Assembly: GCA_947625905.1 (NCBI GenBank) | Contig: CANQQJ010000010.1 | Coordinates: forward strand, 1-64,000 | Reading direction: 5' to 3' | Source: an uncultured Clostridia bacterium | GTDB taxonomy: Bacteria; Bacillota; Clostridia; Monoglobales; Monoglobaceae | Length of the DNA stretch: 64,000 nucleotides | Shown here: piece after piece, positions 1 to 64,000 of the stretch | How positions within the stretch are numbered: the first letter of the stretch is position 1 | How the letters are laid out: each line of letters opens with the position of its first letter | Position numbers and translations under genes: made by a program | The notes under the pieces: model-generated | The model's database searches: none | What the model was told of the DNA's origin: nothing | The model's input: the letters and a program-made list of their open reading frames with translations, nothing else

Positions 1-90
1 GCGCGCAACACCACCGGAGCCGAGCTCACTGTAGACGGCGGCAACATGATCCAGCTCTATCCGATAATCGACAATGATGATAGACAATAA
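1..90 (+). CDS. SDR-family oxidoreductase, C-terminal end only (partial)
   Basis: The window opens inside a reading frame that runs from base 1 to a TAA at 88-90. The last 29 residues include TGAELTVDGGNM, the typical C-terminal stretch of classical short-chain dehydrogenase/reductases, where this loop helps close the nucleotide and substrate site. The substrate cannot be judged because the Rossmann fold and the Tyr-x3-Lys active site lie outside the window. It precedes a secreted glycan-handling gene set by only 55 bases, so a sugar or sugar-acid oxidoreductase role is possible, but that is context-based inference. Confidence 0.7.
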   Translation, partial: ARNTTGAELTVDGGNMIQLYPIIDNDDRQ

Positions 91-110
91 AAATACATTA
101 CGAATATAAT
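81..110 (+). promoter_or_regulatory. possible sigma-A promoter for the surface-protein operon
   Basis: TAGACA at 81-86 and TATAAT at 105-110 are separated by 18 bp, about 35 bp before the start codon at 146. The -35 box overlaps the stop region of the SDR gene and is imperfect, so this is a reasonable but unproven promoter. Confidence 0.4.
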
Positions 111-145
111 AAAAACCCTTTTTTACAGAAAGGAGAGCGTTAATT

Positions 146-2233
146 ATGAAATTATTTAAACGGCTTCATATGCGCGTTCAAAGCCTGATAACAGCGGCAA
201 TGATATGCTTTATGTTCGCCGCCGTAACGGTGCCCGCGGCCGCAGCCGAGCCGAACGACGAAAGCGATAAATGGGTAGAAATTTACTCTGAAAACTTTGA
301 TGATTGGAGCACCGAAGAAATATTCGCGGAAGAGGGCGGCCGTATGACTTTGCTTGGAGATAAGTCACTCGAGATCGGCAGTCCGACCGAAGGTTCCGAT
401 TCAAAGGCCATAAAATTTATTGGAAATGCGCCGAGCGCCGCTTCGGGCGGTATTCTCGATTTGGGTCAAGATTTAACGGCGGGCCGCAAATACAGATTCA
501 AGTTTTCGCTGTATTTAGACAACGTTACCGAAAATCCGGGAAGTATGCCTGTAATCGGATTGGAGGCTTCGGACCCTGAAGTGTCAAACTATGTTGCTTT
601 GGGATGTATCGTGAACGGAAACGTAAGACGTGCAAATATAGGCAATAACAGCGGGGTTCTCGGTAAAGCTGAAGCGGGCTCGTGGGTTGAATACGAAACG
701 GTCGTTGATATGGCAAAAAAAACGATCACATATAAAGTGACGCAGGGAGATAACACTATCGCAGACGGCAGCAAAGCTTATGCTTTGTCCGATCGCAGCG
801 TAACGTCCGCATGGACGGATGCGCTCAGCTTTTCCGGGATCTCGGTTAGGACAAAGAACGGTAAGGACGGCAATGGCGTTTCGGACAAGCCCTTTTACTT
901 TGATAACTTAGTGGTTGAGGAATACGCCGACGAAATCGAAATATTTAGCGATAATTTTGAAACAGACGGTAAGTATTACACAAATCCGCCCGCCGGTGTC
1001 ACAACATATGAACCGGCGCCCGTTGAAAGTTCGCATGGTAATTCCCTGGGATTGTCTTACAGCGGCTCGGGAGAATCAGCCCCTGCTGTTGCGCTTCCTT
1101 TGCCGAGCAATTGCAGCTATACCACAGGTAGATACAAAGTGACATTCTCGGTACTGCCAAACAATCAGCCGACGCTGGTATATGGCGGCAGCAGCGACGG
1201 TACATATTTTCTGTTGGGTTTCATCGCGTCGGACGGTTCGGTAAGACACGCGCCAATAGATAAGCCGGATAGCTATTTTACCCATGTTGATACAAATAAG
1301 TGGGTCGACTTTGAAACGATAGTCGACTTAGACAGCAAAACATTAAGCTACAGCGTAAGTCAGGACGGCAAAGAACTGGCCTTTCTGAGCGGTACGGAAA
1401 TAAAAAAAGGTGACGGAACTCCCATTGAAAACCCGATATTTGAGCGCTTTAGATTTGTGCTGAATACTACTCCCGAGCCGGGAAGCACGATATATTTGGA
1501 CGATTTGAAGGTCGAGACATACAATGATGCCGTTCCTAAACTGTCAAACGCGCGCGTTTCGATCTCGGACGCGTTGGGCACAACGGTCAAGGCCGAGGAG
1601 GGTTTGACCGTCAGTCCCGCGCTGACTAAAATCACTTTAAACTTCGGCTGTGAGATGGATGAGAGCACCTTGAGCAATATCACTGTGGTCGAGAACGGCT
1701 CAAGCGGCAATGCGGCTGCTTTTAGTGCTGAGCCTGCCGAAAACGGAGCTTACAAACTCATGTTTACGGAAGGATATTTAAAAGAAAACACAAACTACAC
1801 GATAACGGTGCCCGAATCGGTCAAGTCAGCAGACGGGAAAGCGGTAAATGAAGCGTATGTCCTGAACTTTGGTACTTCCGAAAGTTACGCCAAAATCACA
1901 AAGGCAACAAACGAAAGCGGCGAGAGCTTCAAAAAAGCCGACCTGAATGCAGGCGCGCAGCTGAACGTGAACATTGAGGCGGTGAACGCAACAGGAGCCG
2001 ACATGGGTCTTAAGGTAATCGCCGCGTACTATAAAGACGATGCGCTTGTAGCCGAGGATATAAACGACAAGCTGACATCCGCGGCGAATAACAGTGTGGT
2101 CAGGGGCGATTCGGGAACAGCGAACTTTATCGTGCCCGACGCCGCAGCGGACGCGGATAATGTGCGCGTTTATCTCTGGAATGATTTGGACGGAATGGAG
2201 CCCTACTGCACACCCTGGACGCCCGCTGAATAA
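146..2233 (+). CDS. secreted multi-module surface protein A (two sandwich-like modules, Ig-like domain)
   Basis: 695 residues. A signal peptide ends near residue 34 (hydrophobic core then AAAAE). Two related ~200-residue modules follow (about 45-262 and 265-465). Each has an ENF/DNF opening, a W-V-D/E-x-E-T-V/I-V-D-L/M core strand and a closing FYFDNLVVEEY-like or IYLDDLKVE-like strand; this looks like a beta-sandwich carbohydrate-binding or LamG/concanavalin-like fold, but I cannot assign a family. Residues about 470-585 resemble the bacterial Ig-like (SbsA/Big_5-type) domain, and about 590-690 form a small domain containing YLWNDLDGM. No catalytic domain and no SLH or sortase anchor is visible. 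Start chosen at 146 because AAGGAG lies 9 bases upstream. Its modules are closely related to those of the next two genes, so the three proteins probably act together at the cell surface, for example in glycan binding. Confidence 0.75.
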   Translation: MKLFKRLHMRVQSLITAAMICFMFAAVTVPAAAAEPNDESDKWVEIYSENFDDWSTEEIFAEEGGRMTLLGDKSLEIGSPTEGSDSKAIKFIGNAPSAASGGILDLGQDLTAGRKYRFKFSLYLDNVTENPGSMPVIGLEASDPEVSNYVALGCIVNGNVRRANIGNNSGVLGKAEAGSWVEYETVVDMAKKTITYKVTQGDNTIADGSKAYALSDRSVTSAWTDALSFSGISVRTKNGKDGNGVSDKPFYFDNLVVEEYADEIEIFSDNFETDGKYYTNPPAGVTTYEPAPVESSHGNSLGLSYSGSGESAPAVALPLPSNCSYTTGRYKVTFSVLPNNQPTLVYGGSSDGTYFLLGFIASDGSVRHAPIDKPDSYFTHVDTNKWVDFETIVDLDSKTLSYSVSQDGKELAFLSGTEIKKGDGTPIENPIFERFRFVLNTTPEPGSTIYLDDLKVETYNDAVPKLSNARVSISDALGTTVKAEEGLTVSPALTKITLNFGCEMDESTLSNITVVENGSSGNAAAFSAEPAENGAYKLMFTEGYLKENTNYTITVPESVKSADGKAVNEAYVLNFGTSESYAKITKATNESGESFKKADLNAGAQLNVNIEAVNATGADMGLKVIAAYYKDDALVAEDINDKLTSAANNSVVRGDSGTANFIVPDAAADADNVRVYLWNDLDGMEPYCTPWTPAE

Positions 2234-2286
2234 TTGCCGCATACGAATCGATTCGGACACGAAGTTGAAAGGAAGAGGTTTATAAT

Positions 2287-5200
2287 ATGACAAAAACAAA
2301 GAAAAATAATATTATAAAAAATATTATTATATTTACCGCAGCGGCGCTTCTGAGCGTCATATTATCGACCGCTGACTGCTGCTTTGCTGTCGAGAACGAA
2401 GGATTTTTCCGATATCTCAGCTTTGACGAGGACGATTTTTCGGAATGTTTTGACCAAAGCGGCTCGGCAGATCCAGCGAGGCTTTCCGATGCAATGAGGC
2501 GGCACGGTATTACGGATGTTACAAATGCCGCGTCGCTTGAAAGGCGGCTCGGCGACGAGGATACGCACGGCGCGTCTCTCAGGATAGGGCACACCGACAG
2601 CACCTACCGAGGCGTTGAGATAGATCTGGAAAAAGATCTCAAAGGCGGAACATACTCATTTGCGTTTTCGGTGATCCCCAACGGGAAACAGACATATATC
2701 GGCGCGGGTCCCGCCTCGTCCAAAGGCACGCCGAGCAACGGGATCATCCTTGCCGCTATCGATTCAGCCGGTCGGGTGTGCCACACAAAGCGCGGCGCCA
2801 AAGAAACGGAGATTTCAAATTATCGCATATGCGCGGTCAACCCCGATCAATGGGTCGACTTTGAAACGGTTGTGAATCTCGACAAAATGGAGATCTCATA
2901 CACGATCAAGCAGAACGGGAAAATCATCGTCGACAAGGCGTCATATCCTTTGACCGTATACGCGGACGGAACTACGCCGATATCGAGCGATTTCGGTATC
3001 GGCAAGGTCAATATAACCCAATACCATAACAGCGGTGAGGACTATATATACTTTGACGAGTTTATAGCGCGTGAGCTTGTATACGCTGCCGGCTTCGAAA
3101 ACGTGTCCACGGATAATATAGGCGCCTACGGAGTTGTTGACAACAGCACGCTTAAAAGCGCAAGGATCGCGGATTCCGACGCGGGTCACGGTAAATCTCT
3201 GCAAATGCGTGCGTCCGGCGGAAGCAATTACCGCGGCGCGGATATCAGCCTTCCCGGGAAATTTTCAAGCGGAAAGTACGTGTTTAACTTCTCCGTCCTG
3301 GCAAGCAAAAAGCCGATGTTTATCGGCGCGGGTACGGCCTCGGCGCCCGGGACCCCGGGAAACAGTGTTTTGCTTGGTTTTATCAATACAAGCGGTTTGG
3401 TGCTGCACACTGACCGAGGCAATACCGCTAACCGTGTATGTTCCATAACCCCTACGGAGTGGGTGGATTTTGAGACTGTTGTGGATCTTGACAACGGCAC
3501 TGTCAGCTACACTGTCAGGCAGAGCGGAAGGGTCATAGTATCTCAATTTACCGTGCCTATAACCTACGGCAACGGCGGAAGCATAGGCGGCAATTTTAAT
3601 ATAGAGCGTGTCACGGTGACGCAGTACACCACTGCCGACAGCGATGTCTACAGCTCATTTGATAATTTGATGATATCCGCGTATCAGCCGAGCCCTTCTT
3701 TGGAGGCGGCGAATGTGCGTTTTAACGATATGCTTGGCAACAGCCTCGCTCTGGCCGAATTTGCCGAGGATATTCAGAATTCGGAACCCGAACTTACGGT
3801 ATTTCCGGCGCTTAACAGTATCGCGCTGGATTTCGGCTGTCCCGTGACCGATGAGTCCGCGGAGGGAATACGGCTGCTTGACAGTAATATGCAGCGGGTG
3901 GAGCACACGGCCGCGGTTGAAGGGAACAAATGTGTATTGAGACCTTCGGCTCCGCTGACGCCCCAAAACAACTATTATATTCATGTTCCCGCGGGAATAA
4001 CTGCGCGTGACACGGGGCAAAAGCTGGGAAGCGAGTTTAATGCGGTTTTTGCCACGGACGAGATCGACGCGCTCGTGTCGCTCGACGGTGTAACATACGA
4101 AAACGGATCATTGATGGAAGGAGATTATCATGCCGCAGTCGGAGAAACGCTGTCGGCATATGTGACCGGAATAAATCCGAGCGATTCGAGCGAGACTATT
4201 GAGATGGATCTGATAGCGGCATGGTATAACGACGGCGTTTTGCTGGATATGGATACACAGCCTTTGGCCGTGCATCCCGGAGATATGCTGACAGAGCCGC
4301 ACAGGTTTGTCGTTCCGCAGTCGGCTGCCGAAGCGAATGCATTCTGCTGCTTCCTGTGGAATGATCTGAGCGGAATGGTGCCTTACGGCAGCGCCGTATC
4401 AATTCCCGAAAAATCAGTTGACGGATATGCAAAGGTTGAGACGGGGCGCAGCATAGGATTGACAAATACCTCGATTTATAACGACTCGAACATGAGGGTC
4501 GTATGCCGCGACGGCAAATACGGCAGAGTCACATCGCTGAACGACGGAAAGCTGTGTTATAACATAAATGTGGATGACGGCTTTATGTTTGACCTTCCGC
4601 CGAATACGCCGATCGAGGTAGAGGTTGAGTATTTTGACGAGGGAACAGGAAGCTTTGAACTGGATTATGATTCAAACGACCCGCAGATATACGGCGCTTT
4701 ATCGGCAGACCCAATGATATGGAAAGCCGCGCCGGTGATAACTCTGTCCGACACAAAAACATGGAAGACCCACACCTTCTATCTTGATGATATGAAACTG
4801 GGCAACCGCTGTGACGGAGGCACAGATCTGCGGCTCGGCGTGAGCGGACATATTTTAAGCAAAAACTCGCCCGAAGACGTGATATTCGGCTCGATCACTC
4901 TGCGCAGAGCCGATTACAAAAATCCGATAAAGACCGAGATCACCTCGCGGGAGCTTGGAAACATTTTCGGCATTGCCGACAAAATCGACTTGTCTCTGTC
5001 GGCAGAAAATATGCTTGACGAAGACGCGGTCATGTCATGGTCCTACAAGATTTATGATGAGGAAGATCAGCTTCTCGGCGAGATTGAAAAGAACGAAACG
5101 CGCTTCGGCGCAAAAGATAAAAAAGAGCTGCCTCTTGATATCGAGAATCCCGGAAAATACGGAATATATAAGATAGAACTGGAGTGCGAGACTTATATTG

Positions 5201-6516
5201 TCTCGCGACCCGAAAAGATATACAGCGAAACAATAACACGCGATTTTGCCGTGTCGATCATCCACGGCAAAGGCGATGGAAATCCCCGCTTCGGAGTGGT
5301 AACGTCGACTTATTACAATTACTGGGATACCACGGAAAACGCCGACGCGCTTATGCAAAAAGTCGGTGCGTCCGCTACCCGCTCACAGATAATTTGGCAG
5401 CGCATCGAGACATCTAAAGGAGTGCTTTCCGTTCCGGCCTTTGTGACCCAAAGGGCAATGCGGATGCATGATGATGAAATTGAATTTTTGCCCGTGTGCA
5501 CCATAGGCAACGGTGGAACGTCGTTTTATGCCGCCGGAAGCGCTGTCCCGACCTCTGATGAAGGGATCGCGGCTTTCGGAAAATATTGCGGCGAGCTTGC
5601 CAAGGGGTTAAAGAATTGCGGAGTCAAGTACTATGAGATTTGGAACGAGTACGATCTGCCCGCATTTAACCCGACGCGCGAATCACCGGAAATATATGTA
5701 AAACTGCTCAAAGCGGCGCGTGACGCCATCAAGGCTGTTGACAGCGAAGCGAAGATAATAGGCATGACGCCGTCCAACATAAAGAGAGGTCCGCTGACGT
5801 GGACCAAACAGGTCTTGGCGGCTGGAGCATATGACTATCTGGACATTGTAGGCCTGCACCCCTATGACACACACGAAAATTACTTTGATGATTCCGAGTT
5901 TATATACTATATGCAGCAGGTTATAAACGAATTAAAAAAATATGATAATGACGGAGAACTAAAGCCAATTTGGTTTACCGAGTTCGGCTTTTCAACAATG
6001 AGCGGCGGCTTCAGTCAATCCGATCAGGCCGATGCGCTGGTGCTGATGAACGCGATCACGCAGGGATACGGCTTTGCCGAAAAGGTTTTCCAATATGATC
6101 TGTACGACCGCTCTTACTTGGGAGAAAAGGAAAATAACTGGGGCTTGGTTTACGCGTGGAACGACAATATGGGAAACACGCCAAGAGGAGCAAAGCAGAG
6201 CTTTCTTGCCATGGCGGCTTACAACAGTTTTTGCGGCAGACACGCCGAATATAGAGACAAGATCGTTGACGGCGGCGCATATGCCTTCAGGTACTGCAAC
6301 GATAAGCTTGGCAAGGATGTGCTTTTGCTCGCCGCCGGAGCCGGCAGAACGGTGAAGGAAAAGCAGTTTAGTCTTGACTGCTCATCTGTTGATGTTTATG
6401 ACAGATACGGAAATTTAACCGACACGCTGACATCCGCAAACGGCGTGTACAGCTTCACGATAGATCAGGACCCGCTCTATGTTGTTGGAACCTTCGGTGA
6501 TTTCAAAGCCGAGTAA
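2287..6516 (+). CDS. large secreted clan GH-A glycoside hydrolase (GH39-like) with paired N-terminal modules
   Basis: 1409 residues. A signal peptide is cut near residue 35. Two copies of the module seen in the preceding protein lie at about 40-262 and 265-465 (each with WVDFETVV). An Ig-like domain (about 468-595) and a domain with FLWNDLSGM (about 600-705) follow, then a probable carbohydrate-binding beta-sandwich (about 710-875), another sandwich (about 878-995) and a C-terminal TIM-barrel-type glycosidase (about 998-1340). EIWNEYD puts the acid/base at Glu1121 and IWFTEFGFS puts the nucleophile at Glu1232, the usual spacing of clan GH-A retaining enzymes. The barrel most resembles GH39 or GH5-like enzymes; substrate is unknown. 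AGGAAGAGG precedes the ATG. Its stop overlaps an ATG of the next frame, but the next gene very likely starts 66 bases later. Confidence 0.8.
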   Translation: MTKTKKNNIIKNIIIFTAAALLSVILSTADCCFAVENEGFFRYLSFDEDDFSECFDQSGSADPARLSDAMRRHGITDVTNAASLERRLGDEDTHGASLRIGHTDSTYRGVEIDLEKDLKGGTYSFAFSVIPNGKQTYIGAGPASSKGTPSNGIILAAIDSAGRVCHTKRGAKETEISNYRICAVNPDQWVDFETVVNLDKMEISYTIKQNGKIIVDKASYPLTVYADGTTPISSDFGIGKVNITQYHNSGEDYIYFDEFIARELVYAAGFENVSTDNIGAYGVVDNSTLKSARIADSDAGHGKSLQMRASGGSNYRGADISLPGKFSSGKYVFNFSVLASKKPMFIGAGTASAPGTPGNSVLLGFINTSGLVLHTDRGNTANRVCSITPTEWVDFETVVDLDNGTVSYTVRQSGRVIVSQFTVPITYGNGGSIGGNFNIERVTVTQYTTADSDVYSSFDNLMISAYQPSPSLEAANVRFNDMLGNSLALAEFAEDIQNSEPELTVFPALNSIALDFGCPVTDESAEGIRLLDSNMQRVEHTAAVEGNKCVLRPSAPLTPQNNYYIHVPAGITARDTGQKLGSEFNAVFATDEIDALVSLDGVTYENGSLMEGDYHAAVGETLSAYVTGINPSDSSETIEMDLIAAWYNDGVLLDMDTQPLAVHPGDMLTEPHRFVVPQSAAEANAFCCFLWNDLSGMVPYGSAVSIPEKSVDGYAKVETGRSIGLTNTSIYNDSNMRVVCRDGKYGRVTSLNDGKLCYNINVDDGFMFDLPPNTPIEVEVEYFDEGTGSFELDYDSNDPQIYGALSADPMIWKAAPVITLSDTKTWKTHTFYLDDMKLGNRCDGGTDLRLGVSGHILSKNSPEDVIFGSITLRRADYKNPIKTEITSRELGNIFGIADKIDLSLSAENMLDEDAVMSWSYKIYDEEDQLLGEIEKNETRFGAKDKKELPLDIENPGKYGIYKIELECETYIVSRPEKIYSETITRDFAVSIIHGKGDGNPRFGVVTSTYYNYWDTTENADALMQKVGASATRSQIIWQRIETSKGVLSVPAFVTQRAMRMHDDEIEFLPVCTIGNGGTSFYAAGSAVPTSDEGIAAFGKYCGELAKGLKNCGVKYYEIWNEYDLPAFNPTRESPEIYVKLLKAARDAIKAVDSEAKIIGMTPSNIKRGPLTWTKQVLAAGAYDYLDIVGLHPYDTHENYFDDSEFIYYMQQVINELKKYDNDGELKPIWFTEFGFSTMSGGFSQSDQADALVLMNAITQGYGFAEKVFQYDLYDRSYLGEKENNWGLVYAWNDNMGNTPRGAKQSFLAMAAYNSFCGRHAEYRDKIVDGGAYAFRYCNDKLGKDVLLLAAGAGRTVKEKQFSLDCSSVDVYDRYGNLTDTLTSANGVYSFTIDQDPLYVVGTFGDFKAE

Positions 6517-6581
6517 TGATTAGGAAACAATATGATGTAATATACACACGGAAAAGCATAGAAAGACAGGAGGAAAAATCT

Positions 6582-9500
6582 ATGAGAATAAAAAAGCGTG
6601 CCCTTAGCCTGTTTCTGGCTGCTGCGCTTATTGGTACGGTGCTGCCCGCCGCGGCACCCGCCGCGGTCTTTGCGGCGGAGGATTGGTCGGCTATCTACAC
6701 CCAGGACTTTGAAAATTGTGATGGGGAAAACCTGTTGGGCGACGGTGGTCTTATGACGCCGACTCATACGGAAGATTCGGTCGAGTTTAAAATTGCCTCT
6801 CCGGACGGCGACGATACTTACCAAAATTCCTTGTCATGCGCTGCGAACGGCACAGACGGAGCCGGAGGCATTATTGCCCTGCCCGAAGGACAAAACATAA
6901 CGGACGGCAAGAAATACAGATTTAAATTTTCACTTTATCTGGTAAGCACCGATAATCCGGGCAGTATGCCTGTTATAGGTTTGGAATCCTCAAATACGGA
7001 GCTCGGTCAATACGCGGTTTTGGGATGTGTCGTAAACGGCGCGATAAGAAGCGCAAATATCGGCAACAGTGGCGGCAATTTGGGAAAGACGGTTAGTAAG
7101 GGTTCTTGGATAGATTTTGAAACCGTTGTTGATATGACAGGATCGAAAAAGACTGTTTCATATACCGTTAAACAAGACGGAGCGAACGTTTTGACTGATA
7201 TTGTGAAAGATTTAAAAAACAGAGATAATACAGACTTTACGGGAGAACTAAGTTTTTCCGGTATATCCGTAAGAGATAAAAATAAAGACGCTAAAGTGTT
7301 TTATTTTGATAACTTAGTGGTAGAAGAATACGTAGGAGATCCCGATGAGCCGACTCCGACACCGTCCGTGTCCACGCCGACTGCGCCTCCGCCGTCAAGT
7401 GACGCGCTGTTCTATGTGGATTTTGAGGGTGCTACAAGAGAAAGTCTTGTCAGCGGCTACGCATACGACGACGCTGGCCGCGGCGACGCGCTCTTTGCGG
7501 CGCGGGCGGCAGATGACCCGCACGGCGATTCGATGTTTTTTGCCAAGGGTGTGAACGGAGGTTCAGGCTATGCGTTTGCGTTTAATAATTCCTCGGCACC
7601 AAATACACCCGGAATAACACTCTCATCGGGAGTATATAAATTTTCATTTTCCATCTATCCCAATGGCGACACGCCGGTCGTTGCATTGGACGGAGGCTCT
7701 GCTCAAACCTATGTGCCGCTGGCCAGCGTAAGCGGAGGAATCGCGCGCCATGCGAGCATCACCGATACAACAAGTTCAACGGTGATCTGCTCCGGCCTGT
7801 CAAACAGCGAATGGGTGGACTTTGAAACAATAGTTGATCTGGACACATCAAGAGTCAGCTACCAAATTTCTCAGAACGGACAGTTTAAGGGAAGCAAGAC
7901 CGTTCCGCTTAGGGAGCATCTGGGCGGCGAATGGAGCGGCGCATATGCTTTTAAGAGAATAGCGATAAGAACGAGAAACGCTTCGCAAAACGGATTTTAC
8001 ATTGACGATATAAAGATGGAACGTTGGAGCGCAGCACCGTCGATCGGCACGGATTTTATTACTTTTACCGATGCGCTTGGAAATCAATTTAATCCCGCGT
8101 CCGATCATGAGGTTTCACCCGCCCTTGACAGCATCAAGCTTGACTTCGGATATGCTGTGAACGATGAAATATTAAATAATATTTCAATATCTCCCGAGGC
8201 TGATTTCAAGGTCTCCAAACAGGGAAGCGCCTGCGTCCTGACGTTTAATGAGTTTTTGGCCGGAGATACCGATTACAAGCTTACGATACCCGGATTAGAT
8301 AACGGTTCGGGCGGCAGTGTGTTTAACCTTAATTTTAAAACCGAAGCCGAAAAGACCTTGACCGAGCTTCGTGCTGTTAACAAAAACGGCGTGCAAGTCA
8401 ACGATATATCAGCGCTTCGGCCGGGTGACAAATTCACGGTTGAGTCATCTGTTGTCAATATGTCGGGCAGCGCGATGAACTTTACGGTTGTTGCCGCCTA
8501 CTATAACGGCGATCGGATGCTGGCCACGGATTATTATCCTTTGACGCTGGCGGACGGCGAATCTTTGCGCAGCACAGAGTTTACCGTGCCGAACGAGGCT
8601 GAGGGAATGACATCTATGCGGTGCTTCCTGTGGGATAAGATGGACAGTCTGATTGCGTATTGCGGATATCTTGACATAGACGACGTTAAAGAAAATGAGG
8701 CGGCGCAGGCGGCTGATATTCCCTATACGCTGGATTATGACAGAACAGATTCTAAGCTTTCTGTGGAAGGCGTTAAGACAGACACCGGCTATGTTGTATT
8801 GCAGATACTCAAAGAAGGAAAAACTTTTGAAACAGTTCCGCAAAAGGATGATATAATGTATCACAATCAATGTGTGACCGCGGAAGGGGCATACAGCTTT
8901 GATGTTGAATTTGCGGACAGCGATGAGGGAGTACATCAAGCCGTGTTGGCTGCAAGCGGCGGAAGCCCGGAACGCGAGTATATGACTCTTACGCTGGTGA
9001 CGCCGGAACATTTCGCGCAGCTGTACAGCGACATAAACACAGCGGCTGCAGCTGGCGACGCCGATGCGTTCGCTAAGATCATAAACGAAAACAGAGCGGC
9101 AATAGGCTTTGAATTCGGCCTTACGGACGGAAAAGTGCTGTCTGCCGAGTTGACGGATTATATGAATTATGTCAAGGCTCATCCCTTGGACGTGAATTTA
9201 GAGGACGATAACAACAGGATATTCAAAACATATATGACAGCTTACGCTCTGAACAACGGAGGTATTGCAAATATCAACGAATATGCGGATCAGCTTTATT
9301 TCACGGATCAAAATGTCCTTCCGATGTATAACGAGCTTGCGGTCAGCGACACGATTCAAAAATACTTCAGCAAACGGCTGTCAGACGGCCATGTGGTCGG
9401 ATTGGACGGATTTGAAACGGCATTCGAGCAGGCCCTTGTGTTTACAACCATACGCTACGGCGACGGTTACGGTGATGTTAAAAAAGTGTTGACTGATTAC

Positions 9501-10319
9501 GGAGATACTCTCGGTATTACGGGAACCGCGCCAAATACCGTATACAGCAGCCTTTTGGGAAAAGACTTTACCGGCGCAGAAGCGCTCCATTCCGAGTATA
9601 ATTCACTGCTCGGCAGCGGTAATAAGCCGAGCAATAGCAGCGGAGGCGGCTTCAGCGGCGGAGGCGGCGGGAGCTTCAGCAGTGTCGGAAGTACAGTCGG
9701 GTACGGAAATACGGGCATAGACGGATATGTTGCTGAAACTTTGCCGAACGAGAACAAGCCGCAGCAGCTGACGGTTGGCTTCAATGATATTGAAGGCGTT
9801 GATTGGGCAGCAGAGGCTATACTGGCTCTTGCGGACCTTGGGATTATAAACGGTACAGGCGACGGATTGTTCGAGCCGGATAACTCGGTTACCCGTGAGG
9901 AATTTACAAAGATCCTGGTATCCGCTATGGGCTTGGCGGGTTCATCTTACGCCGACAACGTCTTTACGGATGTTCCCGATGATTCATGGTATTGCAGTTT
10001 CGTGAATATAGCGCGGGAAAACGGAATCGTCCAAGGCGTCGGAAACGGTGAATTCGGCGCGGGACAAACCATTACCCGCGAGGATATGGCAACAATGCTC
10101 TACAACGCTCTGAACCTCAGAGGTGTGGAAATGTCCGCTTCGGTGCCGACATTTAATGACACTGCGGAAATTTCCGATTATGCAAAGCCGGCAGTAGCCG
10201 CCCTTTATGAACTGGGTGCCGTAAACGGCGTTACCGAAACCGAGTTCAGCCCGAAGGAAACAGCCACCCGCGCGCAGGCGGCAAAAGTCGTATATGGCGT
10301 GTTGGATCATCTTCAGTAA
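6582..10319 (+). CDS. S-layer-anchored multi-module surface protein C (three C-terminal SLH repeats)
   Basis: 1245 residues from the ATG at 6582, which has AGGAGG 8 bases upstream; the open frame reaches back to 6516 but that start lacks a ribosome site and would bury the signal peptide. Signal peptide to about residue 31 (VFAAED). Module 1 (about 35-245) is very close to module 1 of protein A, followed by a Pro/Thr linker (about 250-268), module 2 (about 270-480), an Ig-like domain (about 490-585), the FLWDKMDS domain (about 590-690), a mostly helical part (about 700-1000) and a Gly/Ser linker (about 1013-1037). The last 180 residues are three SLH repeats (for example DLGIINGTGDGLFEPDNSVT and ENGIVQGVGNGEFGAGQTIT), which bind pyruvylated secondary wall polymer. 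It is the only member of the three-protein set with a wall anchor, so it may be the base of a surface assembly. No catalytic domain recognised. Confidence 0.85.
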   Translation: MRIKKRALSLFLAAALIGTVLPAAAPAAVFAAEDWSAIYTQDFENCDGENLLGDGGLMTPTHTEDSVEFKIASPDGDDTYQNSLSCAANGTDGAGGIIALPEGQNITDGKKYRFKFSLYLVSTDNPGSMPVIGLESSNTELGQYAVLGCVVNGAIRSANIGNSGGNLGKTVSKGSWIDFETVVDMTGSKKTVSYTVKQDGANVLTDIVKDLKNRDNTDFTGELSFSGISVRDKNKDAKVFYFDNLVVEEYVGDPDEPTPTPSVSTPTAPPPSSDALFYVDFEGATRESLVSGYAYDDAGRGDALFAARAADDPHGDSMFFAKGVNGGSGYAFAFNNSSAPNTPGITLSSGVYKFSFSIYPNGDTPVVALDGGSAQTYVPLASVSGGIARHASITDTTSSTVICSGLSNSEWVDFETIVDLDTSRVSYQISQNGQFKGSKTVPLREHLGGEWSGAYAFKRIAIRTRNASQNGFYIDDIKMERWSAAPSIGTDFITFTDALGNQFNPASDHEVSPALDSIKLDFGYAVNDEILNNISISPEADFKVSKQGSACVLTFNEFLAGDTDYKLTIPGLDNGSGGSVFNLNFKTEAEKTLTELRAVNKNGVQVNDISALRPGDKFTVESSVVNMSGSAMNFTVVAAYYNGDRMLATDYYPLTLADGESLRSTEFTVPNEAEGMTSMRCFLWDKMDSLIAYCGYLDIDDVKENEAAQAADIPYTLDYDRTDSKLSVEGVKTDTGYVVLQILKEGKTFETVPQKDDIMYHNQCVTAEGAYSFDVEFADSDEGVHQAVLAASGGSPEREYMTLTLVTPEHFAQLYSDINTAAAAGDADAFAKIINENRAAIGFEFGLTDGKVLSAELTDYMNYVKAHPLDVNLEDDNNRIFKTYMTAYALNNGGIANINEYADQLYFTDQNVLPMYNELAVSDTIQKYFSKRLSDGHVVGLDGFETAFEQALVFTTIRYGDGYGDVKKVLTDYGDTLGITGTAPNTVYSSLLGKDFTGAEALHSEYNSLLGSGNKPSNSSGGGFSGGGGGSFSSVGSTVGYGNTGIDGYVAETLPNENKPQQLTVGFNDIEGVDWAAEAILALADLGIINGTGDGLFEPDNSVTREEFTKILVSAMGLAGSSYADNVFTDVPDDSWYCSFVNIARENGIVQGVGNGEFGAGQTITREDMATMLYNALNLRGVEMSASVPTFNDTAEISDYAKPAVAALYELGAVNGVTETEFSPKETATRAQAAKVVYGVLDHLQ

Positions 10320-10336
10320 GGATGGAGGAATTGTCA

Positions 10337-12940
10337 ATGTTCAAAAAATTTAGAATGGCACTTAGTTTGCTTTTGGTCTTTGTTATGTGCGCCGGGCTTA
10401 TGCCGATACAGTCCGCTTTTGCCGAAGATGAAGCAGCAGCCGCAGCAAGCGAGGCCGAGCTTCGCGCTATGGAGGTACTTCGTCTGCTTAACATTGTTCC
10501 CGATGATTATTACGACTACAATGTAAGTCTGGATGTGGGCGTGACGCGAGCGGATTTTGCCTCCGCAGCGGCTAAGCTGATAAACATGGGCAATGAGAAT
10601 AACGGCGCGGTATACTATTATGACGTTCCCGTAAGCCATTGGGCCCATGACGCTATCAGCACGCTTACGGATATGGGTGTGTTAAACGGGCAGGAGGACA
10701 ATCTGTTCAGGCCGGACACGTTGATAGAAAAGAACGAAGCATATAAAATGCTGATCACAATACTGGGATATCATGAAATGGCCGAATACAGCGGAGGCTA
10801 TCCCATCGGTTATCTTGATATTGCGAGAAAACTCAAGCTTACACAGGGCGTATCGGACAGCACTGTAGTGACTCGCGGTGATATGTTCATGCTTTTATAC
10901 AACGCTTTGACCGCGGAGATGTCCGAGGCTGTTCTCTACAGCGGCAATCAAAAAACATATCGCACATCGGAGGACAGGACGCTGCTGTCCGTTTATTGGG
11001 ATATTTACAAAGACAGAGGAATTGTCAACGGCTTAAACTGTGTGACTCTTGACGGCGGTGTTTTGAAGCCCGGAGAGGTCAAGATCGATGATAATGTTTA
11101 TGCAAGCGACGTTTCAATGACGGAATTTCTTGGCCACGAGGTTGAGTTTTTCTATCAGCAAAGCGGCACTAACACTAAAAAGCTCATGTGGGCTTCGGAC
11201 ACGTCGCGAAACCTTGTGCTTGATATTAATGTCAACTATGACGCATCCTTTGACAGAACATCCTACGCCCTGTCATATTACGCCGATGGCGGCAGCAAGC
11301 AGCGGACCGTAACATTAAACCGAGGCATCACCGTCGTATATAACGGCGCTGTGGCCTCAACGGATATATCCGAAATATTCAGCCTGCCCAAATATACGGC
11401 TCAGCTTATCTCGATCGGCGGATCGTATAAAACGGCTATCGTATGGGCGTATGATAATCTTGTGATCGACAGTATTGACAGCACTTCCAAAACCGTTTAT
11501 GATAAAAATGAATCCACTCGCAAGATGTCATTGGACGAAAACAATTATGAGTATATGGCTTTGTATATGAGCGGCGGGAATCAGGTTTCCTTCAACAGCC
11601 TGCAGCCCGGATATGTGCTCAGCAGCTATTTGTCACAAGACGGAAAATATTTAACGGTTCGTGTAACCTCTGAGAAAATAAGCGGCATTGTTGATTCGAT
11701 AATTGATGATGATAACGGCTATTTCTTGATCGTAAACGCGGTATCATACTTTATGCCTAAAAATGTGTATGAAAATCCGAAGGCAGGCGACAGCGTAACG
11801 TTGTACCTGGACACCGCGGGCGATGTCGCCGCCTATGAGCGGGAGTCGGGTAACGCATCTTATGCGCCGGCTTTCCTGACCAAGGGCGTAATTATTCGAA
11901 CTCTGTTTGACAGAGGCCTTCAGTTTAATGTGCTCAAGAGCGACGGTACTGTCGGCGTTATGAGAGCGGCTGACAAGCTTACCGTTGACGGTGTAAGCTA
12001 CAGCGGCAGCAAGACAGCGGACGCCTACAGCGTGTTTCTCAGCGACGGACAGTTTCAGCCTCAGCTCGTTATGCTCAAAACCAATGCGAACGGAGAGATC
12101 ATAATGATCGATACCGTAAAGTTAGGCGAAGGAGAGGATTTGAACAACACTCTGTCGGTCAGCGTGCCCTTCCAGGAAAACGCCCGCTATAAGAGCAACG
12201 GTGCTTTGGGAATGAAGTCGGTTCTTGATAATAACACGATCATATTTATGGTGCCGTCCCGGGAACAGATTGCCGATGCCAACGACACATCGTTTTATGT
12301 CGTTAACAGGAGCACGCTTACAAATAACGATCTTGTCAATGTGGAAACCTATAAGATAACCGACCGAATCGGATACGAACAATTCGCGGTGATGTGGGGT
12401 TATGAGATGGGATATACCTCAGCGCTGCCGGTACTGGTTCGGGCGATCACGACGGTTTTGGATGAAAATAATTGCCCGATTCACGCTCTTGACGGCTATC
12501 AGGGAGCTAACGAGGTTTCTATTCCCGCAAGTTCCGAAGTGTCATTTGACGGTATTGAACCCGGAATGGTGGTTCGTGCAAATGTGAATCCGAATACCTC
12601 TTTGCTTGAGGGATATGAGATCTTGTTTGACTACAAAAATATGGAGGCTTATCCGCCTTTGGCGAATGCTGACGCCCCATACCGAACCGCAGGCGGCTAT
12701 GTGAACGATTTGGTCGACACGGTTATACGCATTGGCTACACCGATCCCGCGGTCGTGGATCAGGTTATGTATACTGCAAATATACCTGTGCTCGTTTACG
12801 ACACCGCCGCGAAAAGCAATAATATAACAGTTAGCTCCATTAATGAGACCCGGACTTACCGAAACGCGGGAAGCGATTGTTCAAAGGTACTTATGGCGAG
12901 CCGCAACGGCACACCGGTACTGTATATACTTTACAATTAA
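10337..12940 (+). CDS. secreted protein with N-terminal SLH repeats and a large uncharacterised region
   Basis: 867 residues from the ATG at 10337, which has GGAGG 7 bases upstream (an ATG at 10322 lies before that site). Signal peptide to about residue 30 (SAFAED). Residues about 40-200 hold two to three SLH-type repeats (DVPVSHWAHDAISTLTDMG, then NGQEDNLFRPDTLIEKNEAY; a third is diverged). The remaining ~650 residues are rich in beta strands with Val/Tyr/Asp/Ser and recurrent short motifs such as SYLSQDGKYLTVRV; no known enzyme motif is visible. SLH at the N-terminus with a long C-terminal region is typical of S-layer or S-layer-associated proteins. It follows the SLH-anchored protein with 17 bases between and precedes the sugar importer, so it is likely part of the same operon. 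Confidence 0.7.
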   Translation: MFKKFRMALSLLLVFVMCAGLMPIQSAFAEDEAAAAASEAELRAMEVLRLLNIVPDDYYDYNVSLDVGVTRADFASAAAKLINMGNENNGAVYYYDVPVSHWAHDAISTLTDMGVLNGQEDNLFRPDTLIEKNEAYKMLITILGYHEMAEYSGGYPIGYLDIARKLKLTQGVSDSTVVTRGDMFMLLYNALTAEMSEAVLYSGNQKTYRTSEDRTLLSVYWDIYKDRGIVNGLNCVTLDGGVLKPGEVKIDDNVYASDVSMTEFLGHEVEFFYQQSGTNTKKLMWASDTSRNLVLDINVNYDASFDRTSYALSYYADGGSKQRTVTLNRGITVVYNGAVASTDISEIFSLPKYTAQLISIGGSYKTAIVWAYDNLVIDSIDSTSKTVYDKNESTRKMSLDENNYEYMALYMSGGNQVSFNSLQPGYVLSSYLSQDGKYLTVRVTSEKISGIVDSIIDDDNGYFLIVNAVSYFMPKNVYENPKAGDSVTLYLDTAGDVAAYERESGNASYAPAFLTKGVIIRTLFDRGLQFNVLKSDGTVGVMRAADKLTVDGVSYSGSKTADAYSVFLSDGQFQPQLVMLKTNANGEIIMIDTVKLGEGEDLNNTLSVSVPFQENARYKSNGALGMKSVLDNNTIIFMVPSREQIADANDTSFYVVNRSTLTNNDLVNVETYKITDRIGYEQFAVMWGYEMGYTSALPVLVRAITTVLDENNCPIHALDGYQGANEVSIPASSEVSFDGIEPGMVVRANVNPNTSLLEGYEILFDYKNMEAYPPLANADAPYRTAGGYVNDLVDTVIRIGYTDPAVVDQVMYTANIPVLVYDTAAKSNNITVSSINETRTYRNAGSDCSKVLMASRNGTPVLYILYN

Positions 12941-13003
12941 AAAACATATGGAAGATAGGCTTCCTTAAAACCTAAATACAACTAAATCAGGAGTATGAAG
13001 AAA

Positions 13004-14413
13004 ATGAAAAAAACAGGATTTATGATGAAAATTGTGGCGATCGCCGCGGCTGCGGCAATCATGATCGGCATGCTGTCCGGCTGCGGTTCATCGGGCAAAA
13101 ACAACGGCAGAAATTCAGACGGTAAAATTGTTGTAGAGGTCGGAAACTGGCCGCATGAGACAGACGAGGCTACCTTAAATTTGTGGACCCAATATGAGCA
13201 GGACTTTGAGAGCGCTCATCCCGATATTGATATAGTGCCAAACACATATGTCTACGACGTGAAAACCTTTGCGACCAAGTCGGCTGCGGGACAGCTGCCC
13301 GACATCTATCGCGTACCATTCAGCGAGGCGCAGTCGATAATAAGAAGAGGCTGCGCGGCTGACATCACAGACAAAATGAAAGAAGCGGGACTGCTGGACT
13401 CCTTAAATAAGGATTTGATCGACATGACATCCGACGAAAACGGAAGGATCTACTCGCTGCCGCAGACCGCTTACGCACAAGGTGTTATGATCAACAAGGA
13501 CCTGTTCAAGCAAGCGGGGCTTGTTAACGATGACGGCACCGTCAAGGTTCCTAAAACCTTTGAGGAGCTGGCTGAATATGCGGCTCAGATCAAAGAAAAG
13601 ACAGGTGTCGCAGGTTTTGCAATGCCGACTACCAATAATGTTGGCGGCTGGATCTTGCTAAATGTGGCGTGGAACTATGGTGTGGAATTTGAAAAAATGA
13701 ATGATGACGGCAAATGGACAGCTACATTCGACACGCCCGAATTCCATGACACATTGCAGTGGCTTTATGACTTGCGCTGGAACAAGGGTGCGCTGGCCGA
13801 TAACACGGTTATAGACGGCTCCGCGTATACCGAGACCTTCGGCACCGGTCAAGCGGCTATGATACTGCGCGCTACCACCGACTGCAACACAATGGTTACA
13901 AGATACGGAATGAACAAAGACGTAATAGCTATGGGCGAAATGCCCGAAGGCCCGAAAGCGCACTATTCTCAGCTCGGCGGACAATTATATGCCCTTAAAT
14001 CAACTCTGACAGATGAGCAGATTGACGCGGCCTTTGAGTGGCTGAAGTTTATGAACGTGACGCCCGAACTTGATGAGCAAAAGGAAACCGAGCTGCGCAA
14101 GCTGGACTTTGACCAGGGCAGAATAGTATGGCCCTATGATCTGTTCAGCATATGGGATGATGATGCGCGCACCGAGAACGTCAAGAAGGTAAGAGAGCCT
14201 TTTGTGAACATAGATATGAAGGATTATCAGAATTACGCGGACGCGGAGGGTATCACGCTGCGCGCCGAACCGGAAGTATGCGCGCAAGAGTTATACAGCG
14301 TGCTTGACGGCGTCATCCAGGAAGTTCTTACCAACAAGGATGTTGATATTCCTGCGATCAGCAAAAAAGCTCAAGATGATTTCCAGGTAAATCATTTGGA
14401 CAAGATGGATTGA
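13004..14413 (+). CDS. sugar ABC transporter, substrate-binding lipoprotein
   Basis: 469 residues from the ATG at 13004; an in-frame ATG at 12995 sits right against the AGGAG at 12989-12993, so the later one is preferred. Type II signal peptide with lipobox LSGC, lipidated Cys27, followed by a Gly/Ser/Asn linker. The rest has the extracellular solute-binding family 1 pattern (VEVGNWP, IYRVPF, IYSLPQTAYAQGVMINKDLF, then a C-terminal hinge region), the class that binds oligosaccharides for CUT1 importers. Two permease genes follow directly. No ATPase gene is present, as is usual when a shared MsmK/MsmX-type ATPase serves several importers. The cargo is presumably the oligosaccharide released by the neighbouring surface glycosidase. 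Confidence 0.9.
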   Translation: MKKTGFMMKIVAIAAAAAIMIGMLSGCGSSGKNNGRNSDGKIVVEVGNWPHETDEATLNLWTQYEQDFESAHPDIDIVPNTYVYDVKTFATKSAAGQLPDIYRVPFSEAQSIIRRGCAADITDKMKEAGLLDSLNKDLIDMTSDENGRIYSLPQTAYAQGVMINKDLFKQAGLVNDDGTVKVPKTFEELAEYAAQIKEKTGVAGFAMPTTNNVGGWILLNVAWNYGVEFEKMNDDGKWTATFDTPEFHDTLQWLYDLRWNKGALADNTVIDGSAYTETFGTGQAAMILRATTDCNTMVTRYGMNKDVIAMGEMPEGPKAHYSQLGGQLYALKSTLTDEQIDAAFEWLKFMNVTPELDEQKETELRKLDFDQGRIVWPYDLFSIWDDDARTENVKKVREPFVNIDMKDYQNYADAEGITLRAEPEVCAQELYSVLDGVIQEVLTNKDVDIPAISKKAQDDFQVNHLDKMD

Positions 14414-14458
14414 TAAAGATCGATCAATTGCGGATCGTTAAGTCAGAAAGGAGTTAGT

Positions 14459-15373
14459 ATGAAGACAATAAGGTTAAAGTCCGGCGGAGGAAGAAGACGT
14501 ATATCCGGTCTGATCAAGCGCAACATTTCCGGATGGATGTTAATTTTGCCGTCCATGCTCCTGTTCGTGCTTATTGTATGGCGCCCGATCTGTATTGCGT
14601 TCTACTATGCGTTTTTCCGTATGCAGGGAATGCAGGCGGTACGATTTGTCGGTTTACAGAACTTTAAGGATGTGTTGACCGACACCGCGTTTTTGCAAAC
14701 GCTGGGAAATACCGTCAAATATGTGTTATGGTCCTTGTTGATCGGCCTGCCGCTGCCGTTTTTGGCTGCTGTTATGATCAACGAGATGATACATTTTAAA
14801 GGTTACTTTAAATTTACTATGTACCTGCCGGTGATCGTACCGACGGTTGCTACCTGTCTTATCTGGAAAATGCTGTATATGGACGGACAGGGCGGATTGC
14901 TGAACGCGATATTATACTTTTTCGACGTCGGGCCGTATACATGGCTGAGTAACAAGAACCTGACCATACCTTTGATAATTGTATCTATGACATGGCAGGG
15001 CTTTGGAACTAATATGCTTCTGTATTTGGCGGCGCTTCAGAGCACAGATCAGAGCCTCTATGAGGCATCCAGAATTGACGGCGCGGGCTTTTGGCAGCGT
15101 TTTTGGCATATACTGCTGCCCCATATGAGGGGGATCATTCTGCTGCTGGCGATCAGGCAGGTCATCGGTGTGTTCCAGGTAACGGAGCAGCCCCTTGTAA
15201 TGACCGGAGGCGGTCCTAACGGCGCGTCTATGTCGCTTGGTCTGACCAACTACTTTTACGCGTTCCAGTACGGGCAATTTGATAAGTCCATGGCGCTTGG
15301 CGTCATATCATTTTTGTTCCTGCTTATTTTGACGTTTGTGTATTTCAGGCTGGACAGGAAATTTAATGAATAG
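14459..15373 (+). CDS. sugar ABC transporter permease (MalF/UgpA type)
   Basis: 304 residues with six predicted membrane spans; AAAGGAG is 5 bases before the ATG. The family BPD_transp_1 coupling loop is seen as YEASRIDGAGFWQRFWHILLP (EAA motif, about residues 200-220), which docks onto the ATPase. The N-terminal cytoplasmic stretch is basic (RLKSGGGRRR). It lies 45 bases after the binding protein and 14 bases before the second permease, so the three are co-transcribed and form one CUT1 importer in the cytoplasmic membrane. Confidence 0.92.
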   Translation: MKTIRLKSGGGRRRISGLIKRNISGWMLILPSMLLFVLIVWRPICIAFYYAFFRMQGMQAVRFVGLQNFKDVLTDTAFLQTLGNTVKYVLWSLLIGLPLPFLAAVMINEMIHFKGYFKFTMYLPVIVPTVATCLIWKMLYMDGQGGLLNAILYFFDVGPYTWLSNKNLTIPLIIVSMTWQGFGTNMLLYLAALQSTDQSLYEASRIDGAGFWQRFWHILLPHMRGIILLLAIRQVIGVFQVTEQPLVMTGGGPNGASMSLGLTNYFYAFQYGQFDKSMALGVISFLFLLILTFVYFRLDRKFNE

Positions 15374-15387
15374 GGAGGAACAGTGAA

Positions 15388-16287
15388 ATGAAAAAGGCTT
15401 ATGCTAAGACAAACGGACTGCTGAACGGCATTGAGCTGCAGTCCGCAAAATACAGAGTGATATACGGCGTTATGATGGCATTGCTGATCTTATTGAGTTT
15501 GGCGTGCTTAATACCGATACTTTGGGTGTTCCTCTCGGGTTTCAAGACCCCCGCTGAAATGAACAGTATTCCACCGACACTGCTCCCGTCAGAATACAGC
15601 TTTGAAAAGGTTCGGGAGATCTGGAACAAAATCAATTTTTTCAAGTATTTCAAAAACACAATGCTTGAAATTATCGGCGCGCTGATTTTTGATATCGTCC
15701 TGAACGGTTTTGCCGGATATGTACTGTCAAGACTGCGGCCGCTCGGTTCGGCGCTTTTGGAAACTCTGGTATTCGGAACAATGCTGCTCCCGTCCGTAAG
15801 CATGGTGCCGCTGTATATGACATTTGTTGATATGCCGATCGTTCATGCCAACCTCACCGGATCTTTCTTGCCTTTGTGGCTGCAGGCCGGATGCAATGCG
15901 TTCAACATCATGCTTTTCCGAAATTTCTTTAACGGAATACCGATGGATTACCTTGAAGCGGCGCGAATTGACGGATGCAGCAGTATAGGGATCTTTGTGA
16001 AGATCATTCTGCCGCTGTCAAAGCCTATTTTGGTGGTAGAAACTATTTTCTGCGTGATCAATTCGTGGAAAAACTTTATGTGGCCGTATCTGATCCTAGG
16101 GTCCACGGGCAAAGAGACAATTTCTATTTTGCTATACACGATCTCATCGGGAACCAGCGGTATGAACCTTACAGTGCCCGAGACCATGCTTGTCACTATG
16201 CTGTCGATTATACCGCCGGGAATATTTTACGCTGTCTTCTCAAAGCAGATCATGGGCGGCATAAATATGAGCGGAATAAAAGGCTGA
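15388..16287 (+). CDS. sugar ABC transporter permease (MalG/UgpE type)
   Basis: 299 residues, six predicted membrane spans. The EAA loop reads YLEAARIDGCSSIGIFVKIILP (about residues 188-209), and the C-terminus ends with KQIMGGINMSGIKG, the common tail of MalG-like subunits. GGGAGG lies 9 bases upstream of the ATG and overlaps the region just after the stop of the first permease. It pairs with the preceding permease to form the translocation channel. Confidence 0.92.
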   Translation: MKKAYAKTNGLLNGIELQSAKYRVIYGVMMALLILLSLACLIPILWVFLSGFKTPAEMNSIPPTLLPSEYSFEKVREIWNKINFFKYFKNTMLEIIGALIFDIVLNGFAGYVLSRLRPLGSALLETLVFGTMLLPSVSMVPLYMTFVDMPIVHANLTGSFLPLWLQAGCNAFNIMLFRNFFNGIPMDYLEAARIDGCSSIGIFVKIILPLSKPILVVETIFCVINSWKNFMWPYLILGSTGKETISILLYTISSGTSGMNLTVPETMLVTMLSIIPPGIFYAVFSKQIMGGINMSGIKG

Positions 16288-16330
16288 TCAAATTTGAACA
16301 AATTATTTAAAACGAAAGGATATGATGATT

Positions 16331-17161
16331 ATGCAAGAATTTAAGGTCGAAGGCCACGAACCGAGCTTGCTTCCGGAAGGTGATTGGAAGCTGGTTTGGA
16401 ACGACGAGTTTGACGGCACGGAATTAGACAGAAGCAAATGGGATTTCAGACTGAACTTCTGGGGCAGAAGATTTAAGACTTATACAGACGAGGGCGTGGA
16501 GCTGGACGGCAACAGCAATGTCAAGCTTCATATTATAGAGAGGGACGGACATTACTATTCTCCGCAGCTTCAGACGGGCGCAAATTCGTTTGACAAGCCC
16601 GTAGACCCGCAGCTGAATCCGTGGGGACACACAAATTTCTGGCCTTTGGCCGAAATAGACGAGCCAAAGTTTATGCATCGTTACGGCTACTATGAAGTAA
16701 GATGCAAGTTCCAGACGCAGCCCGGCTGGTGGTCGGCTTTCTGGCTCCAGTCTCCGTCCATAGGGACTTCGTATGACCCAACCTACAGCGGTGTTGAGGT
16801 CGATATTATGGAAAGCTTTATAAGAAACGGCGAGGTGACCAGCGGCAACTACTGCGGCGGATATGGCAACCAATGCAAAAAAGAGGCTAGAGTGAAGTAC
16901 ATTATGGACACACCCTATGAGGATTGGCACCGGTTCGGAGTCGATTGGAGTGAGGACGGATATGTGTTTTATTGCGACGGCAAAGAGACCGCCCGCGCCA
17001 CTCAATATGTGTCAAAGATCGAGCAGTTTATCCTTCTGACTACAGAGTGCAGGGGTTATCGCTGGGGAAATATGGATCAGCCCGCGGATGAGTTGAAAGG
17101 CATCACTCTGCCCGACTTCTTCATGGCGGACTATGTGCGCGTATTCGACCGCGTAAAATAA
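16331..17161 (+). CDS. glycoside hydrolase family 16, no signal peptide
   Basis: 276 residues from the ATG at 16331, 10 bases after AAAGGA; ATGs at 16322 and 16325 are in frame but too close to that site. N-terminal WKLVWNDEFDGTELDRSKW is the classic GH16 opening, and EVDIME gives the catalytic triad Glu156 (nucleophile), Asp158 and Glu161 (acid/base). The aromatic runs GWWSAFWLQSP and DWHRFGVDW line the cleft. GH16 enzymes cut beta-1,3/1,4-glucans, laminarin, agarose, porphyran or carrageenan; the exact one cannot be chosen here. The protein begins directly with the fold and has no signal peptide or membrane segment, which implies action in the cytoplasm on imported oligosaccharides, matching its place right after the importer genes. 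A terminator follows. Confidence 0.88.
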   Translation: MQEFKVEGHEPSLLPEGDWKLVWNDEFDGTELDRSKWDFRLNFWGRRFKTYTDEGVELDGNSNVKLHIIERDGHYYSPQLQTGANSFDKPVDPQLNPWGHTNFWPLAEIDEPKFMHRYGYYEVRCKFQTQPGWWSAFWLQSPSIGTSYDPTYSGVEVDIMESFIRNGEVTSGNYCGGYGNQCKKEARVKYIMDTPYEDWHRFGVDWSEDGYVFYCDGKETARATQYVSKIEQFILLTTECRGYRWGNMDQPADELKGITLPDFFMADYVRVFDRVK

Positions 17162-17216
17162 AGCTTGCAATCAGAAATACACCGAAGTGTATGTTAAATG
17201 CTTTATAAATAATATG

Positions 17217-17247
17217 TTTTGAGCGGGCTATGTAAGCCCGCTCAAAA
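17217..17247 (+). terminator. rho-independent terminator after the GH16 gene
   Basis: Perfect 13-bp inverted repeat (TTTTGAGCGGGCT and its complement) with a 5-base loop, followed by an AT-rich stretch. It closes the surface-glycan operon before the proB promoter. Confidence 0.85.
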
Positions 17248-17262
17248 TTAATATATTACAGG

Positions 17263-17291
17263 TTGACAAAATTATTAAATCCTGGTATAAT
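17263..17291 (+). promoter_or_regulatory. consensus sigma-A promoter of proB
   Basis: TTGACA at 17263-17268 and TATAAT at 17286-17291 with exactly 17 bp between: both hexamers match the consensus at all positions. The start codon of proB lies 42 bases downstream of the -10 box. Confidence 0.9.
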
Positions 17292-17333
17292 ATTCGGGTT
17301 TAAGAATGTATTAAACGGAGGATCTTACCGGGT

Positions 17334-18107
17334 ATGAAGAAGAAACGCTTTGTTATAAAAGTCGGAACATCGAGCTTGACGCACAAAAACGGCAAGCTTG
17401 ATCTTGAGCGTATTGAGAAGCTTGTTCGCGTTATTGCCAACGTTAAGAACGCCGGGCATGAGGTGGTCTTGGTATCGAGCGGAGCTATCGGCGCCGGAAT
17501 GGGCGTCGTCGGTCTTGAGGAGAGACCCGCGTCTACCAAAGAAAAACAGGCGCTCGCGGCGATCGGACAGGTTGGACTGCTCGCTATATATGACAAGTTT
17601 TTTAAAGAATACGGTTACAACACCGGCCAGGTGCTGCTGACAAAATTTATTTTGGACGAGGAAACCAGATACAACAGCGCGCGCCGAGCGTTTGACTCGA
17701 TGATTAAATACGGTGTTGTTCCGATAGTAAACGAGAACGACGTAATTTCCACTTATGAGATCGAATTCGGCGACAACGACACCTTGTCGGCATATGTGGC
17801 GGAGCTGGTTCGCGCGGATCTTTTAATAGTCCTTTCGGATATCGACGGATTTTACGACGCCGATCCGAGGCAAAACAAAGACGCCCGAATTATTCCGATC
17901 GTCAAAAAGATAAGCGATGAGATCAAGTCGTTTGCCGGAGCCGAGGGCAGCTCGCGCGGAACAGGCGGTATGAAAACCAAGCTCAAGGCCGCGGATTATG
18001 CCACAAAACACGGCATTGACATGGTGCTCACAAACGGAAGCTCGCCCGAGAATATCTATAAGATAATTAAAGGCGAGAGCATAGGTACGCTGTTTAAGCG
18101 CAAATGA
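17334..18107 (+). CDS. proB: glutamate 5-kinase, short form without PUA domain
   Basis: 257 residues. Phosphorylates glutamate to glutamyl-5-phosphate, the first step of proline synthesis, in the cytoplasm. Amino-acid kinase motifs: FVIKVGTSSL at the N-terminus (Lys10 region), SSGAIGAGM, IVNENDVIST, LSDIDGFYDADPR and GTGGMKTKLKAA for nucleotide binding. Many bacterial ProB proteins are about 360-370 residues with a C-terminal PUA domain; this one stops at the kinase domain, as also known in several Firmicutes. GGAGG lies 12 bases before the ATG. proA is not in the window; proC lies about 3.2 kb away on the other strand. It is transcribed alone from a perfect consensus promoter. Confidence 0.93.
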   Translation: MKKKRFVIKVGTSSLTHKNGKLDLERIEKLVRVIANVKNAGHEVVLVSSGAIGAGMGVVGLEERPASTKEKQALAAIGQVGLLAIYDKFFKEYGYNTGQVLLTKFILDEETRYNSARRAFDSMIKYGVVPIVNENDVISTYEIEFGDNDTLSAYVAELVRADLLIVLSDIDGFYDADPRQNKDARIIPIVKKISDEIKSFAGAEGSSRGTGGMKTKLKAADYATKHGIDMVLTNGSSPENIYKIIKGESIGTLFKRK

Positions 18108-18122
18108 TTTAATAATTTTCAT

Positions 18123-18210
18123 AAAACGGGAACTTTTTTTGAATTTCATCGTCTAACATAATATACGGATTACAGGCGGTGATTATATGAAAACTAAAGG
18201 TTCCCGTTTT
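18123..18210 (+). repeat. inverted repeat bracketing the start of the GH26-like gene
   Basis: AAAACGGGAAC at 18123-18133 is exactly complementary to GTTCCCGTTTT at 18200-18210, with 66 bases between that contain the ribosome site and start codon. The right arm is inside the coding region. It could fold as a long-range hairpin in the mRNA or act as a DNA operator; chance cannot be excluded. Confidence 0.4.
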
Positions 18211-20052
18211 AAATTTTTGCTGTTTTTGGCGCTGATGCTCGTGCTTTCGATAGCGGCAGTCCTTATAAGCGGGAATATATGCCGAGGCGAAAAGCCGGGC
18301 GATTCATTCTCGGGTACATACAGCCCGACAGATTTTCCGGTTTATCTTGACGGATACAGAATTCAGGCTTATTATTGCAATGGCGCGATCTTAATCTCGC
18401 TTGACGATCTAACCAGATACGGCTTTGAGATGAATTATGACCCGGGGAATAATATAATTAATCTTAGAACAACATCGGATATAGTCGTCGGGCCAGAGCT
18501 GAGCATGATCACAATGTCAAGCTGTACGGCTCGCCCCAGTACGCTTGATACCCGCGTAAACGGCGTAAAGATCAGCGCTTACGCTTTGGATAATTACGCC
18601 TGCGTCAGCGTCGACGATCTGGTTGCTCTTACAGATAATTACAATGTTTGGTGGGGCTGGTCGGATTACAACATGAACGGCGGATATGACGCCGAAAACA
18701 ATTGCTTTAGTATAAATGTTTTCCGCCCAAAAGTTTGGGATTGGGCGGCGCTGCTTCACGATATGGAATCAAGGGTGGATAAAACCGAACTTGAAATATA
18801 TACCGAGGCTCCTCCCGATGAGGCGGAGTATTTCGGAGCGAGGCTTGAACCGAGAGCAGGAATATACGCAGGGATCGTCAGCGACGGAAACGGGGATCCG
18901 GAAATCGGAAAGCCCCCGGTATTTAAACACGACTTCGGCATATACTCGTCGTATATCGAGTTTGACGATTTCCAAAAAACTCTCAATAAGCCGAGCAGCT
19001 ATATCATACCCGAAAAAGACGCGGTCAGCCAAGTTCCGTGGAACATAAAGGATATAAATCTCGCGCTTGATCCCGAAAACGACGGCTATACCAAAGAGAC
19101 ACTTGAAAATCTGAGCAGGCTCGGCAAGCCGACTATCATCAGATTCGGCGGTGAGATGAATATCGGTTATTTAGGGGACTCCCCGTCAGCCTATGTCAAG
19201 GCGTTCAGGAAAATTGCCGATATGGTACACGCCTACCCGAATTTCGCTGTTATGTGGTCGCCGAACGACAGCGGCTCCCTTGACAGGCCGTTTTGGTATT
19301 ACTATCCGGGCGATGAATATGTAGACTGGGTCGGCGTCTCCTCTTTCTCAAAAAAAGATTTTTTCAGCAGCCTTGATATAGAGGATGGTTCTAAGCTCGT
19401 CACATCACGCGAATCACAGATTTATTTTACCCTCGGTGATTTCGGATTCACCACAAACTCGCTCAAGTACATCACAGATTTTATGGCGAAATACAATATA
19501 AAAAAGCCGCTCGCGATAAGCGAGGGCGGAGTTGCGGCCCGACTTTCCTATACCGATGAGAATATCGACCACTGGGGAGAAACGAGAATGCGTAATATGT
19601 ATTGGTACGCTGCGATGAGATATCCGCAGCTGAAGAGCATTGTTTATTTCAATCATGACATGCCCTCCGAAGTTATCGGTTTTGATCTGAGCTTTAAACC
19701 GAATTACGTCAAAATAATGGACGAGGCGTTTTCAAACGGTCAGTACCTGATGAGCAAGGATGCGTCTCCGAGATTTGTGTTTAAGTCTGTTCGCGGCAGA
19801 ACGTTCAGCGGCGCAAGCATACCGATATACGGATACGTTTATCAGCCCGAACAGTATACCGAACGCGTGAATTATTATATAGATGGTTCGCTTATTAACA
19901 CAAAAACCGAGATTCCATACAAAGCGGCAATTTCTACGTCGCAGCTCACCGACGGAACGCATATCCTTGATATGGAGGCTGTCGGCGAAAAAACAACCGA
20001 GCGGCTCATCTACACAATTGAAAAAAATAACGGTGTTATAACAATATATTAG
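18187..20052 (+). CDS. secreted or membrane-anchored GH26-like glycosidase with stalk domain
   Basis: 621 residues. The N-terminus (residues about 9-30) is a signal peptide or signal anchor. Residues about 55-110 and 125-180 resemble the copper-amine-oxidase-like 'stalk' domain (for example LISLDDLTRYGFEMNYDPG). A barrel of GH26 type spans about 225-520: IIRFGGEMNIGY places the acid/base at Glu323 and LAISEGGVAAR places the nucleophile at Glu446; NFAVMWSPND and YVDWVGVSSFS are further clan GH-A landmarks. GH26 enzymes include mannanases and beta-1,3-xylanases. The last ~90 residues look like an Ig-like domain. An 11-bp inverted repeat pairs the leader with codons 5-8 (see 18123-18210). It ends one base before tmcAL, which is convergent. 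Confidence 0.75.
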   Translation: MKTKGSRFKFLLFLALMLVLSIAAVLISGNICRGEKPGDSFSGTYSPTDFPVYLDGYRIQAYYCNGAILISLDDLTRYGFEMNYDPGNNIINLRTTSDIVVGPELSMITMSSCTARPSTLDTRVNGVKISAYALDNYACVSVDDLVALTDNYNVWWGWSDYNMNGGYDAENNCFSINVFRPKVWDWAALLHDMESRVDKTELEIYTEAPPDEAEYFGARLEPRAGIYAGIVSDGNGDPEIGKPPVFKHDFGIYSSYIEFDDFQKTLNKPSSYIIPEKDAVSQVPWNIKDINLALDPENDGYTKETLENLSRLGKPTIIRFGGEMNIGYLGDSPSAYVKAFRKIADMVHAYPNFAVMWSPNDSGSLDRPFWYYYPGDEYVDWVGVSSFSKKDFFSSLDIEDGSKLVTSRESQIYFTLGDFGFTTNSLKYITDFMAKYNIKKPLAISEGGVAARLSYTDENIDHWGETRMRNMYWYAAMRYPQLKSIVYFNHDMPSEVIGFDLSFKPNYVKIMDEAFSNGQYLMSKDASPRFVFKSVRGRTFSGASIPIYGYVYQPEQYTERVNYYIDGSLINTKTEIPYKAAISTSQLTDGTHILDMEAVGEKTTERLIYTIEKNNGVITIY

Positions 20053-20053
20053 A

Positions 20054-21184
20054 TTATGCTAAATTATAAATATCGTCAAAAATCAGCTCTCTGTCCCAGA
20101 TTTTAAGGGCGGAGGGCAGATTTTTTATGCTGTTTCTGTTTTTCGCAAGAGGCAGCGAGGAAACTTTTTTTGCGCGGTGAAGCAGCTCGCGTCCCGTGTC
20201 GGTAAAGTCAAGTATCTTTATATATTGCGGAGGCGTCGCGGCGTCTTTTTTTGTTATACCCAAAAAGGCTGACAGCACGATCCGACTGATCCTGCTGTGG
20301 GCGTAGCGTTTGGATTTGATGTTTTCGCACAGCTCAAAAAAGCTGTGTGCGCCTCGCGCGGCTGATACAAGCTTGTTTTCGAGACCTTCGCCGATATCGG
20401 AAATATCTTTTAATTTAGTCGGCTCCGAGAGCATTATTTTTGATATGACCGCGGCACTCAGATTTTCAATATTACGGATCTCAGCATTTTTATAGAGCCT
20501 GCTCAAATTTTGAGGCAGCGCATCATACGCGCCGTCATCGCCGTGATACAGGGCTTCTCTGATCGCGGATGCTGATGATGTCGCACCGATTATTTTATTG
20601 TCGTTATGTCCCGAGAAAACGCGCTTAATCGCGAGAGGCTCGATTCCGCTTTCGAATCTGAGCAGTGATTTGATATATTCAACAGCCAGAATATTATTCG
20701 GCTCGGCTATAATATCAGCGGCGGATTTGCCGAGCATACGCTCAATCGCGACGGCCCGCGCGGTGAAAAACGGCTTTCCGAAATCCAGTTCGGATCTCAG
20801 TGCATCCTTAAATCGAGCGGGTTCAAATGCCAGAAGCTCAGCGATTTTGGTAAGCAATGGGACATCGTCACATTCCGCGCCGAATGCGAGAGAGTCGATT
20901 ATTCCCGACTCGGACAATATATACACCGCGTTCCGCGCAAAAACCTCGGCGGTCTGCATCGCGTGGACCGTCGGAAGTTCAAGAACAAGATCGGCGCCGC
21001 ATTTCAGCGCAGCTCTTGCCCTGATATTTTTGTCAAAAACCGCAATATCGCCGCGCTGCATATAATTTCCGCTCATAACGCAAACGACCGCGTCAAAGCC
21101 AAAATTCTGCTTTAAAGCATCTATCTGATATTTATGTCCGTTGTGGAACGGGTTATATTCGCAGATTATGCCGCAGACTTTCAT
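20054..21184 (-). CDS. tmcAL: tRNA(Met) cytidine acetate ligase (YlbM family)
   Basis: 376 residues. Members of this nucleotidyltransferase-fold family activate acetate with ATP and acetylate C34 of elongator tRNA-Met in Firmicutes. The N-terminus reads VCGIICEYNPFHNGHKYQ with the HxGH motif (HNGH) of the adenylate-forming fold, followed by VVCVMSGNYMQRGD and ADLVLELPTVHAMQTAE, all hallmark segments. Length is in the usual range (about 380-400). Ribosome site GGAGGAA lies upstream. It is last in the minus-strand run aspartate aminotransferase-purB-proC-tmcAL, after a hairpin. Confidence 0.93.
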   Translation of the reverse strand: MKVCGIICEYNPFHNGHKYQIDALKQNFGFDAVVCVMSGNYMQRGDIAVFDKNIRARAALKCGADLVLELPTVHAMQTAEVFARNAVYILSESGIIDSLAFGAECDDVPLLTKIAELLAFEPARFKDALRSELDFGKPFFTARAVAIERMLGKSAADIIAEPNNILAVEYIKSLLRFESGIEPLAIKRVFSGHNDNKIIGATSSASAIREALYHGDDGAYDALPQNLSRLYKNAEIRNIENLSAAVISKIMLSEPTKLKDISDIGEGLENKLVSAARGAHSFFELCENIKSKRYAHSRISRIVLSAFLGITKKDAATPPQYIKILDFTDTGRELLHRAKKVSSLPLAKNRNSIKNLPSALKIWDRELIFDDIYNLA

Positions 21185-21207
21185 AAAAAATTCCTCCGAA
21201 TTAAAAC

Positions 21208-21226
21208 GGGCGGCTTAACACCGCCC
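21208..21226 (-). terminator. hairpin between proC and tmcAL
   Basis: GGGCGG/CCGCCC stem with a 7-base loop, followed on the minus strand by GTTTTAATTC. It can end or attenuate proC transcripts before tmcAL. Confidence 0.6.
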
Positions 21227-21248
21227 AAATTAAATTAATATGAACCGA

Positions 21249-22037
21249 TCAGATATTGTCCGCTTTTTCAACGCACGCGTCAACAGCGCCCTGAACGGAT
21301 GTTCTGAAACCCGAACGCTCGAGCTCGCAGACCGCGGCGATCGTCGTTCCGCCCGGGCTGCATACGTTGTCTTTGAGCTGCTCGGGATGTATGCCTGTTT
21401 CAAGCACCATCTTGGCGCTGCCTTCGACCGCCTTGGCAGCGAGCTTCAGCGCGAGCGCCTTCGGTATTCCGTATTTAACGCCCGCGTCGGCCATGGCGTC
21501 GATCAGAATATAGATATACGCAGGACTGCTGCTGTGAAGCGCTATGGCGGGATTCATATATTTTTCCTCAAGAATAACCGTTTCGCCTATCCCTTTGAGC
21601 AGGTCATCGATTTGTTTAAGCTCGTCTTGTGAAATGTTCTCATTCGGCGTAATAACCGTCATTCCGCAGCCGACGAGCGCCGGTGTGTTCGGCATGGTGC
21701 GTATTATTTTTTTATCGTCTCCGATGCCGGATTCAAGCATTTGTAAGCTGATTCCCGCGGCTATAGATATATATATCTTTCCGTCAATGCCTTTAAGCTC
21801 GTCAAGTATTATCGGCATAATGTTGGGCTTGACCGCCAGGACGACAATATCCGCAGAGGATTCAACATCGGATGCGGAGGAGGCGGGAGAAATTTCCAAA
21901 GTCCCTGCCATATTGTTAAGCTTTTCCGTGTCGGTATCGAACACGGTTATGTTTTCGGCGGCAGTTTTGCCGGATGAGATTAATCCTTTGATCAGCGCAG
22001 AAGCCATGTTTCCGCCGCCTATAAATCCAATTTTCAT
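21249..22037 (-). CDS. proC: pyrroline-5-carboxylate reductase
   Basis: 262 residues from the ATG at 22037 (GGAG 8 bases upstream; the codon before it is TTG). Reduces pyrroline-5-carboxylate to proline with NAD(P)H, the last step of proline synthesis. KIGFIGGGNMASALIKG is the Rossmann dinucleotide motif; RTMPNTPALVGCGMTVI and SSPAYIYILIDAMADAGVKYGIP are the substrate-site and dimer-interface signatures. It lies 25 bases downstream of purB, so is co-transcribed with it. ProB, the first enzyme of the pathway, is encoded nearby on the opposite strand. Confidence 0.95.
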   Translation of the reverse strand: MKIGFIGGGNMASALIKGLISSGKTAAENITVFDTDTEKLNNMAGTLEISPASSASDVESSADIVVLAVKPNIMPIILDELKGIDGKIYISIAAGISLQMLESGIGDDKKIIRTMPNTPALVGCGMTVITPNENISQDELKQIDDLLKGIGETVILEEKYMNPAIALHSSSPAYIYILIDAMADAGVKYGIPKALALKLAAKAVEGSAKMVLETGIHPEQLKDNVCSPGGTTIAAVCELERSGFRTSVQGAVDACVEKADNI

Positions 22038-22062
22038 CAAAATTGCTCCAATCTGTTAAAAT

Positions 22063-23490
22063 TTAAACTGTCAGCTCGACCTCGTCGGCCGCGTCGCTTC
22101 CGGCGAGCGCTGGATCGACGTATTCCGCGATAAACTCGGTCACCTGGCTCTCGCATCTGCCGATATAGTTTTCGGGTTTCAGTATGCCTTCAATGTCCTC
22201 ACGGCTCAAATTAAAGGCAGGATCCGCTATTATTCTTTCGATTAAATCGTTCTCTCCGCCATGTTCTTTAACGACTTTTCCGGCTTCCATCGAGTGCTCG
22301 CGGATAAGCTCGTGGAGTTCCTGACGGTCACCGCCCGCCTTTACCGCGTCCATCAAAATATTCTCTGTCGCCATAAACGGCAGTTCGGACATTATCCTGT
22401 TATGAATTACTTTGGGATAAACAACAAGTCCCGACGCAACGTTCATATAGATATTCAATATCGCGTCAACCGCCAAAAATCCTTCGGCGACGCTGAGACG
22501 CTTGTTGGCCGAATCGTCAAGAGTACGCTCGAACCACTGAGTGGAGGAGGTAATAGCGGGATTTACCGCGTCGACCAGCACATAGCGCGCGAGAGAGCAA
22601 ATACGCTCGCTGCGCATCGGGTTGCGCTTATAAGCCATCGCCGATGAGCCGATCTGAGATTTTTCAAACGGCTCCTCGATCTCTTTAAGATGCTGAAGCA
22701 GGCGTATGTCATTGGCGAATTTATATGCGCTTTGGGCGATATCACTCAGCACCGACAGCATGTGATAGTCAACCTTTCGTGAGTAGGTTTGGCCCGATAC
22801 GGGATAGAATTTGTCATATCCCATTTTTTGGCATATTTTTTTGTCGAGCAGCTTAACTTTTTCTATGTCTCCGTCGAACAGCTCCATAAAGCTTGCCTGA
22901 GTTCCGGTCGTGCCCTTGCAGCCAAGCAGCGCTTTTCTTGAAAGTTGAAAGTCGATATTTTCAAGGTCCATCAAAAGCTCCCATATCCAAAGTGACGCGC
23001 GCTTGCCGACGGTCGTCAGCTGGGCAGCCTGGAAATGGGTGAAGCCGAGCGTCGGCATATCCTTATATTTCAGCGAGAAATCGCGCAGCAGTGAGATAAC
23101 TTTTATAACCTTACCGCGAATAAGCTCAAGAGCCTCATTCATAATTATCAGATCGGTGTTGTCGCCAACATAACACGAGGTGGCGCCCAAGTGGATTATT
23201 CCCTTGGCTTTCGGGCACTGAAGGCCGTAAGCGTACACGTGCGACATAACATCGTGGCGGACTTCCTTTTCACGAGCCTCCGCATCGGCATAGTTGATAT
23301 TATCCATGTTGGCTTTAAGCTCAGCGACCTGCTCGAGTGTGACGTTAAGGCCGAGTTCCATTTCCGACTCCGCCAGAGCTACCCACAATCTGCGCCAAGT
23401 CTTAAATTTTTTGTCCGGCGAGAACAGATATTTCATTTCAGAGCTTGCGTAGCGCGAGCTCAGAGGACTTTCATAAATGTTTTTGCTCAT
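22063..23490 (-). CDS. purB: adenylosuccinate lyase
   Basis: 475 residues from the ATG at 23490 with AAAGG 7 bases upstream; the frame is open further upstream but only through non-ATG or unsupported starts. Releases fumarate from SAICAR and from adenylosuccinate in purine synthesis. The fumarase/aspartase superfamily signature GSSAMAYKRNP holds the flexible catalytic loop; IIHLGATSCYVGDNTDL and TLGFTHFQAAQLTTVGKR are the other two conserved regions. At about 475 residues it belongs with the longer ADSL form rather than the ~430-residue Bacillus PurB. It overlaps no gene but follows the aminotransferase by 26 bases; aspartate made or used there is a substrate of purine synthesis. Confidence 0.94.
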   Translation of the reverse strand: MSKNIYESPLSSRYASSEMKYLFSPDKKFKTWRRLWVALAESEMELGLNVTLEQVAELKANMDNINYADAEAREKEVRHDVMSHVYAYGLQCPKAKGIIHLGATSCYVGDNTDLIIMNEALELIRGKVIKVISLLRDFSLKYKDMPTLGFTHFQAAQLTTVGKRASLWIWELLMDLENIDFQLSRKALLGCKGTTGTQASFMELFDGDIEKVKLLDKKICQKMGYDKFYPVSGQTYSRKVDYHMLSVLSDIAQSAYKFANDIRLLQHLKEIEEPFEKSQIGSSAMAYKRNPMRSERICSLARYVLVDAVNPAITSSTQWFERTLDDSANKRLSVAEGFLAVDAILNIYMNVASGLVVYPKVIHNRIMSELPFMATENILMDAVKAGGDRQELHELIREHSMEAGKVVKEHGGENDLIERIIADPAFNLSREDIEGILKPENYIGRCESQVTEFIAEYVDPALAGSDAADEVELTV

Positions 23491-23516
23491 AATTTTTCCT
23501 TTCCGCGTTTCAGAAG

Positions 23517-24713
23517 TCAGCATTCTCCCTTTAAATATTTTTCGAGTCTGTCAAGACCCGTCTTTATGTTTTCCATTGAGGTGGCATATGACAGACGAAC
23601 ATATCCGTCAATCCCGAATCCCTCGCTGGGAACCATAGCGACCAGCGCTTTGTCGAGGACATCGGCGCAGAACTCGTTGGCGGTGTTGATCATCTTTCCG
23701 TAATGCTTTTTTCCGAGCGACTCTTTAACATTCATAAAGATATAAAATGCGCCGTGCGGATTAAGACAGCTTACTCCGTCGATAGATTTAATTCTCTTTA
23801 CCATATAGTCGCGGCGGGTTATGTATTCACGCTTCATATCATCAATCATGCTCTGGTCGCCGTCCAAGGCTTCTACCGAGGCGGCCTGCGCGATTGAGCA
23901 GGGATTAGACGTCATGTGGCTTTGTATGTTCGATATCGCCTTTGCGATCTCGGGTTCCGCCGCCATATAGCCGACCCTCCATCCGGTCATGCAATATGCT
24001 TTAGCCATACCGTTCACTATGATCGTAAGTTTTTTGATATCTTCGCCCAGCGTGGCTATATTCACATGCTCGCCCTCGTAGACAAGCTTTTCGTATATCT
24101 CGTCAAAAACAACATATATATTATTTTCGACGCAGATCTTGGCAATTTCCTCAAGCTCAGCCTTTGTGTATATCATACCGGTCGGATTGCTCGGGGTGTT
24201 GAGGACCAGCGCGCGGGTCTTCGGAGTGATAGCCGCGCGAAGCTGATCGGGTGTGAATTTAAAATCATTTTCCTCGGTTGTGTTGATTATAACCGAAGTC
24301 GCGTCGGCTATTTTTATCATTTCGGGATAGCTTACCCAATACGGGGCCGGAAGTATGACCTCGTCGCCGGGGTTGCAAATACATATAAAAACGTTCGAAA
24401 GGGAGTGTTTTCCGCCGTTGCTTATCACGATGTTTTCGATACCGTATTCAAGTCCTGTATCGCGTTTTATCTTGCGGCAGACCGCTTGTTTCAGATCTAT
24501 TGTGCCGGAAGCGGGAGTATATCTTGTGAAATTGGCGTTGATGGCGCCGATACCGGCGCGCTTAACGTTTTCGGGCGTGTTGAAATCGGGCTCACCCGCG
24601 CCGAAACCCACAACGGGAATACCTTCTTTTATCATTTCCTTATATCTCGCGTCAATCGCGAGCGTGGGAGAAGGAGAGATGCTTTTGGCTTTTTCTGAAA
24701 TAAATAGTGACAT
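23517..24713 (-). CDS. pyridoxal-phosphate aminotransferase, aspartate aminotransferase type (class I)
   Basis: 398 residues from the ATG at 24713, with GGAGG 6 bases upstream. Fold-type I aminotransferase of subgroup Ib: VVGFGAGEPDFNTPENV at the N-terminus, ISNGGKHSLSNVF, LNTPSNPTGMIY, YVVFDEIYEKLVY (PLP-nitrogen Asp) and MAKAYCMTGWRVGYMAA with the Schiff-base lysine. The likely reaction is aspartate plus 2-oxoglutarate to oxaloacetate and glutamate, although other acceptors in this subgroup cannot be excluded. First gene of the run leading into purB, proC and tmcAL, driven by the promoter at 24744-24772. Confidence 0.88.
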   Translation of the reverse strand: MSLFISEKAKSISPSPTLAIDARYKEMIKEGIPVVGFGAGEPDFNTPENVKRAGIGAINANFTRYTPASGTIDLKQAVCRKIKRDTGLEYGIENIVISNGGKHSLSNVFICICNPGDEVILPAPYWVSYPEMIKIADATSVIINTTEENDFKFTPDQLRAAITPKTRALVLNTPSNPTGMIYTKAELEEIAKICVENNIYVVFDEIYEKLVYEGEHVNIATLGEDIKKLTIIVNGMAKAYCMTGWRVGYMAAEPEIAKAISNIQSHMTSNPCSIAQAASVEALDGDQSMIDDMKREYITRRDYMVKRIKSIDGVSCLNPHGAFYIFMNVKESLGKKHYGKMINTANEFCADVLDKALVAMVPSEGFGIDGYVRLSYATSMENIKTGLDRLEKYLKGEC

Positions 24714-24743
24714 ATTCAACCTCCATAAAATTTCTTAGTTTAT

Positions 24744-24772
24744 ATTTTAATACAATACCCCGCAAAATGCAA
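24744..24772 (-). promoter_or_regulatory. sigma-A promoter of the aminotransferase-purB-proC run
   Basis: On the minus strand TTGCAT (24767-24772) and TAAAAT (24744-24749) are 17 bp apart, about 31 bases before the start codon. Confidence 0.65.
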
Positions 24773-24822
24773 GGATATATTCAACAAAAATTTTTAATAT
24801 ATGCCGCGAATTTACATTATTA

Positions 24823-25206
24823 TCAAAAATCTATAAATCCGCTTACATCGGGAAACGCGTTTTCGATATGATTTACGCGGATATCACCGTCGGTGTACAC
24901 CTCGATCACGTCAAAGCGTATATCGGTGTCGAAAGGATTGTCCAACAGATACTGCTGCGCAGATTTGATGATACGAGACAGTTTTGTTTTATTTACGCTT
25001 TCGGCCGCCGAGCCGTTCCTTGAGTTTTTTCTGGTTTTGACCTCAACAAACGCTATAACGTCTTTTTTCGGTGTCAATGCTATTATATCAATTTCACCGA
25101 ATTGCGTGACGTATTTTCGCTCCAGTATGTAATATCCCTTTGAATTCAGGATACCCTCGGCGATATTTTCGCCGAAATCACCGACGTTTTTCTTATATCT
25201 GCTCAT
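24823..25206 (-). CDS. YraN/UPF0102-family nuclease-like protein
   Basis: 127 residues, the typical length of the family. DFGENIAEGILNSKGYYILERKY followed by GEIDIIAL and IAFVEVKTRK gives the E/D...D...ExK pattern of a Holliday-junction-resolvase-like restriction-endonuclease fold. Biological role of the family is unsettled. Its ATG overlaps the rnhB stop by four bases (ATGA), so translation is coupled; rnhB-yraN adjacency is widespread. Confidence 0.9.
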   Translation of the reverse strand: MSRYKKNVGDFGENIAEGILNSKGYYILERKYVTQFGEIDIIALTPKKDVIAFVEVKTRKNSRNGSAAESVNKTKLSRIIKSAQQYLLDNPFDTDIRFDVIEVYTDGDIRVNHIENAFPDVSGFIDF

Positions 25207-25820
25207 TTTGCGGTACCCAGAACTTTAGCAGTCATAAATGTTTTTCTGTGAACATCCGAGACACCGTATTCGCGTATCGCCTCGCAGTGCGCTTTTGTGC
25301 CGTAGCCTTTGTGCTTTTCAAAGCCGTATTGCGGATACTTTTCGGATAGCGAGATCATATACCTGTCCCTTGTTACTTTGGCAATAATAGAGGCGGCGGC
25401 GATAGTCTGAGACTTGGCGTCGCCTTTTACTATGTAAAGACTTTCCGTTTTCTCAAATCCGATCCCGTCGTTTCCGTCGACTATCAGGATATCGGGCTTT
25501 ACTCCGAGCGCGTTCACCGCGTTTTGCATGGCAAGGTGAGTCGCCTGCCTTATATTTATCTCGTCGATCACATCCTGATAAACAAACTGTGCCGACCAAG
25601 CAAGCGCCTTATCCGTGATCTCGTCATATAGCACGGCTCTTTTTTTCTCCGAAAGTTTTTTGGAGTCATTTATGCCTTCGATTATCAGTTCCTTGGGCAG
25701 AATAACGGCGGCTGCGCAAACCGGTCCCGCAAGCGGGCCGCGGCCGGCTTCATCGATCCCGCATATTAGTTTTTTACCGGAATTATACAGTTCGGTTTCA
25801 TATTCAAGCATAGTGTTCAT
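25203..25820 (-). CDS. rnhB: ribonuclease HII
   Basis: 205 residues. Cuts RNA in RNA-DNA hybrids and at single ribonucleotides misincorporated into DNA. CGIDEAGRGPLAGPV carries the Asp-Glu metal pair, LIVDGNDGI the third acidic residue, and KGDAKSQTIAAASIIAKVTRD the conserved central helix. AAGGAG lies 6 bases before the ATG. It sits 3 bases after rbgA and overlaps yraN, in the classical Firmicute cluster rplS-lepB-rbgA-rnhB. Confidence 0.96.
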   Translation of the reverse strand: MNTMLEYETELYNSGKKLICGIDEAGRGPLAGPVCAAAVILPKELIIEGINDSKKLSEKKRAVLYDEITDKALAWSAQFVYQDVIDEINIRQATHLAMQNAVNALGVKPDILIVDGNDGIGFEKTESLYIVKGDAKSQTIAAASIIAKVTRDRYMISLSEKYPQYGFEKHKGYGTKAHCEAIREYGVSDVHRKTFMTAKVLGTAK

Positions 25821-25823
25821 GAT

Positions 25824-26711
25824 TTACTCCTTGTTTTCGTATACCCGCGGCGGAAGCTCGAGTGTGATATTTCCGAGAGCCGCCGAGCGGAAGTCGCTTA
25901 AAACTATGTTCGACGCTCTGAAGGTGTCGATCTCGCCTCCCGATATAACGCAGCCGCGCTTTCGTCCGATAAGCTCCAAAAGCTCGTATTTGTTCGCAGA
26001 ATCGGAATTGTCTCCAAGCTTGTACAGTTTTTTGAGAGCAGAAAAATAATTTTCTTTGAGATAGCCTAAAAGCTCATATGCAAGATCCTCAACGTCGAGT
26101 ATCTCGTCCTTTATACCGCCGGTGAAGGCGATTTTTTTTGCGACATTATCGCTTTCAAACTTCGGCCATAAAATACCCGGTGTGTCAAGCAGCTCGTATT
26201 TCCCGGCTATTTTGATCCATTGCTTTGTCTGAGTTATTCCGGGACGGTCACCCGTTTTTGCGGCGGCCCTGCCCGAAAGACGGTTTATGAATGAGGATTT
26301 GCCCACATTCGGTATTCCGATAACCATCATTTTAACAGCGTGCCGCTTGATCCCTCTCTGCTCGTCGCGGAGAAACTTATCGCTGAGAACGGTCTCGATC
26401 GCGGCGTCGAGATTTTTCCTGAGGCCTTTGCCCGAGCGGCTGTCTGCTGCTATGGCTGTATTTCCGCAAATGCTAAAATAATTCAGCCATTTGTCCGTCG
26501 CCGCTCTGTCGGCTATATCTGCCTTATTCAGAATTATGACACGCGGCTTTGACGCGGTTATTCTATCGGTCTCCGGATTGCGGGATGACTGAGGAAGACG
26601 CGCGTCAACCAGTTCTATAACGACATCGACGAGCTTCAAATTGTCTTTTATCATCCGTCTTGTCTTTGACATATGCCCCGGGAACCATTGGAGCTGGTAT
26701 TGATTTTCCAT
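25824..26711 (-). CDS. rbgA: ribosome biogenesis GTPase RbgA (YlqF)
   Basis: 295 residues. Circularly permuted GTPase needed for late assembly of the 50S subunit. QWFPGHMSKTRRMI is the family's N-terminal signature; ILNKAD (G4) comes before GIPNVGKSSFINRL (G1), RPGITQTKQW (G2) and DTPGILWP (G3), which shows the permutation. The C-terminal ~100 residues form the RNA-binding ANTAR-like helical region. Between lepB and rnhB, with a strong hairpin upstream (26734-26780). Confidence 0.96.
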   Translation of the reverse strand: MENQYQLQWFPGHMSKTRRMIKDNLKLVDVVIELVDARLPQSSRNPETDRITASKPRVIILNKADIADRAATDKWLNYFSICGNTAIAADSRSGKGLRKNLDAAIETVLSDKFLRDEQRGIKRHAVKMMVIGIPNVGKSSFINRLSGRAAAKTGDRPGITQTKQWIKIAGKYELLDTPGILWPKFESDNVAKKIAFTGGIKDEILDVEDLAYELLGYLKENYFSALKKLYKLGDNSDSANKYELLELIGRKRGCVISGGEIDTFRASNIVLSDFRSAALGNITLELPPRVYENKE

Positions 26712-26733
26712 AAATTATCTCCTTGTATTATAT

Positions 26734-26780
26734 AATAAGGCCGTATCACACTGTTCGTCGGTGATACAGCCCTTATTTTT
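26734..26780 (-). terminator. long hairpin between lepB and rbgA
   Basis: On the minus strand AATAAGGGCTGTATCAC pairs with GTGATACGGCCTTATT across a short loop, with one bulged base. It starts immediately after the lepB stop and ends about 22 bases before the rbgA start, so it could be a terminator or attenuator inside the operon. Confidence 0.6.
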
Positions 26781-28158
26781 AAGATACAAACGTAAAGTTG
26801 TGATTTTCGTCCTCTATCAGATAAGATGTTTCAATAGGATAAGCAACCGAACCGAAATTGGTGACCGGCCAGAATCTGAATACCGCGCCTCCGACAATTT
26901 CCTTTTCGGGCACTTGGCCGATCTCTCGGCTGTCTCTGCTGTTGTTTCTGTTGTCTCCCATAACGAAAACCTTGTCTTTTTCAACAACAATGGGATTATC
27001 CTTGCTGTACTGACCGTTGGCTATACATTCCATAATATAGGCTCCGGTTCGATTGGTCTTGTCTTTAATATAAGGCTCGTCAATTATCTGACCGTTAACA
27101 TAGACATCACCGTTTTCAAAGTCGATATAAACGGTGTCGCCCTCCGTCGCGATTACTCTCTTAACATACGGTCTGTCCGGGTCGCTTTCCGGTTTAAATA
27201 TTATCACGTCGCCTTTTTCCGGCTTGTAAAAAAAACGGTTAACATAAAGTCTGTCATTTTCCTGAAGCGTGGGCTGCATTGACGCGCCTTGAACTTTAAC
27301 CAGCGTGAAAACAAAATTTCTGATAACCAGAGCCAAAGCAACCGCAATAACAAGACACAAAACCCAATCTCTGATCTCTTTCAGCATGTTAATTTCTCCA
27401 TTCTTCTTTTTAGCTTTTGTTTTTTTGCCGCTTTGAGAACTCGACGGCATTTGAACGCGGGACCGAGGAGCGTCGGTTCTCGCGCCGCGCGGAGCGGAAG
27501 TACGATTTAACTGCTCAGCGGCAGCCGAACGTTTATCCGAATTAGCGCGGGATGACGGATTCTGAGCAACCGACTCGGTGATTTTAGGCATTTTCTGAGT
27601 CTGACCCGGGATGACAGTCTGTCTTTTCGCGGGACCGCTGCCATTGTCATTTACCGACGAAGGGCGTGCGGAACGCGCGGAAATATTGGCCGGCGCTTTT
27701 CCTTGCGCGGATTCGCGTGCGTTTCTGCTCCTTTGAACTTCCGAGGATGCAGGAAAAGGCGCGGGACGCGCATCCGACCGAGATTTATTGCCGAAACCGC
27801 TGTCAACAGATGAAACGGAAGGCGCGGGTTTTGGGTTCTCTCCTTTTGCCGAGGGTCTGGAGCCGCTTGACAGCACTGAAGATTCACTCAACTTGGCTCT
27901 TGCCATTCTCCTTGCTTTCGCGTTTTCCTCGGCCAAGATCTGCTGTTCCATCTCGCGCTGTCTCGCCATGCGACGAGCCCTGCGTTCCTCGATCTCGCGA
28001 ATCATCAAATCGGCCTGAGCGTTTATCTCGGACCTTGCTTTTTCGAGCGTCGGGTCATTGGAAGAGGAAGATCGGGCCGCATTGGTCGCGGCATTCTCTA
28101 AAATTCTGTCGAGATCCGAGCCGTTTCCTCCGGCGGAATTTCTGTTATTTGAATCCAT
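26779..28158 (-). CDS. lepB: signal peptidase I with a long low-complexity N-terminal extension
   Basis: 459 residues from the ATG at 28158, preceded by AGGGGGAAA. The C-terminal 202 residues are a normal Gram-positive type I signal peptidase: one membrane span (WVLCLVIAVALALVI), GASMQPTL with catalytic Ser293, YVKRVIATEGDTV with catalytic Lys333, and GDNRNNSRDSREIG. It cleaves secretory signal peptides on the outer face of the membrane. The first 257 residues are unusual: a Ser/Arg/Ala/Lys-rich, mostly disordered region with one helical stretch (about residues 40-85, with the basic run ERRARRMARQRE) and a lysine-rich end (KKTKAKKKN). By topology this part would lie in the cytoplasm. It could bind nucleic acid, ribosomes or the membrane; no known domain is visible. 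Gram-positive SipS-type enzymes are usually about 180-200 residues. Confidence 0.92.
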   Translation of the reverse strand: MDSNNRNSAGGNGSDLDRILENAATNAARSSSSNDPTLEKARSEINAQADLMIREIEERRARRMARQREMEQQILAEENAKARRMARAKLSESSVLSSGSRPSAKGENPKPAPSVSSVDSGFGNKSRSDARPAPFPASSEVQRSRNARESAQGKAPANISARSARPSSVNDNGSGPAKRQTVIPGQTQKMPKITESVAQNPSSRANSDKRSAAAEQLNRTSAPRGARTDAPRSRVQMPSSSQSGKKTKAKKKNGEINMLKEIRDWVLCLVIAVALALVIRNFVFTLVKVQGASMQPTLQENDRLYVNRFFYKPEKGDVIIFKPESDPDRPYVKRVIATEGDTVYIDFENGDVYVNGQIIDEPYIKDKTNRTGAYIMECIANGQYSKDNPIVVEKDKVFVMGDNRNNSRDSREIGQVPEKEIVGGAVFRFWPVTNFGSVAYPIETSYLIEDENHNFTFVS

Positions 28159-28194
28159 AATATTTCCCCCTGATACCTTGAAAAATGCCAAAGA

Positions 28195-28218
28195 GTGGTG
28201 ATTAAAAATAACCACCAC
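28195..28218 (-). terminator. hairpin between rplS and lepB
   Basis: GTGGTGGTTA/TAATCACCAC stem (one mismatch) with a four-base loop, followed on the minus strand by TCTTTGGCATTTTTC. It lies 16 bases after the rplS stop and 37 before the lepB start, and may lower lepB expression relative to the ribosomal protein. Confidence 0.5.
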
Positions 28219-28233
28219 CGCATTTTGCAAATA

Positions 28234-28575
28234 TTATAACTTTTCTCTTACCTTGGCAGCTTTACCTGCTCTGTCACGCAGATAATAAAGCTTTGCGCGT
28301 CTGACTTTACCGTGTCTTACGACTTCGATACGGTCGATCTTGGGAGAGTTGATCGCGAATGTTCTTTCAACTCCAACGCCGTAAGAGATACGTCTGACAG
28401 TAAATGTCTCCTGAATGCCGCCGTGATTCTTTTTGATCACGGTGCCTTCAAACATCTGAACTCTTTCTCTGTTTCCCTCTTTAACCTTTACATATACACG
28501 TACCGTGTCGCCTATCATAAGTTCGGGAAGGTCTGTTCTGATTTGTTCCTGTGTGATTTGTTGTAAAATGTCCAT
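28234..28575 (-). CDS. rplS: 50S ribosomal protein L19
   Basis: 113 residues, full length for L19. [26 protein letters not shown] and [16 protein letters not shown] are hallmark segments, and the C-terminal basic [12 protein letters not shown] contacts 23S and 16S rRNA at the subunit interface. AAAGGA lies upstream of the ATG. trmD and rimM, which often precede rplS, are absent here. Confidence 0.97.
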
Positions 28576-28656
28576 TTAAAAAATCCTTTCTGTTTATACC
28601 ATTCTTAGATATTCATGTCAAAAAATGACAGCGGACTATCCGATATTAACTACATA

Positions 28657-28685
28657 ATAGTAACATATTTTTTTCAAAACCGCAA
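28657..28685 (-). promoter_or_regulatory. probable promoter of rplS
   Basis: On the minus strand TTGCGG (28680-28685) and TACTAT (28657-28662) are 17 bp apart in the ~200-bp AT-rich gap between ftsY and rplS. The rest of that gap holds only an A/T-only hairpin (28699-28721) and a small CGGA/TCCG stem near 28640. Confidence 0.45.
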
Positions 28686-28779
28686 GTTATTTAAGGTTAA
28701 ATTTTTAAAATATAAAAATTTCGATTAATTTTACCAAAAATACTTGATCGCTTCAGACGGAAATTGTTAAAATTGCGGA

Positions 28780-29703
28780 TCACTCATCGTCATCGGGACT
28801 GATGATCGCGTCAACAAACTCCTTCGGATCAAACGGCTCAAGGTCGTCGATCTTTTCGCCAACGCCTATATACTTAACGGGAATATTATAGTCGTTTTTG
28901 ATGGCCAGAACGATCCCGCCCTTCGCTGTTCCGTCGAGCTTGGTCAAAATTATACCGGTTATATCCGCAGCTTCTTTGAATTGCTCGGCCTGCTGCACGG
29001 CGTTTTGACCCGTGGTGGCATCAAGAACCAGAAGAACTTCTTTGCTTGAATCGGGAAGCTCGCGGTCAAGTATCCTGTAGATTTTTTTCAGCTCGGCCAT
29101 GAGATTCTTTTTGTTATGGAGTCTGCCCGCCGTATCGCAGAGCAGCACGTCGATCCCGCGGGCTTTCGCGGCGTTAACAGCATCAAAAATAACGGCCGCG
29201 GGGTCAGAACCTTCCTGCTGCTTGATTATCCCCACACCGGCTCTGTCCGCCCATACCTCAAGCTGCTCTATGGCCGCGGCGCGGAATGTGTCTGCCGCAG
29301 CTATGAGCACGGATTTTCCCTGATTTTTATATAGGTTCGCGAGCTTACCTATCGTCGTTGTTTTGCCGACGCCGTTTACTCCGATAACCATAATAACGGC
29401 TGGCGTTCCGCGAAGCTCGACGGAATTGTCGCCGCCGTCAAGAATCTCGTTCATAATTCGGTTAAGCTCGGATCTCAGCTCATAGCTGTCGCGAAGTTTT
29501 TTCTCATCGGCCGCCTCGCGCAGTTTTTCTATTATATCCATAGAAGTATTTACGCCAAGGTCTGCCGTGATCAAGGCTTCCTCAAGCTCGTCGAACAAGT
29601 CGTCGTCTATCTTTTTGAACGTTTTTATAACCGAATTAAATTTTTCGTTTATCGATTCTTTGGTTTTACTTAAACCGGTTTTTAATTTATTGAATAATCC
29701 CAT
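28780..29703 (-). CDS. ftsY: signal recognition particle receptor FtsY
   Basis: 307 residues. SRP receptor GTPase that docks ribosome-SRP complexes at the membrane. A short N-terminal helix (MGLFNKLKTGLSKTKESI) rather than the long acidic A domain of Proteobacteria; then the N domain and the G domain with GVNGVGKTTTIGKLA (G1), DTFRAAAIEQLEVW, DTAGRLHNKKNLM (G3) and TKLDGTAKGG (G4/G5). The start codon overlaps the smc stop by one base (TAATG), indicating coupled translation. Confidence 0.97.
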   Translation of the reverse strand: MGLFNKLKTGLSKTKESINEKFNSVIKTFKKIDDDLFDELEEALITADLGVNTSMDIIEKLREAADEKKLRDSYELRSELNRIMNEILDGGDNSVELRGTPAVIMVIGVNGVGKTTTIGKLANLYKNQGKSVLIAAADTFRAAAIEQLEVWADRAGVGIIKQQEGSDPAAVIFDAVNAAKARGIDVLLCDTAGRLHNKKNLMAELKKIYRILDRELPDSSKEVLLVLDATTGQNAVQQAEQFKEAADITGIILTKLDGTAKGGIVLAIKNDYNIPVKYIGVGEKIDDLEPFDPKEFVDAIISPDDDE

Positions 29704-32700
29704 TATTCACTCACCTCGTCAATGTTTAATGATAGTAATTTTGATACGCCTTTTTCCTGCATGGTCACGCCGTACAGTACGTTCGCCGCCTCCATTGTGC
29801 CGCGTTTGTGGGTCACCACTATGAACTGGGTGTCATCGCTGTATCTTTTTAAGTATCCCGCAAAGCGGTACACGTTAACATCGTCAAGCGCCGCTTCCAC
29901 CTCGTCAAGTATACAAAACGGAGTGGGTCTGACGTTTAATATCGCGAACAGCAGCGCAATTGCCGAAAGCGCTTTTTCGCCGCCGGAAAGCAGCGTGAGG
30001 CTTTGAAGTTTTTTACCGGGAGGCTGGGCCTCAATGTCTATGCCGCTTTCAAGCAGATTATCCGGGTCGGAAAGGCTGAGCTTCGCGCGGCCTCCGCCGA
30101 ATAATTCTGAGAACACCTTGTTGAAGCTTTCGTTTATTTTCACAAATTGCTCCGCGAACTGCGTTTTCATAATAGCCGTCATCTCGGTAATAATTTTGTT
30201 GAGCTCTTTTTTTGATTTGTTCAGATCGTCGATCTGAGCCGTCAAAAAGTCCGATCTCTCCTTGATGTTTTTATATTCATCAATGGCGTCAATATTTATG
30301 TTGCCTAAGTTCCTGATCTTGCGGCGCAGCTCGCCTATTCGTTTTGTAGCCGCGGCGTGATCAAAACCGTTTAGATCACGCCCTTCCTTTGCGTCACTGT
30401 AAGTCAGTTCATACTCATCCCAAAGATGATCGATTATGCCCTCAAGCTCAGCGTCCATGTTTTCATAGCCGGACTGCGCCTTTGTATGAAGATTCGACAG
30501 CTTTAAAAGGTTATCGCGCACATCGCTCACGGATTCCTGCTGGGTTTTAACCTCGGCTTCGGTCTCGCGGCGTTTTTCGATAAGCTCATCGAGATATTTT
30601 TTGAGCTCTTTGACTGCGTTTTCGTTTTCCGCGGCTTTAAGTTCAAGATCTTTTATCTCGTTTTCCGAATCGGCAATATGTTTTTCCAAAGCTTTGATCT
30701 CGTCCAGCCGAGCTAAGGTCGCCGAAATAAGCTGAGACTTTTCATCGTTTACGCCGCGTATTTTTTCATTGGTCTGCTCAATGTCTTTTATAACGGAATT
30801 GCGCCTTATGGTAAGCTCAAGAAGTTCTCGTCCGAGCTTTTCGTTTTCTCCGCTCAAACGTTCAAATTCCTTTCCGCGCGTCTCAACGGCGCGGGTAAGC
30901 ACGGATATCTCATCATCAAGCTTGTCCGACTCGCGCTTGTTTTGCTCAATCTCATCGGTTATTCCGGTGATCTTAGACATCAGCTCATCAAGCTCCGACA
31001 TCATTTTTTCTCTGTCGGCGCCGGTCGAGGTTATTATCTCGCTCAGATGGCTGCGCTCGGATTTAAGTTTTATTAATTCTTCGTTCTTTTCGGATATACG
31101 CGCATTGTTGTTTTTGATTTCCTCAAGCATATCGGCCGCCTCGATAGAGAGCTTGTTAATAAGCTTGCTCAGCGAAACGATGGTTTTTTCCGTTTCTGCA
31201 ACTTTTACTTTGAGTTCGTTTATCTCGTTTGCTCTCGAGAGCGAACCGATCGTTTTCAGTGCGCTTCCGCCGGTCATTGCTCCGCCGGGCTGCACAACGT
31301 CGCCGCCCAAGGTCACGATCTTGAATTTATGTGAACATTTTCTTCCCATGGCGACCGCGTTGTCTATGTTATCGGCTATGACGACCGTACCCAGGATATT
31401 CTCGACTATATCGGAATAATTATCGTCACACTCGACAAGAGAGGAGGCTGTCCCGATGTATCCGTCAAGCTTTTCTGCCTTGGCGGTGTCAAGACTGCGG
31501 GCGCGTATCTCGGATATCGGAAGAAATGTCGCTCTGCCCGTTCTGTTGTCCTTGAGATATTTTATTGCGCGCTTTGCGTCATCGGTATCATCGGTCACGA
31601 TGTTTTGCGCGGAGTTCCCAAGCGCTGTCTCGATAGCTGTTATATATTTTTTATCTGTTTTGATAAGCTGCGACAGCGGACCGTGGATGCCCGAGCGCAG
31701 ACGGCCTTTCTTAAACGCGTTCATAACGCTTCTCACGCCGCGGCTGTACCCCTCAAAATCGCGTTCCATGTTTTCGAGCATTTTTATATTGGAACTAAGC
31801 TCGCTCAGCTTTATGCTGTTTTGGTTCTTTTTGTTTATCCGGTTTTGCATCTCGGAGTTTTTCGCTCCGTACATCTCGTCTGTTTTATTTGTTTCGGCTT
31901 TGAGTTCTTCGATATATTTTTCGGAATCACCGATTTCGGCGCTGAGCTCCGAAAGTTTTTTGTTCATCTCATCAATAGATGTATTCTTACCTTCAAGCTC
32001 GGCGCGTATGATCTCGGCTCGCGACTTAAAGCTGTCCATCAGTATTTCACGGCTTGAAATATGACTTTTAAGGCCGCTGAGAGCGGCATTTTTTTCAACA
32101 ACTTCAGAGCGCAGCCGTTCCAATGCCTTGTTTTCCTCGGATACATCAAGGCCCGATCTGCGTGATTTTTCCGTTAACTCATCGGCTGCCGCTTTGACTG
32201 CCTCGCTCTGAGAATCAAGAGACTCAAGCAGGACTCTCAGTTCGCGTATCTGCTCATCAAGCTTGACCGCACGGCTGTCCGCTTCGGAATTTTCATCGCT
32301 GAGGCGGCTTATCGAGCTCTCGGAATGGGCTATCTCATTTTCTGCAAGACTTATTTTGTTTTTTATATCATGGGAGAGATCGCGAAGGTCGGACTCTTTC
32401 CGGCGGGTGTTTTCAGCCTCCGAATCCAGCTCGGTCATTTTCGCATAGAGAGCCTCGACCTTGCTGTCGCTGTCGGAGATCTCGCCTTTAATCAAATTTA
32501 TTTGACTTTCGTATATATCTATATTCTCTTTGAGTTTTTTTAGATCTTCGCGCTTTTTTTCAATATTTATAACCGAAAGATTGATCTCAAGATCTTTCAT
32601 CTCGTCGCGAAGCACAAGATATTTTTTCGCCTTTTCGGACTGCACGCGCAGAGGCTCAAGCTGAGTTTTAAGCTCGCCCAAAATATCCTCGACCCTGGTT

Positions 32701-33263
32701 ATATTGTCAGAGGTTCGGTCAAGCTTTCTCTCGGCCTCGATTTTTCTGTATTTATATTTCGATATTCCCGAAGCTTCCTCAAATATGTGGCGTCTGTCCT
32801 CGGATTTTGTGCTGAGAATATTGTCTATCTGCCCCTGTCCTATGATCGAATATCCGTCGCGTCCAAGGCCTGTATCCATAAACAGTTCGTGCACATCCTT
32901 TAAGCGGCACAAGGTTTTGTTTATGTAGTATTCGCTTTCGCCGCTTCTGTAGAGCCTGCGCGAAACACGTATTTCGGGGAAATCAATGCCGAAAACGCCG
33001 CTCTCGTTGTCGAGATTCAGGGTAACCTCGGCAAAGCCCAGAGGCTTTCTGCTTTCGGTGCCGGCAAATATAACGTCTTCCATTCGGCTTCCGCGCAGAG
33101 ATTTTATGCTTTGCTCGCCCATTACCCAGCGTATCGCGTCCGAGATATTGCTCTTTCCCGAACCGTTGGGGCCCACTATAGCGGTTATCCCCGAATTAAA
33201 ATCAAGATAAATTTTATCGGCAAAGGACTTGAATCCCTGCATCTCAATGCTTTTTAGTATCAT
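29703..33263 (-). CDS. smc: chromosome segregation protein SMC
   Basis: 1186 residues. Condensin ATPase that organises and segregates the chromosome. Walker A GPNGSGKSNISDAIRW near residue 33, long coiled coil (about 170-500), hinge domain (about 505-670, GIHGPLSQLIKTD and GGDVVQPGGAMTGGS), second coiled coil (about 675-1025), signature LLSGGEKALSAIALLFA and Walker B FCILDEVEAALDD at the C-terminus. Length and domain order are normal. It sits between a ClpE-like gene (17 bases upstream) and ftsY; rnc, which often precedes smc in Firmicutes, is not here. Confidence 0.98.
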   Translation of the reverse strand: MILKSIEMQGFKSFADKIYLDFNSGITAIVGPNGSGKSNISDAIRWVMGEQSIKSLRGSRMEDVIFAGTESRKPLGFAEVTLNLDNESGVFGIDFPEIRVSRRLYRSGESEYYINKTLCRLKDVHELFMDTGLGRDGYSIIGQGQIDNILSTKSEDRRHIFEEASGISKYKYRKIEAERKLDRTSDNITRVEDILGELKTQLEPLRVQSEKAKKYLVLRDEMKDLEINLSVINIEKKREDLKKLKENIDIYESQINLIKGEISDSDSKVEALYAKMTELDSEAENTRRKESDLRDLSHDIKNKISLAENEIAHSESSISRLSDENSEADSRAVKLDEQIRELRVLLESLDSQSEAVKAAADELTEKSRRSGLDVSEENKALERLRSEVVEKNAALSGLKSHISSREILMDSFKSRAEIIRAELEGKNTSIDEMNKKLSELSAEIGDSEKYIEELKAETNKTDEMYGAKNSEMQNRINKKNQNSIKLSELSSNIKMLENMERDFEGYSRGVRSVMNAFKKGRLRSGIHGPLSQLIKTDKKYITAIETALGNSAQNIVTDDTDDAKRAIKYLKDNRTGRATFLPISEIRARSLDTAKAEKLDGYIGTASSLVECDDNYSDIVENILGTVVIADNIDNAVAMGRKCSHKFKIVTLGGDVVQPGGAMTGGSALKTIGSLSRANEINELKVKVAETEKTIVSLSKLINKLSIEAADMLEEIKNNNARISEKNEELIKLKSERSHLSEIITSTGADREKMMSELDELMSKITGITDEIEQNKRESDKLDDEISVLTRAVETRGKEFERLSGENEKLGRELLELTIRRNSVIKDIEQTNEKIRGVNDEKSQLISATLARLDEIKALEKHIADSENEIKDLELKAAENENAVKELKKYLDELIEKRRETEAEVKTQQESVSDVRDNLLKLSNLHTKAQSGYENMDAELEGIIDHLWDEYELTYSDAKEGRDLNGFDHAAATKRIGELRRKIRNLGNINIDAIDEYKNIKERSDFLTAQIDDLNKSKKELNKIITEMTAIMKTQFAEQFVKINESFNKVFSELFGGGRAKLSLSDPDNLLESGIDIEAQPPGKKLQSLTLLSGGEKALSAIALLFAILNVRPTPFCILDEVEAALDDVNVYRFAGYLKRYSDDTQFIVVTHKRGTMEAANVLYGVTMQEKGVSKLLSLNIDEVSE

Positions 33264-33280
33264 ATCTGTTTGCTCCGATT

Positions 33281-35671
33281 TTATTTTGTTTCAGCTTTTG
33301 ACAGTCTCGGAAGTATCGTGACCGCTATCTCACCGTCCGCCGCGTCCACAAACGCGGTCATTCCGTGTGTCATCGTCCCGTCGATCAGGAGTCGCGCCAG
33401 CTTATCCTCGATATTCTTTTCGATGTACCTCCGCATCGGACGCGCTCCGTAACGCTTGTCATAGGATTTTTCAACCACAAGATTTTTTGCGTCATCCGAA
33501 ACCTCAAGCCGAATGTCCTTTTCTTTAAGACCGCCTCTTAAATCATTGAGCATAAGATCAACGATCCCGACAAGGTCTTCTTTTTTTAGCTCGCTGAAAA
33601 TGATAACGTCGTCAACGCGGTTCAAAAATTCGGGCCTGAAAAGCTGCTTGAGCGCGCGGTCTATCTTTATCCGCGTCGCTTCCTCGGTTTCATTAAAGCC
33701 GACAACATTGGATTTGCTGTCGCTTCCCGCATTTGAGGTCATAATAATTATAGTGTTTTCAAAATTTACAACCTTGCCGTGGCTGTCGGTTATCCTGCCG
33801 TCGTCAAGTATCTGCAGAAGAATATTGAAAACATCCTCGTGCGCTTTTTCGATCTCGTCAAGCAGAATAACGCTGTAGGGTCTGCGGCGTATTTTTTCGG
33901 TCAGCTGACCCGCCTCGTCGTAGCCCACGTATCCGGGCGGCGAGCCGATAATTTTTGAAACGGAATGTTTTTCCATATATTCCGACATATCGAGCCGAAT
34001 AAGCGACTCCTCGCCGTCAAAGACCTCGCGCGCGATTTGCTTGGCAAGCTCGGTTTTTCCCACGCCCGTGGGGCCTACAAAAATAAACGAAACGGGGCGG
34101 CGCTTTAAATTTATGCCGGCTCTCTTTCTGCGTATCGCGTTGGCCGCGCTTGTGACTGCCTCATCCTGTCCTACAACGCCCGCGTGAAGTCTGTTCTCAA
34201 GATCGGTCAGCCTCTCCGATTCGTATTCGGATATGTGTTTCACGGGAATCTTTGTCCAGTTTTCGATCACCGCGGCAACATCTTCGGGCTCAATATATTT
34301 GACCGCGGATCTGCTCAGGGTGTCGATCTTTGATTTGAGCTGCAGTTCATGCACTTTAAGGTCGGCAGCCTCCTGATAATTGTCGGCCTCGGCGGCCGCG
34401 TCCTTTTTTTGCACTGTTTCGGCAAGTTCGGCATTCAGACGCTCAAGCTCTATCAGCTCGCGGTTGTTTAAGTTAACCTTCGACGCCGCCTCGTCGATAA
34501 CGTCGATTGCTTTGTCGGGCAAAAATCTGTCCTGGATATATCTTTCCGAAAGGATCGCGGCAGTCCTGATTATTTCATCGGTTATCTTCACATGGTGGTA
34601 GTTCTCGTAATAACCTTTTATGCCCTTGAGTATTTCTATAGTCTCGTCGATCGAGGGCTCGTCTACCATAACGGTCTGGAACCTGCGCTCAAGCGCCGAG
34701 TCCTTTTCGATGTGCTTTCTGTACTCGTCGATGGTCGTGGCTCCGATAACCTGTATCTCGCCCTTCGCGAGAGCCGGTTTTAATATATTTCCCGCGTTCA
34801 TTCCGCCCTCTGCGTCGCCGGCGGAAGCAATAGTGTGTATCTCATCTATGACCAGAATAATATTTCCGGCTTTTTTAACTTCGTTAATTATGTTCCTGAG
34901 CCTTGACTCGAACTGACCGCGGAACTGTGTGCCGGCTATAACCGATGTCATATCAAGAAGATATATCTCCGTGTTCATCAGCTTGTGCGGAACTTCTCCG
35001 TTAATGATCTTCAGCGCAAGCCCCTCCGCAATCGCTGTTTTGCCGACTCCGGGCTCGCCTATCAGGCAGGGGTTATTTTTGGTACGTCTGTTAAGTATCT
35101 GGATCGTCCGCTCTATCTCTGAATTTCTGCCTATCACTGTGTCGATCTCGCCATTCGCAGCCCGAGCCGTCAAATTTACGCCGTAGGTGTCAAGCATACG
35201 GTTCTTTTTGCGCTCGCGCTCTCGTGTGGCGCGCGGAGCACCTTTTTTGTTATTATCATTTTCGGCGTTTTGCTGTCTGCCGGGATTCATAAAATTGTTA
35301 AATATCCCCGACATATTGAACGGATTGCGTTGTCGGCTTTTGCCCATCGGCTCGTCACCGTTTACTTCATCATCCTCATTTTCGACCGATATCAGATCGG
35401 CGTCGCCGCCAAGCTCCTGGCGCAGCATGTTTATACTTTCTCCTATATCAAAATCATCGCCCATTTCATCAATGACCGACTTCATTTCACCGTTAAGTCT
35501 GTCCATCTCCTCGGCGTCGATACCCATTTTGTTCAGGATATTATCTATCGGACCCAGATTAAGCTCTTTGGCGCATGAGAGACAATACCCCTCGTTTTTT
35601 TGCGAGCCGTCGGGACTGAGCCTTGATATGAAAACAACAGCAAGATTTTTATGGCATCTGCAGCAAAGCAT
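33281..35671 (-). CDS. clpE: Clp ATPase with N-terminal zinc finger (ClpE type)
   Basis: 796 residues from the ATG at 35671, with GGAGGGG just upstream. Hexameric unfoldase that feeds ClpP. The N-terminus is a zinc finger (LCCRCHK ... [10 protein letters not shown], two CxxC pairs), as in Bacillus ClpE, instead of the Clp_N repeats of ClpC. A ~100-residue flexible region (about 45-150) leads to AAA domain 1 ([22 protein letters not shown]), a UVR-like coiled linker ([15 protein letters not shown]), and AAA domain 2 ([35 protein letters not shown]). [10 protein letters not shown] contains the VGF loop that docks on ClpP. Bacillus ClpE is about 700 residues; the extra length lies in the region after the zinc finger. 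No ctsR, mcsA or mcsB is adjacent. Confidence 0.9.
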
Positions 35672-35703
35672 TATACCCCTCCTATTTGCCAATTTATTAG
35701 AAT

Positions 35704-35732
35704 ATTATAACACAACAAAATTGTTTTAGCAA
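35704..35732 (-). promoter_or_regulatory. sigma-A promoter of the clpE-like gene
   Basis: On the minus strand TTGCTA (35727-35732) and TATAAT (35704-35709) are 17 bp apart, about 33 bases before the ATG. I see no CtsR-type tandem heptads (GGTCAAA) and no CIRCE element near it. Confidence 0.7.
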
Positions 35733-35783
35733 TAAATTTATTTATAAAGTTTTTGCCGTAAACAAATTTTGTAAAAAAATTAC

Positions 35784-35820
35784 TTGTATTCTTGTATTTT
35801 TAATTGATTTGTGGTATAAT
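35784..35820 (+). promoter_or_regulatory. promoter of the MocR-type gene with a direct repeat over the -35 box
   Basis: TTGTAT (35792-35797) and TATAAT (35815-35820) are 17 bp apart. The -35 is part of two exact TTGTATT copies at 35784-35790 and 35792-35798, one base apart; GntR/MocR regulators commonly bind direct repeats near their own promoter, so this may be an autoregulatory operator. Confidence 0.55.
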
Positions 35821-35853
35821 TCTTATGAAATATAAATTAATGGGTGAACATAT

Positions 35854-37254
35854 ATGGCAATACAAAATTTCGTCGCTAAAAATAACGGAATACCCCTTTA
35901 CATACAGTTAAAGAGGGCTTTTATCGATGAGATCAAAGCCGGGAAATATGAAAATATGCAAAAACTCCCATCTCGAAGAAAATTGGCAAAAACGCTCCAT
36001 CTCAGCACAACTACTGTAAACAACGCATATCAGGCGCTTGTGGACGAGGGTTACGCCGTCACTATAGATCGCAGCGGATTTTATGCCAGGACATTTGAAT
36101 CGACAAATGACGAGTATAACGATATCGTATGGGAGACAAGCACCGAATACTTATACAACTTCAGTTACAACAACTGCGACACTTCGTTTTTAAAGGAATA
36201 TTTTATTATTCCGTCCAAAAATTACAGCAGAGCGATAGAAAACAGCGCTCGGATATTATCCTCCCACGGCAACAAGAGGGGAGAAACCGGCCTTCGGGTA
36301 GAGCTTTCGAAATTTTTAAGCCAATTCAGGGGGATCAGCTGCTCTATTAACGACATTATTTTCGGCGCGGGAATACAATATCTTCTGACGGCCATCGTTA
36401 TGATATTGGGCACCGATAAAGTTTACGGTTTTGAAAATCCAACCGATTATAAAATGTATGTCTGGCTTAAAAATCTCGGTGTTAATATAAAATTTCTGAA
36501 CATCACCGCGCACAACAGAATAACCCCGGACGAGCTTGACAAACTCGGTATAGACGTTATGATATTAATGCCCGAAAACCAGCTCCCGACAGGACGCAGG
36601 ATGGATCTTGAGGAAAGGCAGGAACTTGCGCGCTGGTGCTCGGATTCAAAAGAGAAATATATTATCGAAACCGCGACCGACGGCTATCTGAATTATTCCG
36701 ATAACATAATAAGCACTATATATACTCTCGCGGAGTCAAACGTGATCTATCTTGAAAGCTTTGAATATATTTTATCGCCAAATATACGCGCGTCATACAT
36801 GGTGCTTCCGCCCGGGATCATTGATTCGGTGATAAAGAAGCTCGAAAACTTTTCACCTCTTGTCACGGCGTACGAACAGGAAATATATCACAATATGCTC
36901 AGCGGCGGATTTTTGAAAAAACTGATACTAAAAAATAATAAAAATATGAAGAAAAAGCGCGACCGTCTGATCTCGGAACTCAGAGCTTCGGAATTGGGAA
37001 GCAGATTCGCCGCCGTCAACGCAGACACGGGAATGAATTTTCTCGGAATAATAGAGGGCAGCGGAAGCGGGATCGAGCTTACCCGAGCCGCGTTTGACGC
37101 GGGCGTAAAAATATTCGAGATGAGCAAATTTTTAAACAATCCCAATCCTCAAATCGAGCACCGAGCCTTTGTTTTCGGATACGGCGGTCTGAATACCGGC
37201 GATATAAAAGACGCGGTAAAGCGTATTGAAGGCGTTTGGTGCCCGATCGATTAG
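35854..37254 (+). CDS. MocR/PdxR-type GntR regulator with degenerate PLP site
   Basis: 466 residues. Residues about 8-75 are a GntR winged helix (PLYIQLKRAFIDEIKAG, KLPSRRKLAKTLHLSTTTVNNAYQAL). The rest is an aminotransferase-fold effector domain (MILMPENQLPTGRRMDLEERQELA, YLESFEYILSPNIRASYMVLP). In normal MocR proteins the second motif reads like SFSKxLSPxLRxGY with the PLP lysine; here the lysine position is Tyr305 (SFEYILSP). The usual EDDYDSE motif that holds the PLP ring reads IIETATDGY (Thr273 and Thr275 in place of Asp and Tyr). So three PLP contacts seem lost, and the protein may sense something else or nothing. ATG at 35854 has a weak ribosome site (GGGTGA). Divergent from the clpE-like gene. 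Confidence 0.85.
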   Translation: MAIQNFVAKNNGIPLYIQLKRAFIDEIKAGKYENMQKLPSRRKLAKTLHLSTTTVNNAYQALVDEGYAVTIDRSGFYARTFESTNDEYNDIVWETSTEYLYNFSYNNCDTSFLKEYFIIPSKNYSRAIENSARILSSHGNKRGETGLRVELSKFLSQFRGISCSINDIIFGAGIQYLLTAIVMILGTDKVYGFENPTDYKMYVWLKNLGVNIKFLNITAHNRITPDELDKLGIDVMILMPENQLPTGRRMDLEERQELARWCSDSKEKYIIETATDGYLNYSDNIISTIYTLAESNVIYLESFEYILSPNIRASYMVLPPGIIDSVIKKLENFSPLVTAYEQEIYHNMLSGGFLKKLILKNNKNMKKKRDRLISELRASELGSRFAAVNADTGMNFLGIIEGSGSGIELTRAAFDAGVKIFEMSKFLNNPNPQIEHRAFVFGYGGLNTGDIKDAVKRIEGVWCPID

Positions 37255-37279
37255 ACTCTCGATCGTCCGCATTTTCGCC

Positions 37280-37308
37280 TTGACAAAGAAAACGCCTAAT
37301 GTTATACT
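37280..37308 (+). promoter_or_regulatory. sigma-A promoter of the DUF4867-type gene
   Basis: TTGACA (37280-37285) and TATACT (37303-37308), 17 bp apart, about 72 bases before the start codon at 37381. The gene is therefore transcribed separately from the MocR-type gene. Confidence 0.8.
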
Positions 37309-37380
37309 GATTTTGATATCAGTTTAATAATGACATAAAAATCGAATGAAATTTAAATTTTAAAAAACGGAGGAATGAAA

Positions 37381-38025
37381 ATGAGTTTAGTAATTAAATC
37401 TGTCAATGACAAGGATTTCGTAAAATACGGCAGAGTTGTCGAAGGATATGATTTCGGCAAGCTTCTTTCTACTCTTGAAAGCTGCTCTCCCAAGCCCGAC
37501 GACGTGGTGTATGTTCCGTCGTGTCCCGAGCTTGAGTCCCTTGAAGTTAAGAAATATTTGGCCGATAACGTCTACGGCGGAATGCCGATTCAGATCGGCT
37601 ACTGTAACGGAACAAACACAAAGCTCAATTGCCTTGAATATCACAAAGACAGTGAGATCGACATTGCGGCCGATGATTGCGTTCTGCTTTTGGGTTGTCA
37701 GCAGGACGCTGCGAAAGGAACATACGACACATCTAAGGTCGAGGCGTTTCTCTGCCCCAAAGGCACTGCAGTCGAGCTTTACGCGACGACGCTGCACTAC
37801 GCGCCGTGCAGCGCCAAGCTCGGCGAGGGTTTCAGAGTAGTGATCGTCCTTCCCAAGGGTACAAATTACGATATGCCCGATATCGAGATCACCAACAATG
37901 AGGATAAGCGGCTGTTTGCAAGCAACAAGTGGCTGATCGCACATCCCGACGCGCCCGAGGCGAAGCAGGGCGCCGTTGTTGCCATAACCGGCGATAACAC
38001 CGATATTGCCGAGCTTATCAAATAA
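37381..38025 (+). CDS. cupin-like protein of DUF4867 type
   Basis: 214 residues from the ATG at 37381 (GGAGGA 6 bases upstream; an in-frame ATG at 37375 is too close). IQIGYCNGTNTKLNCLEYHKDSEIDIA, VLLLGCQQD, YDTSKVEAFLCPKGTAVELYATTLHYAPC and FRVVIVLPKGTNYDMP match what I recall of DUF4867 proteins from Firmicutes, a cupin-like fold with conserved His/Glu (LEYHKDSE, ATTLHYAPC) that might bind a metal or a sugar. No function is established. Often seen near sugar catabolism genes in other genomes, as far as I recall; here its neighbours are a regulator and uppP. Confidence 0.75.
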   Translation: MSLVIKSVNDKDFVKYGRVVEGYDFGKLLSTLESCSPKPDDVVYVPSCPELESLEVKKYLADNVYGGMPIQIGYCNGTNTKLNCLEYHKDSEIDIAADDCVLLLGCQQDAAKGTYDTSKVEAFLCPKGTAVELYATTLHYAPCSAKLGEGFRVVIVLPKGTNYDMPDIEITNNEDKRLFASNKWLIAHPDAPEAKQGAVVAITGDNTDIAELIK

Positions 38026-38059
38026 GAGGCATATTAATAAATTGTAATATAATTTCAAT

Positions 38060-38086
38060 AAACAGGTCTTGATACAAGGCCTGTTT
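38060..38086 (+). terminator. hairpin after the DUF4867-type gene
   Basis: AAACAGGTCTTG pairs with CAAGGCCTGTTT (one G-U) over a three-base loop, then GCGTATATAAT. It contains the -35 element of the next promoter. Confidence 0.6.
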
Positions 38087-38097
38087 GCGTATATAAT
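38069..38097 (+). promoter_or_regulatory. probable promoter of uppP, overlapping the hairpin
   Basis: TTGATA (38069-38074) lies in the loop side of the hairpin and TATAAT is at 38092-38097, 17 bp apart, about 34 bases before the TTG start of uppP. Confidence 0.6.
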
Positions 38098-38130
38098 AAT
38101 AAGCACATAATTTTTGGGAGGTATTCTGAA

Positions 38131-38940
38131 TTGAACTTTATCGAAGTTATAAAATCAATTATTCTCGGCATTGTCGAGGGCATAACCGAATGGCTGCCCA
38201 TAAGCTCCACGGGTCACATGATCCTCGTGAACGAGCTGATACGCAACACGGGCTTCACGGCCTCGGATTTATATTTGTATGTTATACAGCTTGGCGCGAT
38301 ACTCGCGGTCGTCACACTGTATTTCCGCAAGCTGAACCCGTTCTCGCCGAGCAAAACAAAAAGCGAAAAGTCGGACACATGGCAGATGTGGTTCAAGGTG
38401 GTGATCGCCTGTCTGCCCGCCGCGGTTATCGGACTGCTGCTCGACCCGATAATGGAAAAACTCGAAAACTGGGAAGTCGTTTCCGCCACCCTTATTATCT
38501 ACGGAATAGCGTTTATCATTCTTGAAAACCGTCCGAGAAAAACTCTCGTGCGCGACATGAACGGCATGACCTACAAAACCGCGCTGCTGATCGGCATGTT
38601 TCAGGTGCTTTCGATAATTCCCGGGACCTCACGCTCGGGCTCTACCATATTGGGCGCCATGATAGTCGGCTGCTCGAGAGAGATAGCTGCGGAGTTCTCG
38701 TTCTTTCTGGCGATACCCGTCATGTTCGGCGTCAGTCTATTAAAAATTTTGAAATACGGTCTTGTTATGAGCGGCGGCGACGCGGCTGTGCTCCTCATCG
38801 GCATGGCTGTGGCATATGCAGTTTCGATGCTGGCGATAAAGTTCCTCGTAAATTTTGTGAAAAGCCACGACTTCAAGCCCTTCGGAGTTTACAGAATAAT
38901 TCTCGGACTTGTCGTTATAGCTTACTTCTTGGTATTTTGA
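38131..38940 (+). CDS. uppP: undecaprenyl-diphosphatase (BacA type)
   Basis: 269 residues starting at a TTG codon with GGGAGG 8 bases upstream; no closer ATG fits the conserved N-terminus. Integral membrane enzyme with about eight spans that recycles undecaprenyl pyrophosphate for cell-wall synthesis; overexpression gives bacitracin resistance in other bacteria. GIVEGITEWLPISSTGHMIL (catalytic Glu and Ser/His region) and IIPGTSRSGSTILGAM are the two signature motifs. Monocistronic by spacing. Confidence 0.95.
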   Translation: MNFIEVIKSIILGIVEGITEWLPISSTGHMILVNELIRNTGFTASDLYLYVIQLGAILAVVTLYFRKLNPFSPSKTKSEKSDTWQMWFKVVIACLPAAVIGLLLDPIMEKLENWEVVSATLIIYGIAFIILENRPRKTLVRDMNGMTYKTALLIGMFQVLSIIPGTSRSGSTILGAMIVGCSREIAAEFSFFLAIPVMFGVSLLKILKYGLVMSGGDAAVLLIGMAVAYAVSMLAIKFLVNFVKSHDFKPFGVYRIILGLVVIAYFLVF

Positions 38941-38992
38941 CCGTAAAATATCAACGGTTTTATTGAAAATACATCTTTTTTGAAATTTACTA

Positions 38993-39021
38993 TTGCAAAT
39001 AGACTGTTGTTGTTATATAAT
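38993..39021 (+). promoter_or_regulatory. sigma-A promoter of argGH
   Basis: TTGCAA (38993-38998) and TATAAT (39016-39021), 17 bp apart, 51 bases upstream of argG. No convincing ARG box palindrome was seen in the leader. Confidence 0.75.
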
Positions 39022-39072
39022 AGATAAAGAAAATTTTGCCCAAGCGGCATAACATAATCCGGAGGTATAAAA

Positions 39073-40287
39073 ATGGCAAAAGAAAAAGTAGTATTGGCGT
39101 ATTCGGGAGGTCTCGACACCTCGATCATCATTCCTTGGCTCAAGGAGAATTATGACTATGATGTTATCGCGGTATGCGGCAACGTTGGCCAGGGCAAAGA
39201 GACCGAAGGTCTTGAAGAGAGGGCAAAGAGATCGGGCGCACTCAAGCTCTATATTGAGGACTTAAGAGACGAGTACGTTGAGGATTTTATTTTCCCCACG
39301 CTCAAAGCCGGCGCGGTCTATGAGGGCAAGTATCTGCTGGGAACATCCCACGCGCGTCCGATCATAGCGAGAAGGCTTGTTGAGATAGCGAAAAAAGAAG
39401 GAGCGGTGGCTATCTGTCACGGAGCAACCGGCAAAGGCAACGATCAGGTCCGCTTTGAACTGACTATCAAGGCGCTGGCTCCGGAGCTTAAAATAATCGC
39501 GCCCTGGAGGATTTGGGACATCAAATCGAGAGAAGACGCGGTCGATTACGCCGAGGCTCATAATATTGAGATACCCGTAACCAAAAAAGATTTGTATTCA
39601 AGAGACAGAAACATCTGGCACATCAGCCACGAGGGCATGGATCTTGAGGATCCCGCCAACGAGCCTCAGCTCGACAGCCTGCTCAAGCTCGGCGTATCGC
39701 CCGAAAAGGCTCCGGACGAGCCCACATATATCACAATAGGATTTAATAAGGGCGTTCCGGTGTCGCTGGACGGCAAGAAAATGAAGGCGCGCGAGCTGGT
39801 TGAAAAACTCAATGAACTTGGCGGAAAGAACGGAATCGGCATTGCTGACATCGTTGAGGACAGACTGGTCGGCATGAAGTCAAGAGGCGTGTATGAGACT
39901 CCGGGCGGTACAATTCTGTACGCCGCTCTTCAGGAACTTGAGTATCTCTGCCTTGACCGTGACACTCAGGCGTTCAAGCGCCAGGCGGCCATCAAATTCG
40001 CCGAACTGGTGTATGACGGCAAGTGGTTCACGCCCCTGCGCGAGTCGCTTTCTGCCATGGTTGACTCGATGGAGGAAACAGTCACCGGCGAAGTTCGCGT
40101 TAAGCTTTACAAAGGCTCAGTTACCCCCGCGGGCACAAAGTCGCCTTACTCGCTTTATAACGAGGATATCGCCAGCTTCGGCGACAGCCATGAGCTCTAC
40201 AGCCACAAGGACAGCGAGGGCTTCATAAACCTGTTCGGACTTCCGCTCAAGGTTAGAGCCTTAATGAAGAAAAAACAGAATAAGTAA
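39073..40287 (+). CDS. argG: argininosuccinate synthase
   Basis: 404 residues. Condenses citrulline and aspartate with [18 protein letters not shown] is the ATP pyrophosphatase P-loop, [15 protein letters not shown] and [13 protein letters not shown] are further family signatures, and [12 protein letters not shown] lies near the C-terminus. GGAGG is 7 bases before the ATG. 27 bases precede argH, so the two form an operon for the last two steps of arginine synthesis; arginine genes upstream in the pathway are elsewhere. Confidence 0.97.
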
Positions 40288-40314
40288 ACAAGTTTTTCGG
40301 AAAGAGGACAGATA

Positions 40315-41679
40315 ATGGCAAAATTATGGGGAGGCCGCTTTTCAAAATCCACCGACGCGCTGGTTGACGATTTCAACTCGTCGATCAGGTTTGACTCGCG
40401 GATGTACGTTCAGGACATACGCGGGAGCCAGGCCCACGCCGAGATGCTCGGCAGGCAGGGGATAATAAGCAAAGAGGACTCCAAGTTGATTGTAAAGACT
40501 CTCGGCGAGATCAAAAAAGATATTGACGACGGAAAAGTCGAGTTCAGGATCGACGCCGAGGACATACATATGAATATCGAGACGATACTAATCGAGCGGA
40601 TAGGAGATGTGGGCAAGAGGCTCCACACGGGCCGCAGCCGCAACGATCAGGTTGCGCTTGACACGAGAATGTACGTCCGCGACAAGCTTGATGAGATAAA
40701 AAAAGACGTCGAGGCCCTCAAATCGACGCTGCTCGATCTGGCGGAGGAGCATCTCAACACGATAATGCCGGGCTATACCCACCTGCAAAAGGCGCAGCCC
40801 GTGACTCTGGCCCATCATCTGATGGCGTATTACGAGATGTTTAACCGCGACAGTTCAAGGCTTGACGACTGCCGAAAAAGGCTTAACGTAATGCCGCTCG
40901 GCAGCGGCGCGCTCGCGGGAACCACGTATCCCCTCGACCGCGAATTTGTTGCGGACAAGCTCGGTTTTGACTCAGTGAGCATGAACAGTCTGGACGGCGT
41001 TTCGGACAGAGATTTCACTCTCGAGCTTGCGTTTGACATATCGGTCATTATGACGCATCTCAGCCGTTTTTCCGAGGAAATAATTCTTTGGAGCTCGCAC
41101 GAGTTCGGATTCATTGATCTTGACGACGCGTACAGCACGGGCTCAAGCATAATGCCACAGAAAAAGAATCCCGACGTCGCCGAGCTTGCCAGAGGCAAGA
41201 CCGGCAGAGTATACGGTGACCTGATGGGACTTTTGACCGTTATGAAAGGGATTCCGCTGGCGTACAACAAGGATATGCAGGAGGACAAAGAGCAGCTGTT
41301 TGACGCGATCGACACCGTCAAAATGTGTTTGCCGGTATTCGAGAGAATGATAGCGACCATGACGGTGCGCAAAGACAGGATGCTTGAAGGAGCCAAAGGC
41401 GGATTTACCAATGCCACCGATGTTGCGGATTATCTTGTAAAAAAGGGTCTGCCGTTCCGCGACGCGCACGGTGTTGTTGGAAGAATTGTCGCGTACTGCA
41501 TTGAGAAAAACACCGTTATCGACGCGCTCTCGATCGATGAATTCAAGAGCTTTTCGGAGCTTTTCGGTGATGATATATACGACGCGATCTCGCTTGAGAC
41601 CTGCGTGGGTCAAAGAGAGCTTATCGGCGGACCCGCGCCAAAAACTGTCAAGGCGCTAATAGAAAAATATAAAAATTAA
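40315..41679 (+). CDS. argH: argininosuccinate lyase
   Basis: 454 residues. Splits argininosuccinate into arginine and fumarate. [21 protein letters not shown] is the typical N-terminus, [17 protein letters not shown] and [21 protein letters not shown] are conserved regions 1 and 2, and [16 protein letters not shown] is the superfamily catalytic loop. AAAGAGGA lies upstream of the ATG. Same operon as argG; the transaldolase gene follows after 21 bases and may be read through. Confidence 0.97.
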
Positions 41680-41700
41680 TATAAAAGGAGATTGATTCAA

Positions 41701-42351
41701 ATGAAATTATTTATCGACACAGCCATTGTTGACGAAATCAAAGAAGTCAATGATATGGGCGTGATCTGCGGCGTTACAACAAATCCGTCGCTCATCGCCA
41801 AGTCGGGCAGAAAATTTGAGGATGTTGTAAAGGAGATCACTCAGATAGTTGACGGCCCCATCAGTGCCGAGGTTACCGCCAAGGATCCCGACGAGATGGT
41901 TGAGCAGGCGATCCCCCTCACCAAGATTCACAAAAATATCATAATCAAGATACCCTTCAACAAAGAGGGCCTGATGGCTTGCAAAAAGATGACCGCCCTG
42001 GGCATCAAGACAAATGTTACGCTTATTTTCTCGGCGGCACAGGCGCTTCTCGCGGCAAAGGCGGGCGCTACATACGTAAGCCCCTTCCTGGGCAGACTCG
42101 ACGACATCGGAACCGACGGCATGAACCTCATCGAGGAGATAGTTGACGTATTCGCGAATGATCCCGAGATCAACACGCAGATCATCGCCGCTTCTATCAG
42201 AAACCCGATCCATGTTATCGACGCCGCAAGAGTTGGCTGCGATATCGCGACCGTTCCCTACGGTGTTATCATGCAGATGCTCAACCACCCGCTGACCGAC
42301 ATCGGCATAGCAAGATTCGACGCGGACTGGGCAACGGTTCCCAAGGACTAA
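41701..42351 (+). CDS. transaldolase of the short FSA/TalC type
   Basis: 216 residues from the ATG at 41701 (AAAGGAG 10 bases upstream). Members are transaldolases or fructose-6-phosphate aldolases. [46 protein letters not shown] (Schiff-base lysine in the IKIP motif) and [30 protein letters not shown] are family landmarks. Most Firmicute members act as transaldolases in the non-oxidative pentose phosphate pathway. Its link to argGH is positional only. Confidence 0.93.
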
Positions 42352-42360
42352 GAATATATT

Positions 42361-42385
42361 TAAGGGCTCCCGTTCGGAGCCCTTA
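42361..42385. terminator. bidirectional terminator between transaldolase and acyltransferase genes
   Basis: Perfect 10-bp inverted repeat TAAGGGCTCC/GGAGCCCTTA with a 5-base loop between convergent genes. Confidence 0.75.
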
Positions 42386-42413
42386 GTCATATAAGTCGGT
42401 ATATTATCTTGAT

Positions 42414-43634
42414 TTATTCCGAAGGTCTTGTATTTAATTCCGATTCAATTTTTTCATCTTGGCCGATTTTTTGTATCTGTAATTTTTCATCATTCCCGCT
42501 TAAATTACTGTTTTTATAATTTAACAAGTATTCTTTGAACTTTGAATATAAAAAATTGCAGCCGTGCGTTAGCAAAAAATAAAACACGTTTATTACAGCG
42601 GAAACGATAAGTGCTCCAATAAAGATACACGGAACAGCAATAATATAATACTTCATTTTTGCCGGCACATCGGATATTATTGCGTTGAAAGCAACATAAA
42701 AATAATCATCAAAGAACCATGTTGAAAGATATGCGCCGAATGATAAATTCGCTACTATTTTAAGAAGCGATTTAACGGCCGCAGGAGCTTTGCCGAGATT
42801 TAATTTGGTCAAAAACAAAAACAAAAATGTTGATGTTAAAGCGTTCTCAAAACCTCCCCAATCGTTCATAGCGTTAAATACTAAATTTTTATTATACGAA
42901 ACCAAAATATTAATAATTGAGCTAAGCAGCAGAGATAATACGAACAACGCAAGACACTGATACTTTTTATCTTTGGTGTTATATTCTCTTATATAAGCAC
43001 CTATGTAATAATATGCGATCGGATATAAACTCACAAAAACATCCGGCATGCTTTTGTGATAGTAATTTGCATAGGTCGGCAAAATAATAACTCCGATAGC
43101 AGCTAATACAAGAGCTTGCTTTTGCCATTTTTCACCGCATTTTTTGAATATAATATTCAACAACGGAATAATTGTATAAAGCCAAATATAGATTCCGACA
43201 TACCAACTGTATTCGGAGCTGGAAGATAAATCTATAATAAAATCTATCGGTCCCAAAACGTTATTTCTGACTATTGCCTTATATATAAATACAAATACTT
43301 TATATATAAAGAATATGGATAATATTCGGATCAAACCCTTAAAGTATCCTCTTCCAAAGGTTTTTTTGGACATTAAAAATCCTGTTATCAATAAAAATAA
43401 GGGTATGCACATCATAGACATTGTGCGTACAACTGTCATAATATACATAAGATTTGAGTTAACAGGTAAATTATAAAAACCCGTATGCATAAAAAAGTGA
43501 ATAGACGGGATAAAATATAGCGCTATACATCTTATTAAATCAATATTTGCAAATCTTTCACTTTTGTTTGATGCAGTCTTTCGCTGATCCCGGATAGGCA
43601 AATCCGAATTGTTAAGACTCTCTGTCATTGTCAT
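42414..43634 (-). CDS. membrane acyltransferase, acyltransferase 3 family
   Basis: 406 residues from the ATG at 43634, with AGAGGTG 8 bases upstream. About ten membrane spans. ANIDLIRCIALYFIPSIHFFMH resembles the first-helix signature of OafA/WecH-type acyltransferases (R/D..R..A...V...H), with His in the expected active position; LFLLITGFLMSKKTFGRGYFKGLIRIL is the second conserved stretch. Such enzymes add acetyl or succinyl groups to surface glycans, peptidoglycan or lipids. A hydrophilic N-terminus (about 35 residues) and C-terminus (about 30 residues) face the cytoplasm. Target unknown. The codon mix is more A/T-rich than its neighbours, which might reflect later acquisition. Confidence 0.82.
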   Translation of the reverse strand: MTMTESLNNSDLPIRDQRKTASNKSERFANIDLIRCIALYFIPSIHFFMHTGFYNLPVNSNLMYIMTVVRTMSMMCIPLFLLITGFLMSKKTFGRGYFKGLIRILSIFFIYKVFVFIYKAIVRNNVLGPIDFIIDLSSSSEYSWYVGIYIWLYTIIPLLNIIFKKCGEKWQKQALVLAAIGVIILPTYANYYHKSMPDVFVSLYPIAYYYIGAYIREYNTKDKKYQCLALFVLSLLLSSIINILVSYNKNLVFNAMNDWGGFENALTSTFLFLFLTKLNLGKAPAAVKSLLKIVANLSFGAYLSTWFFDDYFYVAFNAIISDVPAKMKYYIIAVPCIFIGALIVSAVINVFYFLLTHGCNFLYSKFKEYLLNYKNSNLSGNDEKLQIQKIGQDEKIESELNTRPSE

Positions 43635-43680
43635 AAAATACACACCTCTGTTAAATCCAATACCTTATTAAAGTGTTTTA

Positions 43681-43709
43681 AGTATAATATATATATAATA
43701 TTATGTCAA
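43681..43709 (-). promoter_or_regulatory. sigma-A promoter of the acyltransferase gene
   Basis: On the minus strand TTGACA (43704-43709) and TATACT (43681-43686) are 17 bp apart, with a spacer made almost entirely of alternating A and T. The remaining gap up to 43829 holds no gene. Confidence 0.8.
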
Positions 43710-43828
43710 GTCTATAGCTTTTGACTTCACGCAATATCTGCATAGTGCCATATCGCAGGTTAAATTGCAGTCTTTTAAAAATTAAATTTTTGCGGCAGCA
43801 ATGCAAATTAGCGGTCTTGCGCTCAATA

Positions 43829-44401
43829 TCAATAAATCAGAACGCCGATCACCGCGCCGCACAGGATATACACGATCGGGTGGATTTTTTTCAGAGGCTT
43901 CAGGTACAGCAGTATCAGCGTGGCTATACAAATCAAAAGCGCTTTGGGATCGGCGAGGTTAAGTATATTGTGCGTTTCGGAAAATTTGTCAAGGGTCAGG
44001 ACAGCAACTTTCATGACCTGAAGAGCGGCTGCGGCAATAAGGCCGGCTACGGCGGGGCGAAGGCCGTAAAACGCGTGCTTCACAAGCTTGTTTTCCTGAA
44101 ATTTTTGCAAAAACTTCGCGATAATAACGATAATAACCAGGGAGGGCAGGACGAGCCCCACCGTTGCAATAACCGAGCCGAGCGCTCCGCCGACCGTATA
44201 TCCCGTGTATGTTGCCATGTTTACGCCCATAGGGCCGGGAGTTGATTCGGAAACCGCGATCATATTTGATATGTCATTGACCGACAGCCATTCGGGGTAT
44301 CTCGCTGACATGTCATAGATAAACGGCAGCGTGGCGAGGCCGCCTCCGACCGCGAAAAGTCCCGTTTTAAAGAATTCGTAAAACAAAAGCAGATATGTCA
44401 T
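43829..44401 (-). CDS. chromate transporter family, half-size subunit 2
   Basis: 190 residues from the ATG at 44401, whose ATGA overlaps the stop of the upstream partner; GGGAGG is 8 bases upstream. About five membrane spans. GLFAVGGGLATLPFIYDM and ESTPGPMGVNMATYTGYTVGG match the ChrA half-domain (FxxGG and TPG motifs). Members of short-chain ChrA pairs work as a heterodimer. In ordinary Clostridia the physiological substrate may be another oxyanion rather than chromate. Confidence 0.9.
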   Translation of the reverse strand: MTYLLLFYEFFKTGLFAVGGGLATLPFIYDMSARYPEWLSVNDISNMIAVSESTPGPMGVNMATYTGYTVGGALGSVIATVGLVLPSLVIIVIIAKFLQKFQENKLVKHAFYGLRPAVAGLIAAAALQVMKVAVLTLDKFSETHNILNLADPKALLICIATLILLYLKPLKKIHPIVYILCGAVIGVLIY

Positions 44402-44940
44402 TCCTTGCACCTCCCGAGACGTCCCGCGATCAGGCCGACTATAAGCGCTCCGATCACGACGTATACCGAGGATATGCCCAAAAGTCCCGCCAGAACAAAG
44501 GCGAGAATAAATATAACAAAACCGGTGACGTCCTTAACTCCGGATTTGAAAAACTTGACTACCGCTTGAATTATAAGCGCCGCAACTACCGCGCGGACGC
44601 CCGCGAAAGCGTGCTGCACAAATTCGATCTCGGCAAAATTCTGCAAAAACGCGGCGATAAGCATAATTATGATAAGCGACGGAAAAATAACACCGGCGGT
44701 GGCGGCGACAGCTCCGGGAACGCCTTTATTTTTATATCCGATAAACGTGGCGGTGTTGACCGCGATTATTCCGGGCGTGCATTGTCCTACGGCGAAATAG
44801 TTTAAAAGTTCCTCGCTCGTCGCCCATTTTTTGTTTGACACGACCTCGCGCTCAAGGATCGGCAGCATGGCGTACCCGCCGCCGAAAGTCATCACTCCGA
44901 CCTTAGCGAATGTTATAAACATTTCAAGTAATTTTCTCAT
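44398..44940 (-). CDS. chromate transporter family, half-size subunit 1
   Basis: 180 residues from the ATG at 44940, preceded by AAAGGA. FAKVGVMTFGGGYAMLPILEREVV and VGQCTPGIIAVNTATFIGYKNKGVPGA are the FGGG and TPG motifs of the ChrA family. Together with the next gene it equals one full-length ChrA protein split into two. Expressed from the promoter at 44979-45007, back to back with ilvB. Confidence 0.9.
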   Translation of the reverse strand: MRKLLEMFITFAKVGVMTFGGGYAMLPILEREVVSNKKWATSEELLNYFAVGQCTPGIIAVNTATFIGYKNKGVPGAVAATAGVIFPSLIIIMLIAAFLQNFAEIEFVQHAFAGVRAVVAALIIQAVVKFFKSGVKDVTGFVIFILAFVLAGLLGISSVYVVIGALIVGLIAGRLGRCKE

Positions 44941-44978
44941 AAAAAACTTCCTTTCTGCACAAAACGCAGATCGGACTA

Positions 44979-45007
44979 ATAATACCATATTTTTTATGTT
45001 CTGTAAA
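44979..45007 (-). promoter_or_regulatory. promoter of the chromate-transporter pair
   Basis: On the minus strand TTTACA (45002-45007) and TATTAT (44979-44984) are 17 bp apart, about 39 bases before the start codon. Confidence 0.55.
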
Positions 45008-45065
45008 TACACAAAAAATAATTTATCAACAAACTAATTTTGTCACATTTTTAACGCGAGATATA

Positions 45066-45095
45066 TTGACAAGCATTGAATCATTGTTGTATAAT
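45066..45095 (+). promoter_or_regulatory. consensus sigma-A promoter of the ilv-leu cluster
   Basis: TTGACA (45066-45071) and TATAAT (45090-45095) with 18 bp between. The predicted transcript starts near 45102, about 34 bases before ilvB, which leaves no room for a T-box or peptide-coding attenuator leader. Confidence 0.85.
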
Positions 45096-45135
45096 AATAA
45101 AATGGTATTTAAGAGAAAAGGAGATGCGTGATAAT

Positions 45136-46830
45136 ATGATTAAAAACGGTGCCGACATCGTTTTGGAATGTTTGCTTGAACAAGGCGTTGACACTGTCTT
45201 CGGCTATCCCGGAGGAGCCATACTTAACGTCTATGATTCTTTTTATAAATATTCTGCAAAAATCAGACACATTCTGACCTCGCACGAGCAGGGCGCGGCC
45301 CACGCTGCTGACGGATATGCCAGAAGCACCGGCAAAGTGGGCGTCTGCGTGGCGACCTCGGGCCCCGGAGCCACAAACCTTGTAACGGGAATTGCCACGG
45401 CTTATATGGACTCGATCCCCATTGTTGCGATAACCTGCAACGTGGCGAATAATCTGCTCGGAAAGGACAGCTTCCAGGAAGTTGATATTGTGGGAATCAC
45501 AATGCCCGTCACAAAACATAATTTTTTGATAAAGAGCGCGGACGAGATAGCGCCCACATTCAGAAGAGCGTTTAAAATCGCCGCCTCGGGCAGACCGGGT
45601 CCGGTCCTTATTGATATCACCAAGGACGCGACGGCAGGCGAAGCGGATTACAAAAAAGAGATACCCGAAAGAGTTGACAACTATAAGATTGAGAGCGACT
45701 CGGCAGCCTTCGACAAAGTTATCGAGATGATAGAAAAAGCCGAACGTCCTCTGATTATGGCCGGCGGCGGAATTATCGCCTCGGGCGCATCAAAAGAGCT
45801 GCACAAGTTCCAGAAAACGATCGACGCCCCCGTGACGCTTGCCACTATGGGTCTCGGCGCTTTTCCCGCGAGCGATCCCGCTTTCACGGGAATGATCGGA
45901 ATGCACGGTTCTAAGACAACGTCACTCGCAGTTAAGCACTGCGACCTTTTGATAAACGTAGGCTCGAGATTTTCAGACAGAGTTATATGCGATCCCGCAA
46001 CGTTTGCCAGACGCGCAAAGATCGTGCACATAGACGTTGACAGAGCCGAGATCAACAAAAATATACTCACCGACGCGTTCCTGATAGGAGACGCGCGCGC
46101 GGTGCTTGACGAGCTCAACAAGCGCCTGCACAAGAAGAAGCACAGCGAATGGATGAGCAAGATAGCGGGTTGGAAAGAAAAATATCCCGTTAAATACAAG
46201 AGCGACAGCGAGTTCAATCCCGAGACGATAATCAAGGAGATCAAGCGTCAAACCGGAGATGATACATATCTGGTTACCGATGTCGGACAGCACCAGATGT
46301 GGGCGGCTCAGTTCTTCGGTATCGAAAAGCCCAGACACTTTTTGTCGTCGGGCGGTCTTGGCACAATGGGATACGGCGTTGGCGCGGCGATCGGCGCACA
46401 GGCGGCTCACCCCGACAGCGTTGTGGTCAATATATCGGGCGACGGCTGCTTCCACATGAATCTTCAGGAACTCTCGACCGCAGCGACCCAAAAGCTGCCG
46501 ATCATAGACGTTGTTATGAACAACAACGTGCTCGGTATGGTCCGCCAGTGGCAGAGATTGTTCTACGGAGAGCGCTTCTCGCACACCACGCTTAACAAAC
46601 CCACAAACTATAACATGGTTGCGAAGGGTCTGGGAGCCGATGCATATACCGTCACAAATATTGAGGAGCTCGCCAAAGCAGTGAGCGCGGCGCTGAAAAA
46701 CAGAACCAAGCCGACGGTCATAAACTGTGTGATCAATCCCGACCATGCGGTTCTGCCAATGGTGCCGGGCGGCGAGTCAATAGAAGAACCGATACTTGAG
46801 ATAACAGCGGACGGCAAGGAGGTCAGATAA
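45136..46830 (+). CDS. ilvB: acetolactate synthase, catalytic subunit
   Basis: 564 residues from the ATG at 45136. AAGGAG is at 45118-45123, so an ATG at 45124 is too close; this one is 12 bases away. ThDP enzyme that makes acetolactate or acetohydroxybutyrate. GYPGGAILNVYDSF and LTSHEQGAAHAADGYARSTGK (catalytic Glu), VATSGPGATNLVTGIATAYMDS, and GDGCFHMNLQELSTAATQKLPIIDVVMNNNVLG (ThDP/Mg motif GDG...NN) are clear. Start of the branched-chain cluster; the regulatory subunit gene follows after one base. Confidence 0.96.
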   Translation: MIKNGADIVLECLLEQGVDTVFGYPGGAILNVYDSFYKYSAKIRHILTSHEQGAAHAADGYARSTGKVGVCVATSGPGATNLVTGIATAYMDSIPIVAITCNVANNLLGKDSFQEVDIVGITMPVTKHNFLIKSADEIAPTFRRAFKIAASGRPGPVLIDITKDATAGEADYKKEIPERVDNYKIESDSAAFDKVIEMIEKAERPLIMAGGGIIASGASKELHKFQKTIDAPVTLATMGLGAFPASDPAFTGMIGMHGSKTTSLAVKHCDLLINVGSRFSDRVICDPATFARRAKIVHIDVDRAEINKNILTDAFLIGDARAVLDELNKRLHKKKHSEWMSKIAGWKEKYPVKYKSDSEFNPETIIKEIKRQTGDDTYLVTDVGQHQMWAAQFFGIEKPRHFLSSGGLGTMGYGVGAAIGAQAAHPDSVVVNISGDGCFHMNLQELSTAATQKLPIIDVVMNNNVLGMVRQWQRLFYGERFSHTTLNKPTNYNMVAKGLGADAYTVTNIEELAKAVSAALKNRTKPTVINCVINPDHAVLPMVPGGESIEEPILEITADGKEVR

Positions 46831-46831
46831 T

Positions 46832-47389
46832 ATGAGCGGAATTATTACAGATCCTGTTCCCGAAAAGAAGCAGGCAAAAAAGAAAATGCACGTTTTATCT
46901 ATTCACGTTGTGAACCATGCCGGCGTTCTGAGCCGTATCGCGGGTCTTTTCTCGCGCCGTATGTATAATATCGACAGCCTTTCGGTCGGCGAGACCGAGG
47001 ACCCGAAGATCTCGCGCATGACGATCGTGACCCACGCGGACGAAAACACATTCCATCAGATACAGAACCAGCTGGCCAAGCTTGAGGATGTAAAGCATAT
47101 CTGCGAGCTCCACAAGGACCAGGCTGTTCTGCGCGAGCATGTGCTGATCAAAGTCAATAACAAGGATACAACGGCGATAATGCAGATCTGTCAGATATTC
47201 AGAGCAAATGTCGTTGACGTTTCCAAAAAACTGCTGACTCTGGAGCTTACCGGAGGTCCAAGCAAGATAAACGCGTTTATCGACCTTATGGAGCAGTTTG
47301 AGATAGAAGGCTTAGTCAGGACCGGTCTGACCGGATTAAAGCGCGGAAGCACCACGGAAGCGGAGGAAGCCGCGCGTGAAAATAATTAG
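46832..47389 (+). CDS. ilvN: acetolactate synthase, regulatory subunit
   Basis: 185 residues. N-terminal ACT domain (about 20-95: LSIHVVNHAGVLSRIAGLFSRRMYNIDSLSVGETEDP) binds valine for feedback control, and the C-terminal domain (about 100-175) holds ALS_ss_C features (VLIKVNNKD, VVDVSKKLLTLELTGGPSKI). A lysine-rich N-terminal tail of about 20 residues (EKKQAKKK) and acidic C-terminal tail are extras. AAGGAGG overlaps the end of ilvB, so translation is coupled. Confidence 0.95.
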   Translation: MSGIITDPVPEKKQAKKKMHVLSIHVVNHAGVLSRIAGLFSRRMYNIDSLSVGETEDPKISRMTIVTHADENTFHQIQNQLAKLEDVKHICELHKDQAVLREHVLIKVNNKDTTAIMQICQIFRANVVDVSKKLLTLELTGGPSKINAFIDLMEQFEIEGLVRTGLTGLKRGSTTEAEEAARENN

Positions 47390-47427
47390 AAAAATAATTA
47401 ATTATTAAATATTTGGAGGTTTTATAA

Positions 47428-48423
47428 ATGGCAAAATTATATCATGAAAGCGACTGCAATTTGGGATTGCTGAACAACAAGACAGTGGCGATTATCGGCT
47501 ACGGCAGCCAGGGCCACGCCCACGCTCTGAATCTTAAGGAGAGCGGAGTTCACGTAATCATCGGTCTGTATCCGGGAAGCAAATCCTGGAAAGTGGCAGA
47601 GGAGGCGGGATTTGAGGTTTATAACTCTGACGAAGCCGCCAAGAAGGCTGACATAATCATGATACTTATCAACGACGAGAAGCAGGCTAAGCTGTATGAG
47701 GAGAACATAAAGCCCAATCTGGAGCCCGGAAACGTTCTGGCGTTTGCCCACGGTTTCAATATTCATTTTAAACTCATAACTCCCCCGAAGGATGTTGACG
47801 TTATAATGGTCGCTCCCAAGGGTCCGGGCCACACGGTTCGCAGTGAGTATGTAGCAGGCAAGGGTGTTCCCTGCCTGGTAGCCGTTGAACAGGACGCTAC
47901 GGGCAACGCTATGGATATCGGTCTGGCTTATGCCGCGGGTATCGGCGGAGCGAGAGCCGGCGTGCTTGAGACGACGTTTAAGATGGAGACCGAGACCGAC
48001 CTCTTCGGTGAGCAGTGCGTGCTTTGCGGCGGTGTTACAGCTTTGATGGAAGCAGGTTTTGAAACTCTGGTTGAAGCGGGCTATGATCCCCAGAACGCGT
48101 ACTTTGAGTGCATCCATGAGATGAAGCTTATCGTTGATCTGATCTATCACGGCGGATTCGGCGAGATGAGACACTCGATCTCCGACACGGCCGAGTACGG
48201 CGACTACGAGATAGGCAAGAGGATCATCACCGAGGATACCAAGAAAGAGATGAAAAAGGTCCTCAGCGAGATCCAGGACGGAACATTCGCCAAGAGCTGG
48301 ATCACAGAGAACGCTGTTAATCGTCCCCACTTTAACGCCACAAGAAGGATCAAGGCTGATCATCAGCTTGAGCATGTCGGCAGAGAAATCAGAAAGCTCT
48401 ATTCCTGGAACGACGAGAAATAA
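47428..48423 (+). CDS. ilvC: ketol-acid reductoisomerase, class I
   Basis: 331 residues, the short class I form. Converts acetolactate or acetohydroxybutyrate to the dihydroxyacid. [33 protein letters not shown] is the Rossmann site; the loop after strand beta-2 reads LYPGSKS where many relatives have LRxGSxS, so the phosphate-binding Arg is replaced by Tyr. [11 protein letters not shown] and the Glu-rich knot ([31 protein letters not shown]) hold the two Mg sites. GGAGG lies 8 bases upstream of the ATG. A hairpin follows the gene. Confidence 0.96.
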
Positions 48424-48435
48424 ACTCTTGACTTT

Positions 48436-48464
48436 AAGGCGGCGGCAAACGACCGCCGCCTTTT
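48436..48464 (+). terminator. GC-rich hairpin between ilvC and cimA
   Basis: GGCGGCGG pairs with CCGCCGCC over a seven-base loop, followed by TTTTC. Could partly stop transcription before cimA. Confidence 0.75.
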
Positions 48465-48483
48465 CTAAACGAGGTGTGTTTAT

Positions 48484-50079
48484 TTGAATATCAACGGCCG
48501 CCTCGGCGGCAGACAAGAAAAAAATATTGAGATCTTTGACTCAACATTAAGAGACGGCGCGCAAGGCGAAGGCATATCGTTTTCGATCGAGGATAAGCTA
48601 AACATCGTGAAAGCGCTTGACTATGTTGGCGCTGATTACATAGAGGCCGGGAATCCCGGCTCAAACCCGAAGGACCTTGAATTTTTTGAAACGATAGACC
48701 GCACAAAAATGCACCACGCCCGTCTTGTTGCTTTCGGCTCGACTTGCAGAAAAGAGATCTCGCCCGAGCATGATGATAACTGCAAATCGCTGCTTACCGC
48801 CAATACCGACGTTGTCGCGATCTTCGGCAAATCTTGGGACCTGCACGTCACCGATATTATCAAGACGTCGCTTTCCGAGAATCTTCGAATGATCCATGAT
48901 ACGGTCAGGTTTTTCAAGGCTCACAAAAAAGAGGTCATATTTGACGCCGAGCATTATTTTGACGGATTCAAGCGCAATCCCGAATATACCAAATCAGCGC
49001 TAAAGGCCGCGATAGACGCGGGTGCCGACAGAATTGTTTTATGTGAAACCAACGGAGGCTGCCTGCCCGATGAGGTTGAAAAAATAACCGCCGAGACCTG
49101 CGCGGAGTTCCCCGATACCGTAATTGGCATACACTGCCACAACGACAGCGGATGCGCGGCGGCAAATTCTCTTGCCGCGGTAAAGGCCGGAGCAAGACAT
49201 GTTCAGGGCACATATCTCGGCTACGGAGAAAGATGCGGAAATGCGAATTTATCCACCGTGATACCCAACCTGCAAATAAAGCAGGATTACCGCTGCGTGC
49301 CAGAAAAGAACCTTGAGCGTTTCACAAGGACTGCCAGATGGATATCCGAGATCGCGAATTTATCGCTGTTTAAGGGTATGCCATATGTTGGCGGCTCGGC
49401 GTTTTCCCACAAAGCGGGAATGCACATTGACGCTGTGGCTAAAGACTCGACATCATTTGAGCACATTGCACCCGAGAGCATAGGAAACGAGCGCAGATTT
49501 TTGATGAGCGAGGTCGCGGGTCGTGGAACTGTGCTGAAAAAAATCAGCAAAATAGCTCCCGAGCTCACCAAAGACTCCCCCGAGATCGCCGAGATCTGCG
49601 CGCGGGTAAAGCAGCTTGAATACGAGGGTTACTCATTTGAAGCGGCCGAGGCAAGTTTTGAACTGCTGGTCAAAGACGTATTAAAACAAAAGAAAAACTA
49701 TTTCACGCTAAACTATTTTAAAACGATAGTCGAGCCGGATGAAAATGATTTCAGCGCCTCCGCTATCATCAAGATCACGGTAGGCGATAAAACCGAAATA
49801 ACCGCCGCGGAGGGAAACGGCCCCGTGCACGCGCTGGATAACGCGCTGAGGCGCGTACTCGAGGGATTCTATCCCGAGCTCAGCGACGTGCATTTGACGG
49901 ACTACAAAGTAAGAGTTCTGGAGCCGCAGCAGGCGACGGGCGCCAAGGTACGCGTTCTGATCGAAAGCAGAGACGAGACCGGAAGCTGGACGACCGTCGG
50001 CGTTTCCGAGGACGTTATAGCGGCCTCGTGGATCGCGCTGGTTGAATCGGTTGAATATAAATTAATGAAGGAGGAATAA
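48484..50079 (+). CDS. cimA: (R)-citramalate synthase
   Basis: 531 residues from a TTG start with GAGGTG 7 bases upstream; no ATG lies before the conserved N-terminus. [20 protein letters not shown] is the DRE-TIM metallolyase opening, [14 protein letters not shown] is typical of the citramalate-synthase clade, and [42 protein letters not shown] carries the metal-binding HxH(N) and catalytic loop. The C-terminal ~150 residues form the LeuA-type regulatory dimer domain for feedback control. Condenses pyruvate and acetyl-CoA to citramalate, leading to 2-oxobutyrate and isoleucine without threonine. The adjacent leuCDB carry out the next steps. Confidence 0.93.
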
Positions 50080-50083
50080 AAAT

Positions 50084-51343
50084 ATGGGCATGACAATGAC
50101 ACAAAAAATCCTGGCTGACCACGCCGGACTTGAAAGCGTTAAAGCCGGACAGCTTATCAAAGCGAAGCTTGACATGGTTCTGGGAAACGATGTTACCACG
50201 CCCGTTGCTATAAAAGAATTTAAGGCGGCGGGATTCGACAAGGTTTTTGACAAAGACAAGGTTTCGATCGTACTTGACCATTTCACACCCAACAAGGACA
50301 TAAAGTCGGCCGAGCACTGCAAAATGTGCCGCGAGTTCGCCGGCGATAAAGACGTTACTAATTTTTATGATGTTGGTGAGATGGGTGTTGAGCACGCCCT
50401 GCTCCCCGAAAAAGGTCTTGTGGCTCCCGGTGAGGTCATAATAGGAGCGGACTCGCACACTTGTACATACGGCGCGGTCGGTGCTTTTTCAACGGGCGTC
50501 GGCTCGACCGATATGGCCGCGGGAATGGCGACCGGCGAGGCGTGGTTCAAGGTTCCGTCGGCTCTCAAATTCAATCTTATGGGCAAACCCGCTAAGTGGA
50601 TATCGGGTAAGGATGTTATACTGCATATAATCGGAATGATCGGTGTTGACGGCGCGCTCTATAAATCAATGGAGTTTAGCGGCGACGGTCTCAAGTACTT
50701 ATCGATCGACGACCGTCTGACAATGGCCAATATGGCGATCGAGGCGGGAGGCAAGAACGGCATATTCGAAGTTGACGATGTTACAAAGGCTTATCTTGAC
50801 GAAAGAGTTGACCGCAAATATAAGATATACACGGCAGACAGTGACGCCGAATATGACGCGGTTTATGACATCGATCTTTCGGCACTCAAGGCCACGGTCG
50901 CGTTCCCGCACCTTCCCGAGAACACAAAGACGATCGACGAGGTCGGCGAGGTCAAGCTTGACCAGTGCGTGATCGGTTCCTGCACAAACGGCCGTCTTGA
51001 GGATCTTGAAAAGGCTGCCGAGATCTTTAAGGGAAAACATGTGGCTAAAAATATCAGAGCCATAATTATTCCCGCAACTCAGAAGATATATCGCGAGGCA
51101 ATGAAAGAAGGCCTGTTTGACATATTTATGGACGCAGGCTGCGTTATTTCGACTCCCACCTGCGGCCCCTGCCTTGGAGGTCATATGGGCATACTCGCCA
51201 AAGGCGAAAGAGCGATATCAACGTCAAACAGAAATTTTGTCGGCAGAATGGGTCATCCCGAGTCTGAGGTTTATCTGGCGAGCCCGGTCGTTGCGGCCGC
51301 TTCGGCGATAAAGGGATATATCTGCGGTCCCGATGAGATATAG
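50084..51343 (+). CDS. leuC: 3-isopropylmalate/(R)-2-methylmalate dehydratase, large subunit
   Basis: 419 residues, the shorter LeuC/HacA form. Aconitase-family enzyme with a 4Fe-4S cluster: GSCTNGR (first Cys) and [14 protein letters not shown] (the Cys-x2-Cys pair), plus [26 protein letters not shown] in the active site. GGAGGA lies 8 bases before the ATG. Placed between cimA and leuD, so it probably isomerises citramalate as well as isopropylmalate. Confidence 0.95.
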
Positions 51344-51359
51344 AGAGGAGGAAGAATAA

Positions 51360-51839
51360 ATGAACGCAAAAGGCAAAGTACATAAGTATCTTGACAATGT
51401 TGACACCGATGTTATTATCCCCGCGCGCTATCTGAATTCCTCAGAGCCTTCGGAACTCGCGGCGCACTGCATGGAGGATATAGACAAGGATTTTGTAAAT
51501 AACGTAAAACAGGGCGATATCATGGTTGCCCGCAACAATTTCGGCTGCGGCTCCTCTCGTGAGCATGCTCCCATAGCGATCAAGGCTTCGGGTATCGGCT
51601 GCGTAATAGCGGCGACTTTCGCCAGGATCTTTTACCGCAACGCCATAAATATCGGACTTCCCATCATGGAGTGTCCCGAAGCCGCGGAGAATATAAACGC
51701 GGGCGATGAAGTCGAAGTTGATTTTGACACGGGAATTATTAAGGACATAACCACAGGCAAGGAATTTAAGGCAGAGCCGTTTCCCGATTTTATTAAAGAG
51801 ATAATCAATAAAAACGGCTTGATGAACTCGCTGAAATAG
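51360..51839 (+). CDS. leuD: 3-isopropylmalate/(R)-2-methylmalate dehydratase, small subunit
   Basis: 159 residues, the swivelling domain partner of Leu[18 protein letters not shown] and [25 protein letters not shown] are the family's signature segments, the second one substrate-binding. AGGAGG is 8 bases before the ATG, and only 16 bases separate it from leuC. Confidence 0.95.
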
Positions 51840-51871
51840 TGTTTTTACCGGACGCATATTAAAAATCATAT

Positions 51872-51920
51872 GGGCGGCGCCCCGGCCGCCCGCTTGATCG
51901 AAAAAAAGCAACGGCTTTTT
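51872..51920 (+). promoter_or_regulatory. two stem-loops in the leuD-leuB gap
   Basis: GGGCGGC/GCCGCCC with a six-base loop (from 51872), then AAAAAGC/GCTTTTT (51903-51909 with 51914-51920). The second ends in five T but is weak. They may adjust leuB expression or protect mRNA ends; no terminator of the usual kind. Confidence 0.4.
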
Positions 51921-51944
51921 GATATCAAAGAAAGGAAACTTACC

Positions 51945-53024
51945 ATGAACATAAAATTAGCAGTAGTAAAAGGCGACGGTATCGGTCCCGAGATCATTAC
52001 CGAAGCCGAAAAAGTTCTTGACAAAATAGGTGAAAAATACGGTCACAGCTTTGAGTACACCGATATTTTGGCGGGCGGATGCGCCATAGACGAAACAGGA
52101 GCGCCGCTGCCCGAGGAATCGGTCAAGATAGCCAAGGCATCCGATTCGGTGCTTCTCGGCGCGGTCGGCGGTCCAAAATGGGACACGCTTCCCGGACACT
52201 TAAGACCCGAAAAGGCTCTGCTCGGTCTCAGATCCGAACTTGGTCTGTTTGCAAATATCAGACCCGCAAAGCTTCATGACGCGCTTGCCGGTGCGTGTCC
52301 CCTCAAACCCGAAATTTCCGAAGGCGGACTCGACTTGGTTATCGTACGCGAGCTCACCGGCGGTCTTTATTTCGGGGACAGAGGCAGAAGAAACGAGAGC
52401 ACGGGCGATGAGGAAGCCTATGACGAGCTCAAATACGCAGTAAGCGAGATCAAGAGGATAGGCAAGGTCGCGTTTGAACTTGCAATGAAGCGCGAGCGCA
52501 AAAAGGTTACAAGTGTTGACAAAGCGAATGTTATCGAAACTTCGCGTCTCTGGCGCGAGACAATGCACGAGCTCGCCAAGGAATATCCCGAGGTTGAGTA
52601 TTCTGATATGCTGGTTGACAACTGCGCGATGCAGCTTGTAAGAAATCCCGGTCAGTTTGACGTTATCGTGACTGAGAATATGTTCGGCGACATTCTTTCC
52701 GACGAGGCAAGTATGACTACGGGCTCGATTGGAATGCTGCCCTCATCATCCCTCGGCGACAGCTCGCTCGGAATGTATGAGCCTATCCATGGCAGCGCAC
52801 CCGATATTGCCGGCCAAAACATTGCTAATCCTATAGCAACGATCCTGTCCTGCGCCATGATGCTGCGCGACAGCTTCGGACTGATGGATGAAGCAAAGAA
52901 TATCGAAGACGCTGTGACAAACGTGTTAAATGACGGATACAGGACAGCCGACATTATGGACGATGGCGGAAAACTTCTCGGAACCAAAGAAATGGGCGAT
53001 ATAATAGTCAAATATATCGGTTAG
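51945..53024 (+). CDS. leuB: 3-isopropylmalate dehydrogenase
   Basis: 359 residues from the ATG at 51945 (AAAGGAAA upstream); the frame is open further back through the hairpin region without a ribosome site. Oxidative decarboxylation of isopropylmalate or methylmalate with [48 protein letters not shown] (substrate Arg), the Asp metal site in [22 protein letters not shown] and [29 protein letters not shown] (NAD-binding) are intact. Last gene of the cluster, closed by a terminator. Confidence 0.95.
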
Positions 53025-53039
53025 AATATGTGTAAAATG

Positions 53040-53076
53040 TGCACCCCAAAAGCGTTTGACTTTTGAGGTGCATTTA
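53040..53076. terminator. bidirectional terminator after leuB
   Basis: TGCACCCCAAAAG pairs with CTTTTGAGGTGCA (one mismatch) over a seven-base loop, followed by TTTATTATT; it lies between the convergent leuB and the stalk-domain gene. Confidence 0.85.
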
Positions 53077-53081
53077 TTATT

Positions 53082-54857
53082 CTATAAATTTATGTCGGCT
53101 GTTTTGGATGCATTATCCCACTCAACATTAAAACCTAAATTTTCCGCGACAAACCTGAGCGGTATCAAGGTTTTATCATTCACGATCATGGGCGGCACAT
53201 CCATTGTTTGGATCACACCGTCAACGCGGGCCGTTTTGTCTCCGACAGTTAAAACGACTGTTTTATCACCGGCGATCGTCACCGTTTTTGAAGCGTCGTC
53301 CCATTCGACATTCGCGCCGGTCTGCTCAAACAAAAACCGTATAGGGATAAGTATGCGGTCGTTTTCAATAATTGGCGGCGTGACAAAGCTTAAATATCTG
53401 CCGTTTAACGCAACCATCGGTGAAGTCGGATAGTTGTCGTTCATATTAGGTATCCTGCCCATATAGATCACATTGTTTTCACCGAGATATTTAAACTCTC
53501 CGTTATCCATCTTAAACTGAGTTACTACAGACAGGAAATCAATAACATCGTTGCGTGTGATACCGTCCCGGGAATAGTAAAACTTGTCATATCGCGTCCT
53601 AAGCACAAAATAACCGTCGCCGCCATACACATCAACTGTGTCTCCGGTCGCATCTTCATACACGACCTGATATGATGTGCCGTCAGGTCGTGTTATCGTT
53701 CCCATTATCTCTCTGTTCTCCTCATAATACTCCCAACTGCCGCGTTCAATAAACTCGGTTCTCAAAACATCAACACCGTTTGAGGCGCAGCCGCCTTCGG
53801 TGCGATACTCGTCCGAAAATCCACTGTCGATCGAGCCGAAATCAAAGGATTTGAATTCTCCGCCGTCGGTAATGTGATAAATTATTTTATCGCTTGACCA
53901 TGCCAGAACGCCGTAATCGCTAAAATTATAAAATACATAACCCATGTTCGGATACGACCCGTTGCGCATGTTGTATTTTCCGTCGGAGCGTTCGCCGTTC
54001 TTTAATACATAATTGCCGCCGTTTTGATCGAAAATATTCAATTCATCCCCGATTCGAACGCAGCTTTCGTTATTTGAAAGTAACTCGGCGCGCGGAACAA
54101 CGCTTTCTGTCCAATTTTTAAGATCCGACGATGTATAGCGGTACGCAAAGGCTTCATCATCAATTTTACGCCAGAAATCATTAACGACATAATTCTCACC
54201 GTCAAAGCCAACATTAAACGGTCCGTAGGATTCATCATATCCGGGAATAATGGCTTTTTCAAAATTGATGCCGTCGCTTGAATAATATATTCCGCGCATA
54301 TATTCGTGCGATTCACCCATCAGCAGTCCGTTAACATTATAAAGCTTGATGCCGTCGGGAAAACCATCAATTCTTTTAAAATCAATGCAGTCCGTTGTGC
54401 TGTAAGTACCGGCAGAGCCGTTACAATCATTTACGAAAATAACGGCTCTGTCTTTAATGCGTGCTGTGTTCAAATCATCGGGCGGCGCGGGAAGATTATT
54501 GGTATACTGTTCCCAATTTATCCCGTCACTCGACACGAGCGTCACTCCATTACCGACAGCGCGAAAAGCACCGTCAAGGTAAATGACCGTGTTAACATCC
54601 GGAAGACCGTCGATAACACTCCAGTTTTCAAAATCCGTACTGTATGTGATACGGTTCACACGGACCCCGACATATATTTGACCGTTCGTGTCAATATGTG
54701 ATACCGCGAAATAATCAGAGGCGCACGAATAATCCTTTTCTGTTTCGGGCGTGTAGGCCCACGCGGGGATCGAAACAAGCAGCGCGCAAAGAAGCAATGA
54801 CAAAAACCTTGCGCAAAAACGTATGATGCCGATATTACTCTTCAACGGCTGTGTCAT
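53082..54857 (-). CDS. secreted protein with propeller-like repeats and copper-amine-oxidase-like stalk domain
   Basis: 591 residues. Signal peptide to about residue 34 (LVSIPAWA). Residues about 50-460 hold recurring strands such as YYSSDGINFEKA, VSSDGINWEQY and YTSSDLKNWTE, which resemble exo-alpha-sialidase/BNR-like propeller repeats but lack the Asp-box consensus. The last ~110 residues are the stalk domain in two copies (ILIPIRFLFEQTGANVEWDDASKTVTI and LIPLRFVAENLGFNVEWDNASKTADI). Function unknown; likely surface or secreted. Its ATG overlaps the 3' end of the ABC binding-protein gene by 23 bases on the same strand and has only a weak ribosome site (GAGGAA, 14 bases away). Confidence 0.7.
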   Translation of the reverse strand: MTQPLKSNIGIIRFCARFLSLLLCALLVSIPAWAYTPETEKDYSCASDYFAVSHIDTNGQIYVGVRVNRITYSTDFENWSVIDGLPDVNTVIYLDGAFRAVGNGVTLVSSDGINWEQYTNNLPAPPDDLNTARIKDRAVIFVNDCNGSAGTYSTTDCIDFKRIDGFPDGIKLYNVNGLLMGESHEYMRGIYYSSDGINFEKAIIPGYDESYGPFNVGFDGENYVVNDFWRKIDDEAFAYRYTSSDLKNWTESVVPRAELLSNNESCVRIGDELNIFDQNGGNYVLKNGERSDGKYNMRNGSYPNMGYVFYNFSDYGVLAWSSDKIIYHITDGGEFKSFDFGSIDSGFSDEYRTEGGCASNGVDVLRTEFIERGSWEYYEENREIMGTITRPDGTSYQVVYEDATGDTVDVYGGDGYFVLRTRYDKFYYSRDGITRNDVIDFLSVVTQFKMDNGEFKYLGENNVIYMGRIPNMNDNYPTSPMVALNGRYLSFVTPPIIENDRILIPIRFLFEQTGANVEWDDASKTVTIAGDKTVVLTVGDKTARVDGVIQTMDVPPMIVNDKTLIPLRFVAENLGFNVEWDNASKTADINL

Positions 54858-55665
54858 TATACTTCGCGGCCAGTTCCTCTATCTCACCGTTTTCTTTCAT
54901 CTCGGCAAGCGTGGCGTTGATCGTCTCGAGCAGCTCGGAATTACCTTTCTTAACGGCGATCGCGTATTCCTCGGCGGCGAAAGCTTCCTCATCCTCAACA
55001 ACTTTGAGGCCGGTGCTCTCGGCAAGCTTTATACCGGTATATGAGTCAATAACAACCGCGTCCAGTCTGCCGTTCTTAACATCCTGAACAACATCAATGC
55101 CTCTGTTGGCGCGAACGATATTCGCCTCGTCAAGCGCGAGATCCTCAGTTACGATCGTATCGGCAGTGTATCCGATAACAACGCCGACTTTTTTGTCGTT
55201 TTTAAGATCCTCGGCGGAAGCGATATCGCTGTCCTGGGGAACAACGATAACCTGCTCGGCCACATAATAGGGGTCCGAAAAGTCAACGTTATTCTTTCTC
55301 TCTTCTGTGATGGTCATGCCGGCGATACCCATGTCAACCTTACCTGTTGAAACAGCGGCTATGATTCCATCAAACTCCATATCGGACACTTTGAGGGTTT
55401 TGCCCGCCTTTTCGGCGATTTTCTGCGCTATTGCAACGTCAATGCCGTCATACTCGCCCACAAGACCGTTCGAGGTTGTGAATTCAAACGGAGGGAAGGC
55501 CGCGTTTGTGGCCATGATCAGTTCTCCGCCCGTCTCGGTGTCGGCAGCCTTGTCTGCGTCGTTAGTTGTGGTGCTTGTCGAGCTTGTTCCGCCGCAGGCC
55601 GCCAAAAGGCACACGCACAGTGACAGCGCAAGAACCAGCGCCAATGCTTTTTTCCAATTTTTCAT
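54835..55665 (-). CDS. amino-acid ABC transporter, substrate-binding lipoprotein
   Basis: 276 residues. Lipobox LAAC with Cys24, then a Ser/Thr linker. ATNAAFPPFEFTTSNGLVGEYDGIDVAIAQKIAEKAG, IIAAVSTGKVDMGIAGMTITEERKNNVDFSDPYYVAEQVIVV and VGVVIGYTADTIV are the SBP_bac_3 (polar amino acid) signatures. AAGGAG precedes the ATG. Third gene of the set permease-ATPase-binding protein. The Asp/Glu-lined pocket cannot be mapped well enough to name the amino acid. Confidence 0.93.
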   Translation of the reverse strand: MKNWKKALALVLALSLCVCLLAACGGTSSTSTTTNDADKAADTETGGELIMATNAAFPPFEFTTSNGLVGEYDGIDVAIAQKIAEKAGKTLKVSDMEFDGIIAAVSTGKVDMGIAGMTITEERKNNVDFSDPYYVAEQVIVVPQDSDIASAEDLKNDKKVGVVIGYTADTIVTEDLALDEANIVRANRGIDVVQDVKNGRLDAVVIDSYTGIKLAESTGLKVVEDEEAFAAEEYAIAVKKGNSELLETINATLAEMKENGEIEELAAKYNDTAVEE

Positions 55666-55698
55666 GTAGATCTCTCCTTTTAAAATTTTTATATTTTT

Positions 55699-56427
55699 TT
55701 ATAATATTTTGCTTAAAAATGACTTCGTTCTCGGATTTTGCGGCGTATCAAAAATCTCGGAAGGCGTTCCCTGCTCGTAAACAATTCCCTCATCCATAAA
55801 GAATACTCGGGAAGCAATTTCCCTCGCAAATCCCATTTCGTGGGTAACAACGACCATCGTCATTCCCTCGTCCGCCAATTTTTTCATAACATCCAGAACC
55901 TCTCCGACCATCTCCGGATCGAGAGCCGAAGTCGGTTCGTCAAACAGCATGATCTCGGGATCCATCGCAAGGGCTCTCGCGATTGCAATTCTCTGCTGCT
56001 GGCCGCCGGAAAGCTGCCCGGGATATGCGTCCGCCTTTTCTTCAAGTCCGACAGTCTTAAGAAGCTCCATCGCCCTGCGTTTCGCTGAATCCTTATTCTG
56101 CTTTTTCACATTGAGAGGCGCAAGAGTTATGTTTTCAAGCACAGTCAGGTGTGGAAATAGATTAAACTGCTGGAAAACCATTCCCATTTTTTCGCGCACA
56201 TGATTTATATTGCATTTCTTATCACAAATGTCCTCGCCGTCAATGTAAATATGACCGTCGGTCGGTTCTTCGAGACGGTTTATACAGCGCAAAAATGTTG
56301 ATTTACCGCTGCCCGAGGGACCTATAACAACAATTTTTTCGCCCTTTTCAATACTTTCGGTAATATTTTTTAGGACAACATGATCACCGAAACTTTTCTT
56401 TAAATTCTTAACTTCGATCATAGACAT
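55699..56427 (-). CDS. amino-acid ABC transporter ATPase (GlnQ type)
   Basis: 242 residues. Walker [25 protein letters not shown]-loop [16 protein letters not shown], signature [15 protein letters not shown], Walker [16 protein letters not shown] and H-loop [13 protein letters not shown] are all intact. GGAGGG lies 7 bases before the ATG. It is 12 bases after the permease gene. Confidence 0.96.
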
Positions 56428-56439
56428 ATATAATCCCTC

Positions 56440-57132
56440 CTAACGTCTGTCGTCGCTTGCGCGAAGTCTCTTTTCCAATCTCGATAAAAGCAAGGAGAAG
56501 ATTTTGATAACAACATAGTATATTATCGCGCAGGACAGCAGCGGCCATAAGAAATCATAAGTAAGAGTCTGAACTTTTTTGGCGGCTCCCAACAGATCAA
56601 TATTGTTAATCATACCGATAACAGCTGTCTCTTTGATAAGCACGATAAACTCGTTAACAAGCGCCGGGAGAATATTTTTAAGCGTCTGGGGCATTATGAT
56701 AAGTCTCATTGTCTGCGCCTGAGTTAAACCAAGCGAGCGTCCCGCCTCGGTCTGTCCTTTGTTTATCGAAAGAATGCCGCCGCGCACGATTTCAGCTATA
56801 TACGCACCGCTGTTTATGCTGAACGCAATAACACCTACAAACCATGCGGGTATGCTCCTGGCACCCGCGAGAATAACAAAATAGAATATGAGCACCTGGA
56901 CCATGGTAGGCGTGCCTCTGATAACATCAATATAAAGTCCCGCTATCCAATTTAAAATCTTGGATTTTGAAAGTCTGCCAAGCGCGGCCAAAATACCCAG
57001 TATAAGGCCGAACAATACGGCAAACAGCGAGATCAACAGAGTGTAACCTAAACCGCGAACAAATAACACCCATCTGTCGTCATAAATAAATGTGGCGTAC
57101 AAGCCGTCAAGCATCGGCTGAAAGAATTGCAT
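56440..57132 (-). CDS. amino-acid ABC transporter permease
   Basis: 230 residues, His/Glu/Gln/Arg/opine TM family, five or so membrane spans. GLGYTLLISLFAVLFGLILGILAAL at the N-terminus and the EAA-type loop SLGLTQAQTMRLIIMPQTLKNILPAL (about residues 135-160) are characteristic; RGTPTMVQVLIFYF is the other family motif. First gene of the importer. Confidence 0.95.
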   Translation of the reverse strand: MQFFQPMLDGLYATFIYDDRWVLFVRGLGYTLLISLFAVLFGLILGILAALGRLSKSKILNWIAGLYIDVIRGTPTMVQVLIFYFVILAGARSIPAWFVGVIAFSINSGAYIAEIVRGGILSINKGQTEAGRSLGLTQAQTMRLIIMPQTLKNILPALVNEFIVLIKETAVIGMINNIDLLGAAKKVQTLTYDFLWPLLSCAIIYYVVIKIFSLLLSRLEKRLRASDDRR

Positions 57133-57173
57133 GAATCAAATCACCGTCCTTAATGTAAATGTATATCAAGAAT

Positions 57174-57202
57174 ATAATAACAGATTTTCCAATAAATTTC
57201 AA
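57174..57202 (-). promoter_or_regulatory. promoter of the amino-acid importer operon
   Basis: On the minus strand TTGAAA (57197-57202) and TATTAT (57174-57179) are 17 bp apart, about 42 bases before the permease start. The rest of the 57133-57279 gap is AT-rich and carries the terminator of the next gene. Confidence 0.55.
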
Positions 57203-57257
57203 GACTTTTGTTAACAATTTGTTAAAAATATTATTTCAATACGGTAACTGTACAAAT

Positions 57258-57281
57258 AAAAAGAGGGCAAAGCCCTCTTTT
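57258..57281 (-). terminator. terminator of the 57280-58302 gene
   Basis: AAAAGAGGGC/GCCCTCTTTT perfect 10-bp stem with a three-base loop, directly at the stop codon, ending in T-rich sequence on both strands. Confidence 0.8.
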
Positions 57282-58302
57282 ACATAATTTTTTTGTTTCT
57301 CAAAGCTATTTCTTCGGCATGTTTCGCCTTGAGTTTGGCGATTTCAAGAGCTCTTGCTCTCTTTTCTGCATCGCTTAATACAGCGGATGAGGTCGGATGC
57401 GACTTGTGAGATACCGGCGAATTTTTGGAACTCTTTTTTCTGCGCATAGCTTTGTTTTCGCTGTCGGCCATTCTGTTTGCGACAAGCTCGGCATGATCGC
57501 GCTTGTTTATTGCAAGTTCAAGATTGGTAAGCTTTTTTGACGACACTTCGGTTGTGTTGACAGCCTTGGCTTTATCTGCCTTCTTGCGCAATTTTGACTC
57601 AGCTTTACGAGCCTTTTTCAAAGAAACCGGCTCGCTTATCGTGGCGTATTTTTTCTTTTTAAGAGGCACGTTTGAACGGAAAATCGCCTCGGTACTGTCA
57701 TCCTTATTAAATGTGCGCAGGAAGTTTTTGGGGTTGAGAGCGCAGCTCGCAGCTCTGAAAAATCTTCCGTCAGCGATACGATACCCGGGAAGTTTTGCGT
57801 ATGTATAAATAAATAAAGCCGCAGCAGCAAACAGAACGACCGGGAGCCAAATCAAAAAGTGGTTCGGCATAAAAGTGAGTATACCGTCAATTTCGCCGTC
57901 GCTTCTCCATTCATGTATCGACACGGTCAAAAGAACGGAATACACAATGCTGCACAATGTTCCGATAAGCGATACAAAAAAATTAACCACCTGCACCATG
58001 CGATATGTAAACAAAGAAAGTCCCAAAGAAATAACTCCGAGCATAAGTATAACCGCCGCAAACACGATCATGATAAGAGCGGTATTGCTCAGAGGTATAG
58101 CGAAATAATCAAAAAATTTCGCAAAATTTCCGAACGCAAATGATGAAATACTGAATTTCTCGGTGACGTCGCGAAGTTCCTCAGCCTTGACCGAGAGTGC
58201 CGGCAGCCGCTGCGCGGCGAACAACAGCAAAAGCGACAGGACCGCAAAAAATCTGAATCCTATATTTTGCAAAACCTTGATATATATTTTTTCGGATTTC
58301 AT
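57280..58302 (-). CDS. four-span membrane protein with a long basic C-terminal tail (unknown)
   Basis: 340 residues. Four predicted membrane spans (about 15-32, 72-95, 100-125, 150-170). Residues about 175-340 are strongly basic and helical (KKARKAESKLRKKADKAKA, RRKKSSKNS, LEIAKLKAKHAEEIALRNKK) and probably cytoplasmic. I do not recognise a family. GGAGG lies 7 bases before the ATG, and a consensus promoter sits 30 bases further up. Next to an O-antigen-ligase-like gene and a single-span protein with an acidic segment, so an envelope role is possible but not shown. Confidence 0.6.
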   Translation of the reverse strand: MKSEKIYIKVLQNIGFRFFAVLSLLLLFAAQRLPALSVKAEELRDVTEKFSISSFAFGNFAKFFDYFAIPLSNTALIMIVFAAVILMLGVISLGLSLFTYRMVQVVNFFVSLIGTLCSIVYSVLLTVSIHEWRSDGEIDGILTFMPNHFLIWLPVVLFAAAALFIYTYAKLPGYRIADGRFFRAASCALNPKNFLRTFNKDDSTEAIFRSNVPLKKKKYATISEPVSLKKARKAESKLRKKADKAKAVNTTEVSSKKLTNLELAINKRDHAELVANRMADSENKAMRRKKSSKNSPVSHKSHPTSSAVLSDAEKRARALEIAKLKAKHAEEIALRNKKIM

Positions 58303-58332
58303 CTGACAGCCTCCAAATCAGTTATTAACATT

Positions 58333-58361
58333 ATTATAATAAAAACAAAGCGTTTCGTCAA
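58333..58361 (-). promoter_or_regulatory. sigma-A promoter of the four-span membrane protein gene
   Basis: On the minus strand TTGACG (58356-58361) and TATAAT (58333-58338) are 17 bp apart, about 31 bases before the ATG. Confidence 0.8.
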
Positions 58362-58395
58362 TACAAATTTAAAAATTAACTCATATTGCCTCGAA

Positions 58396-59820
58396 TCAGT
58401 CGAGTATTCCGAATTTGATGATCCTGCCCGAGCGCAAAAGGCCAAGCATTGACCAGTACATAATCAAAACGCGCGGCTCAAAAAGCGAGGATTCGAGCAT
58501 TGAGGAAATGGATATGCCCAAAAGCGCCGCAAGACCCGCAGCAAAAACCAGCTTTTGTCTGGGTGTCGCTCTGAACATACAAGTTATTGACGAGTGGGCT
58601 ATTCTTAAAATATAATACATGAAACCTATCATAAATATCGCACCGACGTTAACAAGTATATTAAAATATATAGGGCTTATTGTGAAATTGGGAAGATTGA
58701 TAAGAGAATGTCTGTCTCCGTAGTGAAGTGCGGAAATGTTATACATATTAACAAAGTTGTCAGTGTTGACACCGAATCCGTTGCGCCAGAATCCGCGAAA
58801 AGCATTGATAATATTCTGAAAAAGATTGCCGTTTCCGCTCTCGCGCTGCCACATAAGTATAATATTATTTATCACTCTGTCGCTGAAAGTCGGAGCCAGC
58901 AGCAATATCATGGGAATATATCGTCTGTCGATCAGCACGATAACTATTATAAGCTCAATAAAGTATGCGATAAATGCGGCTTTTGACTGCGTGGCAGTTA
59001 TTACCCAAAATGACAATCCCATAGTCAGTACTGTATATATAATTCGCCTGAGCGCGGACTTAAGCGTGATCGGATATACAAAAGCGAACGGAAACAGCAG
59101 CACAAGTATTTCCGCGAACACTTCGGAATTGCCAAAAACTCCGTTGATAGCAGAGCCGAAATCTCCGGGAGTATTCGCCTGAACAATTCCGATGAAGCAC
59201 AGAGCGATCAACGCGATAAACAAAAACATCAAATGGTTTTCAAGATCGGTCTGTGTTCTTATCGCGAAGGAGATCAAAAAAAACAAATCAACGGCAAGAA
59301 GAAAATACGAAAGAGTCTTGCAGGCGGCTATCGGGATAGAAATGCTCATCATTGCTATGAACATCGTGATGACCAGATTGATAAGTATGAAAATAACGCC
59401 GGTTCTGTGAACAGCGTTGTGGCTTATATAAATCAATGCAATGCAGCCGAAAACCGGCACCATATAAAAATTGTCCCAAAACCTCGACGGAAACAGCAGA
59501 ACAAACAACATGAATATTCCGATGTAATAAGCGTGGAACCTTATTCTTGACTTCGGGATATAAAAAGCCAAATGTCTTATCGCATATGTGGTGTATCTGT
59601 AAAACGCACTGGCGTACCAAGCCTCTCCGACTTTTTTTGTGTTAAAAAATATTTCAAGATACTTATTGTTTAAAACGCTTTTTTCGACCCAACCGATAAA
59701 TTTATAAGTGTAGCTTGACAAAAAATCACTTTTAAGGCGCGGAACCATAACGCCGGTTATCCAAAGGATAATCTCGCACAAAAAACTGTTTTTATATGTG
59801 GCGATAAATGTGTCTTTCAT
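58396..59820 (-). CDS. O-antigen ligase/polymerase-like membrane protein
   Basis: 474 residues with about ten to twelve membrane spans and a larger extracellular loop (about residues 330-390). The FGNSEVFAEILVLLFPFAFVYP helix, the ITATQSKAAFIAYFIELIIVI stretch, and a loop with NGFGVNTDNFVNMYN and HSLINLPN resemble the Wzy_C/O-antigen ligase family (the loop with conserved His/Asn). Such proteins polymerise or ligate undecaprenyl-linked glycans outside the membrane. Start has GGGAGA upstream. uppP is in the same window but not adjacent. Family placement is by pattern only. Confidence 0.75.
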   Translation of the reverse strand: MKDTFIATYKNSFLCEIILWITGVMVPRLKSDFLSSYTYKFIGWVEKSVLNNKYLEIFFNTKKVGEAWYASAFYRYTTYAIRHLAFYIPKSRIRFHAYYIGIFMLFVLLFPSRFWDNFYMVPVFGCIALIYISHNAVHRTGVIFILINLVITMFIAMMSISIPIAACKTLSYFLLAVDLFFLISFAIRTQTDLENHLMFLFIALIALCFIGIVQANTPGDFGSAINGVFGNSEVFAEILVLLFPFAFVYPITLKSALRRIIYTVLTMGLSFWVITATQSKAAFIAYFIELIIVIVLIDRRYIPMILLLAPTFSDRVINNIILMWQRESGNGNLFQNIINAFRGFWRNGFGVNTDNFVNMYNISALHYGDRHSLINLPNFTISPIYFNILVNVGAIFMIGFMYYILRIAHSSITCMFRATPRQKLVFAAGLAALLGISISSMLESSLFEPRVLIMYWSMLGLLRSGRIIKFGILD

Positions 59821-59852
59821 ATGCTCTCCCGAAGATTGATAATTCTAACAAA

Positions 59853-60458
59853 CTACTGCATATCGCTTATATAAACGTCAAAAACAGTGTTTCCTATAAC
59901 AAGCTGCATGCTTTGTCCTATCAAATATACATTTTTATTGATCCTTATGCCGTGTTCGGCTTTCGCGGCATCGACAGCAGCGGTAAAAACCGCTTTTGCT
60001 CTTGTCGGCTCGGGCGTCGGACGAGGCGTTGGCGTATTTTTTTTTGACCTGCGCTCACTATCCTCGCTGTTTTCGGAATCTTCCGCATTTTCGTCGTCTG
60101 TGCTGTCTTCATCCGAATCTTCGGAAATCTCTTCATCATTCTCGTCCTCAGACACGGATTCGAGTGTTTCGGGAGCGGAGGGAATATATTCAAAAAGCGG
60201 CGTTACTTCAAAATCGGAGAGCTCGCCAACCTCGTCTCCGGTCGCCGCATCAATGCAAAGCTCGCCTTGATTGATCGTTTCAAAAAGCCGAATCGGAGCG
60301 CTCTCGCAAACATAGGTAAGCTTATATTCGCGATACTCGCTCTCGTCTCCGCTGCCCGATACGGACTTATATATCAGAGCCAAAATACTGAGCAGTATTA
60401 TCACTATCAGCAGCAAGTCGATTATATTCAGTTTCCAGATAATTTTTTTCTGAAGCAT
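59853..60458 (-). CDS. single-span protein of DUF4330 type with acidic insert
   Basis: 201 residues. WKLNIIDLLLIVIILLSILALIYK at the N-terminus is the membrane span with the NIIDLL motif seen in DUF4330 proteins; YKLTYVCESAPIRLFETINQGELCIDAATGDEVGELSDFEVTPL and INKNVYLIGQSMQLVIGNTVFDVYISDMQ give the small beta domain that continues after an insert. The insert (about residues 95-145) is Glu/Asp/Ser-rich (DENDEEISEDSDEDSTDDEN) and ends in a Pro/Thr run. Function unknown. The next gene downstream is the O-antigen-ligase-like protein, 32 bases away, so they are likely co-expressed. Confidence 0.65.
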   Translation of the reverse strand: MLQKKIIWKLNIIDLLLIVIILLSILALIYKSVSGSGDESEYREYKLTYVCESAPIRLFETINQGELCIDAATGDEVGELSDFEVTPLFEYIPSAPETLESVSEDENDEEISEDSDEDSTDDENAEDSENSEDSERRSKKNTPTPRPTPEPTRAKAVFTAAVDAAKAEHGIRINKNVYLIGQSMQLVIGNTVFDVYISDMQ

Positions 60459-60494
60459 TTATCCCACCCCGTTACAAAACAAATACCTAATTTT

Positions 60495-60523
60495 ATTATA
60501 TCATGAACAAATACAATTTGCAA
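60495..60523 (-). promoter_or_regulatory. sigma-A promoter of the DUF4330-type gene
   Basis: On the minus strand TTGCAA (60518-60523) and TATAAT (60495-60500) are 17 bp apart, about 36 bases before the ATG. Confidence 0.75.
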
Positions 60524-60530
60524 ATGTATT

Positions 60531-62729
60531 TTACTGACTGTTGTCATCAAAGCTTATTTGTTCAATACCCAGGTCGGATTCTCTCACAAGCGCTCCGACT
60601 GCCGGGTATGTGCGCGTTCTGAATCTGGACAGATTTATAATATCCGACTCGGCCGCGAGCGCGCATCGGCTGACAACACTGCCCTTTCTTGATGACATGA
60701 TATTTATGCCCTGCGTGGAACGGGTCGTTTTAAGAGGGATCTTATCCGTTTTAACAGCCAATGCACGGCCGCTGTCCGAAAATAAAACGATCTCGATATT
60801 TTCACCCTCGGGCACGAAAAACATTTGGACCAAAGGCGACTTGGCCGAAAAAGCTGCCGATAGCTTTTTCCGGTTTGTTTTGGTTTGATAAGCGGCAAGC
60901 GGCACCTTTGCGACCTTTCCGTTTTCAAAACAGAATATAAGCTCGCCCTTAAAGTCATCGGTAACAGCCATGCCCATAATTTTCTCTTTGTCGGTCAGCC
61001 CCAATAGGTTGGGAATAAAATCGCCGAGCAGACTGGCCTTGCTGTCCGGAATATCATACGCCTTCATTTTGTAGGCCGTTCCGCCTTCGGCGAAGAATAT
61101 GATCTCGCTGCTGTTTCTGGCCTCAACTTCCTGAACAAGCTCGTCGCCCTCCTTAACCTTCTGCTCGCCGCTTGTGCGCAAAGAGACAAGAGATATCTTT
61201 TTTAAGTATCCGTCGCGTGTCCTGAACAGCTTTAAACCGTAATCCGGAATAGTCTCATCCACCGTCGGCACTTTTATTTCATCGGCTGATATTATTTCGG
61301 TCTTGCGGTCGGAGCCGAATTTTTTTGCTACCTGTTTCAACTGCTTTTCGATCAACTTGTTTATTCTGCGTTTGCTTTCAACCGTTTTGCGGAGATCATC
61401 AAGCTCGTTTTTAAGGTTTTCTATCTCGGCTGTGCGTTTTAAAATATAGTCTTTATTAAGATTTCTAAGCTTTATTTCGGCCACGAACTCAGCCTGCGCG
61501 CGGGTTATGTTAAAACCTCTCATAAGATTCGGAACAACCATCGAATCGTCCTCGGTCTCGCGAACGATTTTGATCGCTTTATCAATGTCAAGCAAAATAA
61601 GGTTAAGGCCCTCAAGAAGATGCAGCTTAGCGCTCTTTTTGTCGATATCATAGCTGATCGCTCGCTTAACGCAGCTGCGGCGGAACCTGAGCCATTCGCA
61701 GAGAATATCATTCACGCCCAGCACCATAGGTGAGCCTTCTACCAGAATATTAAAGTTGCAGCCGAAACTGTCCTGAAGCGCGGTCATTTTATAGAGCTTC
61801 GCCATGAGAGCATCGGGGTCTGTGCCGCGCTTTAAATCTATCGTGATCTTGAGTCCCTTAAGATCTGTCTCATCGCGCACATCAGATATCTCTCTCGCTT
61901 TGCCCGACTTTACCAGATCAACAATTTTGTCAATAATGACTTCAACGGTCGTGCTGTAAGGTATCTCATATATATCAATGCAGTTCTGTTTTTTGTCGTA
62001 TTTATATTTTGCGCGGACCTTGATCGAACCTCTTCCCGTGCGGTATATCTCCTCAATTTCGGCTTTGCTGTAGAGCAATTGTCCTCCGGTAGGGAAGTCC
62101 GGAGCCGGCATGATCCCGGACAGATCAGCCTCGGGATCCTTCATTACCGCGATCGTGGCATCGCACAGCTCGCGAAGATTGAAGCAGCATATATTTGAGG
62201 CCATTCCGACCGCGATGCCTTGGTTAGGGTTAGCCAGAATGTTAGGAAATGTCGTCGGCAGGAGTGTCGGCTCTTTCATCGAACCGTCATAGTTGTCGAC
62301 AAAGTCGACCGTGTCCTTGTCGATCTCGCCAAACAGCTCGGTGCATACCGGGCACAGCTTGACCTCGGTGTATCTGGCCGCGGCGTATGCCATATCGCGC
62401 GAGTACACGCGGCCAAAATTTCCTTTTGACTTGACAAGAGGAAGAAGAAGAGCTCCGTTTCCGTCGGTCAGTCTGACAAGCGTCTCGTATATCGCTGCGT
62501 CGCCGTGAGGATTAAGGCGCATCGTCTGCCCTACAATATTCGCGGATTTTGTGAGCGAGCCGTTTATGAGCCCCATTTTGTACATGGTGTAAAGCAGCTT
62601 GCGGTGCGACGGCTTGAGTCCGTCGATCTCGGGTATTGCCCTGGAAATGATAACGCTCATGGCATAAGGCATATAATTGTTTTCCAGGGTATCGGTTATC
62701 TGTTGTTCTTGTATTATAGGTTTTTTCAT
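60531..62729 (-). CDS. parC: type IIA topoisomerase subunit A (ParC-like)
   Basis: 732 residues. The breakage-reunion subunit: YMPYAMSVIISRAIPEIDGLKPSHRKLLYTMY at the N-terminus, catalytic Tyr120 in AAARYTE (commonly AAMRYTE), coiled coil about 380-440, then the C-terminal beta-propeller with blades such as KKISLVSLRTSGEQ and NIMSSRKGSVVSRCALAA. No GyrA-box QRRGGKG, which fits topoisomerase IV rather than gyrase. The quinolone region reads HGDAAIYE: Ala78 where GyrA has Ser83 and Glu82 where it has Asp87. Ribosome site is weak (GAGAAATAATT). 59 bases downstream of parE. Confidence 0.93.
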   Translation of the reverse strand: MKKPIIQEQQITDTLENNYMPYAMSVIISRAIPEIDGLKPSHRKLLYTMYKMGLINGSLTKSANIVGQTMRLNPHGDAAIYETLVRLTDGNGALLLPLVKSKGNFGRVYSRDMAYAAARYTEVKLCPVCTELFGEIDKDTVDFVDNYDGSMKEPTLLPTTFPNILANPNQGIAVGMASNICCFNLRELCDATIAVMKDPEADLSGIMPAPDFPTGGQLLYSKAEIEEIYRTGRGSIKVRAKYKYDKKQNCIDIYEIPYSTTVEVIIDKIVDLVKSGKAREISDVRDETDLKGLKITIDLKRGTDPDALMAKLYKMTALQDSFGCNFNILVEGSPMVLGVNDILCEWLRFRRSCVKRAISYDIDKKSAKLHLLEGLNLILLDIDKAIKIVRETEDDSMVVPNLMRGFNITRAQAEFVAEIKLRNLNKDYILKRTAEIENLKNELDDLRKTVESKRRINKLIEKQLKQVAKKFGSDRKTEIISADEIKVPTVDETIPDYGLKLFRTRDGYLKKISLVSLRTSGEQKVKEGDELVQEVEARNSSEIIFFAEGGTAYKMKAYDIPDSKASLLGDFIPNLLGLTDKEKIMGMAVTDDFKGELIFCFENGKVAKVPLAAYQTKTNRKKLSAAFSAKSPLVQMFFVPEGENIEIVLFSDSGRALAVKTDKIPLKTTRSTQGINIMSSRKGSVVSRCALAAESDIINLSRFRTRTYPAVGALVRESDLGIEQISFDDNSQ

Positions 62730-62788
62730 AATTATTTCTCAATTCTTTATAGCATTTTATATTTACAACAAAATATTGTAACGTATGT

Positions 62789-64000
62789 TTAAGACACGTC
62801 GATCAGATCAATATAGTTATGTCCGCTCTCGGCGATATGCTCCTTGCGTCCGCTAAGATTATCGCCGAGCAGAAGATCGAATATCTCCTGCGTCTTTTTA
62901 ACGTCGTCGGGCATGATCTTTATAAGGCGTCGCGTCTCGGGATTCATGGTGGTGCGCCACATCATGTCGGGCTGGTTCTCGCCAAGTCCCTTGCTGCGCT
63001 GGATCGTGAATTTTTGACCGTCGATTTTTTTGAGTATATCGGACTTTTCCTGCTCATTAAAAGCGAAGTATGTGTTTTTCTTTGTGTTGATCTCATAGAG
63101 CGGCGACTCGGCTATATACACGTATCCCCTTTCGATAAGAGTAGGCACAAGCCTGTAGATCATCGTGAGCACCTGTGTGCGGATATGGAATCCGTCAACG
63201 TCCGCATCGGTGCAGATTATGATCTTGCTCCAGCGAAGATTACCCAAATCAAACGAGCTCAGATCCTTGTTATGTTTTGACTTTATCTCAACGCCGCAGC
63301 CCAAGACGCGCAAAAGATCAACAATGACGTCGCTGTTAAATATCTTATCATACTCGGCTTTAAGGCAGTTAAGAATTTTTCCTCTGAGCGGTATAATGGC
63401 CTGGAACTCGCTGTCTCTGCCCAATTTGCAGGCGCCGAGAGCCGAATCTCCCTCTACGATATAGACCTCGCGTTTTTCGGGGTCCTTGCTGCGGCAGTCC
63501 ACGAATTTTTTTACTCTGTTTGCAACGTCTAAGCTGCCGCCAAGCTTTTTCTTGACGTTGATCCTGGTTTTTTCCGCAGTTTCGCGGCTGCGCTTGTTCA
63601 CGAGTATCTGAGCGGATATTTTATCGGCTTCAATCTTATTCTCTATAAAATAGATATCAAGTGTCTTGCGCAGAAAATCGGTCATGGCGTCTTGGATAAA
63701 CTTGTTGTTTATTGCCTTTTTGGTCTGATTCTCATAGCTTGTCATGGTGGAGTATGAATTGGAAACCAAAATAAGACTGTCCTGTATATCGCTGTACTGG
63801 ATCTTTCCCTCATTTTTGTTATACTTGTTTTCTGCTTTCAAATATTTGTCCACAGCGTAAACAAAGGCATTTCTGACCGCCTTGTCGGGCGAGCCGCCGT
63901 GCTCAAGGAAGCTTGAGTTATGATAATATTCGGTTGTGCTGATCTCATTTGAAAAGCAAAAAGCAAAGCTCATTTTGAGCTTGTATTCGGGCAGATCCTC
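62789..64000 (-). CDS. parE: type IIA topoisomerase subunit B (ParE-like), N-terminus beyond the window
   Basis: Open to the window edge: the frame continues from 63973 to 64000 (EDLPEYKLKM), so 403 C-terminal residues are visible and the GHKL ATPase part is missing. Visible parts are the transducer domain end and the TOPRIM domain with YIVEGDSALGACKLGRDSEFQAIIPLRGKILN and ICTDADVDGFHIRTQVLTMIYRL (Mg-binding Glu and Asp-x-Asp), and the C-terminal tail IQRSKGLGENQPDMMWRTTMNPETR. Stop at 62789 is followed by parC. Forms the A2B2 enzyme that decatenates sister chromosomes. Confidence 0.94.
   Translation of the reverse strand, partial: EDLPEYKLKMSFAFCFSNEISTTEYYHNSSFLEHGGSPDKAVRNAFVYAVDKYLKAENKYNKNEGKIQYSDIQDSLILVSNSYSTMTSYENQTKKAINNKFIQDAMTDFLRKTLDIYFIENKIEADKISAQILVNKRSRETAEKTRINVKKKLGGSLDVANRVKKFVDCRSKDPEKREVYIVEGDSALGACKLGRDSEFQAIIPLRGKILNCLKAEYDKIFNSDVIVDLLRVLGCGVEIKSKHNKDLSSFDLGNLRWSKIIICTDADVDGFHIRTQVLTMIYRLVPTLIERGYVYIAESPLYEINTKKNTYFAFNEQEKSDILKKIDGQKFTIQRSKGLGENQPDMMWRTTMNPETRRLIKIMPDDVKKTQEIFDLLLGDNLSGRKEHIAESGHNYIDLIDVS

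Follow-up and report, generated by a model that had tools for sequence, protein, structure and literature searches.

The window analyzed here, a stretch of 64,000 nucleotides from an uncultured bacterium of the class Clostridia, opens with a single co-directional run of genes separated by short gaps and followed by a hairpin (Table 1). The run encodes three proteins, A, B, and C, a fourth, D, an ABC sugar transporter, and a GH16 glycoside hydrolase. Judged from strand, gaps, and hairpin, it appears operon-like and is predicted to be co-transcribed; the hairpin may mark its end, in a scan that returned 18 terminator-like hairpins against 18.3 expected. The promoter-like site before A counts for little by itself because 39 such sites were found in 18.5 kb, with 24.3 expected. 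The reading frame of C opens at 6516, and its likely true start, at 6582, lies behind an AGGAGG. Gene D, directly 3' of C, encodes the second SLH protein of the locus, with a signal peptide, an N-terminal SLH region, and a D-core of about 660 aa for which this D has no Pfam match. The GH16 is 80% identical to the one that follows D in a paralogous cluster (L054). A secreted glycoside hydrolase, an SLH anchor, and an ABC sugar transporter adjoin here, the composition of a Gram-positive SLH-based glycan-utilization operon. The original prediction concerned A, B, and C; gene D, the transporter with the GH16, and the wider spread of the modules in this genome, described below, lie beyond it. The NCBIfam scan covered A to D and the neighboring genes.

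Table 1. Features of the locus, with positions in the window
Feature	Position	Strand	Description
Promoter-like site TAGACA-18-TATAAT before A	81..110	+	consensus scan, 11/12 positions
Protein A	146..2233	+	695 aa; signal peptide, two lectin-like modules, Big_5, C-terminal LW; no SLH
A module 1	269..931	+	module alignment
A module 2	932..1534	+	residues 263-463; AlphaFold2 model, concanavalin-like jelly roll
A Big_5 and LW	1532..2230	+	LW match 1868-2221, ending 3 residues before the stop
Protein B	2287..6516	+	1409 aa; signal peptide, two modules, Big_5, LW, then clan GH-A-type glycosidase (predicted)
B module 1	2416..3075	+	module alignment
B module 2	3076..3696	+	module alignment
B Big_5 and LW	3697..4401	+	LW internal, enzyme part after it
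B GH-A core	5533..6141	+	residues 1083-1285; WNE 1119-1121, TEFG 1231-1234
Protein C	6582..10319	+	signal peptide, two modules, Big_5-like, LW, ANC, Gly-rich linker, three SLH
C module 1	6678..7337	+	module alignment
C module 2	7404..8039	+	module alignment
C Big_5-like and LW	8040..8672	+	ANC directly after
ANC domain of C	8706..9665	+	profile A4; stand-alone gene with SLH in L051, L052, L055
Three SLH of C	9780..10283	+	PF00395; 9780-9905, 9963-10091, 10149-10283
Protein D	10337..12940	+	ORF opens 10322, 872 aa; likely start 10337
ABC solute-binding protein (sugar)	12995..14413	+	SBP_bac_1, 82 bits
ABC permease	14459..15373	+	BPD_transp_1
ABC permease	15388..16287	+	BPD_transp_1
GH16 glycoside hydrolase	16322..17161	+	PF00722, 55.9 bits; no signal peptide visible
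13-pair hairpin, gap between GH16 and proB (17334)	17217..17247	.	scan; terminator-like on minus strand only

The architecture of A, B, and C proved to be as originally described from the letters of the sequence: two modules of about 200 residues in each, with the core W-V/I-D/E-F/Y-E-T occurring twice per protein, then an Ig-like domain, then a domain with the motif LW[ND], found once in each protein and here denoted LW, with a clan GH-A glycosidase added in B, three SLH repeats in C, and neither SLH nor glycosidase in A. Homology among the six modules exceeds chance in all 15 pairs (BLASTP), with E-values ranging from 3e-56 (A1/C1, 48% identity) to about 3e-6 (B1/C1). The Ig-like domain is a Big_5 that exceeds the Pfam cut-off in A (33.2 bits) and B (23.8 bits, the cut-off being 23.6); the copy in C, absent from the Pfam list at E<=1, aligns with the other two. 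The AlphaFold2 model of the second module of A adopts the concanavalin or legume-lectin jelly-roll fold, and the modeled module is 11 and 16% identical to the concanavalin-like domains of the sialidase BT_1020 (5mqr) and of galactocerebrosidase (5nxb), respectively. It belongs to no named Pfam CBM or lectin family; the module profile matched no PDB sequence at E up to 10. None of the six modules attains a Pfam cut-off. The best Pfam match among them was to CBM_4_9, in a single member (E 0.0017), and the whole proteins scored 14.8 (A) and 18.0 bits (C) against this family, below the cut-off of 25.9. As for B, its GH-A domain reaches 21.6 bits against the Glyco_hydro_cc cut-off of 21, and WNE and TEFG are presumably its catalytic motifs, with the acid/base and nucleophile glutamates; B is thus a predicted clan GH-A-type glycosidase, assigned to clan level.

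What is conserved in relatives is not the trio. The original prediction had A, B, and C kept together, and this we reject, because the close form of the module, represented by profile A1, matches (E<=0.001) in 3 of the 51 genomes of the order, with 26 matches in the genome of origin, two in G031, and one in G037. This form is nearly private to its own genome, where six of the 26 matches are the modules of A, B, and C. The conserved core is instead a pair: D and, immediately before it, an ANC-SLH anchor, which here makes up the C-terminal half of C. This pair is found again throughout the class, also in other genera and families, and the module/Big_5/LW proteins around it are variable. The locus is one representative of a gene set that recurs in Clostridia. 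Among the first 58 ANC matches listed in the GTDB family, set against 59 listed D matches, 48 had a D match just downstream, in two of these cases across a gap of more than 2 kb; of the ten others, seven had no listed D on the contig and three had D far away. At the class level, adjacency was found in 20 of 35 cases, and the misses say little because scoring took in no more than about three D candidates per genome. In the family, ANC is present in 16 of the 38 genomes (E<=0.001) and D-family matches in all 38 (profile A3, SLH region included). The compared loci were picked through LW, ANC, or D matches, one contig (L057, found again as L071 in G078 by identical length and sequence match) being counted once, and the co-occurrence counts are confounded by ancestry. 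ANC has no Pfam family in C, and against the PDB it gave weak, unrelated-looking matches only; D matched PDB entries through SLH only. Pfam searches with LW, ANC, the D-core, and the module returned scattered weak matches in single members.

The LW domain is mostly the C-terminal domain of secreted proteins without SLH. Among the 57 copies in the genome of origin, 46 extend to no more than 30 residues from the stop, and no listed SLH match lies in the ORF of any of these 46; the other 11, the copy in B among them, are internal. In a separate analysis of LW position, 12 of 47 tail matches were left out for not reaching the LW end of the profile. SLH in the same protein was found for none of the 46 terminal copies versus five of the 11 internal ones (Fisher p 1e-4), and terminal LW and SLH were combined in none of 190 ORFs. 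C-type proteins carry LW fused to ANC, and such fusions are recurrent. LW occurs in 36 of the 38 family genomes (E<=0.01) versus the 16 with ANC, and strict co-occurrence of the two was therefore rejected; indeed, genomes of the same genus that lack ANC have many LW copies, and of the 108 genomes with LW in the class, 57 lack ANC and 19 lack the D-core. Because LW genomes without ANC exist, any partner of LW must be more general: the D-core, another wall protein, or the wall itself. An ANC match lies within 15 kb of LW in 16 of the best 30 LW matches (on contigs outside the profile set), which no more than hints at a subclass of ANC-linked copies. The LW model is of middling quality (pLDDT 70, pTM 0.55) and indicates an Ig-like fold only; fold comparison singled out no one family, conservation is very low (mean column identity 27%), searches against the PDB gave weak, unrelated-looking matches only, and no WxL family was found among 22 LW members (Pfam, E<=0.1). 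A joint structural alignment of LW and ANC was set aside, a relative's ANC having been aligned onto LW.

On balance, though with only a slight leaning, we read the locus as a surface glycan-capture and degradation operon in which the members without SLH dock through LW onto an SLH-bound base. At the cell wall, polysaccharides are probably captured and cleaved by the secreted enzymes and lectin-shaped proteins, which are possibly held at the conserved wall-bound pair by a small end-domain without a Pfam name. Capture and display are well supported: the glycan-capture function that had originally been proposed is supported by the lectin fold, the glycosidases, the sugar transporter, and the wall anchor in C, and what falls away is the trio as its unit. 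In this scheme, the SLH repeats of C and D would fasten these two proteins to the wall, the lectin-like modules that occur in pairs in A, B, and C would bind one polysaccharide, B would cut it, the transporter would import the pieces, and the GH16 may process them inside, while A, B, and other members without SLH would be retained non-covalently at the surface by contact of LW with the ANC/D base. This predicted docking is the least certain step. If A and B attach through C, a contact through LW is likelier than one between modules, because most of its secreted carriers without SLH end in LW and because the C-type proteins have it joined to ANC. Against docking, the LW of B is internal, and LW is not tied to ANC.

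A lesser but serious possibility is that LW is a capping Ig-like domain without any docking function, so that A and B either leave the cell as freely secreted proteins or cling through their lectin modules to glycans of the wall or the substrate, the architecture resulting from duplication and domain shuffling. The Ig-like fold is common in secreted proteins, 57 class genomes have LW without ANC, 11 of the 57 copies in this genome are internal, and shuffling appears active because A is 52% identical to a protein of another locus (L050) over 603 aa, whereas the modules of B are only 27-33% identical to those of A. A mere spacer, however, should not be C-terminal in 46 of 57 copies and shun SLH proteins when terminal, nor does this explanation sit well with the recurrence of LW-ANC fusions. 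It is unlikely, in our estimate, that LW binds the wall polymer directly, as SLH and WxL domains do, and so serves as an anchor in its own right, not as an adaptor to ANC/D. The mutual avoidance of terminal LW and SLH and the presence of LW in genomes without ANC would agree with such a role, but in C-type proteins LW is internal and a second anchor would be redundant because SLH already anchors them, and a mean column identity of 27% is a weak basis for the recognition of one polymer. Equally improbable is a mainly structural role of D and its partners in the S-layer, with nutrient capture incidental, a reading favored by the D-family matches in every family genome and by a D-like gene that adjoins another SLH gene in matching surroundings in two loci (L084 and L085), but opposed by the sugar transporter and GH16 directly after D, by the glycosidase and lectin-fold proteins before it, and by the many divergent copies per genome, which suit a specialized rather than a bulk S-layer use.

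Cellulosomes are built on SLH-anchored scaffoldins through cohesin-dockerin contacts and include carbohydrate-binding modules. The locus resembles them in combining a small domain on secreted enzymes, putative carbohydrate-binding modules, and SLH-bearing wall anchors, with three SLH in C and SLH in D, but the candidate docking domain is C-terminal and Ig-like and the anchor is the ANC/D pair. The original separation of this locus from cellulosomes and SusCD systems holds, in that no cohesin, dockerin, SusC, or SusD family was found in A to D (Pfam, E<=1), SLH wall proteins being present instead; nor were WxL, DUF916, or DUF3324 at the same threshold. As far as the available portions of the sources describe them, the Csc (CscA-D) or WxL-WxLIP clusters of lactobacilli, enterococci, and listeriae, which in a 2006 abstract are absent from clostridia, encode secreted surface proteins proposed to form carbohydrate-acquisition complexes, the large WxL proteins carrying a C-terminal WxL domain for which a WxLIP partner with Ig-like domains is the proposed binder (PMC1534035, PMC10599100). 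The likeness lies in operon-type clusters of secreted surface proteins with a proposed role in carbohydrate acquisition; the difference lies in the base, which here consists of two SLH proteins. The best reading is that the locus works like the Csc/WxL clusters or cellulosomes and is a member of neither.

Two Paenibacillus systems offer further parallels, within what the accessible parts of the reports state. S1 of P. curdlanolyticus B-6, likened to D by description only, is of similar length (863 versus 872 aa), with N-terminal SLH and no known homology in the rest of the chain; in its native form it assembles with Xyn11A, reportedly in need of glycosylation, and binds wall fragments and insoluble polysaccharide, but an ANC-like partner is not described in that portion of the text (PMC6823336). 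Paenibacillus sp. JDR-2, with 77 SLH genes, has SLH-anchored multimodular glycoside hydrolases with binding modules beside ABC sugar transporter gene sets, as here, but with anchor, binding module, and enzyme on one chain rather than spread across A, B, C, and D (PMC4765114). The open-access literature yielded nothing on Monoglobus with SLH or S-layer homology, and titles and abstract openings on SLH with surface, scaffold, C-terminal-domain, or uncultured topics do not describe this gene set.

Beyond this locus, it is conceivable, although rather doubtful, that LW represents a C-terminal docking domain, undescribed and class-wide, that, in many Clostridia, holds dozens of secreted glycan-active proteins non-covalently on SLH-bound receptors of the ANC/D-core type, with its own receptor pair for each cluster and separate from both cohesin-dockerin and WxL. 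Genomes of this kind encode large secreted proteins without a visible anchor by the dozen, in this case 46 ORFs with terminal LW and no listed SLH match. If the docking reading is true, their retention at the surface would be explained by a widespread, SLH-excluding C-terminal domain together with a conserved base of two SLH proteins, and four families without a Pfam name, namely, the module, LW, ANC, and the D-core, would gain a testable role. ANC followed by D may then serve as a marker for glycan-utilization operons in uncultured Clostridia.

Proteins A, B and C, each carrying two lectin-like modules, a Big_5 domain and a domain with an LW[ND] motif (LW), are encoded consecutively with D on the plus strand of contig C10, whose first 64 kb form the window, in a draft genome of 2.96 Mb; all four proteins are secreted. 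The trio of the original prediction is present as described but belongs to a larger set: D, an 872-aa protein with an N-terminal SLH region, directly follows C. Downstream of D lie the genes for an ABC sugar transporter (solute-binding protein and two permeases) and then a GH16 enzyme without a visible signal peptide. Because the genes from A to GH16 share one strand and are separated by short gaps, their layout suggests a single putative operon.

Coordinates of features in the window and in comparison loci
Location	Feature	Remark
Window 1-90	Contig end within the 3' end of a gene	Product terminus LTVDGGNMIQLYPIIDNDDRQ; presumably resembles short-chain dehydrogenase by its motif
Window 17217-17247	Hairpin, 13 pairs	Between GH16 and proB
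Window 18187-20052	621-aa secreted-looking protein past proB, outside the putative operon	Big_7 domain; middle part resembles a glycosidase core, judged by eye
L050:3-7457 (G000:C5)	1314-aa protein, truncated by contig end	Modules joined to one SLH repeat
L084:8981-13953	Pair of D-like and SLH proteins	
L085:6886-11862	Pair of D-like and SLH proteins	
G035:C7:25095-27737	D homologue	One in-frame TGA
G036:C3:28353-30995	D homologue	One in-frame TGA

The modules are not confined to A-C: a profile search yields 26 matches in this genome, with six loci (L050-L055) besides the window. Four of these (L051, L052, L054 and L055) each encode a D homologue and an anchor protein consisting of ANC, a domain without a Pfam name, a Gly-rich linker and SLH repeats. 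The anchor is a gene of its own (~560 aa) in L051, L052 and L055 and is fused C-terminally to module-module-Big_5-LW in L054 and in C. L054 comes close to a complete paralogue of the window set: it has genes of the A-like, C-like, GH and D kinds, and its GH16 matches that of the window at 80% identity. In the L050 protein, the A-like modules match A at 52% identity and a further module matches B1 at 59%; the protein's neighbour is a GH39-like/CBM9 protein 56% identical to the enzyme half of B; the parts are those of the window set, but SLH anchoring is direct. The surface is SLH-rich, with at least 150 SLH matches in the genome (150 of 231 candidates scored).

The conserved core of these gene sets is the ANC-SLH protein together with D. 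The former is encoded directly upstream of D in 7/7 loci, namely, six from other genera picked by D matches (L061, L062, L064-L067) and the added L057, and at least 48 of the 58 listed ANC matches in the family (43.7 bits or more) have a same-strand D match downstream, mostly 620-700 bp from the ANC end, a distance that the SLH part would roughly fill. At class level, all six further loci, each the best ANC locus of its genome (families f15, f16, f22 and f32), have the D N-terminus after ANC; L071 (f34), on the same contig as L057 (G078), was counted once, which takes away one locus of many and leaves the likelihoods given below unchanged. The C-type fusion (module, LW, ANC, SLH) recurs in L072 and L074. 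Among 391 class genomes, ANC is present in 51 and the D-core, the ~660-aa remainder of D, in 101. A D-like protein (949-968 aa) stands back to back with an SLH protein of 614-620 aa in two members of the genus that share the gene surroundings (L084, L085); a core wall protein may be the ancestor of D. D homologues in two genomes each have one in-frame TGA (table).

The previously noted C/Y-x-F/Y-L-W-N/D motif indeed marks a domain, of ~115 residues, for which structure prediction gives seven strands in an Ig-like fold. In the cluster loci, 35 of 47 tail-profile matches reach LW, and in 27 of these no more than 25 residues separate LW from the C-terminus. Eight copies are internal: five belong to ANC-SLH fusions (C, L054, L065, L072, L074), one is joined to an enzyme (B) and two to other sequence (L063, L065_12893). 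Genome-wide, 46 of 57 copies lie within 30 residues of the stop, and a listed SLH match occurs in the same ORF for 0/46 terminal versus 5/11 internal copies (Fisher p 1e-4). An apparent exception at C13:18144 was rejected, the SLH ORF ending at 13548 and the LW ORF running from 13224 in a different frame. The 190 ORFs of the fetched loci include 39 with terminal LW, 37 of them beginning with what a crude hydropathy rule takes for a signal peptide, and 45 with SLH, none having both. Such terminal placement and SLH exclusion is what a sorting or docking domain would be expected to show, and the LW-ANC fusions make ANC/D the candidate partners. LW is found, however, in 108 of the 391 class genomes; ANC is missing from 57 of these and D-core from 19, and in six genomes of the genus that have no ANC match, LW is again terminal in 11/12 LW ORFs. 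Any docking partner would have to be broader than ANC.

Csc/WxL clusters are described as operons whose surface proteins are proposed to assemble into complexes for acquiring carbohydrates (PMC1534035, PMC10599100). The window set would be analogous as an operon-type set of surface proteins for carbohydrate acquisition; the Pfam scan of A-D found no WxL, DUF916 or DUF3324. S1 of Paenibacillus curdlanolyticus is described as an 863-aa protein with N-terminal SLH and no other homology, which in native form binds a xylanase (PMC6823336). Compared by description only, D appears strikingly parallel to S1. What the set shares with the cellulosome is SLH anchoring and a small domain that recurs, although neither cohesin nor dockerin was found in A-D by the Pfam scan, in agreement with the initial reading.

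SLH trimers bind secondary wall polymer, and GH-A enzymes work through two glutamates; both glutamate motifs are found in B. Architecture, fold, neighbourhood, recurrence, fusions and terminal position are established here. We infer a scenario in which C and D would be fixed at the surface via SLH, A and B retained via LW, polysaccharide held by the lectin-like modules and cleaved by B, and the products taken up by the ABC transporter. LW docking is a tentative, somewhat doubtful step, and capture, display and docking combined are only slightly favored, whereas capture and display of polysaccharide at the surface of this bacterium is very probable.
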